Source: Ceratobasidium sp. AG-K
Taxonomy: Eukaryota > Basidiomycota > Agaricomycetes > Cantharellales > Ceratobasidiaceae
Assembly (NCBI GenBank): GCA_037039685.1
Contig: JAWNGF010000007.1
Span: 806,001-870,000, forward strand
DNA: 64,000 nucleotides
Reading direction: 5' to 3'
The translations under genes were made by a program, and so were the position numbers. This document shows positions 1 through 64,000 of the stretch, piece by piece. Within the stretch, counting starts at the first letter, position 1; every line of letters starts with the position of its first letter. The notes under the pieces were generated by a model. The model had not been told where the DNA came from. It made no database searches and worked only from the letters and a program-made list of their open reading frames with translations.

Positions 1-612
1 TGGAGGGGCGCCTGGAGTGATCACAACTCACGTCAGGGACGATGGATCAGGTGCGGGGAGGAGCGGACTAACACTTCATATGATCACACCCGTCTCCAAA
101 TTTCGCGATCTGTGCATATCTCAAAAATCAGAGTCCGGGTAAGTCCAAAAAGGTCTAAATGGTACCGGAGCTTTGCAACTTGGACATGGTTTAGTATTGG
201 CTGCGATATATTCGGTGGATGCGCGTTCGTCAGCGCGCTTATTTCGTGGCGGTTGAGGGGACCGAAGCGTGCGATCGAAGGTGGTCAAGCGCTGTTCTTC
301 TTATGCTAACTAGGTAGATATACCTTGGCACGAGGATTATTACTTCGAGCGCGGGAAAAAAGAGCGACCTACCTCGATATGGTGGCAGAATCTCCCCATC
401 TCCGAATATCTGCTTCATCGAACTGCTGGAGACAGCCCGGTTGAGGGCAGGTTACTCGAGTTGCTCCTTGTACGCAAACCATGTTTTGAATATACTGTTT
501 TCTGCATCCGGAGCATATGCATCGCGAGTGTGTGCACCGATGAGTGGGGACACGGAGGCTGCTATTTACGTCCTCGCCAAGGCAGATCACGCAAGTGCGT
601 CGGGTGTGGGTT
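1..612 (-). CDS. RBR-type (RING-between-RING) E3 ubiquitin ligase, 3' part, runs off left edge
   Basis: RBR ligases pass ubiquitin through a cysteine in RING2. On the minus strand the exon 612-373 encodes a RING1 finger: CVICLGEDV, then HRCTHSRCICSGC, then CPQPGC. Exon 305-166 ends in EYIAANTKPCPSCKAP. After a GTACCA..CACAG intron, exon 109-73 gives IAKFGDGCDHMKC, and after a GTTAGT..CCAG intron exon 11-1 continues with A-P-P. The KPCPSC plus GCDHMKC pair is typical of RING2. A clear IBR domain between RING1 and RING2 is missing, and the frame across the 372-306 intron is off by one, so this is either a single-base error or a decayed copy. The 5' part is not resolved. Without the rest of the protein the substrate cannot be guessed. 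Confidence 0.72.
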
Positions 613-668
613 CTGATTTACTGTGGGGTAACGCGATTGTTCCGTCGAGGTGAGTCAAGGCGACTTAC

Positions 669-671
669 TGA
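669..671 (-). other. candidate 3-nt microexon upstream of the RBR exon
   Basis: Minus strand reads ATTCTAG, tca, GTAAGTCGCC: a good 3' splice site, one codon and a strong 5' splice site, about 57 bp upstream of the RING1 exon. It has the same form as the microexons upstream of the kinase gene. Further upstream the pattern is not regular (a 6-nt candidate at 750-755), so this is only a candidate. Confidence 0.35.
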
Positions 672-3600
672 CTAGAATTTGACTGAACTAATAGACACTC
701 GTTATGATCCCTAACGACGCATTAGGAGACAAAAATGCGATTGGCTTACCAGTAGCTGCGCTGGAATATCGCTCAATGATCCTGAAGGCGGGACTACTGC
801 GATTCCCATATGCTGATAGATAACCACCAGAATCTGTATCATTGTAGTAGTCCATGGTCTACTGATCTAGTACCGAAGCAAGTTAGCGACACGGTACACT
901 GGTTATACAATCAACTTCGGGCGACTTACAAGTGGGCTGATGAGCCTGATGTGATGTGGGATAGTAGTAAGGCTGGTGAGAAGTGGGGCTTTCGATGGAC
1001 GTAAGGTCTGAAGAAGGCCTCGTGGGTCGGCGTGCCGTACCGTAATGCGCAATGTGGATATCTAAATTAGGACAAGGTGGCTGAGCCACAGATAGAAGCG
1101 ATGTGTGCATTATTTTCCCTGGCGTGCACGTGACACGCACGACTATCGGTAATTCAGGTAAAACGGGGTACGGATGCCGGATAACAACCGCGGGAATTTC
1201 GTGGCCTCGGGTCAGAGTCGGATGTGCAGTCAGTTAAATCAATTACATAAGCATTACCGCGGAAGGCAAGAGTTCGGGAACGTTATCCGTGCTGTACTCG
1301 GGGTTACAAAAAGTAATGCAAAACACGTGATCAATGTGCTTCCATTTTGGCCCGAACCAGCAGCTCGACTCACAGCAAACAGTCTTGTGAGTGATATCTA
1401 AACAATAATTGTTTCTAGTCTATACGATGTATATACAGTCAAAAACTCGAGAAGCAATGTGCATTTTTGAGTAAGTTATACCGCATATAGTTGGAGGTAG
1501 TTCCCGAGCGGCATTTGCAACGAGCACGGGTAGCTATGGCTGTGTCATTCGCTACGTTGCGTAATTTGCTCTCCTACCCACGGGAACTGACGCGTAACAA
1601 TCCGAACAACCCATTTTACTCCCTAACCGCTGGCCAAATCCTCCCAGGTGTTTGGTAGCCCGGCGTCAACCATCGCCCTTTCCGGGTAGTTTATTCGGTA
1701 TTGATGGGTTGGAAAAAATATTCATAACGCTACTCACGCGTATCTATACAGACTAGAGGTATGCCGTTAGCTGTGCTGGGCATCTTGTTCGACCATACCT
1801 TGAATCTTTTATGGCGTTAATGTTATTTCTATTATCAAAACACAGCAAGGATTGAAGGCTGAGATGCGACATAAATGGTGTTAGCTTAATCGTGGGGTGG
1901 ATGGGCAAAGAATCAAATCGGATTAATGGCATGCTCATCGAACAGAGTGACGTGTGCTTTATGATCGAACAGTGCGGGGCTACACACACTCTCAGAGGAC
2001 ATGCAATGGCACCACATCGGATTTACATTTGCCTTCCTAATTGGTAGTCTCCTGGCTCGTATTCTGTGTGGAACGCTTCGGCACAACACAAGTTTACATT
2101 TCACAAGTACTAGGAGGCTTCCCTGAATTCTATTTTCCCAGTGGATCGATACCCAACGCTCTCACGCTAGGTCAATACATCGCGCTAATCCTTTATGAGC
2201 TTCAATTTTTGCCCCTCATTCTTATCCTCAAATAAATGGAATCGATTGTCCGTTGGCGAGTTCTGGAGGGTTGCAAGGTTCCAGTTGCCCAAAAAGTTCT
2301 CCACTTCTCCACGAATAAGGTCGGTTTCTGTGTTTTCGGTTGAGTGGAGATTCGGTCACCTACCGTAAAGTGTATTGAATTCGGACGTACCCTGGTACCC
2401 TGAGAATGCATATACGTGGAGCTAGCGTATTAAAACTTAGAATCAAGATCAAAGGAAATGTGTTTAGCTCACATCAGGAGTAAATTTCACCGCTGCTTGT
2501 GCACCGTTGCTACATGCGATGCTTTAAGTGGATATTTGCCCTATTTGGACTGTACTAACTTGACACTCGGCCAGACAAGTATCGGTAAGAAACCAGAGGT
2601 ACGGCTGTCTAACGATCCAACGCAAATATCTTTCTGGTCCCCAGTGTCATTGAGCGCTTTCAGTGGGCCATCGGCGTGGATCTGCTTCCCATAAGGGAGG
2701 CTCCAGTGAACAAAGCCTTCATCGGTGGTAGTGAGTCGCGTCTGAGCTGCTGTTAACGGCTGATTGGGCGCATATATACATGGCTTACTGATTGGCCAAG
2801 CTAGCATTAGACGCAATTGTTGGTGAACGTAATAAATCAATGTCAAAGACTCTGCTTACACCGATTTCGACATAGGTTTGCGGGATTGTGATATTTCGAT
2901 TGTTCTTTTGGCGTGAAGTCTTCAGCTCCAAGGTCGAGTAGAGCTTGTAATTCGACTCACAACTTGAGTGACTCCAAAAGCTAACCGCGAAGAGTACTCT
3001 GCAGAGGCCGTGGTTCCCACTGGTATACACTTGTTAACATAATAATAAGGAATACATTTTAATGCACATACCATGTTTGCCGCTAATGCGTAGCACCTGG
3101 CGCACGTATTCATGATATCGGATCGAACATAGGGACTGAGCCTCTTACCTTCCAAGCAGTTGGAACTATATGCCAATATGTGAGCGAGATATATTATAGT
3201 GGGAGGAAATAGAAACTTGCATATGTCACGATACAGCTCTTCAGTCTTGGGAGGCATGAATGACAGAAGTAGAGTGGTATCGCGAGTCAAATCATATGGG
3301 TAAGTATAGAATACAAGTCTGCGAGCGATTTTGGTGAGTACGGACATCGTGAAAATTGGGGTGGAGAGATACTGGAATGCTCTCTCATGCTTCAAATACA
3401 CATTGTAGCAGTCGAACTCGCGAGGCAGGGATGGTTCACCCTGAGCCAGAAAGACGCCCAGGAGAGAGACCACAGACCTAGGGGTGCATCCAATCTGGAA
3501 GAGAGTGCCTTAATTAAGGGGCGAGTGAGTAACAAACAAGAGAGAGCATTCAAAATTAATTGCCAGTTATCATGAAAGCTGATGCTATCGCATCTCACAG

Positions 3601-4480
3601 GACGCATGTCACCATTAGGAACCCATGGAACGGGGTGGCTGATAGTGATCCTCTGGTTGTGAACTAGTAAAAAGTACCACGTTGTGGCCTGTGCAATCAA
3701 AACGGGGGTCACTGGTCCGGGGTTCTGTGTCCACAGCGTCTAGGCCGATCCTAATTTGGAGATCAACACAAAGCGGCGCCCGATAAGCTCACGGTACGTG
3801 CTGAGAAAGGGTATGCTCCGGGTAAAGCATGAAGCCCTCATATTCATATTCAAAAATAAGTAGTGACCCGTTGGAGGTAGATACTATTTGAGAGCGCGTA
3901 CAAGACCCAATGATCTCGTGGGTTGATCGGGGTTCGCCGGGCGTCTGTTCGAGCGCTTGTGCCAAACCAAGTGCGACGTGGGGTCTGGCAGATATCCCCC
4001 TGACACCAATCTCTCTAGCGATTCTACCTTAATAGAATCGCAAATGTACGTTGCAATCGAGTCCTGGACACCGCTCCAGTCAAATGAATATCATAGCTTT
4101 GGATGGTGAGCTCAATAAATGTTGACATGCGGAGACTTGGATAGAAAGCAGGTGGTAAACAATTTCGCCCAGGTTGATTAGTATGTTGACAGGTCCGAGT
4201 CCCCGCGACCTGACGGTTAAATGCTGAAGAGAATATGAATTATGGGTGGAGGTCCGGCGCTAAGCTCAGGGCCGGTGGAGGTCTTGGTCATCCAACTTAC
4301 TCAGCTCGACAGCACGTCATGATGAACTCACACATGGAGCTTCCCATATACGACCAGAACCTAGACAAACCTCTATGTACATTATACGTTGCTGAATAAT
4401 GGCCAGTAAAAGCTCCGATCTACGCGTTATCATTTTCATAATCCCCCTCGTTGCTCTGCTCCTCCACCTTGTCTCGCCAC
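672..4480. other. no recognisable gene
   Basis: About 3.8 kb with only short, mutually overlapping reading frames. The longest (minus, 2922-3473) has no recognisable motif. A few splice-like strings on the minus strand (for example GTAAGC after 2798-2787 and GTAAGAGG near 3147) would fit small exons of the RBR gene's 5' part, but no continuous reading frame could be assembled. I see no repeat, RNA gene or transposon here. Confidence 0.5.
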
Positions 4481-4482
4481 AG

Positions 4483-4490
4483 TATATAGA
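4483..4490 (+). promoter_or_regulatory. TATA-like box upstream of the OYE gene
   Basis: TATATAGA lies about 65 bp upstream of the chosen start codon at 4552. Position and orientation fit a core promoter; nothing else was recognised. Confidence 0.35.
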
Positions 4491-4551
4491 CCCCGGCATG
4501 ACTTCCCGCATTCTGCAGTTTTTGCGACTATCCTCTCCGACGACCAAAGAA

Positions 4552-6193
<1,642 letters not shown>

Positions 6194-6503
6194 ATCAAGA
6201 CCTAGATCTAGATTGTAAATTTAACACGGAATATAAATATCTTGATTATCCTTGGTCTTATATGCCATGGTTCTGGGCGACGAGGCGAGCGTGGCAACCA
6301 CGTAGCTACCTCGACACATGTCTCGCCCTTCGCCAGATTAATACCTGCTGGACCTCCCATAATCTAAATTCATTGCCTGTGGTAGGGCATTGGGTTAGTG
6401 AAATGCTTTATTTTACACATTGCTATCGGCAGTCAACTCCGAGTCAGAACACGAGTTTATAGTGCCAGTAGAGCATTGAAGGCAACATTGCTTTAGATCG
6501 AAA
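6194..6503. other. convergent intergenic spacer
   Basis: About 310 bp between the 3' ends of the OYE gene (plus) and the F-box gene (minus). AT-rich just after the OYE stop, as expected for a 3' UTR. Nothing else seen. Confidence 0.5.
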
Positions 6504-8108
6504 TCAACACCAATCCAAGAGAGGATTCAGTTCGCGTGCACCAAGTATATTCACAACCGAGCAGCTCTCAGCGAGAATCATGGGCAGATTTGAGCTTTCC
6601 TCTTCCGTGATAGTCACAATATTGCAGCGCCATGTTGTAAGCCCATGGACCGGATAGTTCCTAAGGACCCACTGAAGCCAGCGAAGCTCGACCTCGCACC
6701 TGGACAAGTATAGATGGTTGATAGGATTACGCATAGTGTTTTTTCCTTGATTGTCGAGGGGTGTTAGGTCGCTGCTGGGGTAGTTGCATGACTCGAGAAC
6801 TAGAGCTTGGAGTCGAGGTGCGAATTCGTAAACTTTGCTGACCCACGACAATGAAGGCACTCCCTTCACGATCAGCTTGGATATTTGTGTTCGGGTAAAA
6901 AAGTCCTTGACATGACTATCCAGGTCCCCAGTTAATCCATTAGGCGAGTCGTCGAGGGTCAAGTAGAACTGAAGTGGCCTTGGGCCGAGCGAGATCAACC
7001 GTAGAATGCGCCCGAGTCGATTGGACTTCACCGAAGATAGCGTGAGTACCTCGAGGAAATGCAGATAAACTGGAGCGATTGGGGAATCGGTCATGATCAG
7101 CGGAAGGTTGGAGCGACAAAGTCGCAGTCCGGGACTGGCTTCCAGAATTCCGAAAAGCTGGACGTCGGTTATCGGAGGCTTGCTAGTGCGACCAATGAGG
7201 CGAAGTTCAACAAGACCACGATATGCATTGCTACTCCAGCGGGGAAAGGCCCCACAGAGCGTGAGGTGCGTAACCGGAAGCCAAAAAGACTCGAGAAGCT
7301 CTTCGGGTAATTCTAATTGAATACTTTCGGCGTCCTTGGGTCTCTCAATGGATTCAACCAATCTTCCGAGAGGTTTGTAAATGACAATAGTAAGCTGAGT
7401 TAGAACTTCTGGAAGTGCGCTTGAAAAGCAGCGACCAAGTATCAAACTGAAATGCAAATCATTAAACTGTCCCGCCAGGGTTAGAGCGCGGATTTGTGGT
7501 GCGATACCGGCTAGGAATTGCAGAAATATACCGATGTTGTGAGATGAGTCTGGAGCTAGTCTCTCAGAGCCATTAATGTCGAGTTGCACAGGAGAGCCAT
7601 TTGTTCGGGATTTGAACCTTTCCGCGCGATGGAGTATCCCTTCATCAACATGGTACAGGGAAAAATCTAGATATGACCAAAGTGAACCCGTGGCGAGTGC
7701 GACCTGGCGCCAATGAAAACAGACTTGGGCGAGAGTATCTGGATATCCTGGGAACTTCAACATACTGCGATGCCGAGCATATTTCCTGGGATCGATTTGG
7801 AGGTTGAGCACCAAGTTGAATATGTATGCCAAGATCTCGGAAGGGAGACTGTTGACGGGAACAGCCTTGAATGAATGATTCCTAACGGCGGAAATTGATG
7901 ATTTAGCCAGCCCCAGTGTCCTCTCTTGGTCTATCAGGAAGGGAAATTCGTTGGCCGCATATGACATCAACAAATCCAAGTGATGTGCGCGTGAGGCGGC
8001 CCTAGACGTGAAATAGTTTTGAAAAGCAACGCAGGCATCAAGGTATTTATCCAGTGCAATTTGAAGGAATTCGTGCGAGTCATTGAGATTTCTGATGACC
8101 TCTATCAT
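6504..8108 (-). CDS. F-box-like protein, copy A (534 aa, intact)
   Basis: Single-exon gene of a family that is strongly expanded in this window. The N-terminal helix ALDKYLDACVAFQNYF is followed by the F-box core VNSLPSEILAYIFNLV (about residues 83-98), then CFHWRQVALATGSLWSYLDF, which is typical of Agaricomycete F-box-like proteins. The remaining roughly 400 residues are irregular leucine-rich-like repeats (blocks such as LTHLTLCGAF and LVELRLIGR) ending in LNPLLDWC. By family it should bind Skp1 in an SCF ubiquitin ligase and choose targets through the C-terminal repeats; the target is unknown. Length matches copy D (540 aa). No frameshift seen. The ATG at 8108 was chosen because it aligns with the starts of copies C and D. 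Confidence 0.85.
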   Translation of the reverse strand: MIEVIRNLNDSHEFLQIALDKYLDACVAFQNYFTSRAASRAHHLDLLMSYAANEFPFLIDQERTLGLAKSSISAVRNHSFKAVPVNSLPSEILAYIFNLVLNLQIDPRKYARHRSMLKFPGYPDTLAQVCFHWRQVALATGSLWSYLDFSLYHVDEGILHRAERFKSRTNGSPVQLDINGSERLAPDSSHNIGIFLQFLAGIAPQIRALTLAGQFNDLHFSLILGRCFSSALPEVLTQLTIVIYKPLGRLVESIERPKDAESIQLELPEELLESFWLPVTHLTLCGAFPRWSSNAYRGLVELRLIGRTSKPPITDVQLFGILEASPGLRLCRSNLPLIMTDSPIAPVYLHFLEVLTLSSVKSNRLGRILRLISLGPRPLQFYLTLDDSPNGLTGDLDSHVKDFFTRTQISKLIVKGVPSLSWVSKVYEFAPRLQALVLESCNYPSSDLTPLDNQGKNTMRNPINHLYLSRCEVELRWLQWVLRNYPVHGLTTWRCNIVTITEEESSNLPMILAESCSVVNILGARELNPLLDWC

Positions 8109-8949
8109 GGTTGACGCTGTCAGCAGCAGGACGACGTCGTCAAAGGGACAATACGATCAAGAGGCCACGTGACAGTCCCAGGACACCCATCAGGAAACCC
8201 GCCCAGCAAGAAATGCAATGATAATGCATTATCCACTTATTATCTAGCTCATATTCACTACAATGGAAATCATAATGGTGAGCCAATTACAATCGTTTCG
8301 TGCAAATGATAATGGCCATAATTTCGAACTACAGTGGTCATTCACATCATTCTGATCGGAAGCATCAGTCATTCGCCAGTTGGAAGAACCATAACGGGAG
8401 GTAGATATATCCTCTTTTGGGGGTTTTTTTTTTTGTTCATTTCTCTCATTATGCTTGAAAGCGGGCGTTGGGAAGATAGCACATACTAGTTTCCCATGTA
8501 TATGCACTTTGGTAACTAGTAATCAAAGTTGGATTGTCGCCTAATAGACGCTACACCACCAAATTCCCAAAGAAGATCTTAATAAGTAGTTGAGCTTGAG
8601 ATGAAGCTACCTGCGAGTTGGAATGAATTCTTAGTCCTCAAATTTCCATAGCCACGATGGCATTATCTACTTACTGGGCTCCTAATCTTACAAAGCGGTC
8701 CAAGTTGGTAGCTAAAGTGCAAAGGTGTGAGTCGGCCCTGTGGCTCAAGGAATAAACTACTTACAAGTTCGACAGGCCTGATAGCTAGTAGGTCAGCGAG
8801 TCTGAAGGGATAGCTAATGGGAAAGGAAGGGATACAAATAGTAGGGGATGCGGGGGGAAAGCACTGCAGTGAGTCAGGGCGCTTGAAACAAACACCTCAG
8901 GTCCCTTCCATCTAGTGTGACACGGACTTGACAGTAGTGCTAATTGGCC
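8109..8949. other. intergenic, no gene seen
   Basis: Upstream region of F-box copy A. It contains a short T/A-rich run near 8420 and no supported reading frame or repeat. Confidence 0.45.
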
Positions 8950-9636
8950 CCATGTTACGGGCCATTTGAAATGGCGGACGCACCTGCATAGGCGAGTCCA
9001 GGACTCCGCACCATTCCCCTTAGATATATGCTCGGAGTGGGAGCATCGAATGACCAGGCAAAGGAGACGGTCAAACTGGATGATTTGAAGTTCTTGCACT
9101 TGGGTTTTATGGGATACGCCATGGTCGCAATCTCGTTCCGCTTGACCTCTCCGCGCTTCAGTCCATTGTGGTTGACGATTGATTTCTGCAAAAACAAGAA
9201 TTCCCCCACTCAAATCTTTGAACAAGATCTTACGGAGTTTCTTGATTATCCCAACATTACACGACTCGAACTACGGGGACCGGACAGCTATTCCTGGGCT
9301 AGTGGCCTGATCTCACAAACATCCGATCTCGACGTTTTAGCCTTGGAAGGAATCGTCCGCGATGGCGCTATGTTACAAGCACAGCCCAGCCTTCAAAGTA
9401 TAATAAATATGCATATTTCCAAGTCTGAGATCAATGTGAGCGCGCTCCGAAAAATGATTGAGGATTACTCAGTCCCAGTAACCATCCTCTGGCGTCGCAT
9501 TTTGCCGAACGAGTCAGACATGGACGAGGAAATAGTGGACATTGATACAGTTGAGATTGGCTTCGATGTCGAAATTCTCGATTCATGCGGACCCGGTCTA
9601 ATTGAGAAATTGGAGGAAGGCATATCTTGGGATTGA
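8950..9636 (+). pseudogene. F-box-like relic, copy B (C-terminal third only)
   Basis: Encodes KLDDLKFLHLGF, then LWLTIDFCKNKNSPTQIFEQ, then LELRG, LDVLALEGIV, MIEDYSVPVTILWRR and DVEILDSCGPG. These match the C-terminal part of neighbouring copy C block for block (for example LRLTIDFCTNKNPPTPTFEH and MIEDYSIQAVTLWRC). Nucleotide similarity starts at about 8950-8990, with small gaps before 9028; the F-box and the first half are absent. The 202-codon frame from 9028 is open but begins in mid-domain, so this is a 5'-truncated duplicate, probably without function. Confidence 0.75.
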
Positions 9637-10376
9637 ACCCTACTACGATATCTTGTCTTTTATAACGATTACAAGCTATCAGTGTATTCGATTGTGTCGA
9701 CAAACAAGAGACCTAACACTATGGTTCTCATGAGTGGCTAGCCGGTGAAAAGAAACGTGCCTGGGCCCACAATACGATACATCTGCTCATATCCACCAGC
9801 ATACAAGCCTTTATCTCTCCGTCAAGGATAAACATGAGTCACCACGCACGATCAGAAACTCGCGCTTGGAGTACGGCATTATCGTGCACTACTCATTGCG
9901 TTCAAAAGTTAACTATGAGTACACCCTGACTTGACATAGTTGGGCAATGACGGATAGCTCACAAAGTTGCCTCAAAAGATAAAAATGGGTTGATCAGTGG
10001 TGTAAACATGTTTGGTCGAAAGGATCCAAGTACCCTGTCTGTGCAACATTCTGAGAATACAATGTAGTGGCGAGTAGCGCGTCCGAGAGTTTGTGAATAT
10101 ATGCGTTATTTCAAATTCCACCCTTGGAAAGCTCAGCACTTGGGTACACAACGGGGGTTCCGGCGCCAGCCAGTGGGGAAAGTTACAACTGCTCCAAACA
10201 GCAGTTTTGCGTGCGGTTTTCAAACGTGCGAGCTTCATCGCCGTATTTCTGATAGAACCCTATCTGGGGAGGAGCCGAGTCAATTGGTGCCGAAACGGCA
10301 CGTGGCTTGGTAGTACAAGTCAACGCGTTTGGCGCTCACTCGCCATTCCAAACGCTACCATTTCTAGCTGCTTATT
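9637..10376. other. intergenic, no gene seen
   Basis: Spacer between relic B and F-box copy C; it holds the presumed promoter of copy C. No clear TATA box and no supported open frame. Confidence 0.45.
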
Positions 10377-11991
10377 ATGGTGGACAGCGTCGAATCTGCA
10401 AGTGGTCTTCTGAGCCACAGTTTGGAAAAGTATCTAGACGCCTGCTTTGCTCTCGAACACTATTCCGTTTCTCAAGACTCGTTAGACCGCATATCACAGC
10501 AAGTACTCCTCGCCGATTCGTTTGAGAAAAAAATCCGCCAGGCTAAGCTCATTCTGAGTCGAGTCAAGAACTACTCGTCCCCAACCGTAACCGTCAACAC
10601 CCTTCCTGACGACATCCTGGTTTGTATCCTGCATTTGGTTGCCGATACCCAAGACTGCCATGGTGCAGGCATGCGAACAATGCGAAACAAATACTTTCCC
10701 CGGTATCCCCACCTCCTCACTCATGTCTGTACTCGATGGCGCGGCATCGTACTCAACACCCCAGCTGTATGGACCCATCTCGACCTGATGACATCTCCTG
10801 ATCAGTTTAGCAACCGCCTTCTCGCTCGCGCAGAAACCCATGTGGCTCGGGCAGGGTGCCTTCCTTTCGACGTCTGCATCGTTGATCCCAGTCCCGATGC
10901 CGTTGGATATATATCCATGACCAAACTCATTGACCTCTTGCTCCTCGTTGCGCCCCAAATGTGCGCTTTAACGATCGCTACCTACCAACGTTTTACTGAC
11001 ATTCACGGCTCGTTACTTGAAGTTTGCCTCGCAAGGGCCGTGCCGGGGGTATTGACTCGGCTAACACTCTACTACCGAGACCGAGCCAGCTCTTCCAGCG
11101 GGATTATTGCCGCCAACGATGATCGCCAGCGCCACGCATATCTGGGGACCGATCTTGAGCAAGAGAGAATAGACGAGGTTATGGAGCAAGTTACGGTCCT
11201 CCGGCTGCACAATGTGTACCTCACTGGGTGACCGAGGCCTACGCAGGCCTGACCAAGGCGTACCACGGGCTCACTGAGCTCTCCTTGACGTCACAACACC
11301 CGTTCAGCCACTCTCCAACCGAATCCCAATTCCTTGAAATTCTCAAGTCCAGCCCGGAACTCCGTATCATTCGCGTTAGAAATATGCTCGAAGCAAGCGC
11401 GTCGGACGGCCAGGCAAAGGAGTCGGTCAAACTTGATGATTTAGAAGTCTTGCATTTGGATCATTTCGACTATGACGCGATCGCACACACGCTCTGCTTG
11501 ATCTCCCCCGGCTCCAGGTCATTGCGGCTGACGATTGATTTCTGCACAAACAAGAATCCTCCCACCCCGACGTTTGAACACGAGTTTGCAGAATTCCTCG
11601 TCCGCTCCAACGTTGCGCGACTCGAACTACGGGGATCACAGAACTATGATTGGGCTGGTAACCTGATCTCCCAAGCGCCCGATATCGACGTTTTGGCCTT
11701 GGAAGGCATTGTGTGCGATGATACATGGTGCCAGTAGAGCCCATTTGCCCCCGTATAAATACACTGCACATTGCCGGGTCTAGCGTCCAGGTGAATGGGC
11801 TTCGACGAATGATTGAAGATTACTCGATTCAAGCAGTCACCCTCTGGCGCTGCCTTTTGCTGGGTGAATCAGACATGGATGAACAAACGGTGGATATGAA
11901 CGCAGTTGACTTTGGTTTGGACGTCGAGATTCTAGATTCGTATGGACCTGGTCCAATTGCGTATTTAGAGCAAGGTACATGGTGGGAATGA
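10377..11991 (+). CDS. F-box-like protein, copy C (two single-base frameshifts)
   Basis: N-terminal SLEKYLDACFALEHYS, F-box core VNTLPDDILVCILHLV and CTRWRGIVLNTPAVWTHLDL are followed by the leucine-rich tail shared with copies B and D. The frame breaks near 11222 (LHNVYLT, then WVTEAYAGLTKAYHGL in the next frame) and near 11722 (ALEGIVCDDT, then MVPVEPICPRINTLHI). Both breaks are one missing base, and the protein sequence resumes exactly where the paralogues continue. With both corrected, the length is about 537 residues, like copies A and D. Sequencing error is more likely than decay because no other damage is visible. Role by family: substrate receptor of an SCF ubiquitin ligase. Confidence 0.78.
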
Positions 11992-12372
11992 ACACCAATG
12001 TCTTATCTTTCAATGTAGCCTGCTATCGTCCTTGTATGAGAATGTGTCGATCGTCGGGAGACCAAACTTTCCGAGGGCTAACCACCCAAAGAAACTTACC
12101 CGGGTGCAAATCAAGCTACGAGTTGAGCGGCGGAACAGCAAAAGGTACGCGCATACATCGAGGACAAACACACGACCAAACAACCCACGCTCGGAGGATG
12201 ACAGCATCGCGTATCGCTCATCGCATTGCATGACCAACTATGAGTACACCATGACCAAAAACGAAACCCAGAAATGCAACATAAATACCGCTGTCCAAAG
12301 CCGTGCCATAAAATACCGCCCCGTTTCGAAACCCCGCCACGTTACCCGACTGAACCGCGCCCAGCCAAAAAA

Positions 12373-14698
12373 CTAGGAGCGAATCTTCCACCCATCGCCC
12401 TTGCGCTTCTTCCCATTCAGCCCACCAAACCCTTCCCGGACCATCAGCCAAAGCCCAGTCGTACACACCACATCCTTGACCTCTTCCGCAGTCATGACCA
12501 TCTCCCCACCGCCCGAGCCCGAGCCCATCCCAAACGGATCGCTCGCGAGCCTCGGAACCAACTCGATCTTCTGCACGGCAATGTCCGGGAGGGGGAACGG
12601 CATTTTGAATTGCCCAATGACTTTGGGGTGGTGTGGCGCCGGGATGAGGTTCGCGAGTCGGAGTTTTCAGGCCCTCGGTGGGGGGAGTGGTGGACGTGAG
12701 GTCGCCGGGTTCGATGGGGAGGATGCGGAGCGTGCATGACCACGGTGTTTCGGAATCTTCAGGGTCAGAATCTTCGTCGTCTGACCCCGAGCTTGTTCGT
12801 ACCAGTCGAGGTTTGGTGGGGGTTTGGCTCCTGGGTTTCGTAGGTGACGTGCTTCGCGGTTTGGTGGGCGAGGCAGACCGGCGGGACGCAGGATCTGGAC
12901 TAACGCTCCGCGCACTCGCCCCGTCCGTCCCGAGCGGAACACCGAGATTATCGCCATCGGCAAGACTGTACACGCTCACGGGCCTGCCTCCGCGTGGACT
13001 AAACTCTTGCCCGCTAGACTCTTGAACACGTCTGCGCTTCTTGCCCTTGACCCACTCGAACCGGACTTCGACGCCCATTCGGGCCATGTCGACTCCGCCT
13101 GCTCCGACGAGGCCAGCGAGGACCCCACCGCCCTTGGTCCATCGTCGTAATATCCACACATAGGCGGTTGGTCGGCCGTGGGGCGGATAGGACTCGCTGC
13201 GGAGGGTCGCTTGTGTGCCTAGGACGGGAGGTTGGAGGTACGGTCCCTGAGGCGTCGTTGGAGTGGGCGGGACGACGGCGCTGTGGATGCTTGCTGGGCG
13301 TTCGCGTGCGCTGGGAGGGGGAGAGAGCATGCCACGGCCGCGGGCCCTCCGACCAAGGCGCGAGGTGTTCCGACGGTGGGGCTCAGTAGACCGGTCGGTG
13401 TCGCAGCAGGGGAATCCTTCTTCTTGAACAACCGCCCAAACAGTTTCTTCCCAGCGTTCTCTTTGGGCGTCGGGGTGGCCGATTCTTCAAGGTACGCCGG
13501 AGCCGATGCGTCCCGCGTGTGCGACAGCTCAGAGGGAGGCGAATTGTCCGACACCGCGCTGGTGCTAAGAAACGACCGGGGCCGACCCTGCCCGTGGCCG
13601 AGGTTCGAGCCGTGTCCCGCGTCCGAGGCGTCTTCGAATCCGTATCCGCCCGCACCGCTGAGAGAAAGGTTCCCGTACACCTCGATGGGTTCGAGGGTGC
13701 CGAGTCCGACAATGTCGATGCCGCGCTTTCGGAATCGCGAGACGGTGGCGTCTGTGCCTATATCGAGTGTTAGCGCCGAACAGGTAATTTTAGAAAGTGG
13801 ATGACGCGGAGAAGCCGGGGTGATCAATGAGAAGGGTAATATGACGGCGATTAAGCCTCAGTGTGATCCAGCCTCGAGTGACGATCACCGAGGCTGGATC
13901 GATAGGACGAGTCGTGGGAAGTGGGCGGCGGGTAGTAAATAAAACTTACCTGCATCGAGGACGGTGTTCTGCAACACATTGTGCGCGGAGAGGTTGTAAA
14001 GGGGAATAATTCGTCGCGTACCGCCGGCAGAGGTCGATGTCGAGGCCACGGTGGAGAACGACTGGACCGAGGATGAGGAGCCAATTGAGGAATAAAACCC
14101 AGACAGGTCCGACCTAACTCGGATTAGCACAAATCAACACCGAGGCTAGGCACGCACCGGTTTGTCCTGACACGCGTGAGCTCCTCGTCGTCGTGCTGTG
14201 CCTCTTTGCGACTCTGTAGCCCAGCGCTAATGGGTGGGACGTTGGGCACCCCTCCTGCTGCAGAGTAGCCGCGGCCTTCAGTACTGGACGCAGATGCGGT
14301 GGTTGAGACGGATGACGAGCGTTGTTGTTGCGGTTGGATGGACGGGGGAATGAGTTGAAGTTGCAGGTTGAGGGGGTGGTTGGAGACCGACGGCGGGGGA
14401 CGAACAACTACAAATGTCTACGCAATTAGCTACGTTGAGGAAAAGCATCCAAACTCACCTCGTTTAATGGTTTACGTTTTCGCTGTTTCTCCTTGATCTG
14501 CTCTTCCTGCTGTTCTTCCTCTGGCGACTCTGCCTCGGGTTGCTGCGGCACCGGCGTGCGCACTCCGTCAAACTTGCGCTTGACCGCCATAAGTCGATCA
14601 AACGGATTGATCGACCCATTACTATTCGTCGGTGTTTGTTGGTCCTTCTCTTGGCCCGGCAAGAGGTTCGGGAGCATGTTGGAAAACGAGGAGAACAT
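12373..14698 (-). CDS. conserved low-complexity fungal protein of unknown function
   Basis: Four exons on minus: 14698-14459, 14407-14158, 14113-13950, 13757-12373. The start is the ATG of MFSSFSNMLPNLLPGQ. Visible parts: NPFDRLMAVKRKFDGVR, a Q/E/K-rich stretch, a proline/serine-rich exon 2, IIPLYNLSAHNVLQNT, RKRGIDIVGLGTLEPIEVY, a lysine cluster KKLFGRLFKKK, repeats of SPTKPRS, and a compact C-terminus with LRLANLIPAPHHPK, IGQFKMPFPLPDI and TGLWLMVREGFGGL. Three single-base errors are needed to read through: one missing C near 14395, one missing C near 13315 and one extra A in an AAAA run near 12665. I do not recognise the family; the ordered C-terminus suggests a conserved domain. Neighbours are F-box genes and give no hint of function. 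Confidence 0.65.
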
Positions 14699-15814
14699 GG
14701 TGGTAATGCCCAAGAGAATTAGCCGCCGGTATTATTATAGTAGCGGAGCGCGCGGCACGCCCAGGCGCGGTAACAATTGCGCGGATAGGGGTGTTCGAGC
14801 GCGGGATGGCGGCAAGTATGGGTTTAGCTTGGTTGCCTGGTGGCTGCGCAACAATGACAGGTCGTGATCAGGACTGGACAGCACTTGATATACCCAACCA
14901 GGCGCTTAGGTAATCGTACTCCAATGACGTCCGCAGATCCACTAGATGACGGACCTCGGCCGTTGCGGCGCCCGTCTGCTAAATAGCCTTGCGTATCGTT
15001 TGTTTGGATTCTTCCAGCTGATTTTTTGAGTGTGGATTTTTTTGAGTTGCTTGTACCGGTCTCGGTCTCGGCGTGGATCCTATCCATGCTGGTTATGCCT
15101 GGATACGATCGCCACACTTCACTCGGCGTCGGTCATTTCATTTCTCACAGGCTGCGCCGTAGTCGACCAATTACAATATCGATCAACCCCTTGTTGGCGC
15201 AGTTCAAGCGTTGGACGACCAACGACTCGGTGGGCGCTTATGCGTGGCAGATCGCGGATCGGGAGCTCATTCGTCCGTCCTCCGCGCGAGCTCGTCTCGA
15301 GGACTGTTTAGTGTTGCACCGGTAGAGCTGATTGGATATCGATCATAAGAAACTTCGAGATGCGCTGGATAACGTTGGTTTGATGCGCTGGTTGTCGCAC
15401 ATAGCACATGGATTCGGTGTTTCCATTCATAGGACACTGGAAATCTTGGCATAGGCAGTGCACGCAGCAGGTCGAGAATAACATGGATTTCCTCTTGGCC
15501 CGGTCGACATTTTCAACTACTTCTCATTTGCGACTCCGTTGGCAAAAAGTCAAACCGAGGGCGAGTCGAAACCGCTTGTGAACAAATGTATCACGTGTAT
15601 TGGACTTATTCACAATACATGTTTAACGGATTTCATGCCCGCCATTAAGAACCCAATTGGTCTAGAGGACAAATCCCGAAGAGAGGGATGCAGGAACGGG
15701 ATCGCCCGGAGGTTGATACAGCTACAAGGAGGATCGAATGTGAAGGTATCCGAAGCCAATCACGTGAGTCTAATAAATCAGTTTCCGACCATCTTATCGG
15801 GCTCGTTACCTGCT
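14699..15814. other. divergent intergenic region
   Basis: About 1.1 kb between the minus-strand gene starting at 14698 and F-box copy D starting at 15815, so it should hold both promoters. The frame of copy D stays open upstream to 15539, but that stretch has no family similarity and is taken as non-coding. Confidence 0.45.
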
Positions 15815-17437
15815 ATGCCCGAGGTCATGGAAAAAGTCACTGCCGCCCGAATGCGCTTTGAGTCTGTGCTCCAAGAATACCTAAATGCATGCTCTGCGCT
15901 ACATGATAGGAGCTTGGCAAGAGAACTCTCTTCGACCGAACTACAAGCCTTTACATCAGCTGAACTCGCACGCTTCGCGAGCCACGAGACAAAACTTCAC
16001 CAAACCAGAGCACTAGTCAGTAGCAGTAACAACCTATCGCGATCCGTAAGCGCTCTCCCTCCCGAGATCCTCTCTTGCATTTTCCACCTCATTCCCCGCG
16101 AACGACATTCCAATTCGAAGAACTACTTGCTCTTTCCTAAACAGCTAGAGCACTTGTCCCACGTCTGCTCCCATTGGCGCCAAGTCACACTCGGCACACC
16201 TTCACTTTGGTCATTTATCCTCCTTGCTCCACGGAACCCTGCCAACAAAAGATTGATCTTGCGTGCAAGGATTTATGCAACCCGAGCCAATACGTTGCCA
16301 CTCCAGATCCACATGACAGAGTACAAGCGTGTGGATGTTTTACCCGATGGTTCTGGTCTACCTGATACAGATGCCGATCTACTACAGTTCCTGAACTTGG
16401 TCTCCCATCGAATATCCTCAATAGAGTTAGCCGCCCCCCTAAGAGCATCCGGATTCTACACCGGACTTCTGGCAACCTGCCTTGCCGGCGCAGTTCCGGG
16501 CATATTCACCCGGCTCGACATTAATAACGTGGCCGAACCGTGGTCTCGAGAACATGCTCTCATTGGGTCTGCTGAGGAATTAAGCCAAACGGGGAACTTG
16601 GCACTCGACATTCCAGCACACCACCTCCAGGATCTCCTGGATTCCGTCACGAGCATCTCGCTTCGGGACGCCAATCCTGCATGGGCCAGTAAAGCATTCC
16701 ATGGGCTTATCGAACTCCGCCTTTCCCCTGGCCATAACTTTGCGGGATTCATTATAGACGAATCTGACCTTTATCTGGTGTTATCTGCTAGTCCTGGCTT
16801 GCGTGTATTTGTGTATGGTATGCCAATAGGCGCCCAACGTTCTAGGAAGAATCCGGCTGCTCCTATTGCGCTTAAGGACCTCGAAGTACTCGATCTTGGG
16901 CAATCACATCACTATTATGTCGAGACCATACTACACATGGTTTCTCCAGGTTCTAGACTATCCGTCGTATGCATCAATATTGATGGTGCTAGGGAACATG
17001 ATTCTCACCTCAACAACGCGATCTATCGATTTTTCAGTCGGACAGCTGCACCAAGACTACGTTTGACCCGCATCAATTCGCTTGTATGGCTGAAAAATCT
17101 ATACTATGCAGCCTCTCGTATTTCAACCCTAGCCATAGACCGCTTACTGCTCGACAGTACCTCGGACGTTCCATTTATTCAGAGAGCGAACACTCCAGCT
17201 CTATTATATGGGGCAGAACACTTGTACCTATCAAACTCTCGGATGTCTCTGCTTCAGCTCTGTTGGGTACTCGAGACATATTCTGTCCGTACACTCACGA
17301 TGTGGCAGTGCCATGTTTGTTCTGACTCTGGAGCCGATATAGAAAAGGACAGGCTCGCAGCGGCGCTGCTTCGAAAGTGTCCAGTGGTAAACCTGTTGGA
17401 AAACGAAGGGGAGAATCAGCTTTGGTATGGAGCCTAG
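15815..17437 (+). CDS. F-box-like protein, copy D (540 aa, intact)
   Basis: Single exon. N-terminal VLQEYLNACSALHDRS, F-box core VSALPPEILSCIFHLI, CSHWRQVTLGTPSLWSFILL, then leucine-rich blocks (ISSIELAAPL, FHGLIELRLSPG, LKDLEVLDLG) and a C-terminus with MWQCHVCSDSG and CPVVNLLENEGENQ. The ATG at 15815 (MPEVMEK) is preferred over the open upstream frame because it matches the start-to-F-box distance in copies A and C. Likely an SCF substrate receptor by family. Copy E downstream is its closest relative in the window. Confidence 0.85.
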   Translation: MPEVMEKVTAARMRFESVLQEYLNACSALHDRSLARELSSTELQAFTSAELARFASHETKLHQTRALVSSSNNLSRSVSALPPEILSCIFHLIPRERHSNSKNYLLFPKQLEHLSHVCSHWRQVTLGTPSLWSFILLAPRNPANKRLILRARIYATRANTLPLQIHMTEYKRVDVLPDGSGLPDTDADLLQFLNLVSHRISSIELAAPLRASGFYTGLLATCLAGAVPGIFTRLDINNVAEPWSREHALIGSAEELSQTGNLALDIPAHHLQDLLDSVTSISLRDANPAWASKAFHGLIELRLSPGHNFAGFIIDESDLYLVLSASPGLRVFVYGMPIGAQRSRKNPAAPIALKDLEVLDLGQSHHYYVETILHMVSPGSRLSVVCINIDGAREHDSHLNNAIYRFFSRTAAPRLRLTRINSLVWLKNLYYAASRISTLAIDRLLLDSTSDVPFIQRANTPALLYGAEHLYLSNSRMSLLQLCWVLETYSVRTLTMWQCHVCSDSGADIEKDRLAAALLRKCPVVNLLENEGENQLWYGA

Positions 17438-18222
17438 CTTGCTGAAACCTATTCAATCGAGATTTTCTGCTCCCACCAAGAGAGATCGGGTTGAGGCTGT
17501 AAGGCAATCTCAACTTTCAGTCTGAAAGTATCTAACGAGGAACAAAACACACTCAGGTGGCATGTGGATAGAATTTTTAGCCCCATCGACATTACAGACG
17601 ATTCGTGATGGATATTAGTAATATTGTGGTTGGGATACGCATGCATACGTGTACAGCGTATTCGCTTGATTGAACAGAGAAGCCTGTGCCCCCCGCCACC
17701 TCGCTAACGCAAGCCTACTTGCACACGCAAAGTTCTATGCCGCCCGAGCTGGTGGATTGCCGCTGCAAATCCATATTACCAAGTATTCTGCTGTTCCCTA
17801 TCACATTCCACTTGAGGAGCAATACCTCTTGGAGTTCCTGGGCTTGGTTTCACCTCGAATAGGCACACTGGAGCTATCAGCGCCCTGGAGGAACTCGAAG
17901 TACTATACTGAGTACCTCCGAAGCTGTCTTGCTGGGGCAGTTTTAGGCACACTGACACGACTTGAAATCGATAACAAGGGCGACTCCTGGTCTAGAACTT
18001 GCCCTCGAATTGCATCCGCACATGCTTCTCCCCAGTGGCATGACATACCACTAGATATTCCCACTCAAATTCTTGAGAATCTTCTACTCTCCGTTACCAC
18101 GCTCTCACTCGGGGATACCTACATTGGATGGACTAGTCGAGCCTATCACGGGCTTGTCGAGCTACGGCTTTGCTGCCCCGTCACAAAGAAATTGTCGATA
18201 CCCGAGTCTGACCTGTATGGTA

Positions 18223-18435
18223 CAGTTAGTTACATTACTATATGCAGAAATCACGTGCGACGAGGATTTGGCCTGGATCCAAGTAAATCGACCTACAGAA
18301 AATGTGCGTTAAATACAATAAGATAGAGAAATGTCAGGGCTACATACCGTATAAATTGGCGTGTCTGTAGCACCAAAAATGACTGAGTTGAAAAATTACT
18401 AAATGCGAGGCTGTGTCCATACCGTTTTGTAACAC
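18223..18435 (+). repeat. left terminal inverted repeat of the foldback element
   Basis: Pairs with 19602-19814 in reverse orientation with about a dozen mismatches by eye; weaker pairing continues inward to the middle of the element. Confidence 0.85.
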
Positions 18436-19601
18436 ACGGTTGTGCTTGAACACTCCCTGTTGGCACTTGTCAACCAGAGGGTTATGGTACCTGCTATTAA
18501 ACGATTATGACACATTTGGGCTACTATCATTGTAGGACGACTTTATTCACTGGTGAGAGAACTAGAATTGCTAAAGATCCACAAAAAAAAGCGCTGAGCA
18601 AGGGATTTAAGGCTCAATGGGTGTGTTACGTTTTTGAGCAACTCTAAATGCCACCTAAGATGCTATTTGGGTAAAATATTGCTGTAGAGCTACTAGCACA
18701 GGTCTTGGGGGGATTTTACATTTGCTTTCCCATTGAAAACGAGTTTCATATGCGCACACATGAGGCCCACACAGCGATATTACTGCATTTTGGGATGCTT
18801 AATCACCGTCAATTGGCTTGATACTGCCTATACACATGTATAAGTGACAGGAAATTTTGCTGCGCTGAGAATCGCCTTGCTCCAGCACCGTCAATGGGTT
18901 GTTAAGAGGCAAACTTATGGGAGTAAAACAACCCTGTCGCCTTACTCCAGCAAATCTTAGTCACCCCAAGCATTTGAATGGATAATCAAAAAACAGGGCA
19001 ACAGTAATGAGATAAGATCTATGGCTAATTCCTGAATGAGGGCGTCCTTGTTCTAATGAGCTCGTAGAGAAACAATTTAGGTTTGCCAAGGTAGGGTGCC
19101 AAGGTTATTTTCCCTTTGTAAATTTGCCTCTTCATGGCCCATCAACGGCTTTGGAGCGACGCAATTCTCAGTCCTACGGCAACTCTTGTTATTTATACAT
19201 GTCTATAGTTATTATTGAGCAAGAAAACAACGTTTAAGTGCCCCAAAATGCAATAATACTGCTGCCTGGGCCGCATGTATGCACAAACAAAATGTGTTTC
19301 CAATGGGAAAACAAATGTAAAGTACACAAAAAACCCCTTCTGATCGATTTAATGAACTATTCTACCCAATGAAAACGCCGATTCACGTCCGAGGCCTCTC
19401 AAAAATGTATGGCACCCATTGAGCCTTGAGCCCCCTGCTCTGCGCCTTGTTTCACATCTATTTAGCAACCTGGGATCTCTTATCATCTGAGAAAGCTACC
19501 CTGAGATAGTGATACACCAGTTGTAGTATAATACTCTTACCACGGGTAGTATACTGCCTGAGTTGATGAGCACCAACGGGGGGGTGCTTAAGCTCAAGTG
19601 T

Positions 19602-19814
19602 GTGTTACAAAACAGTATGGGCACAGCCTCGCGATTAGTAATTTTTCAACTCAGTCATTTTAGGTACTACAGACACGCCAGTTTATACGGTATGTAGCCC
19701 TGACATTGCTCTATCTTATTGTATTTAACGCACATTTTCTGTAGGTCAATTTACTTGGATCCAAGCCAAATCCTCGTTGCACGTGATTTCTGTATATAGT
19801 AATGTAACTAACTG
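19602..19814 (-). repeat. right terminal inverted repeat of the foldback element
   Basis: Reverse complement of the left end at 18223-18435; the outermost 21 bases are identical. Confidence 0.85.
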
Positions 19815-19976
19815 TATCCTCTCTGCCAGTCCTGGGCTACATGTTATTGTCTTTGAACTGTTGATTGCGGATCCATATCAAGAAAGCTCCCTGATTGCTT
19901 GAGCATTAAAACACGCTTGATATTGGGAGACTGGAATACAGATGCCTTGGAGCTATGCTACGACTATAAGTAAATA

Positions 19977-21935
19977 TCACACTGTTGTCCGACGCAAGAT
20001 TCTTGAACAGGGTCGAGTCGAGCGGTGAACGCGGGGCATTGGGCGCTGCGGCTTCACACCGCCAAAACCGTTCGGCAGTGACTTCCATATCTCGCCCATT
20101 CCCCTCTCGAGGTCTTCCTCAACGAGCTGGGCGGCGGCTAGCTGATATCCCTCGACCCGCTTGGCGTGTTGTTGAATGCGCCGGTGAACGTGATCCTGTA
20201 TGTTGACAACAGTAAGGTCCGACTGGATTGGCTATGTATGCCGCGAAGGACAGAAGCGGAGAGGAGAAGAAACAACGTAAGCTACAAACATCGGTGGGCA
20301 GCGTGGGTTTACCTCAAGCAGTGCGATCGCGCCCGGGCCAGTAGAACCAGAGAGTGCTTCCGTTAGAAGTCGAGTGAGACAGTATTGTATACTGTACATC
20401 CATCTTTCTCTATCCACGCGACAGTGTAGTAAGCCAAGGGTTTTGCTTCGCGTGTCTATGACTGGCAACCGACACAGCTCATAGTTGGTCAGAACCTCCG
20501 CATGAGTCTTCTTGTCGCTTGTTTGATCCCATGCCGTCTCGAAATTGTCATCCAGAAGTGCCAAGCCACCAGACTTGCCGAAGGATAGTGCGAGTAAAAT
20601 CCTACCAAGTTCGAACCGTGCCCGGGTGCGCATGTCTAGTTGACAGCGTCGTCACATACTTTGCTGCAGCAACAAATAGCAACACTGGACTTTACCTAGT
20701 TTGTCACCCACACCTGGAACACCCCTTACCACATCCATATCATAGGCCCACCAATTAGCAAAAGGCACGATAACCGAGGCCAGCAGTTCGATAGACCTTG
20801 AAGAACCACCGCCGCGCTCAATTAGCTTCATCTTGTAGACCCAGTACAAATCCGAGTAATATTGCCTGACGACCCTTGCCTTACACGAGAGGTCGGCTTT
20901 GATTAGCGCCCGTTGCACCATGGGATCCCTGAGCTTGGTGTCGGGATACAGGTCACCGTTTCCCCCGTCAAGCAGTGTTTCCAGACCAATTGCACCCGCA
21001 TCGCCATCGCTCGACGCCTTGTTCGTAGCCGTGTCAACGTGACCTGACAAAGATTCCATGATGGATGATTGCACGTCCCTGTACCAAAGGGTGTCGGCTA
21101 TACCCATTACCACGTTCCCATATGCACCAGACTTAATCTCTGATCGAAGCAGCTCCACTACGTCATTCACCAGGTTTGGGCAGTCAGGTTCAAGCAACGA
21201 GCAGATACCGATCCCAAAGTAGTCGAATGCATCGTTGTGCTTCTTCCGTGGCAGCTCCTTGAGCACGTCGTCCACCAGTTTTGGCCAGGTCTCTGGAGTG
21301 ATAAGCGTTGTCTCCCATTCGGCGACTCGTCGGGTGAGGATAGTGATTATGGTGTTACAGAAAAAGTAGCAGTTGTATCGCTGGAGTGTGTAGATCGATG
21401 CTCGGCAGTGCTGCGTAATGGAATAGCAGATGGCAAGGACATTGAGCAGATCAAATGTGCGAGGGAACTTGACGTGGATGACGGCTTTGGAAGGCCGCTG
21501 ACCGAGTGGCGTAGTGGCATAGTTTTCGGCAGGGAACCACTGGATGATGTCGTGAGCAGTGCATCCCAAGCGACGAATAGCGTCCATGCGTGATCCATCT
21601 CCCATTCACTCGAGTCGGCAAACCGCGCCGTCAGTGAGATGGATGAGAAGAAACTCGTGGAAGAACGGGGCCTCCAGTGTCTTGCAATGCTCGATGGATG
21701 TAACCTGCGTTGAAGGGGCTATTTGGTCGTACCACTTCATGACCTTGCAGCTGTCATGTCGCCACTCACCATGAAACTTGAGCGGAAACGGATCGGTCTT
21801 GAGGTCTCGGCTGCTAGACAAGCAGGCCAACCGGCTACTTGCGGCAAGAGAGGATAGGGAGTCGCGGATATAGTCATCGCGTTCTTGGGATTTTTGTGAG
21901 CGGAACGAGAGTCTGGGGGGTTTTCTGAGATTCAT
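19977..21935 (-). CDS. unknown-function family 1 protein (HEFL..YNCYFFC), with one in-frame TGA
   Basis: Three exons on minus: 21935-20696, 20635-20313, 20195-19977, parallel to the intact paralogue at 49884. Conserved blocks: SQERDDYIRDSLSSLA, KFHGEWRH, SIEHCKTLEAPFFHEFLLIHL, MGDGSRMDAIR, AHDIIQWF, ICYSITQH, YTLQRYNCYFFCNTI and DYFGIGICSLLEPD. The only damage is a TGA at 21606-21608, where the paralogue has CGA (Arg) before MGDGSR, a single C-to-T change at a CpG. I do not recognise a named family. A His in HEFLLIHL followed by a Cys in a YNCxxFC motif resembles permuted papain-like folds (LRAT or PPPDE type), but this is inference. The gene may be a recent pseudogene, or the stop may be a sequencing error. 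Confidence 0.7.
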
Positions 21936-23226
21936 GGGAGGTAGTCGGATGGGTCGAAGATGAAAGCAAACCAGCTAGCGGTTGGTGCGTGGAATGCTAG
22001 ACGACTGGATATATGTTGTGGATGAAACTGTGGGGAAGCTCAGCTATGGGTCACACTCTAGCTTGCAACCATACCTAATCCTCGTGGTTGGCCGCGTACA
22101 CAGCACTGGCGCCATGTACTATATACAGTGACTGTGCCCGTGCGAGCACAAAAACCAATCCGTGAGCTGAAATGGCGGCATTGCTGAAGAGAGTCGGGCA
22201 GGGGGCAGCAAGCTCGCAGGGGAAAGGTGTGTGCTCGGGACTGTCACCCTGGGCAGCCAGGGAATTCGGAAATTACCGCCTTATTTGTGAGTAGCCTCTG
22301 AGCTGGTTATGCATTCCGAACACCGGATACACGGTACTGTCGGTCGATGGCGACCCGAAAGGCCAGATATGCGGAGGTGCTACCAGAGGCCAACAAAGTT
22401 ATCACTGTGCGAATCCAACCCGTGACCTCTTGTATTTGCTTCCGACGGGACAAGCGTGCTCTTGTCAACCACAATCACAATGGACTGGTTTCCAGAAGCT
22501 TCACTAGCATATCATGTATACTACTTCTCAACCAAAAGTGAGAATCTCGGTTGGCTCTTGAGGTCTCGTGAAGCCCGGGACTATCTCGGCGGTCTCTAGA
22601 GCGCTCGGGATTGCTCATAAGCGCTCAGGAGACAAACGATGTGGAACAACCATACGGCCCCAAAATGGGCCCTACAGCCAGCTACAAGGCACCGAGACGA
22701 GCCGATAATTGAGCTGATACGTCGAGAATACTAGCTATCTACATGAAATGTTAACCTACTATTTTGTGATATGCGCAGTGCCGAGCTGGATATCAATGTA
22801 ACTCAGCTCGTGCTACTTGAGAGTAGAGAACTTCGCATATATATACCTGGATATCAATGTAACTACAGGTAATATAAGCAAATGAATATAAAAGATAAAA
22901 TCTAAACTATACCTCAGCTCGTGCTACTTGAGAGTAGAGAACTGAGGACAAAATTTTACCGAAGCGCGTGTCCATGTGGAACACAATCACGTGATACGCA
23001 TATATACACGTATAAGACTGAATATTCAACATACTATACGTGTCATAACTCAATCGCATTGCAAGGCCGAGCGACACCTTGCTGTTGGGGCTTTGAGAGC
23101 AATCCTGTTTAGCGCAAGTAGGTGATTTTACCCAGAACCTGATTCTTCCATTCGCACACATTTACAAGAACTTCAGCAGACGTGCAGAACTTTGGCCACC
23201 TTCGTGTCTTATTTTCCATACCGCGT
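21936..23226. other. intergenic, contains short direct repeats
   Basis: Lies between the 5' end of the family 1 gene and the 3' end of the kinase gene, both on minus. No supported gene. AT-rich from 22740 to 23040; see the direct repeats at 22787-22943. Confidence 0.5.
22787..22943. repeat. two nested pairs of short direct repeats
   Basis: A 17-bp string starting TGGATATCAATG is present at 22787-22803 and 22848-22864. A 31-bp string starting CTCAGCTCGTGC is present at 22802-22832 and 22913-22943. The spacing suggests replication slippage or the footprint of a small insertion. Confidence 0.7.
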
Positions 23227-25249
23227 TTAGTTCTCCTTCTCCCCTCCAGAAACCGTATGCTTCTCCCTCTCAGAGATAACCTCCTTCATCTGCACAAGCA
23301 TCGTTTAGATGTCGAACTGGCTATGACTTGATTTACTGACCTTGTCTCGCGCCTCGGCGGAGGTTGGGCGATCCTTGGGACTAAATGCCCAGCAGCTTTT
23401 GAGCAGCGACCACAACAGATTGGCATAGATTATCCCCGTGGGTATATGCTCCTCAGGTCGGGTAGGATGCACACCACCCAAAATTTTCCTCATGATGAGG
23501 GACTCGCGCAGACCAGTGTATGGGGGCGAGCCAGTGATAATTTCCTATCGGAGTCGTAAGATATCCTGTTCAATCTCGACGATTATTTGACGTCACATAC
23601 AAATATGGTCTAGGGTGTGACTTTAGCTAGTAGAGCTTTGGCAAGGCAACACACTTGAAACGTACCATTCCAAGCGAATACACATCTGCTTCTGCGGTCA
23701 GGCCGGTTTCTTCGTCGAGTAACTCAGGAGCCTAGTCTTTGTCATAATATCACCACTTAAAATTCAAGGGTTGAGATACGCACCACCCAGTTGAGTGAGA
23801 TGCCGGCCCTACCAGTGGTCTTCGAAAACAGTAGAGTATACTCTCGCAGCGCGGCATTCCCGAAATCGGTCACCTTGGGGACGATGTCGCCTGAAACCAG
23901 AACGTTGTCCTAGGAAACATAAAGTGAGTATCGGCATGCATGAATTCAAGGATAGCACTCGGGCCATACCCCTTTGAGGTCTCCGTGTATCTGTGAGCGG
24001 CGATGGCTTAAGCAGCAACTTTACACATTATTCATCAAATAATGTCACTCACGACATCCACGTCGTGCAAATAAGCAATACCGTTGGCGACTTGGAGGCA
24101 CTGGGAAATGAACTTAGACATAGTTATGGTGAATTATCGTGATGACCATACCAGGGCGAATCGATCGACTTGGGGCTTCAGGGAGAGCAAACGCCGGACG
24201 TTACCATACTCCATCCACGGCGATACCATTGCAACCTGGTTCCGATATTGGCCCACCCCTATCAGCGCCAGCACGTTTGGGTGATCACATTTCGACCACA
24301 CGTAGAGCTCTCGGGCTGCACGCTGAGCGTCAGGTTAGAGGTGTATGTTCTCGGCCCATGCATTACGATAACACACCTTGAGTTGCTTCTCTGCGATCTC
24401 GTTCGAGTCCATATGCAATCGGAGACACTTGACTGCGACCAATTGTCCGTTGTGGAAAGCACCGCGATACACGTCCCCATAGCCACCAGATGAAATGGGA
24501 TACTCACTGAACTTCGACAGGTCAAGCTCCTGCGTGACGTCCTTACACCCGTGGCGGCTGAGGCGCTCAAGTACTTCAGCGATAGACTGGCGCGAAGGAA
24601 ATGACCGTAAGTGATGAGTAACAGCAGAGATATTCGGGAGTTAGGTTACCATTTCACGAGTGATCGTGTCCTGTCTGATATCATTTGGTTCATTCTCAAC
24701 AACGTTTAAATCAACCCGTGGGGAGCCCGCGGGCACATTCTCAGGCTAGTGGTTTAGCGCATACAACAGGGGGGTTACTCATGAGTATGTAGGCTTGATG
24801 CGGGGTGCTTCGGGAAAACACACGCACGGGGTGAATATCCATCAGTGCAGCACTTGTGCCACTAGGACCACCCCTACTGTGAGCATTCGCAAGTGAAAGC
24901 TCTGTGACCGATGTGTGTACCGGGTTGTTAGGTTTGACGTTAGGTTGAATAGTGGTAGTCCTCAGACCTAAGCTCGTCTTCTCCTGCGATTGGGGTCCTG
25001 CAGGTGAGATGGGTTCGGGCTTGGTGGGCAGCTTGGGGTTTGTTCGGGTGATAATTTTGGACTGGTCCTGAGGAATCCAGAAAGCAGGGAAAACAATAAG
25101 GGCCGCAGTACAGTCAGTAAGCGTAAGCATCAGCATAGGGGTGGCGACAAGTTCGATCAGTCAAAAATGTCTTTGAAGATGTACCAGGTTGAACAGCGGG
25201 AGCTTGTACGAACCTCGCTTAGTATTGTGTTCGGATGGTTCCTCAGAAA
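23227..25249 (-). CDS. TKL-type protein kinase, catalytic core and linker (all introns phase 0)
   Basis: Ser/Thr-type kinase. Exons on minus: 25249-25214, 25067-24828, 24745-24650, 24586-24377, 24322-24152, 24100-24053, 23990-23970, 23909-23784, 23731-23666, 23544-23341, 23289-23227. Kinase motifs in order: SSGGYGDVYRG (glycine loop), VAVKCLRL (lysine), ELYVWSKCDHPN, IHGDLKGDNVLVS (catalytic loop), VTDFGNAAL (DFG), NWVAPELL (APE), ADVYSLGM, and CWAFSPKDRPTS. It ends in EKHTVSGGEKEN. The 240-nt exon before the domain is a Pro/Ser/Thr-rich linker starting DQSKIITRTNPK. Every exon is a multiple of three and every intron is phase 0, with no frameshift. Upstream the reading frame continues into the array of single-codon exons described separately. 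HGDLKGDN in place of HRDLKxxN is common in fungal TKL-like kinases. Confidence 0.9.
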
Positions 25250-25307
25250 CTGAGATAGTAGGATCAGAGTAACATTAGTGCATATGAACACGGGGTGGTC
25301 GACCTAC

Positions 25308-26189
25308 GTGCTAAAAAGTTGTAAGAAACTGGTATTTCACAGGAACAGCGGATGATGGTACGAACTTGCTATCCGTGAGAATTCAAGTCCATTCAGTCGG
25401 TAAAGGAATGAGTAGAGGCTGCACAACATACCACCTGGCAGTGAGGACGCACATCCCAGGTTAAAATACCTCCACCTGTGATGAAGAAGCAAAGCTTACG
25501 GCCTGTTAGCGCGTAAGAGAGATTATGCGAGTTAGACGTAGAGGCGTGCGCGTGAAGAGAGCACGTACATCCTGGAATTACGTAGGTGAATGGAGGTACA
25601 AAGTAAATGACAAATGGAAAAGGCGAGCATACATTCTATGACGAGGCAGTTTAGCGATAAAGCAGCTGGTCTGGTTGACCGCAGGAGCAGATGAAAGAAC
25701 GAACCTTCTATAGGGAATTTTGCAAACCGCAGTGAGAAGACGAGCGTGAACTGGAGAGAAGATGACACACAGCCTGAAAATTATGTGAGAGTTGGCTTGG
25801 GGAGCGGGGTATGATGAACTTACTCTCTGCGATAACAGTCGGGCGGATCTCAGCATGTACAAGGTCGTACGAAGGGGGCTTGGAGTAGGCTTACGTCCTG
25901 TGGACGAGTTGAGTTAAACATGCGAGGAAGAGATAAAACCAAGAGAAAATGGTGGAATACTTACAGGCTATGTACAAGTGGATTGTAGCCCAGTCAAAAA
26001 ATGGAAGGACGAAGCAAGGAAGACAACGAACAGTCTATTGCAGAATGAGATAATGGAACTATTAGCGTCGAGGGCAGGAACAAAAAGGGGGGGAGAAAGA
26101 GAACGAACCGGCTAGATGTGAATGCATGCAAGATATGTAGTAGCAATCAGAGAGAGACGGTTCAGAGACAGGACAGAAGAACTGACAAA
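25308..26189 (-). CDS. array of 14 single-codon (3-nt) exons upstream of the kinase, unique-intron part
   Basis: Minus strand. Each site reads YAG-NNN-GT. From 5' to 3' the exons are 26189-26187 ttt, 26111-26109 ccg, 26034-26032 act, 25967-25965 cct, 25897-25895 gac, 25826-25824 aga, 25773-25771 gct, 25707-25705 aag, 25635-25633 aat, 25571-25569 gat, 25502-25500 gcc, 25434-25432 gtg, 25368-25366 caa, 25310-25308 cac. They read F-P-T-P-D-R-A-K-N-D-A-V-Q-H and then join the 36-nt exon FLRNHPNTILSE. Donors are GTAAG, GTATG, GTACG, GTAGG, GTTCGT, GTGTGT or GTCAGT; spacing is 53-78 bp; the introns differ in sequence and carry CTNA-like branch sites. Chance is a poor explanation: about eight of the sites have a YAG-NNN-GTANG form, expected roughly 0.1 times per kb. 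Transcription has not been shown. Confidence 0.72.
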
Positions 26190-26221
26190 CTAGCGGAGAG
26201 TGCAAAGTTTCAGAAGGCACG

Positions 26222-26589
26222 GCGAGTCGCATCAGTCAGCATACTCCTCGCTCGACATACGGCTCATACGCACGCTCTACAGTCGTAAAGCAGCGTCCAG
26301 GAAGAGCGACGACGGCCAGTGAGTGAGATAGCGAGTTGCATCAGTCAGCATACTCCTCGCTCGACATACGGCTCATATGCACCCACTAGAGTCGTACAGC
26401 AGCGTCCAGGAAGAGCGACGACGGCCAGTGAGTGAGATAGCGAGTCGCATCAGTCAGCATACTCCTCGCTCGACATATGGCTCATACGCACGATCTACAG
26501 TCGTAAAGCAGCGTCCAGGAAGAGCGACGACGGCCAGTGAGTGAGATAGCGAGTCGCATCAGTCAGCATACTCCTCGCTCGACATACGG
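26222..26589 (-). repeat. 109-bp tandem repeat, left block: 106-bp intron plus 3-bp hypervariable exon
   Basis: Period is exactly 109 bp (units start at 26222, 26331, 26440, 26549). On minus each unit reads TGTAG or TCTAG, NNN, GTGCGTATGAGCC, a TGCTGACTGATG branch-like region, and TACGACTGTAG. The NNN exons are 26276-26274 agc (S), 26385-26383 tgg (W) and 26494-26492 atc (I). The fourth unit is cut by the retrotransposon. At the left edge the donor half of a unit is joined to a unique acceptor half that ends at the ttt exon, as expected if whole intron-exon units were duplicated in tandem. Confidence 0.88.
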
Positions 26590-26692
26590 TGTAGTAGGGG
26601 TTCGGAGTCAGGGTCCGAGGACCTATATAGCCTGTGTATTGTCCATAGCCAACCAACCTTCCTTCTTCTGCCACGCTTCCTAGGCGTGTCCA
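26590..26692 (+). repeat. 5' LTR, 103 bp
   Basis: Starts TGTAGTAGGGGTTCGG and ends GGCGTGTCCA; identical to 33349-33451. It contains CTATATAG, a possible TATA box. Unusually short for an autonomous Ty3/gypsy element. Confidence 0.93.
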
Positions 26693-26695
26693 CCG

Positions 26696-26711
26696 TGGTG
26701 ACGAGAGTGGG
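26696..26711 (+). other. probable primer-binding site
   Basis: TGGTGACGAGAGTGGG, three bases after the 5' LTR; the TGG start fits the CCA end of a tRNA. Which tRNA is not determined. Confidence 0.55.
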
Positions 26712-26930
26712 TATCCTAGCCCATATTCTGAATCACTCGCTGTCAGCAAACAGCTTTCAGCGTAGTCTCTGGCGCTCCTGCCTTTCGCACAATACTGCCC
26801 AACACGCGGTCTGTTAACTCTACTCGTCCATTAGGACGAGGTCGCTCGGACACCATCTGTCCCGAGCCACTTTACCCTACACCTTCTCCTGACCCCGAGT
26901 CACCAGCTCACTATTCTGCTCGACGACGCA

Positions 26931-28598
26931 TTGTTCGAGTCCGAGGACAGCGGCACCTCTAGCCCAGGCCTTCTTATCATCCCACGCTCAAGCAGCACCG
27001 TTCCGTTCTTTGGACCCACCACTCCCACACGCGTCGAGCCTCTTGTTCCCTTTCCACACGGCCCAGGCCACGCGAACTCCTCTTTCCGGTTTGTGCAGCA
27101 TTCGCCCACGCGGCCAGCCGTGTCACCTAGATCCCGTGTCAACTCAAACGCCAGCCTACCATCCCCAACCATCCGTACTGTCTCAATCAGTCAAAGCGCC
27201 GCCGCACTGCCAAACCCTAGCACGCCACCGCCTATCGGACCAGTCACACAGCCAAACCCTGTTGCACCCGCACCTACACCTGCACCTGCGCCTGCACCCG
27301 CACCTGTACAATTGCCAGCGCCACCAACTATGGGCACGAACAAGGATCTCCGCAACGCACGTCGCATGCTTGCTGACCTCCCAAACTTTGACGACAACGG
27401 AATTCCCATGAAGGAGTCACAGTGGAGGCACACCTTTAACATTGCTACACGTGATGTCACCAACATGCAGAAAGCTCAGCTCTGGGCAGACAAACTCATC
27501 TACGAGGGGGTGGCATATGAATGGCTTGAAACATACAAAGCCAAAGGGCAGGCCAAGACAGCTGAAACCTTGGACTGGGCCACGCTTGGACTGCTTATTG
27601 AGACTCGATGGGCAACACCAAGAAGGGACCTGGCAGCAATGGCAGCACGTCGCCGAGAGCAGTGGCGTGACAGCCGTTTCAATATCAAGCCAATGCTTCC
27701 CCAGCTTCAAGACAACTGTGCAACCCGGCCTCACGAAACCTGGGCGCGGCGCCATCACTCGTACGGCAAAGCGACTGGCCTCCCGGAAGACAAGCTTCTG
27801 TTTCAGTCTCTCGAAGGATCGGTCCTCCCAAAATGGTTGCTCAGCATAGTCTCAAACTACCGCATGTTCACTACACTCGAGGAATTGTGCGATGCCATCG
27901 CCAAGATCCCATCCAACCAGCTGCTGGACACGTACCAACAGCATAAGGAGATGGCCGAACTCACTGCTACTGTCAGGGCTCTCTCGTTATCAGTTACCCC
28001 GCGCTCAGCCCTCCGTAACACTGTGTCTCCAACATTGCCTGCCCAGCTAGCTGCTTCCCCATGTATCCCGCCACTTACAGCCCAACGCACCGCTGGACCC
28101 GCCCAAGTCACATTTGCAGCGCCCACTGCCTCGACCCGGGAGCCTCGATCCCGTCAAATGCCACCGCACATGGCTCAAGGTCAGAGTACCATCCCACGGC
28201 CAACAGGCCAGCGTGACCCCACACCAAGCTTGGTGGCCGAGGACACAGTGGAGGAACAAGCACGCTACCAAGCGAGCGTCAAGGCCTGGAAGGATGCACA
28301 TGGCGAGTTCTCCAAGCCAACCAAGGACCTGCCCCCGTTCCCACTTTCCCCAGGCACGCTGCACCAGACCCGTGACGTTTGTATCAACTGCGCCCGAGAC
28401 CTCCACCCGCTGATGGCATGCCGATCGGAGATCCAGGTCCCCCAACAGGAACGGACAGCCCGTGGGTTGTTACTCAGTGCATTGAGGGAAGCTCGACGCC
28501 GTGATCGTGGTGGGACAGGGAATGCAGACTTGCACTCAGTTCAGCAGCTCGAGTACCAGTCGGACGCTCACAACGACAGCTCGGACTCGGAAAACTAG
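26931..28598 (+). CDS. gag: Gag polyprotein of the Ty3/gypsy element
   Basis: Structural protein of the retrotransposon particle. The frame is open from at least 26931, but no ATG is near its start; the first in-frame ATG is at 27330 (MGTNKDLRNARRM), which gives about 422 residues. The upstream part is rich in Pro, Ala and Ser with an AP repeat. The capsid-like region contains WRHTFNIATRDV, KAQLWADKLIYEG, WATLGLLIETRW and ARRHHSYGKATGLPEDKLLF. It has a C-terminal cysteine pair (CINCARDLHPLMACR) but no standard CCHC knuckle. The frame ends in TAG at 28596-28598 and overlaps the pol frame. Confidence 0.85.
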   Translation: MFESEDSGTSSPGLLIIPRSSSTVPFFGPTTPTRVEPLVPFPHGPGHANSSFRFVQHSPTRPAVSPRSRVNSNASLPSPTIRTVSISQSAAALPNPSTPPPIGPVTQPNPVAPAPTPAPAPAPAPVQLPAPPTMGTNKDLRNARRMLADLPNFDDNGIPMKESQWRHTFNIATRDVTNMQKAQLWADKLIYEGVAYEWLETYKAKGQAKTAETLDWATLGLLIETRWATPRRDLAAMAARRREQWRDSRFNIKPMLPQLQDNCATRPHETWARRHHSYGKATGLPEDKLLFQSLEGSVLPKWLLSIVSNYRMFTTLEELCDAIAKIPSNQLLDTYQQHKEMAELTATVRALSLSVTPRSALRNTVSPTLPAQLAASPCIPPLTAQRTAGPAQVTFAAPTASTREPRSRQMPPHMAQGQSTIPRPTGQRDPTPSLVAEDTVEEQARYQASVKAWKDAHGEFSKPTKDLPPFPLSPGTLHQTRDVCINCARDLHPLMACRSEIQVPQQERTARGLLLSALREARRRDRGGTGNADLHSVQQLEYQSDAHNDSSDSEN

Positions 28599-31500
28599 TG
28601 GGGTTGGTAAGCAGTAATGCCTCACTTGCCAACCCTGTGTGTTTCGAGGCCCCACGGGTAGATGACGATACGCTGAGGCTGGATTCTTGGAATATGCTCA
28701 CGGACAGGACAGTCTCTTTTTCTTCTAATGTACCTAATCCTGCCATCTCTAAAATACTATCTTTTCCCCAGTATCCAGCGCCTACACTAGTAGACCTTTA
28801 TAATATCGACGATGAAAACCAGCGAGATAAACCCTTTCAAGCTTGGGCACACCTCAAGAACCCCACAAACCCCCGTTATGAAATCAATGCACGCACTACA
28901 ATCGACGGTGGAGCAATGCTGTGTGTGATGGACCGCACTTTCTGGGCATCAATGGAGGGAGCATTAGGACCTTTAGCTAAGTCCAGAATTCTCTGTCGGA
29001 TGGCCGATGGGAGCCTCACCAACTCGGTAGGACACGGAGAAGTGCTCCTCGGTTTGGCTGGCCAATGGCGGAAGATCAAATTTGAGGTCTTAGATGCACA
29101 AGGGAACTATGACATACTCCTCGGAAAGCCATGGCTACGACTAGCTGGAGCAGCTCAAGTGTTCAAAGGCGATACCCTTATTCTATCAACGCCAAAGGGT
29201 CCACTCGAGCTCCACAATGACTACCCGCTACCAGCCAAGCCACCAACCCAGCCCGAGGGACTGATTGAACCTGGAGACGAAGTGCACAAGCCCAACAGCG
29301 AGGAACATAAATCTGTGCCCGGCACAGCGACCAAGCCCGAGACAACAGTGCCAGCAGGGACTGTGCCCGGTGAGCCCATTCCCATACCCGCACCAGCCCC
29401 AGCACCCGTTCCTGTTACAGTGCCCACACGTCGGAGCCGGCGGCTTCGGAAATTGATGCCCGAGCAGGAAGACAACCCTTTCTGGGTCGATTCGGCATCC
29501 CTGGAGTGCCTCGAATGCTGGACCGGAATGTCAACAAAGCAAGAAGAGCCAAGCCACGCAGTCTCTGGCCGGCTGGAACCACGAAGCGTAACAAACCCAG
29601 TGCAAGGAGCGAGAGATGAGTCGGGAGACGAGATGCTGGACCGGCTTTGGCGCTCAGCACAGATCAGAGTGGAAGAGAAAACCCAGCGGGATATGTTGCT
29701 GACCGAGGCTGTTGATAGGAACACTCGTGTGCAGCACCTCAAGACGATTGTAGACCGAGCACAGCGAAGGATCAAGCGGGCAAAAGGACCAGCAGACATC
29801 ATGGTACTCAATACAAGTGAAGACCGACAATCTCGGCACCCATCAGCCCAACGCCGTGTTGAAGTGCCACCAACAGCTCCATCCCTCCGGAAAACCAAGC
29901 CATTCGAACCATTACGAGTCCAGGAGATATTGCGAAGAGTTCGTGTGGGACCAGACCTCACAGAGCAACAGAAACAGACGGTTCAAAACCTTGTGAGTGA
30001 GTACGCTGATATCTTTGCTCTCTCTCTCTCCGAGGTACTGCCAATCGATTTTGCAGAAATCAAGCTCGACATACCAGAAAACGCAAGCTTTCCTAAGCGT
30101 GCAGGGCAGAAGAGGCTCACGGAACCGCAGCGACAATGGCTCTACCGTACACTCGACGACATGGAGGAAGCTCGAATCATTGCTAAGGTTACCCAGGATC
30201 AAGTCGCCGCAGTCTCCCCTACAAACATCGTCCCAAAGCCTGGAGGTGCTGAGCTACCCAGCATTGCAGCACTCCGAAAAATGGCCAACGATCAGTGCCT
30301 CAAATATGGGCTGCCAATTATGTGGCCGGAAGCGGAGACCGAGGACCCAGTGGAGAATACATCAGCGCCCGAAGCTAAGTTCCGATTAGTTCACAATTTT
30401 GCATCGGTAAATCGTGTGACACAGCTCCGCCCGTTCCCGATGGGAGACCTTGCAGCAATGCAACGTAAAATCGCTGGACACCGATGGGTTTCAGTCATGG
30501 ACTTCATGGCGGGGTTCAATGCAATACCAGTCGCCCCGGAGAGCGTCCCGTATACTGGGTTCCATGTGGATGGCAGGGGCTACTACGTATACCTCAGAAT
30601 GCCATTCGGACTTACTGGTGCGCCCACCACTTTCTGTGAGACACTGGCGGCTGCCTTCCACGATCTAATAGGAAAGGACCTCGAAGTCTGGATGGATGAT
30701 GTGGCATCGGCCTGTGATGAATTCGAAGACGGGATGCTGAAGCTCAAGGCAATATTCGCTAAGTGCCGTTCACACGGGCTCTCGCTGGCTCCAGCTAAAA
30801 CCGTTCTTTTCATGTCTGAAGCCAAGTTTGCTGGTGCACGATGCTCCGCGGAAGGGATACGACCAGATCTGTCAAAAGTCAAAGCCATCCTTGACTGGCC
30901 GGAACCGAGAACGGCACTGGAAATAATGAGCTTTCTAGGGTGTGTGGGCTCGTATCGTACCAAGATATTCGACTTTGCCAGGATCGCACAGCCACTCACA
31001 GACCTTACGCGCGATATCCGTTCACCGCAAGTTAAAACACCCGCAAGCAACCAGGAGTACAAGAGAGCACTCAAGGAGACCCGGATCGTACTCGACAACA
31101 CAGCTCGACATGCATTTGCCAAACTCAAGACCATTCTGACAGCTGACAATCTCACTCGGGCGCCGGTGTATGACGGGCGACCATTCATCGTCACAACAGA
31201 TGGCTCGAAATATGGCTTCGGAGCCGTCCTCTCACAGGAATGGGAAGTCCAGGACGAGAAAGGGCTAACGCACAAGGTGATGTACCCAGTGGCCTTCGCA
31301 TCCAAACGAACCTCACGCACGGAGGAACGATACATCCCGTTCCTCCTCGAGTTCGCAGCCCTAAAGTACAGCCTTGACGAGTTCGACAGCATCATATACG
31401 GCCAACCAATTGAGATAGAAACAGACTGCAAAGCACTCGCCGACCTCCTCGGGAACAACAAGCTCAATTCGACCCACGAACGCTGGCGCGAGTCCATTGT

Positions 31501-33193
31501 TGCGCGGGACATTCGAGCGGTGAGGCACAAACCGGGAGCAGAAAACCGAGTGGGTGATGCGCTCTCAAGGATCTACGAGTCTAGGCCAGATGACAACACC
31601 CCGGCGGGACAGGACTCCACGGTGGACCCCGGTTGGGAGTCAGCAAAAGGCCTTCTGAACGATGTGTACCTCCTCGTCGACGACGAGTCTTCGCGTGCCC
31701 TCCTTACTCGGTTCATAGACGACCCGTACTTCTCTTCGGTCCTTAACCACCTGCTCTTCGACACAGGCGAACCTGAAGACGAGTCAGCCGAGGAGCGACG
31801 AATGCGAAAGCGGCAAGCACACCGGGCAGAGGGATTCTTGGTCGAAGGCGGGAAACTCTGGCTGGTCGGCGGGAAAAGGACAAAGCATTCTGGCAAAGTT
31901 GAGTGTATTCCACGTAACGAAGCAAAAGAGATGGCACTGGCTGTACACTCAGCAGGAGGACACTTCGGCCGCGACATGACGATCCTCGCCTTGCAACAGC
32001 GGTTCTTCTGGCCGGACCTACGGAAGGACACGATCGAAGCAATCACATCGTGCCCCAGGTGCAAGAACTTTGGCCCACGACTCCTGTCCGCTCAAATGCA
32101 ACCAATCACAAGGTCTCGCCCATTCGACCTCCTAGTCGGAGACTATTTGTCGCTGCCCGTCGGACACGGAGGATTCAAGAACGTCCTAGTGGTAGTCGAT
32201 GCATACAGCAGATTCGCATTTGCGTTCCCACTCAGAGGCCCTGGCACTGGAAAAACAACGGTGGACCTGCTCTCACGAGTTGCGGACATGATCCTCACTC
32301 CGCGAACGTTCATGGCGGACGGAGGTTCGCATTTCGACTGCGAAGAAGTCAGAACCTGGGCCAAGGATCGGGGGGTATCCATTATCAAGACACCCGCATA
32401 TGCTCCCTGGACGAACGGCCTCGTGGAAGGTTACAACAAGCTTCTCATTGGCCGGTTGAAACGCCTGTGCACACCAACGGTTGGAGAATCACCCGAGGAG
32501 GATGCCGATCCAGCAACGACACCGGGAGCGTGGCCCAAGCACCTAGCCACCGCCGTCGCGCAACTCAACGATCGAACGCTCCCCTCTCTATCGTACACTC
32601 CACGTGAACTCTTGACGGGCCAAATCAGCGCTGAAAGGCGGGCAGAGCTAAGTGCTACCATTCGAGAACCCTCGTTGCTCGAGGTGGAGGTCAATATGGC
32701 ACTCACGTACTCGCTCCGTCAGGATGCCTATGCTTTAGCACTCGAGCACGCAGAGCGCAGAAGAAAGTCCTTCGACAAGCACGCGCGAATCGCCAACTTC
32801 AAGCCCGGGGACCTAGTCCAGCGGTACGACGCGAGATGGGATGAGACGCACGCAGCCGCTCGAAAGTTGGTACCTCGCTGGTCCGGCCCACTCCGGGTCG
32901 TCTCGAAAGCACTCAATTCCTACACGCTTGAAGACCTCCACGGGAAGAAGTTTTCCGAAGCCACCCACACCCGCCTCCTCCGCCCTTTCGTCCCACGACC
33001 CGGAACCCCGCTTGCAGAATACGCAGAAGCCTTAGCCCAAGCACGTAGAGCCAATCCCACTGCTTCCAAGCCCGCGATCGAGACTCCGATCGAGCTGCTC
33101 CCCCCCACGCCGCGTCCCGAGATCCGTCTTCCGCTCCTACGCGAGGACGCTACTCAATCTCCAAATAATTACCAAACAGATCTATCCAGTTGA
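28598..33193 (+). CDS. pol: Pol polyprotein of the Ty3/gypsy element (PR-RT-RH-IN), intact
   Basis: About 1530 residues in the -1 frame relative to gag; the frame is open from 28505. Domains in order: aspartic protease (TTIDGGAMLC, then ILLGKPWL), where D-G-G replaces the usual D-S/T-G; reverse transcriptase (RLVHNFASVNRVTQ, RMPFGLTGAPTTF, and VWMDDVASA, with W-M-D-D in place of Y-x-D-D); RNase H (VTTDGSKYGFGAVL, ETDCKALADLLG, GDALSR); and integrase with its zinc finger (HSAGGHFGRD, CPRC) and catalytic D, D, E (LLVGDYLSLP, FMADGGSHFD, WTNGLVEGYNK). The C-terminus has the usual small domain (RWSGPLRVVSKALNSYTLED, HTRLLRPF) and no obvious chromodomain. The first in-frame ATG is at 28694. No stop or frameshift. 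Confidence 0.95.
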   Translation: MGLVSSNASLANPVCFEAPRVDDDTLRLDSWNMLTDRTVSFSSNVPNPAISKILSFPQYPAPTLVDLYNIDDENQRDKPFQAWAHLKNPTNPRYEINARTTIDGGAMLCVMDRTFWASMEGALGPLAKSRILCRMADGSLTNSVGHGEVLLGLAGQWRKIKFEVLDAQGNYDILLGKPWLRLAGAAQVFKGDTLILSTPKGPLELHNDYPLPAKPPTQPEGLIEPGDEVHKPNSEEHKSVPGTATKPETTVPAGTVPGEPIPIPAPAPAPVPVTVPTRRSRRLRKLMPEQEDNPFWVDSASLECLECWTGMSTKQEEPSHAVSGRLEPRSVTNPVQGARDESGDEMLDRLWRSAQIRVEEKTQRDMLLTEAVDRNTRVQHLKTIVDRAQRRIKRAKGPADIMVLNTSEDRQSRHPSAQRRVEVPPTAPSLRKTKPFEPLRVQEILRRVRVGPDLTEQQKQTVQNLVSEYADIFALSLSEVLPIDFAEIKLDIPENASFPKRAGQKRLTEPQRQWLYRTLDDMEEARIIAKVTQDQVAAVSPTNIVPKPGGAELPSIAALRKMANDQCLKYGLPIMWPEAETEDPVENTSAPEAKFRLVHNFASVNRVTQLRPFPMGDLAAMQRKIAGHRWVSVMDFMAGFNAIPVAPESVPYTGFHVDGRGYYVYLRMPFGLTGAPTTFCETLAAAFHDLIGKDLEVWMDDVASACDEFEDGMLKLKAIFAKCRSHGLSLAPAKTVLFMSEAKFAGARCSAEGIRPDLSKVKAILDWPEPRTALEIMSFLGCVGSYRTKIFDFARIAQPLTDLTRDIRSPQVKTPASNQEYKRALKETRIVLDNTARHAFAKLKTILTADNLTRAPVYDGRPFIVTTDGSKYGFGAVLSQEWEVQDEKGLTHKVMYPVAFASKRTSRTEERYIPFLLEFAALKYSLDEFDSIIYGQPIEIETDCKALADLLGNNKLNSTHERWRESIVARDIRAVRHKPGAENRVGDALSRIYESRPDDNTPAGQDSTVDPGWESAKGLLNDVYLLVDDESSRALLTRFIDDPYFSSVLNHLLFDTGEPEDESAEERRMRKRQAHRAEGFLVEGGKLWLVGGKRTKHSGKVECIPRNEAKEMALAVHSAGGHFGRDMTILALQQRFFWPDLRKDTIEAITSCPRCKNFGPRLLSAQMQPITRSRPFDLLVGDYLSLPVGHGGFKNVLVVVDAYSRFAFAFPLRGPGTGKTTVDLLSRVADMILTPRTFMADGGSHFDCEEVRTWAKDRGVSIIKTPAYAPWTNGLVEGYNKLLIGRLKRLCTPTVGESPEEDADPATTPGAWPKHLATAVAQLNDRTLPSLSYTPRELLTGQISAERRAELSATIREPSLLEVEVNMALTYSLRQDAYALALEHAERRRKSFDKHARIANFKPGDLVQRYDARWDETHAAARKLVPRWSGPLRVVSKALNSYTLEDLHGKKFSEATHTRLLRPFVPRPGTPLAEYAEALAQARRANPTASKPAIETPIELLPPTPRPEIRLPLLREDATQSPNNYQTDLSS

Positions 33194-33336
33194 GTACACA
33201 CTCCTTTCTCTTAAATATTTCCTTGGTCCCACTTTCCCTCACTTTGACCCTCGCCCGGCTCGTTTGCACCTATATATATATTTGCCGAATGATGACATTA
33301 TTTCTCTTACAGCTATGATAAAAAAATTTGAAATAT

Positions 33337-33348
33337 GGGGGGGGGACC
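33337..33348 (+). other. polypurine tract
   Basis: A run of nine G followed by ACC directly before the 3' LTR, in the place where plus-strand priming is expected. Confidence 0.7.
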
Positions 33349-33451
33349 TGTAGTAGGGGTTCGGAGTCAGGGTCCGAGGACCTATATAGCCTGTGTATTG
33401 TCCATAGCCAACCAACCTTCCTTCTTCTGCCACGCTTCCTAGGCGTGTCCA
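33349..33451 (+). repeat. 3' LTR, 103 bp
   Basis: Identical by eye to the 5' LTR over its whole length; followed directly by the ACGG target duplicate. Confidence 0.93.
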
Positions 33452-34300
33452 ACGGCTCATACGCACGCCCTACAGTCGTGAAGCAGCGTCCAGGAAGAGG
33501 GACGACGGCCAGTGAGTGAGATAGCGAGTTGCATCAGTCAGCATACTCCTCGCTTGACATATGGCTCATACGCACCTCCTAGAGTCGTGAAGCAGCGTCC
33601 AGGAAGAGCGACGACGGCCAGTGAGTGAGATAGCGAGTCGCATCAGTCAGCATACTCCTCGCTCGACATACGGCTCATACGCACCCACTAGAGTCGTAAA
33701 GCAGCGTCCAGGAAGAGCGACGACGGCCAGTGAGTGAGATAGCGAGTCGCATCAGTCAGCATACTCCTCGCTCGACATACGGCTCATACGCACCCACTAG
33801 AGTCGTGAAGCAGCGTCCAGGAAGAGCGACGACGGCCAGTGAGTGAGATAGCGAGTCGCATCAGTCAGCATACTCCTCGCTCGACATATGGCTCATACGC
33901 ACGTGCTACAGTCGTAAAGCAGCGTCCAGGAAGAGCGACGACGGCCAGTGAGTGAGATAGCGAGTCGCATCAGTCAGCATACTCCTCGCTCGACATACGG
34001 CTCATACGCACGCCCTACAGTCGTGAAGCATCGTCCAGGAAGAGGGACGACGGCCAGTGAGTGAGATAGCGAGTCGCATCAGTCAGCATACTCCTCGCTC
34101 GACATACGGCTCATACGCACCCACTAGAGTCGTGAAGCAGCGTCCAGGAAGAGCGACGACGGCCAGTGAGTGAGATAGCGAGTCGCATCAGTCAGCATAC
34201 TCCTCGCTCGACATACGGCTCATACGCACGATCTACAGTCGTGAAGCAGCGTTCAGGAAGAGCGACGACGGCCAGTGAGTGAGATAGCGAGTCGCATCAG
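33452..34300 (-). repeat. 109-bp tandem repeat, right block: 106-bp intron plus 3-bp hypervariable exon
   Basis: Continuation of the same array after the retrotransposon, opening with the 4-bp target duplicate ACGG. The NNN exons on minus, 3' to 5', are 33469-33467 ggc (G), 33578-33576 gag (E), 33687-33685 tgg (W), 33796-33794 tgg (W), 33905-33903 cac (H), 34014-34012 ggc (G), 34123-34121 tgg (W), 34232-34230 atc (I), each exactly 109 bp from the next. Flanking sequence is almost identical in all units. The base before the acceptor AG pair varies with the codon: CTGTAG before atc, ggc, cac and agc, CTCTAG before tgg and gag. The array ends at about 34300 in mid-intron. Confidence 0.88.
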
Positions 34301-34339
34301 TTGGCGGCTGTTTCATTCTCTATCCCATCTCTTACACAC

Positions 34340-35785
34340 CTTCTGCACTTGTAACGTTATTGTCAACCGGGTACCGCGGTTAATAAGTCATTGTATCACA
34401 AGTCAATCTACTGCTTTCTGGTTTCTAGAACAACTGACCCTCTATTTCAATCCCCACGGCGTAAATGACAGCTATCCCCTTTCAGCTCGGCAAACCAGTG
34501 CAAGTCACTCACAACCTAGCGTTGCACACATTGACCTCGTTCTCAGCTTCACTTCGTCCCGACCTCTGCGTACTCACCGTCTACATTTTCTCATCGTGAC
34601 AGTTTAGCGGTTCCACATAACTTCAGTCGTCAATAGCTCATCCTAACTCACATACTGTTGTCGCATGGTGCAACAGCAAGACAGGACCCATAATCCACCT
34701 CAGTAATGTTCACAACCAGCAGTAACGTCCCACACTTACATCCTATATTTTCCGAGGGTGCATTCTTCTGGTCAGGCTCACGTAACCTCAAACAAGAATA
34801 TCAACCTACGTTCTGACCATTCATCCCGATTCGAGTAAACGCAATCACCAGTCATTCAGGAGCCACCCCTCATATCACATATGGACGTACCCACTAGCGT
34901 TTTTCAAGCCTCTTGACATTAGCGCCACCTGACATCAAAGTATCAGAGCGACGTACGGTCTACACGCACGGCAACGCATGATCGTGAGGCTCAACACGGT
35001 TAGGATAATAGACGCATTGGGTACCCACCCACTTCCTCGCGGACAGTGAAGGCAAATCCAGCATAAAATATATCCGCAATAACACACACCCGCGATGGAA
35101 TAATCGAATCTCCAGTTAGACACGCCGACGCGCTCACGGCCACTGTCACTCACTTCCTAATGTTCCATTACACCCGGAAACGGTAAAACAACCAGCCGAT
35201 ACGCAAAACAAATTCATCCATCAGTCGGTACCATTCTCCGGGATAAATTCTTTAGTACTTACTGGCTGATAGTCGGCACGATAATGTTAGACGATCAGAT
35301 TTTCGTCCAACCGCAGGTCCCTCGGTCAGATATTGTACTCACATCCTGGGTTGCCCAAGCCGGTTTAACCTTCAGTATGATCCTAACATCAATGCATAGA
35401 TGATGCGCACCCCCTGTGATTGCCCCACCGTTCCGTCCAGTTATCGAATTGCCGTTGAGCCACACAATCGGGGTTCCTCAGCAGTACGCCCGACCAGAAT
35501 GTACAGTAACCCACCTTGTATTGTATTCACGATCAAATGCGGCAGTCAGCGGGCCAGTCGCCAAGACATTGGGTCATGATTCAAACGGTCAGTGCCACCG
35601 AGTGATCATGATTGGGTAGTAAACACACACCCTCTAAGGCCGCATCGTCGCGTTGCACAGTATTTGTGAGCTGAGAAGAGCTATAGCACTTCAGCTGTTC
35701 ACTCACGATATCCTTTCCCTCGACCTGAGCGAACATGGATAAGTGAGATCTGTGCTCGTCGCAATTGCAACTGTGGGCCCACCCA
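34340..35785 (-). CDS. array of about 16 single-codon exons, distal part
   Basis: Same YAG-NNN-GT form on minus. From 5' to 3': 35785-35783 tgg, 35633-35631 agg, 35413-35411 ggg, 35345-35343 gat, 35265-35263 cca, 35156-35154 gaa, 35035-35033 gaa (weak GAG acceptor), 34959-34957 acc, 34893-34891 tgg, 34812-34810 aac, 34742-34740 gat, 34654-34652 tat, 34580-34578 acg, 34515-34513 gtt, 34441-34439 agg, 34342-34340 aag. Most donors are GTGAGT, GTAAGT, GTACGT or GTAGGT. Spacing is 65-121 bp up to 35413 and wider beyond, so some exons may be missed or the array thins out. The intron after aag starts with unique sequence and ends in satellite sequence, tying this part to the tandem repeat. The true 5' end of the gene was not found. 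Confidence 0.62.
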
Positions 35786-38666
35786 CTAAAACGGCATATA
35801 TCAGCATGGGGAAATGACCGATTAGACGTGCACCTACAATTATTTCGATTTCCATGCTGAGCAGTCTCTAGAGTCTGTCAACCCTCGCTCGGTGGTCGTT
35901 GTTACAGGGGACCGTATGGCCACATTTGTATGTGCATCATTACTGGGCGCTTATCGCGTGATCTGTACCAAATGCGGAACTTGAATTTGACCAAGACAGT
36001 ATTCGGCGAGCTTGAGCATTACAATATCTCGCTTGGGGTTTCGCCACTCGTATATGAGGAAGATTGAGCTCGCTGCTAGCCAAGTCTAGTATCTCGCCGA
36101 CGGAATCCAGATACATAACACGCAAATCACCGAATTGCTTCCATAGCCTTTAGTTTCCTGTCCCCGTTCACGTCTTTTCCGAGTTGGTTACCAACTAAAA
36201 ATCGCTGAATCATATATCTTCCTACTCGCTACAGTTCTTAGTTGTTCTATATGCATATGGTCATGGCCACAGCCGCGATGTGACCTGGTCTCCCTCGGCC
36301 AGAGTAGGTCGATACTGCTTAGACCTCCCGTGAAATTCGCTATTCCAAGTATTGCATGATCGATTATTTATCTATCTACTTGCATAGCAGGCTAAAAATT
36401 GGTTCTCGCTCCATTAAACTACATACTCCTTGCTGTGACCTAGGGTACCTTTAGCCACCATGAGTACGCTTAGCGGTAAACACTCGCAGTTATGCCTTCC
36501 CAACGTTGGCCAACCAAAGACTGCTGGCTTGGAACACTCAGAAATCAAGCCGTTGGGCATGGGCATGGCCGTGAGCTCACGCATGACGCAGGAAGTCTGG
36601 GCTTTGAGCTGACCCGCGGATGGATTGCCGAGGAGGTGGTCTCATCGACAAATTTCTGGTTTCTATGAGTATCCATGGCGAGTTAGCGATATTCAATTGG
36701 TTTGGCGGTATTCAAAAACTCCAGCACATGGTTGAAGTTATCATAGCCATACTTCGACCACGGCTCGAGGCGGGGCAATAACGAGATTCCATCGTGTCAG
36801 GTCGAGTTGTGCCGAGCTACATAGGTAGAGCGTTCCAGGGCGTGGCTGATCGATTCGCGAGCTTTGCACTTTGATTTGGGCTGGTTTGCAGGAAGAAGGT
36901 GATTGTAAACAGGCCGCCAGTGAGTCTCGAGGGGTTGTTTGTTCGGGCAAGTTAGCTTTCAGCTGGACAGGATCTCCATAGTGTTACATGTCCTTGTACG
37001 GCAATCAACCTTGCACTAATAGAGTAAAGCTATTTATGGAACGAGGATGGTGAGGTCCTGGAGTAGTGGTTGATGAGCACAATTTTGGCGTTGAAGCGTA
37101 GGCGACCAGCGGCTATCACGCTGTCATCGGGGTCCACTGTCCAGAGCCTTGGACTTGCACTCGACCATCATTGGAGATTATAAATAAACAACAGCACCGA
37201 CGGGCAGAACTCTGTATAAACCCTCATCGTCACTCCTGGATCTGGGCTGAACATTGTTATATCCCGTTTGGCAAGTTTCCGTGTCCACCAAAAAGGACGA
37301 GGGCGTAAGAGTTGTCACAGCAGTGTGGAACACTGGGTATATCAACTGTGAGACCGCCATCACAACGCCGCCTCTCTCGGCTATGCTCTCTAAATTTAAC
37401 TTGTTACCATTATCCGTAGACCAGACCCACCTTTGATTTTCCCGCCTAGCCAGTCCTCCCTCATCTAGCCTTGAGTCCGCAAGGTCTCCGAGCGGGACCA
37501 ACAGGCACGTGAGGCACCACACTCCACCTTGTGGGAGTTCGGCCAAGGTAGTTGCCCCAGTTGGATATGCCTTAACAGGCTTGCATCACAGCTGATATCC
37601 TAGTTGCTGATAACAGGCCCGTATCCTGTTGGCAAAAGCGGATGTCGCGTAATGTTCGAGCAATCTCCTATCTCAAATACTGACTTGCCAGAGGTGTGAA
37701 GGTACGTCTAGCTTGTCTTGCGAGACTCGGGTCGGACCGTTGGCTCAGATATCCATGCCTCCAGTTGTAAATAGTCATAGAAATCAACGTTTGGTTGTGC
37801 CTGAGCGTACCTGGGCGTATTTCTGGCACTGTCGACCTGTTAGTTGCGCTTAAGAACGATGCAGAATAAGTTACGATTGCGTATCTGTGCACTCTCCTGA
37901 CGCATAGGGAGTAATAATAATGAAAGAGTGTTGGGTTCTGACGGCGCTCCACGAGTCGAGCGGGGTAAGTAATCGAAACCGCTAGAGCGAAATGAATTTG
38001 ATATGCGTGATTTAGACTTTGTTGTCGATAAGCGGAGCCCAGGTCGAAATGAATACCTGTTTGAGGTCCGTTCGATGCTTCCATACAGGAATCGTGCAGA
38101 ATGGAAACTCTCGTGAATCGGGCGGAACGCACGCTGAAGTCGCACCGATGTGGGCAACCAACCACGGCGTAATCAGTAATTGCGATGCCTGCAGGTCAGG
38201 CAAATCGCGAAGCAGAAACCGATGCATATTTTACGTGACGTTTCAGCTTGTTTGCAGAGACTGGGTCAAGACAAGTCCAGTTGTTTGTGAATTGGGGATG
38301 CATGACTAGGACCATTCTCCGGGACTCGTTCGCGTATCACTATAAACTCGCAATGGGAAAACCTCAGCATGGTAACTCCGAGGGGTCGTGAGTAGAACTC
38401 TGCCAAAAAGACGGTATTCTAGGGATTCAGAGGTGACTCATATTATCATATTACGAGGCAAATGAATGTACGCGAACCGATACGTCACTTCTGGATAGCA
38501 TAGCCGGGTCACTATTTTCATGGAAAGGTCGCTGGGGTTCCCTGCATAGCATTTGGAGCTACATAGGAAGTGTTCCGGGATCTCGACGCAACTAATTACA
38601 TTATTTCTATTGGCTCGCGCTCGAGCACAGCCCGCCCTGGACTCTGACACGTCGAGTCGACGTCCA
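35786..38666. other. unresolved region upstream of the microexon array
   Basis: About 2.9 kb. The minus frame 36125-35940 encodes a natural-looking piece (QFGDLRVMYLDSVGEILDLA), and minus frames 37546-37178 and 38227-38012 are open but unrecognised. Any of these could be ordinary 5' exons of the kinase gene. Two more splice-like microexons may lie at 36192-36194 and 36226-36228, but they are too close together to both be used. No repeats or RNA genes seen. Confidence 0.4.
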
Positions 38667-38672
38667 TATAAG
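38667..38672 (+). promoter_or_regulatory. TATA box of the Gfo/Idh/MocA gene
   Basis: CATATAAGTAG, 45 bp upstream of the start codon at 38712 and on the same strand. Confidence 0.5.
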
Positions 38673-38711
38673 TAGCCTGGCTCGTGATGTCGTTCGCCAC
38701 TATCCTCACTC

Positions 38712-40437
38712 ATGGACTCTCTCCGCAATAGCATCAGCAAGTTCTCAATCAAACCCAAGTCAAAGCCCGCTGATGCCGTTGGGCCCGTCACCGAGCCTTC
38801 GGGCACGACTTCCGAGGTAGATCCTCCACCAGTTGGACCGCCCGTAAGACTCGCGGTTATAGGAGCCGGACAACGAGGAAGGGTAAATTAGGATATTTAT
38901 TCGAATTCGAGTTGTCGTCTAACATTTGTCACTAGAAATATGGATACTACGTCTTGTTGAAGCCTACCTACTGTACCGTCACCGCCATCGCTGAGCCTCG
39001 CCCCGAAACTCGGGCCAAAATGGCTGAAGCTCACCAGGTCGCGCCAGACCGAGTTTTCAGCGATTGGAAGGACTTCCTCGCCGCGGCAGACGCACACGAC
39101 TCGGCGCGGAAAGAAAACGAGCCGCGGTATGTGGATGGAGTGGTTATCACACGGTGCAAGACCACCTACATGCCGAGGTCGTCGTCCCGTTTGCGCAGAG
39201 GGGATACCATATCCTATGTGAGAAACCTATGGCTACGTCGCCTGAGGATTGTATCCGGATGGCGGATGAAGTTGAAAAATCGGGAGTCGTGTTTGGGATG
39301 TGCCATAGTATGTCGTTTTCCACGGTCGTTTGATCCCGACTTATTCGTTTCGACAGTTTTGAGGTATTCAAAGTATAACCAGGCTCTCAGGGAGGTTATC
39401 GCATCTGGAAAGTTAGGAAAGTTGGTCAATATTGTTCACGTCGAGCCGGTCGGGCATTACCATTTTGCCCATTCGTATGTCCGAGGAAACTGGAACCAGG
39501 AGAGCAAGAGCTCGTTCTCGTTGATGACCAAGAGTTGCCAGTACGTACCATTTGTCCCGCCATATTCCATAATTTTTACCCTCGTCTAGCGATATCGACC
39601 TCCTATGCCACTTTTTCTCCCCCGCCCAGCCCGTCCGATTCGGTTCATTCGGGTCCCTATCGCATTTTACTAAATCCGAAAAACCTGCCGAAGCGGGAAC
39701 TGCAACTCGATGCCTAGACTGTGCGGCTGAACCAACTTGCCCGTATAGCGCCAAGAGGATCTACCTGAATGGGAATACGGGCTGGCCCGTGAGCACAATT
39801 GTCGATGGGGCGCCAACGAGGGAAAAGGTATTGCACGAATTGGAGGATGGACCGTATGGAATGTGCGTGTACGAGTCTCCGAATGATGTCTGCGACCACC
39901 AGGTAAGTTATTCATCTAAATTCGAAATTTCGTAGTACTTACCAGGACCAGGTCGTGAATATCGAATTCTCCAATGGCACGACAGCGTCATTCACCATGG
40001 TCGCATTTACAAAGCTCATCTGTGAACGGCAAACCCGAGTCCACCTCACCCACGGCGAACTCGTGGGTGACTCGAACCTCTTCACCCAGACCGATTTCCG
40101 AACGAACCAAACCGAGCGAGTACGGCCAAGCTACTTGGACGCGCATGGGGACGGGGACATGGGCGTCATCAAAGCCTTTGTGAAGTGTGTGGCTGTCCGA
40201 CTAGCTAAAGAAAGGGGCGAAGACGTCGAGGAAGAAGGGATGGGCATGTCGGTCGCGGATGTGCTGCGTAGCCATCTGGCCGTGTTTTGTGCTGAAAAGG
40301 CGAGGCGTACGGGAACGGTTGTGTCGTTTGAGGAGTATGAGAAGGAGGTGCGAGAGGGTATGAATGCGGAAAAGGGGGTTGGATCAAATGGGGACGGGGT
40401 TGGGGCACCCCGCGTGGATATCCAGATTGGTGCGTGA
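38712..40437 (+). CDS. Gfo/Idh/MocA family NAD(P)-dependent oxidoreductase
   Basis: Sugar- or inositol-type dehydrogenase family. Exons: 38712-38882, 38936-39307, 39357-39540, 39590-39902, 39952-40437. After a Pro-rich start (MDSLRNSISKFSIKPK) comes the Rossmann motif RLAVIGAGQRGR, then TVTAIAEPRPETRAKMAE, GYHILCEKPMATSPEDC (the family EKP motif), VGHYHFAHSYVRGNW, SCHDIDLLCHF (catalytic Asp/His region), and a cysteine-rich CLDCAAEPTCPY insert. The C-terminal domain ends RVDIQIGA. One missing base near 39150 shifts the frame (DGVVIT, then VQDHLHAEVVVPFAQRG in the next frame); sequencing error is likely. The cysteine insert is known from a eukaryotic-type branch of the family; the substrate is unknown. 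Confidence 0.88.
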
Positions 40438-40809
40438 TGGGGATTGTATTGACTCAAGGTTCGAGGCCAGACTCGGCTGTACGACAAATGTTTGTATTCA
40501 CTGTAATAAATAATCAAAATGTATCACGAAGTGATGCTGAACGGCGTTTGAGCGTGAGATGAACGCTGCCGAGAGGGAAATAGCGTGCCGACGTCAACTT
40601 GCAGGTAATTAGGCCCCGTGGCTGTGCCTGTCGCTGAGTCAGCCATGGACCTCGGCTGTTGTCCGGACCCTGGGCATCGCCTCAACAAGCGCAGTACTTT
40701 CTAGATCAGATCACGCTCTTTCTTTCCTTTGCTCTTGCCATCTCCTCTGTTTTATTCTCTTATATTACGACTTCTTTGCGGCGACTGCTTACGACTAGAT
40801 TTCCTTGGG
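40438..40809. other. intergenic spacer
   Basis: Contains the 3' UTR of the oxidoreductase gene (AATAAATAATCAA near 40504) and the promoter of the membrane protein gene. A CT-rich stretch at 40708-40770 just upstream of the next start is typical of fungal promoters or 5' leaders. Confidence 0.5.
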
Positions 40810-42258
40810 ATGGGCGACGTATGCACTGGATCACCTACCTTAACCTCCTTTTCGACTAGTACGGCACTCTCCACCGTTGTCACTCAATCGACTTCCCAGT
40901 CCATCTCAGTTGGCGAGGCGTCTGTTGTTACTCGGACCGTTACAAGCGGTACCAATGTTATTGTTGAGGAGTCGACGATCGCTGGGGCTACCGCGACTGT
41001 CCAGGTTGAAGTACCTGTAACGCTCACGACTGAGCAAGTCATCACAGTCCCAGTCGCAACCCTCTTTGCGCCATGCTCATCGACGACTCCCTCTGCCTCG
41101 TCAACCAGGAGCTCGACCAGCACGCCTGCCGTCTCTGAGACAACTCCAACACCCGACACGGCAACCTCGAGTACTCGGTAAGCGCGGCGCCCGTCTGATG
41201 TACGAAATCAAATTCAATTTATTTATACGCGCAGAAGCAGATCAACGGCTAACCAGGCGTCCGAGACAAACAACAACCAGGCGTCAAACACCCAAAACAA
41301 TGCGGCCACGACTCCCACGCCAACAACGCCAGCTTCCCAAACCCCACAGAGCGAGACGGGAACGCTGATCACCTCCTTCTCGACGGGTATTGCGACGCTC
41401 TCGGATGGATCCCGGTCGTCATTTGTTACTGCGTTTACTACCTCGGTTCCGCCCAACGGTACGCTCAACGGCAACGGCTCGAACGGAGGAGGATCGGGTT
41501 CCAGTTCCAAGGCGGTCGCGATCGGAGTAGGAGTAGCAGGCGGAGTCGTTGCGCTCATTATCCTGCTGTTCGGCATCACCTGGCACATTCGACGAAAACG
41601 ACGCAACTCGATTGAAGGAATGGACGACGGAGACATTTGGAACCCCGGCAACGAACCTAAAAACCCGCTCTCCCCTCGGGCGCACGTTCGTGCCGGATCG
41701 GGATACACATACAACCCCTATGCCGATGCTCCTGCGAGATACGCCCCGGTACCGACCGGCTCTCCGCCCGTCTCGCGTCCGTTATCCTTGGTCGATCCGA
41801 TGGCTGGTAATGGCTACCCACCCCCATACCCACCTGGCGCTGTACCTGCGACCCTCGGCGTAACAGCGCCGCTCCTAACACGCGCAAAGACCGCCGATGA
41901 AATCCTCTACGAAGCCGCGCGGCAAGACTTGCCCCGCAGTCGAACCAGCAGCGCCGCAGCCTCGCACCAGACCCGGGCTTCCGAAACAGGTCTTATCCAC
42001 CGAGCAAACGCTTCTGTTTCCGCCTCGCATCGCACACATACGTCCGTGTCTGCTTCGCACATGACCCACGCAAGTGAATCCATGAAGAGTCGTCGATCCG
42101 AGTCGGTCGGAGCATTGCTTGGCCCGGATCATCAGGATGTTCACGCTCGGTACCAGGACGCCATGGAGGCGCCACCCGACCCTGAGCGACCGATGTCGCC
42201 CGTATCGGTTGTCGCGCCCCGCCTGGCGATTGCCAATCCTGACACGGATAGGGATTGA
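40810..42258 (+). CDS. Ser/Thr-rich single-pass plasma-membrane protein (sensor-like)
   Basis: Two exons: 40810-41177 and 41235-42258. The start MGDVCTGSPTLTSF has no obvious signal peptide; an upstream first exon is possible. Residues 15 to about 220 are Ser/Thr-rich and suited to O-mannosylation, with NGT and NGS glycosylation sites. Then comes one membrane helix (AVAIGVGVAGGVVALIILLF) and the basic stop-transfer HIRRKRRNS. The cytoplasmic tail of about 200 residues has a Pro-rich part (GYPPPYPPGAVP) and a Ser/His repeat region (SASHRTHTSVSASHMTHASE). The layout resembles fungal wall-stress sensors of the Wsc/Mid2 kind, but there is no WSC cysteine domain, so the role is only suggested. Confidence 0.78.
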
Positions 42259-42647
42259 GCTCCCTACACCCGACCGCCGCTTTTTACTTCCCCGCTCATA
42301 GCCTTGATGGACTATTTCTATGGACACCTTCCTTAACGCATTCGCTGTGCAATAATGTTGCTATACTCTATACATGGACGTCTTTCCTTATTTCGTCTCG
42401 GTTTGTTCGTACCGGGTTTTGTTGTCACTCTGCTTTTTACACTTTGTATCATTGTTTGTTAGGTCTAGTCATGCAGTGGAATGATACTGCGATAGTCGAT
42501 GCTATATTTCGAGCGAGATGCGCGATTGACCACGTGACGCCAGGGTAAATATCCGTAGCACGTTTATGTGGATACAAATCACAAAGCCACTGATACTGTG
42601 TTATCCTTATCTCATTCTCGTTTTTGACTTCCTTTACTCCAGCAGAA
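42259..42647. other. intergenic spacer
   Basis: 3' UTR of the membrane-protein gene and promoter of the next F-box gene. T-rich; nothing else recognised. Confidence 0.45.
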
Positions 42648-44249
42648 ATGGTTGCAGACGAGTTGAATGCGGCTAAAAAGCTCCTCGAAGATGCGTGGAG
42701 AGGTATTCCGATGCATGCTTCGTGGCTGAAGCCCTCCCGACGTCGGATGGCTCTTGGGATCTTTGAACGACCATCTAGCATCTATAGGCTCTTTGGAAAC
42801 GAAGCTAATACAGGCTCGGAAAAATATTGCTAGGACAATGAATTACTGTTCCTCGTCTGCCACCCCTATTCACTCTCTTCCCACGGAGATTTTAGGCCGT
42901 ATTTTTCTTTTTGTTCATGTCCCATCTGGTCCCGATACCGTGGCAGATGCAGACGGATATCTGTTAACGTTTGTACTCGAACGTCTGATGCTCGTGTGCT
43001 CCAGGTGGCATCAAACCGTTTTATCCATGAAGCAGCTCTGGACCTACATCGACTTGATTTTTGAAGAATATCAAGTGCCAGTGAGTACCCGTCTTGCCGA
43101 TCGAGCAGAAATTTCCGCTGCCCGCGCAGGTCATCTCCCTCTACGCCTCCGGATCGACGGCCCTACTGTTGATATCGACGAATATACATACGATTCTCCT
43201 CAGACTCTGAAGTTCTTGGCTCGCCATGCTGCGCGGATCGGGTCATTAGAGCTAGCTTCCAGCTCCAAACATTGGAAGTTTCATCGGAATGTCCTACAAT
43301 GTGTTCTCAAGGACTGTACGCCTGGGATATTTACTGAGCTTATTTTCTCCCTGAATACGCCAGATCAGGCTAGGTCGCCATACGCTTGGCAGTTGGCAAT
43401 AGCGTCGAACCATGTTCCACGAACTTCCTCGTGTATTTGGGTTGATATGCCCAAACAACAGCTCGACGAGGTGTTACTTTCCGTCAAATCATTGCGGCTC
43501 GACTGCTTATATCCTCATTGGAAAAGTATAATATACGATGGGCTTGTCAACTTGACTATTGCTTCTCCTGACTTATTCCCAGTGGATCTAACGGAGTTGG
43601 ACCTTCTTGGCATTTTACATTGCTGTCCTAGGCTACAAACACTCTCTGTTGTACTTCCTTGTTTTGCCCCACTTCCAGACGATACACCTTCCGCACCGGC
43701 TCAACTTGGAGATTTGACGTATTTGCGCGTCCGAATGACACGATTCAGCCAGTTGAAAGAATGCTTCGTTTGGTTGCTCCAGGCACCAAGCGACTTGAAT
43801 TATCCCTAGAAATACCCACGTCTAGCACCCCTCTCACGTCGATGCCCATTCGTCCAAAAAAAATCCAGGATTTTTTTGCCCGCTCAAACCTGACTTCAAT
43901 AAGCATTTCGGGTTCAACAGCCATTCCCTGGGCACCCTACATATTCCCATATTTGCCTTCTGGATCTGCAGTATCAGTCTTGACCCTATGCCACCTTGAT
44001 AGCAACAGAATCACTATCTTGTTGGCCGACAAACCCATACCATTACTTTCTTTCTACGACTTTGTTGATATATATTCGAGTATTATCGATTTCGATTGCT
44101 TCTTGAAGCTCACCAGTTGCATGTGTATTCGGAGGCTGAGATTCACAGGTTGCACTTTCACATGGGACGAACGAGAAGTCCTTCCGGCGTTTGCCCGGGT
44201 TTATCTGTCTAGGAAATGTAAGAACCTCATTATACGTGATAGTTGTTAG
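42648..44249 (+). CDS. F-box-like protein, copy G (two single-base frameshifts)
   Basis: N-terminus MVADELNAAKKLLEDAW, then LASIGSLETKLIQARKNIAR, the F-box core IHSLPTEILGRIFLFV and CSRWHQTVLSMKQLWTYIDL, and leucine-rich blocks up to LSRKCKNLIIRDSC. One extra G in the GGG at about 42754 separates the first 35 residues from the rest. One missing base near 43738 separates LGDLTYLRVRM from QPVERMLRLVAPGTKRLELS. Corrected length is about 534 residues, as in copies A and D. The errors sit in short runs and nothing else is damaged, so they look like sequence errors. Family role: SCF substrate receptor. Confidence 0.78.
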
Positions 44250-44619
44250 GTGTCCCACCCTAGACTGATAGTATTTTATGTATACCGGATTTCAATCCCA
44301 TTGTATGTGAATATCCAATGCCAATACTCTTAGCTTCATCCGAGTCTTCCCGAGGAGTTGAGAAGGAACAATTGACATATCGCATGTGCTGTCGCTTTCG
44401 TCCATTTGAGAAGTACTTGGGATTCCAGAGTTTGAACCTACGACGAATAGCAGTACGTTGACAGGAATTTGATGGGGAGGAGTTGACTGCCTGAACGCGC
44501 CGTATCTGCGCCAATGAAGCTTGGCCATCGAGCATCATTGTTTGGCACGCGATTGCGACGGTCCTCGGGGATGTCGCTTTCTCGACTCCCACCCCCTCTA
44601 CTCGTCTAGTGTTAGACGA
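44250..44619. other. spacer between F-box copy G and fragment H
   Basis: No supported gene. It may include badly decayed 5' sequence of fragment H, but no alignment could be made by eye. Confidence 0.35.
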
Positions 44620-45128
44620 TTTCCATGCTGCAAGCAACCTACTCAAACCTCTCACTGCGACGTTCCCCCGGTCAACAGCCGCTTGAACTGTCTTTAGGTT
44701 TATTCCCTCAGGACAACCCATTGCTGCCTACGCCCGAGTGCCAGCACAGGTATAGAGATTTCTTTTCCCGCTCAAACGTCACGTCACTCTATATGAGTGG
44801 CTCAAAGGCTATTCCTTGGGTACCTCAAATGTTTCACGTTCTCCCTCCCCGCTTACGATTTTTAACTCTGAACGGATTCGATAGCTGGTTAAGCCCTCGG
44901 CTACCCTTTCACGAGCCGGATGAACGGATACCTTCTCACTTTCACTTAGTCAGTATCGATTCCAGCATTATCGATTTAGTTGCATCCCAACAACTGACGC
45001 AACGGGTTGCGATTCGGAAGCTCGCATTTTTAGGTTGTACTTTCCTTTTGTATGGCCAAACTTTGCATCCAACGGCAATCGGACCTTATTTGTCTGCCAT
45101 TTGCTCCAACTTCTCCATACGTAACTAA
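44620..45128 (+). pseudogene. F-box-like fragment, copy H (C-terminal third)
   Basis: Encodes LSLRRSPGQQPLELSLGLF, RDFFSRSNVTSLYMSGSKAI, PWVPQMFHVLPP, SIDSSIIDL and IRKLAFLGCTF, ending in ICSNFSIRN. This matches copy G just upstream (DFFARSNLTSISISGSTAIP, YSSIIDFD, IRRLRFTGCTF, KNLIIRDSC). The F-box half is missing, so it is a truncated tandem duplicate. Confidence 0.72.
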
Positions 45129-46296
45129 ATTGCGCCCACCAATAACTGACAATGTTTTGTGTTCACTGCGGCTCAACGCTGTCTTGTACCCCAGTCTAAT
45201 ATAAATATTTTAACGTTTTATATCATCTATTGACAGAGTTGTAGGAGGACTATCGCATGTTGCATGCGCCAGTGCTTCGTCAAGCTGGAGAAATACAATG
45301 TCTTTGTGGGACAGTTGCGCAGGGAGTGGAAGCGTGCCGGAATCTCACCAGGAGGGTGCTACTGCTCGAATGCGTCGAAGTGGCTGCATCTTCGTTTATA
45401 ATACTGTGCAAACCTTGGATTTCCTGATTGTGAATATGAAGATATCAGTTCAATATGCTAATTGGTGGTTTCCATTTCTCGACCCCATCGTGTCTGCAAA
45501 CACAGTGAACCGTATTGTAACCAGTCAGCAAAGCTTTGCGAACACGAGATTTTGACCATGTTAAATGTTATTACGTGGCCAAACACTACTTTCGAAAGCC
45601 GAGGGGAAAGACTCTACGTACCCTGATTTTGAGACCAAGGGACGGAAGCCATAAAGCTCCCGAAGCTCACGCTTCAAATTATGATACTTGCATGCTCACT
45701 GTACCTTTTACGTGTTAGTAAGCGGTGATCTAGTTTTCGAGCTTATGTGTGAAAAGAGGTCTGTGATATCTCGTGGGAGCTGCCCTTGAAGTTGGTTCGA
45801 AGTCCCTGCATGGGGTGGCCACATGTATGCACAAGAAGCTTCGGTCAGAAGCGATGTCGAGGCCACCTCAGTCCGTTCTACCAATCCGGCCTTATGAACT
45901 CACCTTTTCTCAAGTCACGAAATCAAGTGAGAGTACGGATGCGGTGTTTGGCAAAGGATCTTAGGGTGTTTGGCGATATGTACACTTGTCCCATTGTTAT
46001 ATGTCCTCAAATAGGCACAGACTGTTTACGTAATGAAAGTGGCGACCACTCATCTCCCTTCCTTGGTCTGAGGCAGCCAATTTCTCCATCAATTCCCGCG
46101 AAGAACGTCCAGTATGGTAATATTGCAATTCATGTAGGTCAAAAGCTATGACATACGCAACTACGTATTTAAAAGCTTTTTGATGTGTTGGCCTGTCAGA
46201 CCCTCTCATCTCCCGTGCTTCTGCGCAAAGTTGTTACATACTCGGCTGTCTGAGGTGTACAGCCATTGCTTCTGAGAACGTGCGACAGTATCTAAA
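45129..46296. other. intergenic, no gene seen
   Basis: About 1.2 kb, AT-rich around 45190-45240. No supported reading frame. A B-box-like string near 45790 was checked and rejected as a tRNA. Confidence 0.45.
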
Positions 46297-46304
46297 TATA
46301 TAAG
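46297..46304 (+). promoter_or_regulatory. TATA box of the gene at 46397
   Basis: TATATAAG about 100 bp upstream of the start codon on the same strand. Confidence 0.5.
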
Positions 46305-46396
46305 GGTACGCCTGACTAGCCATTTCCCTCGTGGTTGCTCCTCCTACTTTGGCAACAAATTTGGGCTGGAGCCGAACGTCACACATCGTCTTGGGC

Positions 46397-47418
46397 ATGG
46401 TCCGCAGGTCACCACTCTCTCCCATTTCTCTCCACCGACGTCGCCCACGCCCGGCGACTCTCGATTTGTCCCAGTCGACTTGTACAACTGCAACGTCTGT
46501 GAAGGCTCAGGTCGATGCTACCCAAGTTATCCACATAACGAAGAACGGTCCATACATATTTCATGATGGACAGGAGGATGAACAAGCTCGAGCGTCCGCC
46601 GAGCTGGCACATGCTCAAGCCCTGTTCACTGCTTCACTTGAGAGCGACCCAATACCCTGCGTACGCGCACGGAGCCCGAGCGCATATAGGAGTGCCGGAA
46701 AGCCCTTACCGATGGAAGTGGAGGTGACTATTACCCAAGAGATTGAAGGGAGAGCGTCGCTCGAAAAGGCTGAAGAGTTCCGATTCCCACTCCCTACTGG
46801 CGGATACACGTTTCCTCCACCTGCGGTCGACGACTATCGGTTCCCGACACCGCTGGTCACTATGCCCCGACTCTCCATCGCCACGACTGAGGCTCCCAGG
46901 CGTATTAAACGATGCTTTCCAGTCCCTTGGCCTAGTGTCATGCGTGTACTACGAGCAAAGGGGCGCAGGAAGAGACCCACTTCCAGGCCATTGCCCGAGC
47001 CGCTAGGGTTTCACGAACGTGAGTTGCACACGTCTCCGGACTTCGAGGTCCAAGCTCACGTTTTCTCCACGTGTCTAGGGATTGCTCATGCAGACCACGA
47101 GTGGCGCCCTGCCAATTGGCCCTGTGCCCCCGATCGGGTTGAGGACAAAGGAAAAACTTGTCGGGGAGGCACAGCCCCAACCCCTTTTTCAGGGTGGCCA
47201 TGGCGATGAACCTGAATTGGTATTGGTTGCCTCTTCTCAACCGTTCTTCGCTCCGGTCGGGCTTCCGATACATCCCGCAGGCAAAACAGGCTGCACCTTT
47301 GTACTCGTCACCGCCAGAAGGGCAGGACCCTGTGCGGCGCTTCGGACTATGCGGGTCCGTGCACACATCATATTCTATGATAATTCCTTCTTTGGGTCTT
47401 ATGCCGGTTGCACAATAG
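46397..47418 (+). CDS. hypothetical protein, Pro-rich, intronless
   Basis: ATG at 46397 (MVRRSPLSPISLHRRRPRP). Visible stretches are VIHITKNGPYIFHDGQEDEQ, EVEVTITQEIEGRASLEKAE, FRFPLPTGGYTFPPPAVDDY, a basic block RAKGRRKRPTSRP, then GALPIGPVPPIGLRTKEKL and a C-terminus FGLCGSVHTSYSMIIPS. Reading through requires removing one G from each of two GGG runs near 47080 and 47258; both corrections restore a smooth protein to the stop at 47416. About 340 residues. No known domain, signal peptide or membrane helix recognised. Confidence 0.6.
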
Positions 47419-49883
47419 TTTTTACATATCCATCAGTCACTTCTTGCGTTCATTATCATATGTAGCATTATGTTTCATCAGTCCGATAGAGATCCTCTTG
47501 TGTATGCTTTCGTTTGTGCTTATTTGTTTCGTTCGTTCCCTTGTATTTATACACATGGTCACAATATTTACACCTACTTACAGCGAATTGCACAACGTAG
47601 GCTATCGACACTGAGTGAAGTGTTCCTAAAAAAGGGACTTCAGCTTTTCTGCGAGCGTGGTACGTTTCGAGACAATTCCTCTCCTATGCTTCCTCGTCGT
47701 GTTTCTTTGAAATTGAAAAATAAGCTCACCCCTAACCGGCTAATGTCAGAGGTTGCGGTAGTAGAAGATGTCTTCTCGGCCAAATCTGTCGGGTCTTGTG
47801 AGCGTCTGTTTGCTCGTGAAGGTTGACTCACCTAAAAGGCCCCAAATGATCATTAAAAATCATAGTGACTGCGCATTTACCTTGTGTGGTTTAAGGTACT
47901 TCAAGTAATATTGTTCCGATGAGTGAGGTCAGTACTCACCAGGGTTTATGAGCGTTGGCGTGTTCCTTGGCGGCTCGTACTGGCTCACGTATCGTAACCT
48001 GTAACTAGGACTCCTGACCTTTTCAGACAAGCTTGTGCTAGCTCGACTAAATTATTTAACCAAGTTAGCTGTAATAGTCAGTAACTTAGCTTAGGAGGTA
48101 GCTCCTGCGCTCAAACTACCGTTTGGGTGGTAACTGAACAAAACCTTCCCCATTTACTCCCACAAGGACTAAGTCGTACTGCTAGCATGTGGAATATCTG
48201 TTTTGTGTACCGACAATCTGCTTTCTCGGCCTTTCATGGGGTTTACATACGAACGCAGCGTGGTCCCATACCTCAATGGGTATTGCAAGTATCTGCCGCA
48301 AGTTTGAGAAAACGTACCTAGTTTTGCTCTAATTCTCTGGATTTACTAGGCTTGGTTCTCACTGGCCTATGGATAGAAATCTCGAAAGAGAGGTTTTGGG
48401 AAGGAGTGGCGAGATAGGTATGAACAAGAGCCCTTACGCATTCTTTGAGGGACTGGGACGGTTTCATCTCCAAACGGGTATGCGGGTTCGGGTACAACCT
48501 GCGTTCGGAAGGGTAACTGCATCATTATATATGGGTAATGCACATGGTGTTTATGTAACACGACGAGCCTTTCGGTAACGCGCTGGGCGAAGGAGCGTAG
48601 CCGAAGAAAACACTGGCAACAGGAAGGCCCATAAAGCACTCCTAAACCCCCATGAGATGCATTGATGACCAATCATCGACAGATGGAGTAAATTCCCTAT
48701 TTACTTGGTTCGAGACTAGGAGAAGCAAAATGGTTCTACAGTCTAGCATTATGTCTGACTAGGCTGTTGGGCGGAGCGCGGTCTCCAGTGGCTAGTAGAG
48801 TCAGCATCGCAATTACCAGGGTGAGTGCAATTTGTACATTGTGGTTATGTGTCTGCTCACATCTGCTTACTGCACCATCACCGCCGAATGTAGCCCTAGA
48901 AGCAATCCAGGGCACCGATCGGCGGTATCCGGGGCTGCCAATCGCATAGAGGCGGACGGGCTGTGGCTGCTCCACTTGGAAACGCCGGCCTCCAAAAAGC
49001 AATGACCGGGATTCAATAGACATCACCGGGTTTATTTCGGGGCGATCAACATTGCAAGGCAGTTGGATAACAATCATATCTCGACTTTAGTCCTATTGGG
49101 CTTGAGTTCCGTATTCTACTCAGGAGCGTTTCCCGTTTTGCCTGGCTGTCTCTGCAAAAGTAAGTTTGCTTTCGCACAACTTACCTCACGATATGTCTTT
49201 TTGATTGGTGCTGTATGCGCTGGGGATAGGCAGTATTGAACTGTATTGTGAATACATCTTGCTGCGTGGGGGACAGTAATGTTCGAAAAATAGGCGTTCA
49301 AAACAATCCATGAAATGATGACGTGAAAGAGGGCTTCTCAAGTTCTATTTTCTCATGTAACTTGTTGGCATTCTGTGGGATCCCAGATTGACGAGTTCGG
49401 CAATTGATAAGCTTGATGTCGACTCCGAGGGCCTCATATATTTCAGTTTTGTAAGTTTGTCGGTAGAGATAGCAATAAATGCGCGCTGGGGGCATCCATG
49501 AACACGAGAGAAGAGATTTGAAACGACACATAACCCTTGAGGGGGTTGTGGTTATTGAACGGTCGCCGAATTTAGTATATCTTTGAATTGAGTTTCGGCG
49601 AGTGCTACTTTCGGGGTCCCAGTGGCGAGCCGAGGGCCATGCTGTAAGCATGGCCGACGCCGGTGGCTGGTCTGGTTTCGGACAACCATCATTGGCCACG
49701 CTGTGCAGGAATCAAATTCGATAAAATGAATAGAGGTGAATGTGCAAGGGCATTTTAAGCCGGGCTCGAAGTTGAGTGTTCCGCCAACTCGACCCACGAC
49801 AAACCATTATTCTGTCCCTACATTTTACACTTGTCTTCGGCTAATTCGTCTCTTCCCTTGAAAACACTACGACTCGCCCAACT
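47419..49883. other. intergenic, no gene seen
   Basis: About 2.5 kb with only short overlapping frames. The last 250 bp carry CTGGTTTCGGACAACCATCA (near 49670), which recurs upstream of the dead paralogue at 53560-53600, so the promoter was duplicated together with that gene. Confidence 0.5.
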
Positions 49884-51733
49884 ATGCCCCTTCAAAACCT
49901 CACGTTTCGCTCGCGGATATCCAAAGAACGCGACGAGTACATCCGTGACTCGCTGTCGTCGCTCGCTATCAGTGACCGACTGTCCAGTTGGTCCCGCGAC
50001 CGCGACCCAAAGACCAAACCATTCGATCTTAAATTTCACAAGGAGTGGCGGCATCCCGACTGCAGGGTCATGCAATGGTACAACCTACTAGGCCCTTCAA
50101 CTCAGTTTACATCTATCGAGCATCGCACCACACTCGCGGCCCCGTTCTTCCACGAGTTCTTGCTTATTCATCTTACCGACGGATCCACCTGCCGACTCGA
50201 GCGAATGGGTGATGGGTCCCGAACAGATGCCGTTCGTACCGTAGGATGCGCCGCCCACGACATCATTCAGTGGTTTCACACAGGAGAATACTCGAAAAGC
50301 CCCATATCTCAGGAGCCTTCCGCACCCATAATCCACATTCAGCTCCCACGGCCATTTGATCTGCTAGACGTCCTGGCCATTTGCTATACCATGCAGAAAC
50401 ATTCTCGAACGTGTGTATACACTCTACAGCGCTACAACTGCTACTTTCTCTGCCTTATTGTACTCACTACTCTCACACGCTATGCCGAGGAATGGGATAA
50501 GCTTATCACGTCAGAAACCTGGCCGAAGCTAACAGAAAAGCTACTGGAGGACTTGCCACGCATGAAGCATCAGGATGCCACGGACCACTTTGGGATTGGT
50601 GTTTGCTCATTGCTTGAATTGGAGCATCCCGGCCTGATCAAGCTTGTATTAGACTCGCTTCGGAGGGAGCTTCTAGCCAATGCTCGTAGCATCGTCAAGT
50701 CGGGTATAGCCAATGTTCTATGGCACAAGAATCTCCAATTGGGCGTCAGAGGCTCGTTCTCAGAAGCAGTAGACGCTGCTACCGAGAGTATATTGGAAGA
50801 TGACAGCGAAAGTGCAGTCGCCTTGAACACACTTTTGAGCCCTGGGAACTATGAGCTCTACCCCGATACAGAGTTTAGAGACCCCCGGATTCAGAAGGCC
50901 ATGGCGGAGCAATATTTCGCCACACAGTTCAAGAGCCACAGACAAATATTTACACGCGCGTACGAGACCTACAAGATGCGAAAAGCTGAAGAAACTGGCC
51001 ACTCTCTGCGTGGTGTCAGAATAAAATCCTACATCACCGGGCCATTTGTCGGTTGGCGGATGTTCAGTGGGGAAGCGGGCTTGAGGAGCTCAGTGCCAGG
51101 CATGCGCGGTAATATAGGTACGCTCACATATGGTTAATTAAAAGTTGCAAACAATTGTCTCATGTGTTCTAAACAGGCATGCGCTTAAAGATGCGGTTTG
51201 CATTTGCTCAAATTTCCGCATCGTTGACGAGGGGTAGGTATACAGCCCTTGCGTTCCTAGATCCCGATTATGTGAGTTATACTCTCGAGCGAAACCAAGA
51301 ACTCGATGAGCTTGTGGAACTTTACGAGACGTATCGGTTGCCGGTTGTCGACACTCGCAACAAGGCGCTTCATATTATCCACCAGTGGATAGGGCAAGCA
51401 AAATGGGCGTCGAGTTTGAAGTTTGCCTTGTCTCGGCTACTTCTTGAAGCACTCTCGGATTCGGTTGGCTCAACCAAAATCACAGTTCTGGGGGTAAGCC
51501 TTTGTATTTTGGGCTCCCTTCTCGCTAACCAGTTTAAGTAGCCCGAAAAGGCATCATGGTCCGTCCTGGATATGCAAGCCCACATACAACGGCGTATTCA
51601 CGAACATGCTAAACGAGTAGATACGTATGGACTTTCTGCCGCTCCTCTGGTTGAGGGAGATATTGAGAAGACCATGAGTGAGGTATGGGAGTCGTTGCCG
51701 CAAGGCTTTGGTAGAGTCCAGGCTGCAAGCTAG
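49884..51733 (+). CDS. unknown-function family 1 protein (HEFL..YNCYFLC), intact copy
   Basis: Exons 49884-51117, 51177-51493, 51542-51733, about 580 residues, no stops or shifts. Blocks: SKERDEYIRDSLSSLA, FHKEWRHPDCRVMQWYN, SIEHRTTLAAPFFHEFLLIH, RMGDGSRTDAVR, AHDIIQWF, LLDVLAICYTM, YTLQRYNCYFLCLIVLTTLT, HFGIGVCSLLELEHPG and YELYPDTEFRDP. Exon 2 has YETYRLPVVDTRNKAL; exon 3 has QRRIHEHAKRVDTYGLSAAP. No name is known to me. The order His (HEFLLIHL), then Cys (YNCYFLC) with hydrophobic strands around them suggests a permuted papain-like fold (inference). Three copies in one window show active duplication. Confidence 0.8.
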
Positions 51734-52036
51734 CTGGACTACTATGGCATTTGGTTTGCTTGGGGCTCGTGCACGATTTCCCGTATTGCTTCATTACTCG
51801 GACGCATCGATTCCACCGCTATTCAAATTAGAGACAATCCGTTACTAGACTCTTTAGATCAAAACTCGATTGGACGCTGCAACTTTGCTGGGTTTGTTAA
51901 TGTATGCATGTTTACTTTGCATATAATTCTGAATCGATATTTGCACTTTTACCTTGGACTGCAAGCCATGTTTTCGCCCGCCACTTTTAATTTCAACGCA
52001 TATATCTTAAAATGTGACGAGCGGCCAAGCTCGTTC
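51734..52036. other. intergenic spacer before the LINE
   Basis: About 300 bp with no supported gene; ends at the LINE target duplication. Confidence 0.45.
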
Positions 52037-52047
52037 GTTACCCACTT

Positions 52048-53267
52048 TTTTTTTTTTTTTTGAATCGTGTATATAATTAAGTTGTGTCGAGGCATTGCCT
52101 TATGTACAAACTTCTGTAAGGATCTACGGGCAGAGCGAGAAGGGAAAAGGAGGACAGAGCAAAACAAGAGGGAGACTAAGCATGAGGGAAGGAGAGAAGG
52201 AACTGAAGACACACTAGATACTGAGGACAAAATATGTTAACTATCTAAGCGAGGATGCGAAACGGCCCGTGGCCTTGATAAAACCGAGAAGAATCCGGGT
52301 GCCCTCCGGCGACGAGAGGAGATAGCCGAGTGACAAATACTCCCGCCCCTTTGAGCCCAGATGCTCGTGTCGTTCCGCCCCTAAAGCTGGACAACGTGTG
52401 ATGAAATGTGTGACCGTTTCGGGCTCTGTGTTGCACAAAGAGCACATGTCGGTGTCTACGGTGTTGATACGATGCAGGTGGAACCCGAGGGCGACGTGTC
52501 CTGAGATCAGGCGGAAAAGGAGCGTGGCTCTCGAGCGATTAAGGCCGTCGACCATTCCAAAGTGGGACCTAGGATCCACCATGTGTAGTCTCCTTCTCAG
52601 CTTGGCTGCCGCCTTCGAGTTGGCCCATAGTCTGCCAGCCATTTTGCGGTTCGCCATGACGAAATCTTCGCGGAGTTTCTGCGGGTCCTTGAGGGGGGTG
52701 TAGGTCGAGAGGAAAGGGTGTATTCGGCTAGGGGGGTATGTCTTGCCACGCGTTGCAGCCTTCGCTTCTCGGTCGGCCTCATCGTTTCCGAAAATCCCTG
52801 CGTGTGCCGGGCACCAAGCTAGTCGGAGGCTGTGCCCTTTAAGCGATCGTCTGGCTCTCTGGAGCGTCTTTCGTGTGACTTTAAGCAGGAGGCCTGGGAC
52901 GGCCGTGCTCTCGCCCAGTATCGCCCTGATTGCCACTTGCGAGTCCGAGTACACTACCACCTCCTCTACCGGAGGGTCGCTCTCCACCAGGTGGAACGCG
53001 AGGAGCAGGGCTACGACCTCCGCCTCCAAAGCCGTACGCTCGCCCCCATCCGCCAGCCTGAAGCCAGCCTCCATTCTGCGTATGCCGTTCTCGAACAGGA
53101 CCGCCGCTGCTCCAATACCGTCTGTCCCTGCCGCTCCATCTGCGTGGATCGTGACCGGGGTGTTGTCCGTTCGTGTCGCTGCCTTGGCGTCTGTCTTGGC
53201 TGGGAAAGTGACCCCGCACCCTCGCGCCGCTCTTGCCAATTGTAGGGAGCGTTTCTCGATGTCTGCT
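52048..53267 (-). mobile_element. 5'-truncated LINE (non-LTR retrotransposon), about 1.2 kb
   Basis: Flanked by an 11-bp target duplication GTTACCCACTT (52037-52047 and 53268-53278). A run of T at 52046-52061 is the poly(A) tail on the minus strand, at the 3' end as expected for target-primed reverse transcription. Only the last part of the second open frame is present, and it is still open, so the insertion is recent. Confidence 0.9.
52241..53239 (-). CDS. C-terminal part of LINE ORF2: RNase H and zinc finger
   Basis: 332 codons. RNase H motifs: VTIHADGAAGTDGIGAAAVL (first Asp), ALEAEVVALLLAFHLV (Glu), VVVYSDSQVAIRAIL (Asp), and WCPAHAGIFGNDEADREAKA (His and last Asp). Downstream lie FRLISGHVALGFHLHRI and a C-x2-C-x8-H-x4-C finger (CSLCNTEPETVTHFITRCPA), the usual 3' arrangement in Tad/I-like LINEs. 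The start is artificial: the reading frame enters from the truncated 5' edge at 53267. Endonuclease and reverse transcriptase are missing, so the copy cannot move by itself. Confidence 0.92.
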   Translation of the reverse strand: MARAARGCGVTFPAKTDAKAATRTDNTPVTIHADGAAGTDGIGAAAVLFENGIRRMEAGFRLADGGERTALEAEVVALLLAFHLVESDPPVEEVVVYSDSQVAIRAILGESTAVPGLLLKVTRKTLQRARRSLKGHSLRLAWCPAHAGIFGNDEADREAKAATRGKTYPPSRIHPFLSTYTPLKDPQKLREDFVMANRKMAGRLWANSKAAAKLRRRLHMVDPRSHFGMVDGLNRSRATLLFRLISGHVALGFHLHRINTVDTDMCSLCNTEPETVTHFITRCPALGAERHEHLGSKGREYLSLGYLLSSPEGTRILLGFIKATGRFASSLR

Positions 53268-53278
53268 GTTACCCACTT

Positions 53279-53789
53279 AAAACTCGATATTGCACTGTTC
53301 TAGCTTCAAATTTGGGTTATGGTCGGTGGGCACGAATGAAGGCGCAACCCACAGCTTCTGAGCACTCCACCCTAAGTTTGTGCCCGAATTCGTTCTCAGC
53401 TGGTTCTAGGCTTGAGTTTGGGTGTAGGATAGATCTAAGTACTTACAGTATTTCCCGAAGCTCCGTCAACACCGTAAGATTCCAATAGTACAACGGTTGA
53501 TCATTTCCTCCGCTCGGGACCCACGGCGCCCCTTGTATGACGTAAGAAAGCTGGTGCCAGTGGGCCAACCTGGTTTGGACAACCATCATTGACCACACTG
53601 GTCAAGGGGTCGGGTCTGGCAGATGGGCCGGGATCAGATATCCTAGGAATCCTAAGCAGAACTTGCAGTCGTATATCATTCAGCCTCGCACTGACAAACC
53701 GTGTATTCCGCCAGAGATACAGTAAGTTGTAACCGCCTCTAGCTGATTAGACCTCATTCCTTACGTATACTTGTCCGACCTGCCCAAGT
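53279..53789. other. duplicated promoter region of the dead family 1 copy
   Basis: No gene. Contains CCTGGTTTGGACAACCATCA near 53568, shared with the upstream region of the intact copy at about 49670. Confidence 0.5.
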
Positions 53790-55647
53790 ATGCCACGCAG
53801 AGTACTCTCAACCCTATCATCCCGCTCGCAAAAATCCCGTGAACGCGACGAGCATATTCGTGACTCGCTGTCTTCACTCGCTCCCAGCGACCAATTATCC
53901 AGCCGGCCACGCGACAGTGATCAAGGGCTAAGCCATTTCCCCTCGAGCATCATCTAGAATGGCAGCATTCCGGCTGCAAAGTTATGGAATGGTATAAATT
54001 GACAACTCCACCGGCGCTGTTTAGGTCAATCGAACATCGCACCACACTCAAGGCCCCGTTCTTCCACGAGTTCTTGCTTGTTTGCCTCAGAGACGGATCC
54101 ATCTGCCGACTTGAACGAATGGGTGACGGATCGCGAGCAAATACCATCCGCTCTATAGGATGAACTGCCCACGATATAATTCAGTAGTTTCCTGCCGGAG
54201 CATACTCGAAAAGCTCTACGTCTCAGCAACCATCCGCGCTCATTGCACATGTCCAGTTTCCACGCTCTTTCGACCCGCTAGACGTCCTGGCCATTTGCTA
54301 TACCATGCAGTAGCATTCTCAAACGTGTGTATACACTCTACAGCGCTACAACTGCTACTTTCTCTGTCTTACTGTACTTGTTATCCTTACGCGGTGCGTC
54401 GGCGAATGGGAAAAGCCGATCGCATCGGAGACTTGGCCGCAGCTATTGGACGAGATGTTGGACGACGTGCCTCTCATGAAGCACCAGGATGCCCTGGACC
54501 AGTTTGGTATAGGCGTTTGTCTGCTCCTCGAGCCAGAACATCCTGGCACGGTTAGGCTTGTTCTGGAGTTGCTCCTATCTGGACTCCGATCCGATGCTTG
54601 GGAAAACGCCAAGTCTGAGATAGCCAATGCTCTGTGGCACAAGAACCTACAATCGAGTGTCAAAGAATCACTATCGGGACGGATTGACACAGCTGTTCAA
54701 AATACGCTGGAAAACGGCGATGCCTCAGTCGCCCTGAGCACACTTATTGGCACATGAAAGAATGGACTATACCCTGACACCGAGTTCAGTGATCCCCTTC
54801 TCCAGGGGATGGTGACAAACGTTTTTTTTTGTAACGGAATTCAAGAGCCAAAACGAAAGAATGGGGCGGACATACGAGACTTACAAAATGCGGCAGGCCG
54901 AGGAAAACGATCGTTTCTTGCTAGGTGTCAAGGTACCGTCGTATATTGCTGGATAATTTATTAGCTGGGGGCAATTTAGTTGGGGTGATAGTCTGAGAAA
55001 CTTGATTCCAGGCATGAATGGCAGAAAAAGTGAGCCCGTTTTCTTTCAACTTACTCACTAGGGAATCGCCTTACTGGCTTTGAGGCGGCTCTAAACTTAA
55101 GAGCGCGACTCGCATTCGGTCGGATATCCGCATCGCTGACGATAAGCAGATATCTGGCCTTTAGTCTATTGGACTTTGAGTTTGTCGATGCTATCCTGAA
55201 ACATGAGGAGGAACTTCTGGAGCTCTCGGACTTGTACGCGATTTTTCAGTTGCCGATTGTGGACACGCGTAGCAAAAACTTTGTCTACTTCATCGCCGGG
55301 TGAAGGACATGCACTGGGCAGCGACTTTGAAGTACTCCTTATCTCGGCTTCTCGTTGAGACACTTTCCGATTCAATTGGTTCAACTTCGGTTACAGTCCT
55401 AGTGATACATCCTCATGTGTCGATTTTGAGCACTTCTAACATAATTCCATAGCCCGAAAAGGTATCGTGAACCATTTATGATATGCAAGCCTACATCCAA
55501 CGACGCATACGGGGACACGCAGAACGAGTGGATACGTATGGTTTAGCTGCTGCTCCCCTCGTTCAGAGAGACATTGAGAGAGCGATGAGTGGGGCATGGG
55601 AGTCACTACCCCAGGGTTTTAGTCTACTCCAGTTAGAAGCTAGATAG
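53790..55647 (+). pseudogene. unknown-function family 1, dead copy
   Basis: Starts MPRRVLSTLSSRSQKSRERD and follows the intact copy through SIEHRTTLKAPFFHEFLLVC, MGDGSRANTIRS, YTLQRYNCYFLCLTV, DQFGIGVCLLLEPEHPGT, YPDTEFSDP and the exon 3 part QRRIRGHAERVDTYGLAAAP. Many lesions: a frameshift near 53950, TGA and TAG codons near 54161-54190 (in place of Cys and Trp), a TAG near 54311, a TGA near 54756, further shifts around a T-run at 54822, and a TGA near 55301. Unlike the homopolymer errors elsewhere, these are substitutions and mixed changes, so this is true decay. Confidence 0.88.
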
Positions 55648-56858
55648 GGCGGCACTGCATTGGTTGGGTCGGAGATTTACAGTCTGCGTCTTTTTGGATC
55701 ATATTTTCCTATCCCCTGTGACCCCAGGGGCTGGCCTTGTCCCCCACCTGTGCGCATATATGCCCTCCATTATACTGAAATGGCAAAGACAGTTTGTTAT
55801 TTGGAAAAGACCGATTGAAAGGCGTAGATCTAAGCATACTAGTCGACTTCGCATATTGGCACCAAGTAGCCCCCGGAAAGAGGCAAGTGGGTATTTCCCT
55901 TCTGAGTAGAATAGGTGAAAACAGGCGAGCAACATTATGGTTTTAGTTGTAAGGTTTGGGCCGGCTTACGGTCCCATATTTGGATTTGTTCTGCCTCTAG
56001 TTGTATACACGAGATTGATGAGTCGTACGGATGTCTCATGCCCATATTGTTGTATCATATACATCTTCCTTCCTTGTTCTAAATATCTATTCGCCTTCTC
56101 GAGTATAAACGGAAGTACGGGCAGTGGGACTAATCATAAACATTTCATATCATCATGGACGGACTGAATTTTTCGTTTGCCCCGACCGCAAGAGTCATCA
56201 AATTTCAACGTTTTCACGACGAACCAGAGGCAAAGAACAATCAGGATCGTATTCAAATACAATACGGTGGGTGTTCGGAACAGTCATGCTATCTGGCCGA
56301 GATACTTTTAGCCTACACGAGGCAATCCCGGTCGTCAGTAACGTGTAGTGATGATTTGGTCTAGATGCCTCATGTCCGGCTATGCTGGAATGTGTGGCCG
56401 GTGCTCGGATATGGCAGCTCCAGATGTACATGTACGAAAGGGTGACTCACAGATAACCAAAAATTGGTTTCGTTCGCGTAACTAGGGATGCGTTTCAACC
56501 CTTTGATAAGCGCAGTCAGCATACAGGAGGCCAAGGGAGCCTAGCAAAGTGTGGGAGATTTTTCTGCGTAGCACTTGTCAAGTGAACATATTCTGAGTCC
56601 TCATAAGAATGATCCTGTTCACATACTCTCGCCACTTTATGGATATCGAGGTGCGGGTCGAGGCGCGATCGCAGAGAACCAATCGGCTCACCTCGCCTCT
56701 CCAGGGTCCGGCCCTGAAATTGGCGCTTAAGTAGGCTAGGATGTGTCGTGACGTCCTGACCGAACCGCGTGCGCCGCTCGCCCTAGTGCATTGTTGACCC
56801 CGAACGAGCCAGACGACCACTATAATCTCTCACTCGCTCTGGTTCGTGCGCTAATAGG
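55648..56858. other. intergenic, no gene seen
   Basis: About 1.2 kb upstream of the Trk gene. Only short overlapping frames; TCTCTCACTCGCTC sits about 30 bp before the Trk start. Confidence 0.45.
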
Positions 56859-59800
56859 ATGGCTCTGGGGACGCGAACACGGTATCGCTGGTTCTTTACC
56901 CGGTTGGCTATATGGACCGATGCACATCTCAACTTTTATCGAGTCCATTTGATGGCTTTCACATTTATTCCTGTATTTTCCGCGGCGATATTCTACGCCT
57001 CCAATGGGCGCACCAAAATCTCGTACTTGGACTCGTTGTTCATGTGTACCAGGTGAGTTGGCTCGTCGATCACCATTGTTGCTGAATGATAACCGTTTCA
57101 CCAGCGCTATGACAACCTCGGGGCTCAACACCGTAAATTTGTCGACAACAACAGTATGGCAGCAGGTTATTCTAGCATTTCTAATGTTTATCGGGAACTC
57201 GGTACGTACATGGTTCGGGCGAGCGCCTCGGTAATATTAACCTCGTGTAGACCTCGGTCTCGTTCCTTGTCCTCACTGTTCGCAGGTCGTACTTCAAGTC
57301 GAAATGCGAAGATGCTGTCAAGCAGTCGCGGCAACAACGGCACGAGCGGGACCTTATTCGACATGCCATGTCGCGTGGAGGAGGGACCCCGGGCATGTTC
57401 GGCCGTATTCGTACTCGGGCACAGACCATACTTGGATGGCAGCCTACGCCCATTATCGAACCCAGGCCCGAAGCGCGCAAAGAGGGACCGCCGATAATTC
57501 CCCCCGAGAAACAACTCCGAGGGCGTGCACGAGGAGAGACGATTACGACGTCCTACCACGGCACTGTTGGCTCGGACGATACCCACATCGAGGGTGGTGA
57601 GAATGTCAGGAGTGGGTCTGGATTCGGAAAGACGGTCGCCGATGAGAGCTCAAGCGCCAATGCAAACGGCGGCCATCAACCACAGCCAGATTCCAACACC
57701 AACGCCAGCGGCTTTCTACCGCCTACGTTTACCAAGACGGCCCCAACACCCTCTCACACCCTCGGCCTGCTTCCTGATGGCGAAACTACCGAAAGTCCGA
57801 CCGACGACCTCGCTCAACCCCCGTTTACTGGGATCGACGCTGCCCTTGCTGATCATAGCGGTGACGTCGAAGGACAATCAAATAGTGATGCGCGATCAAA
57901 GCCTAGGCCAAAGTCATTAGCCTTGGGTCACGAGTCGGACAGGAACGTTCTCAGGCCAAGAAATCGGGCGGGTGCGGTTCGGATTGGATATCATGGAATG
58001 GTTGAGACTGAGTCTCCCGAGGTCGAGTTTGGCGATCACCTAGGCCACAAGATTGGTGAGGACGGCATTATTATCGACAGCCCCATGAAATCTTCCCCCC
58101 TCAGCGAGGACCGGATCGTCTCGACTTCCCCGCAAGATTGGCGTCCAAAGGATGGCGGCATCGAGAGCGTGGGTGTGGGTGCAGGCACCGATGAGACGAG
58201 GTGAGTTTTAGACTCGTTCGCTCCGGCTCCCGAGCTATATAGCCTTGTTATGGGGTTTACGAGAACACGGCTTCTCCGGCGTCTATCGGCCTTGGACGCC
58301 GAGCTTTTACTGGATGCCGCACATGATTCCTGTCAAAAGACCTGGGATCGCATACCCTTTGGTCTTTCTGTGATTTCGTCATTGTATCGTGTTGTCGGCG
58401 CCTTAGTTTTAGCCGAGGGTCTGGCTCCTGTCCGCCTTGTGGCATTTCGACTTTCTGGCATTCGTATTCTGGTACTCGTATTCAGATGCTCACACTCTGT
58501 AATGTAGATCCAAAAATGATCCCTCGCCCACCTCGCCCAAATCACCGAGCAGCGCGGCCCAAGTTCTCACCTCCAACTTGTCTCCGCGATCCGAAACCTT
58601 CGCTACCTCTCCCAAAGCCATGTCCGAATTTGCACCGTCCGAGACAGGCGCTGAGCTCCCCTCCGTTCAAGAGCAAGGACAACCTACCATGCATCGATCA
58701 CCTGCTCCCGCTTATGATTCGCTCTCTCCCAACGAACACACAATGCCTCTTAGGAAATCAACCATGTCCTCCACTGCGTCGCGAACTCCAGTCATCAGGC
58801 CCGCGTTTCTACATGCTCCTCAAATAGTCCCTCACGGTCGTCGGACAACATTCGCAGAACAAGTCCATCCTCTACACCCCCACGGACCAGCAGGGGCCAA
58901 CGGACGCGCCGCCGCACTCCGCGCTCGCAATGGAACCATCACCTCGCCCAATATCCCACACGCACACATGCCAGGCCACACCGATATAGGCCCCTCTCCC
59001 TTGGGCCACGGAACCAAAGCGCGCGCTCATGGCAAACACGCCAGCGGCGAGGGATACGGCCACCACCTCCATTCGCATCATCCACGACCTCAGCGCGCAC
59101 ATACTGGTATGGGCGGGCTACCCGGTCCAATGGATCTCATGCACTGGGGTATCGAGCGTCTTCCGGGCGTCAAGCAGTTTATTGGTGAGCATGAGCGGGA
59201 GGTTGTTAACGAGACCGAGGGGAGGTCTGCCCGGACGGGGACAGCGTACATGCGGACGGATAGTGTGCGTTCGAACGGGACTGCGCCTGTGGCTCCGGAT
59301 GTGGATGATATTAGCCTAGAAGAAGAGGATTTGGAAAAGATGGGCGGTGACGAGGTATATTTCCCCTTTACTATCGGTTGTGGACCTGAATTGACGAATT
59401 GTGATAGTATAATGCCCTGGTGGTGTTGTCGTGGATCGTTGGCGGGGTAAGTTTTACTCAGTTGGCCATCCATTCGTTGGACTAATTTGTATCAACAGCA
59501 TTATTTCTTAAACCACGTCATTGCGTTTATGATCCTCGCTCCTTATTCTGCCAAGGTCCCGCTGGTCCGAGATGTCATTGAGGCACAAAACGAGAGCTCT
59601 GGGCGAAAGCTGGACACCACTTGGTATGTCCGCGCCCTCATTATGTTGATTATCTAATCTCTCGTTCAAGGTTTGCACTCTTCACCGTCATCTCGGCTTA
59701 CGCCAACGCAGGTCTAACTGTGGTAGATACGAGTTTGATCCAGTACGTGCAGGTATTTCGCGTGATTTTAGAAAGAGTTTGAACCGAGTACTTGCAGGAT

Positions 59801-61379
59801 GTCGAGTGCATATCTCGTGATATTCCTTATTATTTGGCTCATTCTGGTTGGTGCGACTGCGTTCCCTCTGAGGTAGGCCTTTCATCTGCTATACAAACCC
59901 CCTACTAATCCAAGATTGTAATTAGTTTGAGATTCTTTGTCTGGATTGGAACAAAGATATTTAGAAATGGAAGTACTGCCAAGGGACTTCGCTTCCTTTT
60001 GCGGCATCCTCGTCGGTATGTGCTTTGCGAGTCCTGAGATTCCTGTCTCACGATTTCTTTCGTCCCTAGTTGCTTCATGTACTTGTTCCCTGCGCACCAA
60101 AGCTGGTATCTCCTCTTCACTTTGGTCGTCATCTTGTAAGTGGTCGCTCCTCGATACTGAGCGTGACTGACAAATTCAACAGCATCCTAGATTGGGTTGC
60201 ATACCTCACATTTAATATCGACATGCCCGGTATTGAGTCCGTGCCTGTACGAATCTAATTTCTCCCAAAAGAGCACGGGAAACTCACCCCGAATTTATTC
60301 AGACCGGACCTCGTGTCGTAGGCGGATTTTTACAAGCAGTTGGTCAACGCGCGGGAGGTTTTACCACCATCAACTTGCAGGCCATTGCACCAGCCCTCCA
60401 GTATGTGGCAGTTGATCGTGTGGCGTTGCTTTTTATTGACATTCTGTCCCAGGGTCGTTTACATCGCCACCATGTATGCCAAGACCATTCCCCAAACAAA
60501 ACAAAACATGCTAACCACTCCACGCCCCAATGCAGGTTTGTGCAGGTATACCCGATCGCGATGGCAGTGCGCACGTCCAATGTGTATGAAGAGAGTGGCG
60601 TGGTTATATACGAGCCGGAAAAGGACGACGAGGAGCCGACCAACTTCAACGATGGCCGCGGAGCTGGGTTTACGGCGTACCTCGGGTGGCATGTGAAGCA
60701 CCAGCTTGCTCAAGGTCGGATTAGACGCCCGCTTGGAAAGGTCGCATCAGGCTGACCTTAAATGTCCATAGATCTGTTTTGGCTCATCGCCGCGTTGACC
60801 GCGCTTTGCGCATTCGAAGTGAGTCCCAGTTCATGATCATTAGGCGACTCCCTCATATCAAATTCTCCAGCGCAAACGGATCCTGTCAGAAGAAACAGCA
60901 TACTTCAACATCTTCTCGCTTTTCTTCGAGATTGTCAGTGCTTTTGCAAACGTCGGGTTCTCACTTGGAGTTTCATCGGTGGGTATCTTCCGTCACCTGG
61001 GTAACATCGCCCGAGGCTAAGGACGATTTTAGCAACCGTTTTCGCTATCCGGAGAAATGCGTACAATCCCCAAACTTGTTATCATCGGGCTTATGATCCG
61101 CGGGCGACATCGTGGCCTGCCAATGGCGATTGACCGAGCGGTAAGCATTTCCATTATTCATCCCCGATGCAACTGACCGAATGACCTGAATTTTAGGTTC
61201 AACTACCAACCGAATATAAAACTGCCTCTCACATTACGAGTTCGTCGGGGGTGTCTTCGCGTCGTTCAACTGGCGTTCCAATTTCCCGTCGAGCCACAGT
61301 CGGAACGTGGTCGCGCACTAGCGTAAGACAGCGGCAACGCGCTCAAGACCCAACTCTAGATTCAGACGACGAGGAATAA
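56859..61379 (+). CDS. Trk-family potassium transporter
   Basis: Plasma-membrane K+ uptake protein (fungal Trk1/Trk2 type). Exons seen: 56859-57052, 57105-57201, 57251-58200, 58508-59354, 59408-59446, 59499-59623, 59671 onward through several short exons to the stop at 61377-61379. The four P-loop-like segments are visible: CTSAMTTSGLNTVNLS, VISAYANAGLTVVDTS, AVGQRAGGFTTINLQ and EIVSAFANVGFSLGVSS. Helices include FIPVFSAAIFYASNG and AYLVIFLIIWLILVG. YPIAMAVRTSNVYEE and LMIRGRHRGLPMAIDRAV are family signatures. Between the first and second units lies a hydrophilic loop of about 550 residues rich in Pro, Ser and His, as in yeast Trk1. No frameshift found. It ends in a basic, Ser-rich tail (LDSDDEE). 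Confidence 0.93.
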
Positions 61380-62155
61380 AAACAAACGATCAGAAAACTA
61401 CTATAATGGAGGGTATATTGGCTTGAGCTATCTTTGCTTGCTATCTTGGTTTTGATGAATTGACATATCGGGACTTTTTTGAATTTTGAATTCTATCTTT
61501 CTTGCTTTGACGCCTGTAGTACCGCTCTCGATTGCTTTCTCGTACGTGCACACGCTTTACTATACATACCGCCGTTCTATGATATATCACAATACACAAT
61601 TTAACACTTTCAATCATTTCATTTCCAAGTCAGTGCAACGACACAAGTAGAGTGAGTTCATCCTGCATTCATATCTTGGCCACCCAAAAATTCCCGTTAT
61701 ACTCAATTGATCCGGGAAACCCACTCAGGGACGAGCCGCGGATGCCATGCCTGGAGTCTCAAAGCTGACCGGACCTTGATAACCTATCCCTAGGTACAGT
61801 GGTTAAAGTCGGTTATTTTTTGTAGCCGGCTTCGATTGCCCGCCTTGTTGAAACCTCCTCGGCTCGTTCGACAACATGCCATCCAAGGACACAGATACGT
61901 ACTTATATACTCGCACTCTTACGCGGCAAATTATGACCGTCATTGTGCACTTCTTGGCCTTGGCAGGTCTCATGTTATTCCATTTTAGGCAAATGAACAG
62001 CCACCCGGGCGCATGATGAGGCGATGTGCCTCGGACATCATCTTCCACTGGCCGTCGATCCCTTGCGGACATTGGTGGCACTGCACTCACTGATCATATC
62101 TTGGTACGAAACACGCGGCTTGATGGCACCGTACTTCGCATGGCCACTGGGGGAA
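61380..62155. other. intergenic spacer
   Basis: 3' UTR of the Trk gene (AT-rich 61430-61620) and upstream region of the secreted protein gene. No gene seen. Confidence 0.5.
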
Positions 62156-62161
62156 TATAAG
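62156..62161 (+). promoter_or_regulatory. TATA box of the DUF3455-like gene
   Basis: GAATATAAGACC, 94 bp upstream of the start codon at 62250. Confidence 0.5.
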
Positions 62162-62249
62162 ACCTCCTGGGTGGAGGGCGTCTTCTGCCATCACTCTCTT
62201 CATCCTCTCGTCTCCGCTTACGACCACCCAAAGAGTTACATTACCAGTC

Positions 62250-63132
62250 ATGATATTTTCGACTTTTGCAACCTTGTTTGCCTCCGCCCTGGCACTCGGC
62301 GTTCAGGCCACTCCAACACCTAAATGGCACGGATGTGATGTCTCAGATGCTGAACTCGACCTACCATCCGAAAAAGGCATTACCATTCCGCACGGCATTG
62401 AGCCTGAGTATATCACACTTGGTGTGGGAACTCAGGTAAGCATTTTATTCGTTCACTTCCATTTCCGTCGCACATAGCCCTAACTTTTTCTTTCTTTTCG
62501 TATCATCAGAACTACACATGCACTGCAGCAGGAAACTACACCTCCGCAGGAGCGGTCGCAGTCCTAATCGACATCAGCTGCCTTTACGAGTCCAACCCCA
62601 AGCTGTTCGAGGACATTCAAGATTACGTTTACAACCTCATTCCGATGTACAGCCACAATATGCCCACTTTACACAAGCTCGAAGCGGAGCTCGGGCATTA
62701 CCCCTACATCATTGGTGATCACTACTTTATTCCCAAGGACGGTGCCATCGCGCCCGTGTTCGACTTTAGGGCACGCCACAAGCATGGGGATCACGAGGCT
62801 TTCACGATTGACAAGCGGGTCGGGGTACGTATGCCGACGGGCCGACTAGAACCACTATTTGCTGAACTTGTTTAATCTAGAGCATCCCATCCCCCGAAGG
62901 TCCCAAGAACGTCGACTGGCTACAGCTCGAAAGCACCGCCGGAAAGCTCTCCAAGTACACCTACCGTGTCGACACCCAAGGTGGCCAGCCTCCAAAGTCG
63001 TGCCACAAGGAGGGGCATACGATTACTGTCCCCTACACGACCAAGTACTGTAAGTCGAGTGGTGTCTGCGCTATGGGCGGAAACTTAACTCACTTGCCTG
63101 CTTCTTCAGGGTTCTTCAAACAGGAGTACTGA
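62250..63132 (+). CDS. secreted DUF3455-like protein
   Basis: Exons 62250-62435, 62510-62824, 62881-63049, 63110-63132; about 230 residues, no errors. Signal peptide MIFSTFATLFASALALGVQA, then the family layout: ITIPHGIEPEYITLGVGTQ, NYTCTAAG, a cysteine in DISCLYES, GDHYFIPKDGAIAPVFDF, VDWLQLES, KYTYRVDTQGGQPPKSC, ITVPYTTKYWFF. The GxGTQNYTC and YRVDTxGGxPP..C motifs are diagnostic of DUF3455, a family of secreted fungal proteins without known activity. Two N-glycosylation sites (NYT) and paired cysteines fit an extracellular protein. Confidence 0.88.
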
Positions 63133-64000
63133 GCTTCGGACATTGATGTAGTGGTCTGGGATGGGGTTTTGTAATGGACTATATCTGGGTTGGTCTATGG
63201 CTGTGGTTCAGATTGCTACTCTTTGTATTATTTCAACGACGATTACGTATGTAGCTCTTTTTCTGACGGCTTTCTCCGTATCAGACGGTGTGGTGTTGGT
63301 ATACGTAGGAAAAGAGGAAACTCGGTGCTTAATAAGGCCACAGTGGATGGTGCAAAATATTCGCATCCCAAAAGCGTTACTCGTATCGTGGTGTCAAGGT
63401 GAGAATTTTAGAGATAGAAGCCCCGGTTCACCACGCAGGCGATTTTTCTTACCCAGCGCATGCGAAGGCACTATAGTACCACGTCCTCGATTTGAATAAA
63501 GATCCAGATCTGAGTTCAGAGGCTGTATCTTAACGGAAGCCTGGTTGTCTGGCTCCTATCACAAGTCTTACGAACAAAATATCAGCGCATATATCTTGTG
63601 TACACGGCTAATCGAGGAGTGATGAAAGGATCTCGAATGTCGGAACCACAACTTGAATTCGATCAACTAGGTAAGTAGGGATGTATACGATCTCGTGTAT
63701 AAATCATCGTATAGAAGGGAGGGGCGATACTTTCAGGCTTGGACAGATGGGTCCAATCTACCTGTATGTAGTTACAATATGTGCAAACGTATTATCCGCT
63801 CAGACATCCTAAAGAGAAATAAAGCTGAAAAGTCGTAGCCAAAATCCGTGGTACATGCATACCGATACCCCTTGTAAACCCAATTGTAAGAAAACCCAAT
63901 CATATCACTGCTCTTCATTTAATTCAATGTTTTAGGGTCCGCGGCTTTTAGGCAAACCAAGTACTGTCCTGACCTGCGATTCATCTATCCGTACTACTAA
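63133..64000. other. no gene seen at right end
   Basis: 3' UTR of the secreted protein gene and about 800 bp of AT-rich spacer with no supported reading frame, repeat or RNA gene. Confidence 0.45.

Follow-up and report, generated by a model that had tools for sequence, protein, structure and literature searches.

Upstream of a protein kinase gene on the minus strand of a 64,000-nucleotide stretch of the Ceratobasidium sp. AG-K genome (contig JAWNGF010000007.1, positions 806,001 to 870,000; hereafter the window, numbered from its first letter), a splice-like acceptor, three nucleotides and a splice-like donor follow one another dozens of times. A preliminary description, made from the letters alone, took these sites for a chain of 41 exons of one codon each. 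The locus raises the question of whether such a chain exists and, if so, what it encodes.

Acceptor-codon-donor sites ahead of the kinase

The minus strand was scanned with the strict pattern YAG-N3-GTNNGY, and 39 sites were found upstream of the kinase. Of these, 14 lie in the interval 25250-26222 and 15 in 34302-35850, and the tandem repeat holds the other 10 (elsewhere in the window, 13 on the remaining minus strand and 6 on the entire plus strand). The other two sites are a TGG at 26388 in the repeat with the donor GTGCAT and a TGG exon at 35029-35031 with an AAG acceptor, the latter being the same in a duplicate copy of the gene (see below). All 41 sites of the preliminary description (14 + 11 + 16) were present, and the observation as such is confirmed.

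The same strand was scanned for exon lengths of 0-30 nt. Lengths other than 3 gave 0-2 sites per non-repeat region and, in the tandem repeat, no site except at length 16 (7 sites, produced by one repeated GTATGT). In 2000 dinucleotide shuffles, the mean number of strict sites was 0.16 (maximum, 3) in the first region and 0.43 (maximum, 4) in the third region; 1-kb windows outside the array never held more than 2 strict sites on either strand. Length-3 sites numbered 0-2 in each of 21 control tracks (L001-L008 and L038, both strands; L044-L046, one strand), and 0-2 sites per strand were found in the genome's eight strongest kinase matches with their 1.5-kb flanks. From the length scan, the shuffles and the control loci, we conclude that the length-3 signal of the array is not due to chance; shuffled and unrelated DNA, a comparison proposed in the preliminary description, is without it.

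The codons are spaced at 53-125 bp, with three exceptions: 152 bp (an 18-nt exon lies between), 220 bp (a zero-nucleotide site lies between) and 6975 bp (across a retrotransposon). Of the 53-121 bp given earlier, the lower end was thus correct and the upper end was not; these later site lists, including the spacing, rest on score cut-offs of our own choice. The branch-like sequences that had been noticed before the acceptors were also recovered: in four loci, CTNAY occurs ahead of 71 of 127 non-repeat sites, as against 45 of the 201 remaining YAGs there (in the window gene, 6 of 11 kinase introns have it). The lack of stop codons, a weak point when it was first noted for the window array (chance, about 0.14), now extends to 0 of 290 strict sites in seven loci, window included (a second C5 locus with 11 sites was left out).

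Predicted gene model and related kinase loci

The gene model consists of 55 exons, all in phase 0, of which 41 are of 3 nt and the others include exons of 9, 18, 18, 21 and 36 nt (Table 1). It runs from a short ATG exon through the one-codon exons to the kinase, so that the chain, as had been claimed, enters the 36-nt exon and the kinase in frame. All 54 introns are GT-AG; those of the array are predicted to be of 50-122 nt, except for one of 217 nt (with the zero-nucleotide site) and one of 6972 nt (with the transposon). The predicted product is a kinase beginning with MEIEIIW; the conserved start of its module has a WTW..Y motif in the window gene, and the conserved end of the module finishes like TLDEAKN.AVQH.

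Table 1. Features of the predicted gene (window positions) and location of an intact copy
Feature	Position	Strand	Remark
First coding exon, ATG GAA ATC GAA ATA ATT (MEIEII)	35838..35855	-	donor GTAGGT
Single-codon exon TGG (W), number 1 of 41	35783..35785	-	site scan and paralogs
18-nt exon VEGKDI	35707..35724	-	matched in relatives
Predicted zero-nucleotide exon	35514..35515	-	acceptor ...ACAAG abuts donor GTGGGT; offset 116 of 217-nt intron
Conserved 5' block, 15 single-codon exons R G D P E W T W N D Y T V R K	34340..35633	-	site scan
109-bp tandem repeat, 8 units, one codon each: I W G H W W E G	33452..34301	-	
LTR retrotransposon within a repeat intron	26590..33454	-	
Remainder of 109-bp tandem repeat, 3 codons I W S	26222..26589	-	
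Conserved 3' block, 14 single-codon exons F P T P D R A K N D A V Q H	25308..26189	-	
36-nt exon FLRNHPNTILSE	25214..25249	-	
Linker and protein kinase domain, 11 further exons (one 21 nt, one 9 nt), phase 0	23227..25067	-	stop 23227-23229
Intact array copy	C7:2295502 onward	+	

The kinase part gave a profile match to PK_Tyr_Ser-Thr (6e-42), and its domain is most similar to proteins of the Rhizoctonia/Ceratobasidium group, whose kinases we take to be tyrosine-kinase-like; among the 120 protein matches listed, the named ones are mostly from Rhizoctonia solani and Ceratobasidium sp. No WD40, NACHT or HET domain was found by domain search in the kinase part and the spliced N-terminus. The spliced N-termini matched no Pfam family at the cut-off; MBOAT_2 appeared below the threshold (E 0.017) and was taken as a chance match.

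A database protein from a relative (P0009; 421 aa, on a 1707-bp contig, 56% identical) runs through the kinase exons without introns and joins three one-codon residues to the 36-nt exon. Its junction reads MNH followed by FLDGHPEVTLSE; at this place the genes carry V/M-x-H/D, each residue on a one-codon exon of its own. P0009 covers these last three one-codon exons only, its reading frame beginning three residues ahead of the 36-nt exon. Transcripts with none of the 3-nt segments retained had been named as a refutation, and in this relative's database protein such segments are retained. When the spliced N-terminus of a paralog was used as query, a protein search gave 13 candidates, none at E<=1, and a second protein search for transcripts of the N-terminus returned, from 32 candidates, only P0009 itself.

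An array, whole or in part, was found upstream of 7 of the 11 related kinase loci examined; in the other 4, none was found within the 3.6-5.9 kb read upstream. Both C5 loci have the 3' block and few repeat units, and no start exon was found in the sequence read. The start exon reads MEIKIV in the duplicate, MEIEII in the C7:1.07M (C7:1068036) and C7:2.38M (C7:2377710) genes and MEIELI in the C6 gene, and is of 12 nt in the C12 gene (by eye); TGG comes after it also in the five other genes with a located start. The 5' blocks of the paralogs were aligned by eye. Also by eye were read the counterparts of the 18-nt exon in four relatives (VEKTDY, VEGRDS, AEKETD and IEKQDN) and the 36-nt exon, which is of 36 nt in all five relatives in which it was read. 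The exon order 18-3-18-3-0-3 is common to the window gene, the duplicate and the C7:1.07M gene, and to the C6 gene up to the 0. At the zero-nucleotide site, four genes have exactly one AG/GTNNGY in the matching intron, at offset 111-116; that of the C12 gene, read by eye, is not in this count.

Some exons need weaker sites, which were accepted after viewing the paralogs. AAG acceptors serve the W exon, a single codon in each of the C6 and C12 genes, and the 36-nt exon in the C7:1.07M and C5 genes; a GAG acceptor is needed in the C12 gene, and a GC donor for the GAG codon in three genes. In two paralogs, a longer exon was considered in the interval from Y to I and then rejected, as a stop lies inside it in one copy.

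The last 12 one-codon residues were compared in register among six loci, codons with a GC donor or an AAG acceptor being counted and the C12 gene, with two further Ala exons (read by eye), being left out. The window gene agrees with the C7:1.07M gene in 7 of 12 residues (reached by 0 of 20000 shuffles) and with the C6 gene in 6 of 12 (17 of 20000). Over all 15 pairs, 5-10 of 12 residues match (reached by 0-110 of 20000 shuffles), and 12 of these pairs show synonymous changes. When the introns of the window, C7:1.07M and C6 genes were paired by position (7 per pair), their identity was 0.58-0.59, no higher than for mismatched introns. Residues are conserved between paralogs without conservation of the introns.

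Hypervariable codons in near-identical repeats

The strongest feature, absent from the preliminary description, lies in where the repeats vary: they are otherwise near-identical, and it is their codon that is hypervariable. When alignment columns were ranked by variability, the three codon columns headed the list of about 110 in the arrays of 11, 20 and 4 units and took ranks 1, 2 and 6 in the largest array (37 units), and the ratio of codon to intron differences was 10.8, 4.5 and 12.4 (ranking and ratio leave out the C7:2.38M gene). The comparison of identical flanks included 21 units of the C7:2.38M gene matching one strict motif; four units identical across 95 flanking bases hold four different codons. 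A point against is that, in the largest array, 56 of 82 identical-intron pairs have the same codon too. With near-identical spacers and the codon as the most variable spot, a hypervariable protein segment is likely assembled by these genes residue by residue. Unit numbers vary between copies (11, 20, 37 and 4), in line with the gain and loss of single residues that had been proposed. In the C7:2.38M gene, the acceptor of one unit is lost.

A word-based search skipping very common words found 19 matches to the 109-bp unit, all in two C7 loci. In these units, a GTATGT 13 nt past the donor would make a 16-nt, frame-breaking exon (strict cases: 7 in the window, 15 in the duplicate).

The retrotransposon (6.9 kb) that interrupts the repeat in the window ends in 106-bp direct repeats (26590-26695 and 33349-33454; 99% identical), with CCGT as the 4-bp target duplication (by eye); given this insertion, the window copy may not be expressed now. 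The element is missing from the second copy, in which an F-P/L-T block is repeated together with its flanks. We call this copy a duplicate because no match to the sequence flanking the window gene (7.9 kb on its upstream side, 7.6 kb on its downstream side) was found near it. These flanks do not support an allele, though the copy may be one across a rearrangement.

Explanations and comparison with known systems

The upstream stretch of this kinase family is probably a chain of single-codon exons with short introns, predicted from the sequence to form an N-terminal module whose ends are conserved and whose middle is hypervariable. This is the earlier interpretation, now supported by the absence of stops in seven loci, the exon order in paralogs, the residue conservation, the ATG exon and P0009. 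The array would be spliced in order, with the middle encoded at one residue per tandem intron repeat. The introns would be removed one after another, as an exon of 3 nt could hardly be bound simultaneously on its two sides, and the conserved zero-nucleotide site would fit a stepwise ratchet. Intron and codon together may be a one-residue cassette: unequal exchange in the near-identical introns could add or remove residues without frameshift, gene conversion could keep the introns alike and diversifying selection the codons different. The module may be a recognition segment, with the kinase reporting binding, as in fungal self/non-self or pathogen recognition. A further-reaching version, which we offer tentatively and consider rather unlikely, is that the variable region of a receptor kinase is built of one-amino-acid cassettes with change focused on the codon (by targeted mutation or codon-sparing conversion), possibly with codon skipping, giving a combinatorial recognition segment between framework ends, with a logic like that of CDR3 or Dscam.

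Repeats multiply whatever motif they hold, and splice-like motifs could accumulate by chance or composition in low-complexity or repeated DNA; we give this practically no credence, as 29 strict sites lie outside the repeats against the shuffle means of 0.16 and 0.43, the C6 and C12 genes, whose arrays are diverged, hold 41 and 35 strict sites, and the 21 control tracks stay at 0-2 length-3 sites. It is quite improbable that the sites are stepping stones of a recursive-splicing ladder without a coding role, the 3-nt segments being skipped or untranslated. Ratchet-type sites are known in Drosophila (PMC8605326) and the zero-nucleotide site is conserved in four genes, but a ladder has no need of exact length 3, absence of stops, residue conservation, an in-phase ATG exon or codon hypervariability, and P0009 retains three of the codons.

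We also consider it unlikely that mobile, introner-like intron copies invaded an ordinary exon at its codon boundaries, the pre-existing codons differing naturally. Such elements are described in fungi (PMC4457414), and their invasion would directly explain identical introns with unrelated codons; against it stand the differing unit numbers, the F-P/L-T block repeated with its flanks as by tandem duplication and the confinement of the 109-bp unit to two C7 loci in the word-based search, and insertion at all codon boundaries and nowhere else would be left unexplained. Similarly small is the probability that the genes are decaying, with arrays that were formerly spliced and kinase expression that now starts at or close to the 36-nt exon. 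The transposon in the window copy, the frame start of P0009, the lost acceptor in the C7:2.38M gene and the two C5 loci without a start exon in the sequence read are what such decay would leave, but decay would quickly erase the splice sites, the length of 3 and the stop-free codons, all of which persist across intron-diverged paralogs.

The predicted chain was compared with known systems. Schistosome micro-exon genes (MEGs) have many consecutive very short, mostly frame-preserving exons (10-20 exons, mostly of 15 bp; range 6-81 bp in the body text, 3-81 bp in the abstract) with introns of 0.1-5 kb; they encode secreted proteins, have alternative-splicing variants and are hard for automatic annotation (PMC10526429). 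The window gene resembles them in its series of very short exons with lengths in multiples of 3, but its array has dozens of exact one-codon exons, introns mostly of 50-122 nt and no 15-bp exon, and many of its codons sit in tandem intron repeats ahead of a kinase. In the HNWD genes of Podospora (het-d/e/r), homogenised tandem repeats of changing number have few diversifying codons and undergo intragenic recombination, the translated WD40 unit having four selected positions per repeat (PMC2873952). The kinase arrays likewise hold hypervariable codons inside homogenised tandem repeats, whereas their unit is predicted to be removed as intron except for one codon, and no WD40, NACHT or HET domain was found in the window protein. 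One-nucleotide exons, with read support for splicing, are described in Fusarium CYP621A and Arabidopsis APC11 (PMC12940212), and a microexon in Trichoderma Xlr2 (PMC11121469); these ultra-small exons are conserved and occur one per gene, unlike the hypervariable arrays of the kinase genes. In recursive splicing in Drosophila, an acceptor abuts a donor and removal is stepwise (Ubx microexons), in long introns, with cryptic RS-exons absent from the mRNA (PMC8605326); the matching intron of four kinase genes has the same conserved abutment, but the array has short introns and its codons are predicted to be retained. Introner-like elements and intron gain by tandem duplication multiply near-identical introns (PMC4457414, PMC4974935), whereas the kinase-array unit is intron plus one codon and has no copies beyond the two C7 loci in the same word search. 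No description of arrays of single-codon exons appeared among the open-access PMC papers listed in literature searches; sections of the Rhizoctonia solani AG8 genome paper mention microexons once, as an aligner setting (PMC4014442).

If confirmed, the arrays would be an extreme exon miniaturisation, a protein segment written almost wholly as one-codon exons, and gene predictors would miss N-termini of this kind. They would bear on how the spliceosome handles tiny exons and would provide a natural test system for sequential splicing. They would also be a route to vary a protein residue by residue with the frame kept safe and the introns as a recombination handle, and the long-standing question of how eukaryotes focus diversification on chosen residues would become directly testable.

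Predicted gene model and site density

The window gene lies on contig C7 (window: 806001-870000), one of 17 contigs of the 53.6-Mb genome, and its kinase domain is closest, among the protein matches listed, to Rhizoctonia solani and Ceratobasidium sp. proteins, which makes a fungus of this group the probable host. The preliminary description had reported recurring YAG-NNN-GT sites upstream of the kinase core and kinase introns exclusively of phase 0, and both were borne out: 39 strict sites (YAG-N3-GTNNGY) were counted on the minus strand upstream of the kinase in three blocks (5' block, tandem repeats, and 3' block; together, the array), and every intron joining the kinase exons is of phase 0. 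Shuffled DNA was checked for an equal site density: dinucleotide shuffling of each non-repeat block gave means of only 0.16 and 0.43, versus the observed 14 and 15. For exon lengths of 0-30 nt other than 3, at most two sites were found upstream of the kinase, apart from the 16-nt spacing (7 sites, inside the 109-bp repeats of the window). Most 109-bp units contain a donor-like GTATGT 13 nt past the predicted donor (strict cases: 7 in the window and 15 in the duplicate, with 11 and 20 units, respectively); its use would break the frame.

The start exon was recognised by comparison with the duplicate (a second gene copy, 82-90% identical to the window gene) and paralogs. It reads ATG GAA ATC GAA ATA ATT and is followed by a donor, after which come the one-codon exon TGG, an 18-nt exon, another one-codon exon, a predicted zero-nucleotide exon (an acceptor with a donor directly behind it), one-codon exons only, and a 36-nt exon. 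The model encodes 482 residues in 55 exons, of which 41 consist of a single codon. All 54 introns are GT-AG (mostly 50-122 nt in the array, 51-146 nt in the kinase part), and retention of any of them would lead to a stop or a frameshift.

The window copy is interrupted by an LTR element, judged young since its end repeats are 99% identical; the duplicate is thus the better copy for tests. Next to the duplicate, the 3' end of the kinase is present in an additional copy, which is joined to the counterpart of a stretch upstream of the window gene (window 38029-37599), a sign of local rearrangement.

Array loci and other features
Feature	Location	Strict sites	Remarks
Window kinase exons	window 23227-25249 (-)		
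Duplicate	C7:2295502-2302761	52	
Related kinase	C7:1.07M	60	
Related kinase	C6:0.29M	41	
Related kinase	C7:2.38M	49	
Related kinase	C12:0.66M	35	
Related kinase	C5:2.27M	14	3' block and few repeat units; start exon not found
Related kinase	C5:2.12M	11	3' block and few repeat units; start exon not found
Altered repeat unit, C7:2.38M gene	C7:2375500-2384499 (L049+L042)		about 1.9 kb into L042; one unit without acceptor G and codon
Rearranged kinase 3' end	C7:2292222-2293464		
Element of about 1.6 kb	window 18221-19816		internal inverted symmetry (self-match 73%, opposite strand); full or partial copies at >10 genome places, most 93-97% identity
75-bp sequence	window 22525-22600		just downstream of kinase gene; >12 places, many contigs, 90-96% identity

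Arrays across the kinase family

Eleven related-kinase loci besides the window were examined, out of 172 matches, and seven had a whole or partial array. No array was found in the 3.6-5.9 kb read upstream of the other four (L038, L044, L045, and L046), nor within the 1.5-kb flanks of the genome's eight strongest kinase matches. The 290 strict sites of seven loci (the window and the array loci except C5:2.12M) held 49 different codons, with neither a stop nor a Cys codon among them; for four diverged lineages, whose non-repeat sites number 127, the chance of a stop-free set was about 0.002 (assuming 3 stops in 64). The commonest residues at the seven loci were Tyr, Asp, Gly, and Trp. An apparent GC donor (GAG|GCTCGT) follows a Glu codon in the 3' block of all three copies at C5:2.27M, C7:1.07M, and C7:2.38M. 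The altered C7:2.38M unit (see table) would cost the protein one residue with no frameshift, through the fusion of two introns.

Residue conservation and a spliced relative

The last 12 one-codon exons encode TPDRAKNDAVQH in the window and TPDEAKNDAVQD, TLDEAKNNAVKD, TLDEAKDAAMRD, TLDEAKNAAVQD, and DLDQAKDRAVKH at the five other loci compared. Matches per pair were 5-10 of 12 (15 pairs), with synonymous changes in 12 pairs. The match count was reached by 0 of 20000 reordered sequences for the window versus C7:1.07M, 17 of 20000 for the window versus C6, and 110 of 20000 for the weakest pair (duplicate versus C6). When the window gene and those at C7:1.07M and C6 were compared, same-position introns showed 58-59% identity (global alignment), equal to that of mismatched introns; being 90% identical, the duplicate is less informative here. 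Common to the 5' ends of these three genes are MEIE(I/L)IW, an exon of six residues, and the motif W-T-W. The C12 gene has a more divergent 5' end, and its 3' block reads TLDE-A-K-S-A-A-V-E-H, counting two sites with weaker acceptors located where the spacing predicted. Residues kept where introns are not, together with the shared 5' end, are taken as the mark of translated sequence.

P0009, a database protein of a relative (421 aa, 1707-bp contig, 56% identical, source code lgn, presumably a read assembly), was aligned along the kinase gene without introns, the 9-nt exon included. Its N-terminus is M-N-H|FLDGHPEVTLSE. If an intron stayed unspliced, the triplet preceding the F codon would be CAG, TAG, or AAG. 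P0009 has H in that position, and this H and the M-x-H spacing agree with the one-codon exons of the genes. This supports three one-codon exons only, in a relative.

Hypervariable codon and proposed mechanism

The repeat unit is 109 bp in the window and the duplicate and 112 bp in three other genes, and unit number varies between arrays (11, 20, 37, and 4). The codon is the hypervariable part of the repeats: of about 110 columns, its three are the most diverse (ranks 1-3) in the arrays of 11, 20, and 4 units; in the 37-unit array they hold ranks 1, 2, and 6. The mean diversity of intron columns is 0.03-0.14. The codon/intron ratio of pairwise differences was 10.8 (11 units), 4.5 (20), and 12.4 (37). 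Four duplicate units with 95 identical flanking bases carry TGG, AGC, GCC, and GAT, and nine units of the C7:2.38M gene with 109 common flanking bases carry CGA or CTT. Against this, in the C7:1.07M gene all 10 identical-flank units carry TAT and the codon is shared in 56 of 82 zero-difference pairs, which indicates that whole units are copied too.

Schistosome micro-exon genes (PMC10526429), one-nucleotide exons (PMC12940212), ratchet points (PMC8605326), HNWD repeats of Podospora (PMC2873952), and introners (PMC4457414) each share one trait with the array; as described in the cited passages, none has dozens of single-codon exons in runs or a repeat coding just one hypervariable codon. No description of single-codon-exon arrays or one-codon repeats was found among the entries listed in searches of the open-access literature.

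The sites, their register, the residue conservation, and the hypervariability are established by the analysis; the following mechanism and function are inferred. The one-codon exons would be spliced sequentially, which is consistent with the conserved zero-nucleotide site, for which recursive splicing as outlined in PMC8605326 is the comparison case, and with array introns near kinase introns in length. Residues may be gained or lost through unequal exchange within the near-identical introns, gene conversion and diversifying selection may be at work by analogy with the HNWD genes as presented in PMC2873952, and the function of the module may be recognition.
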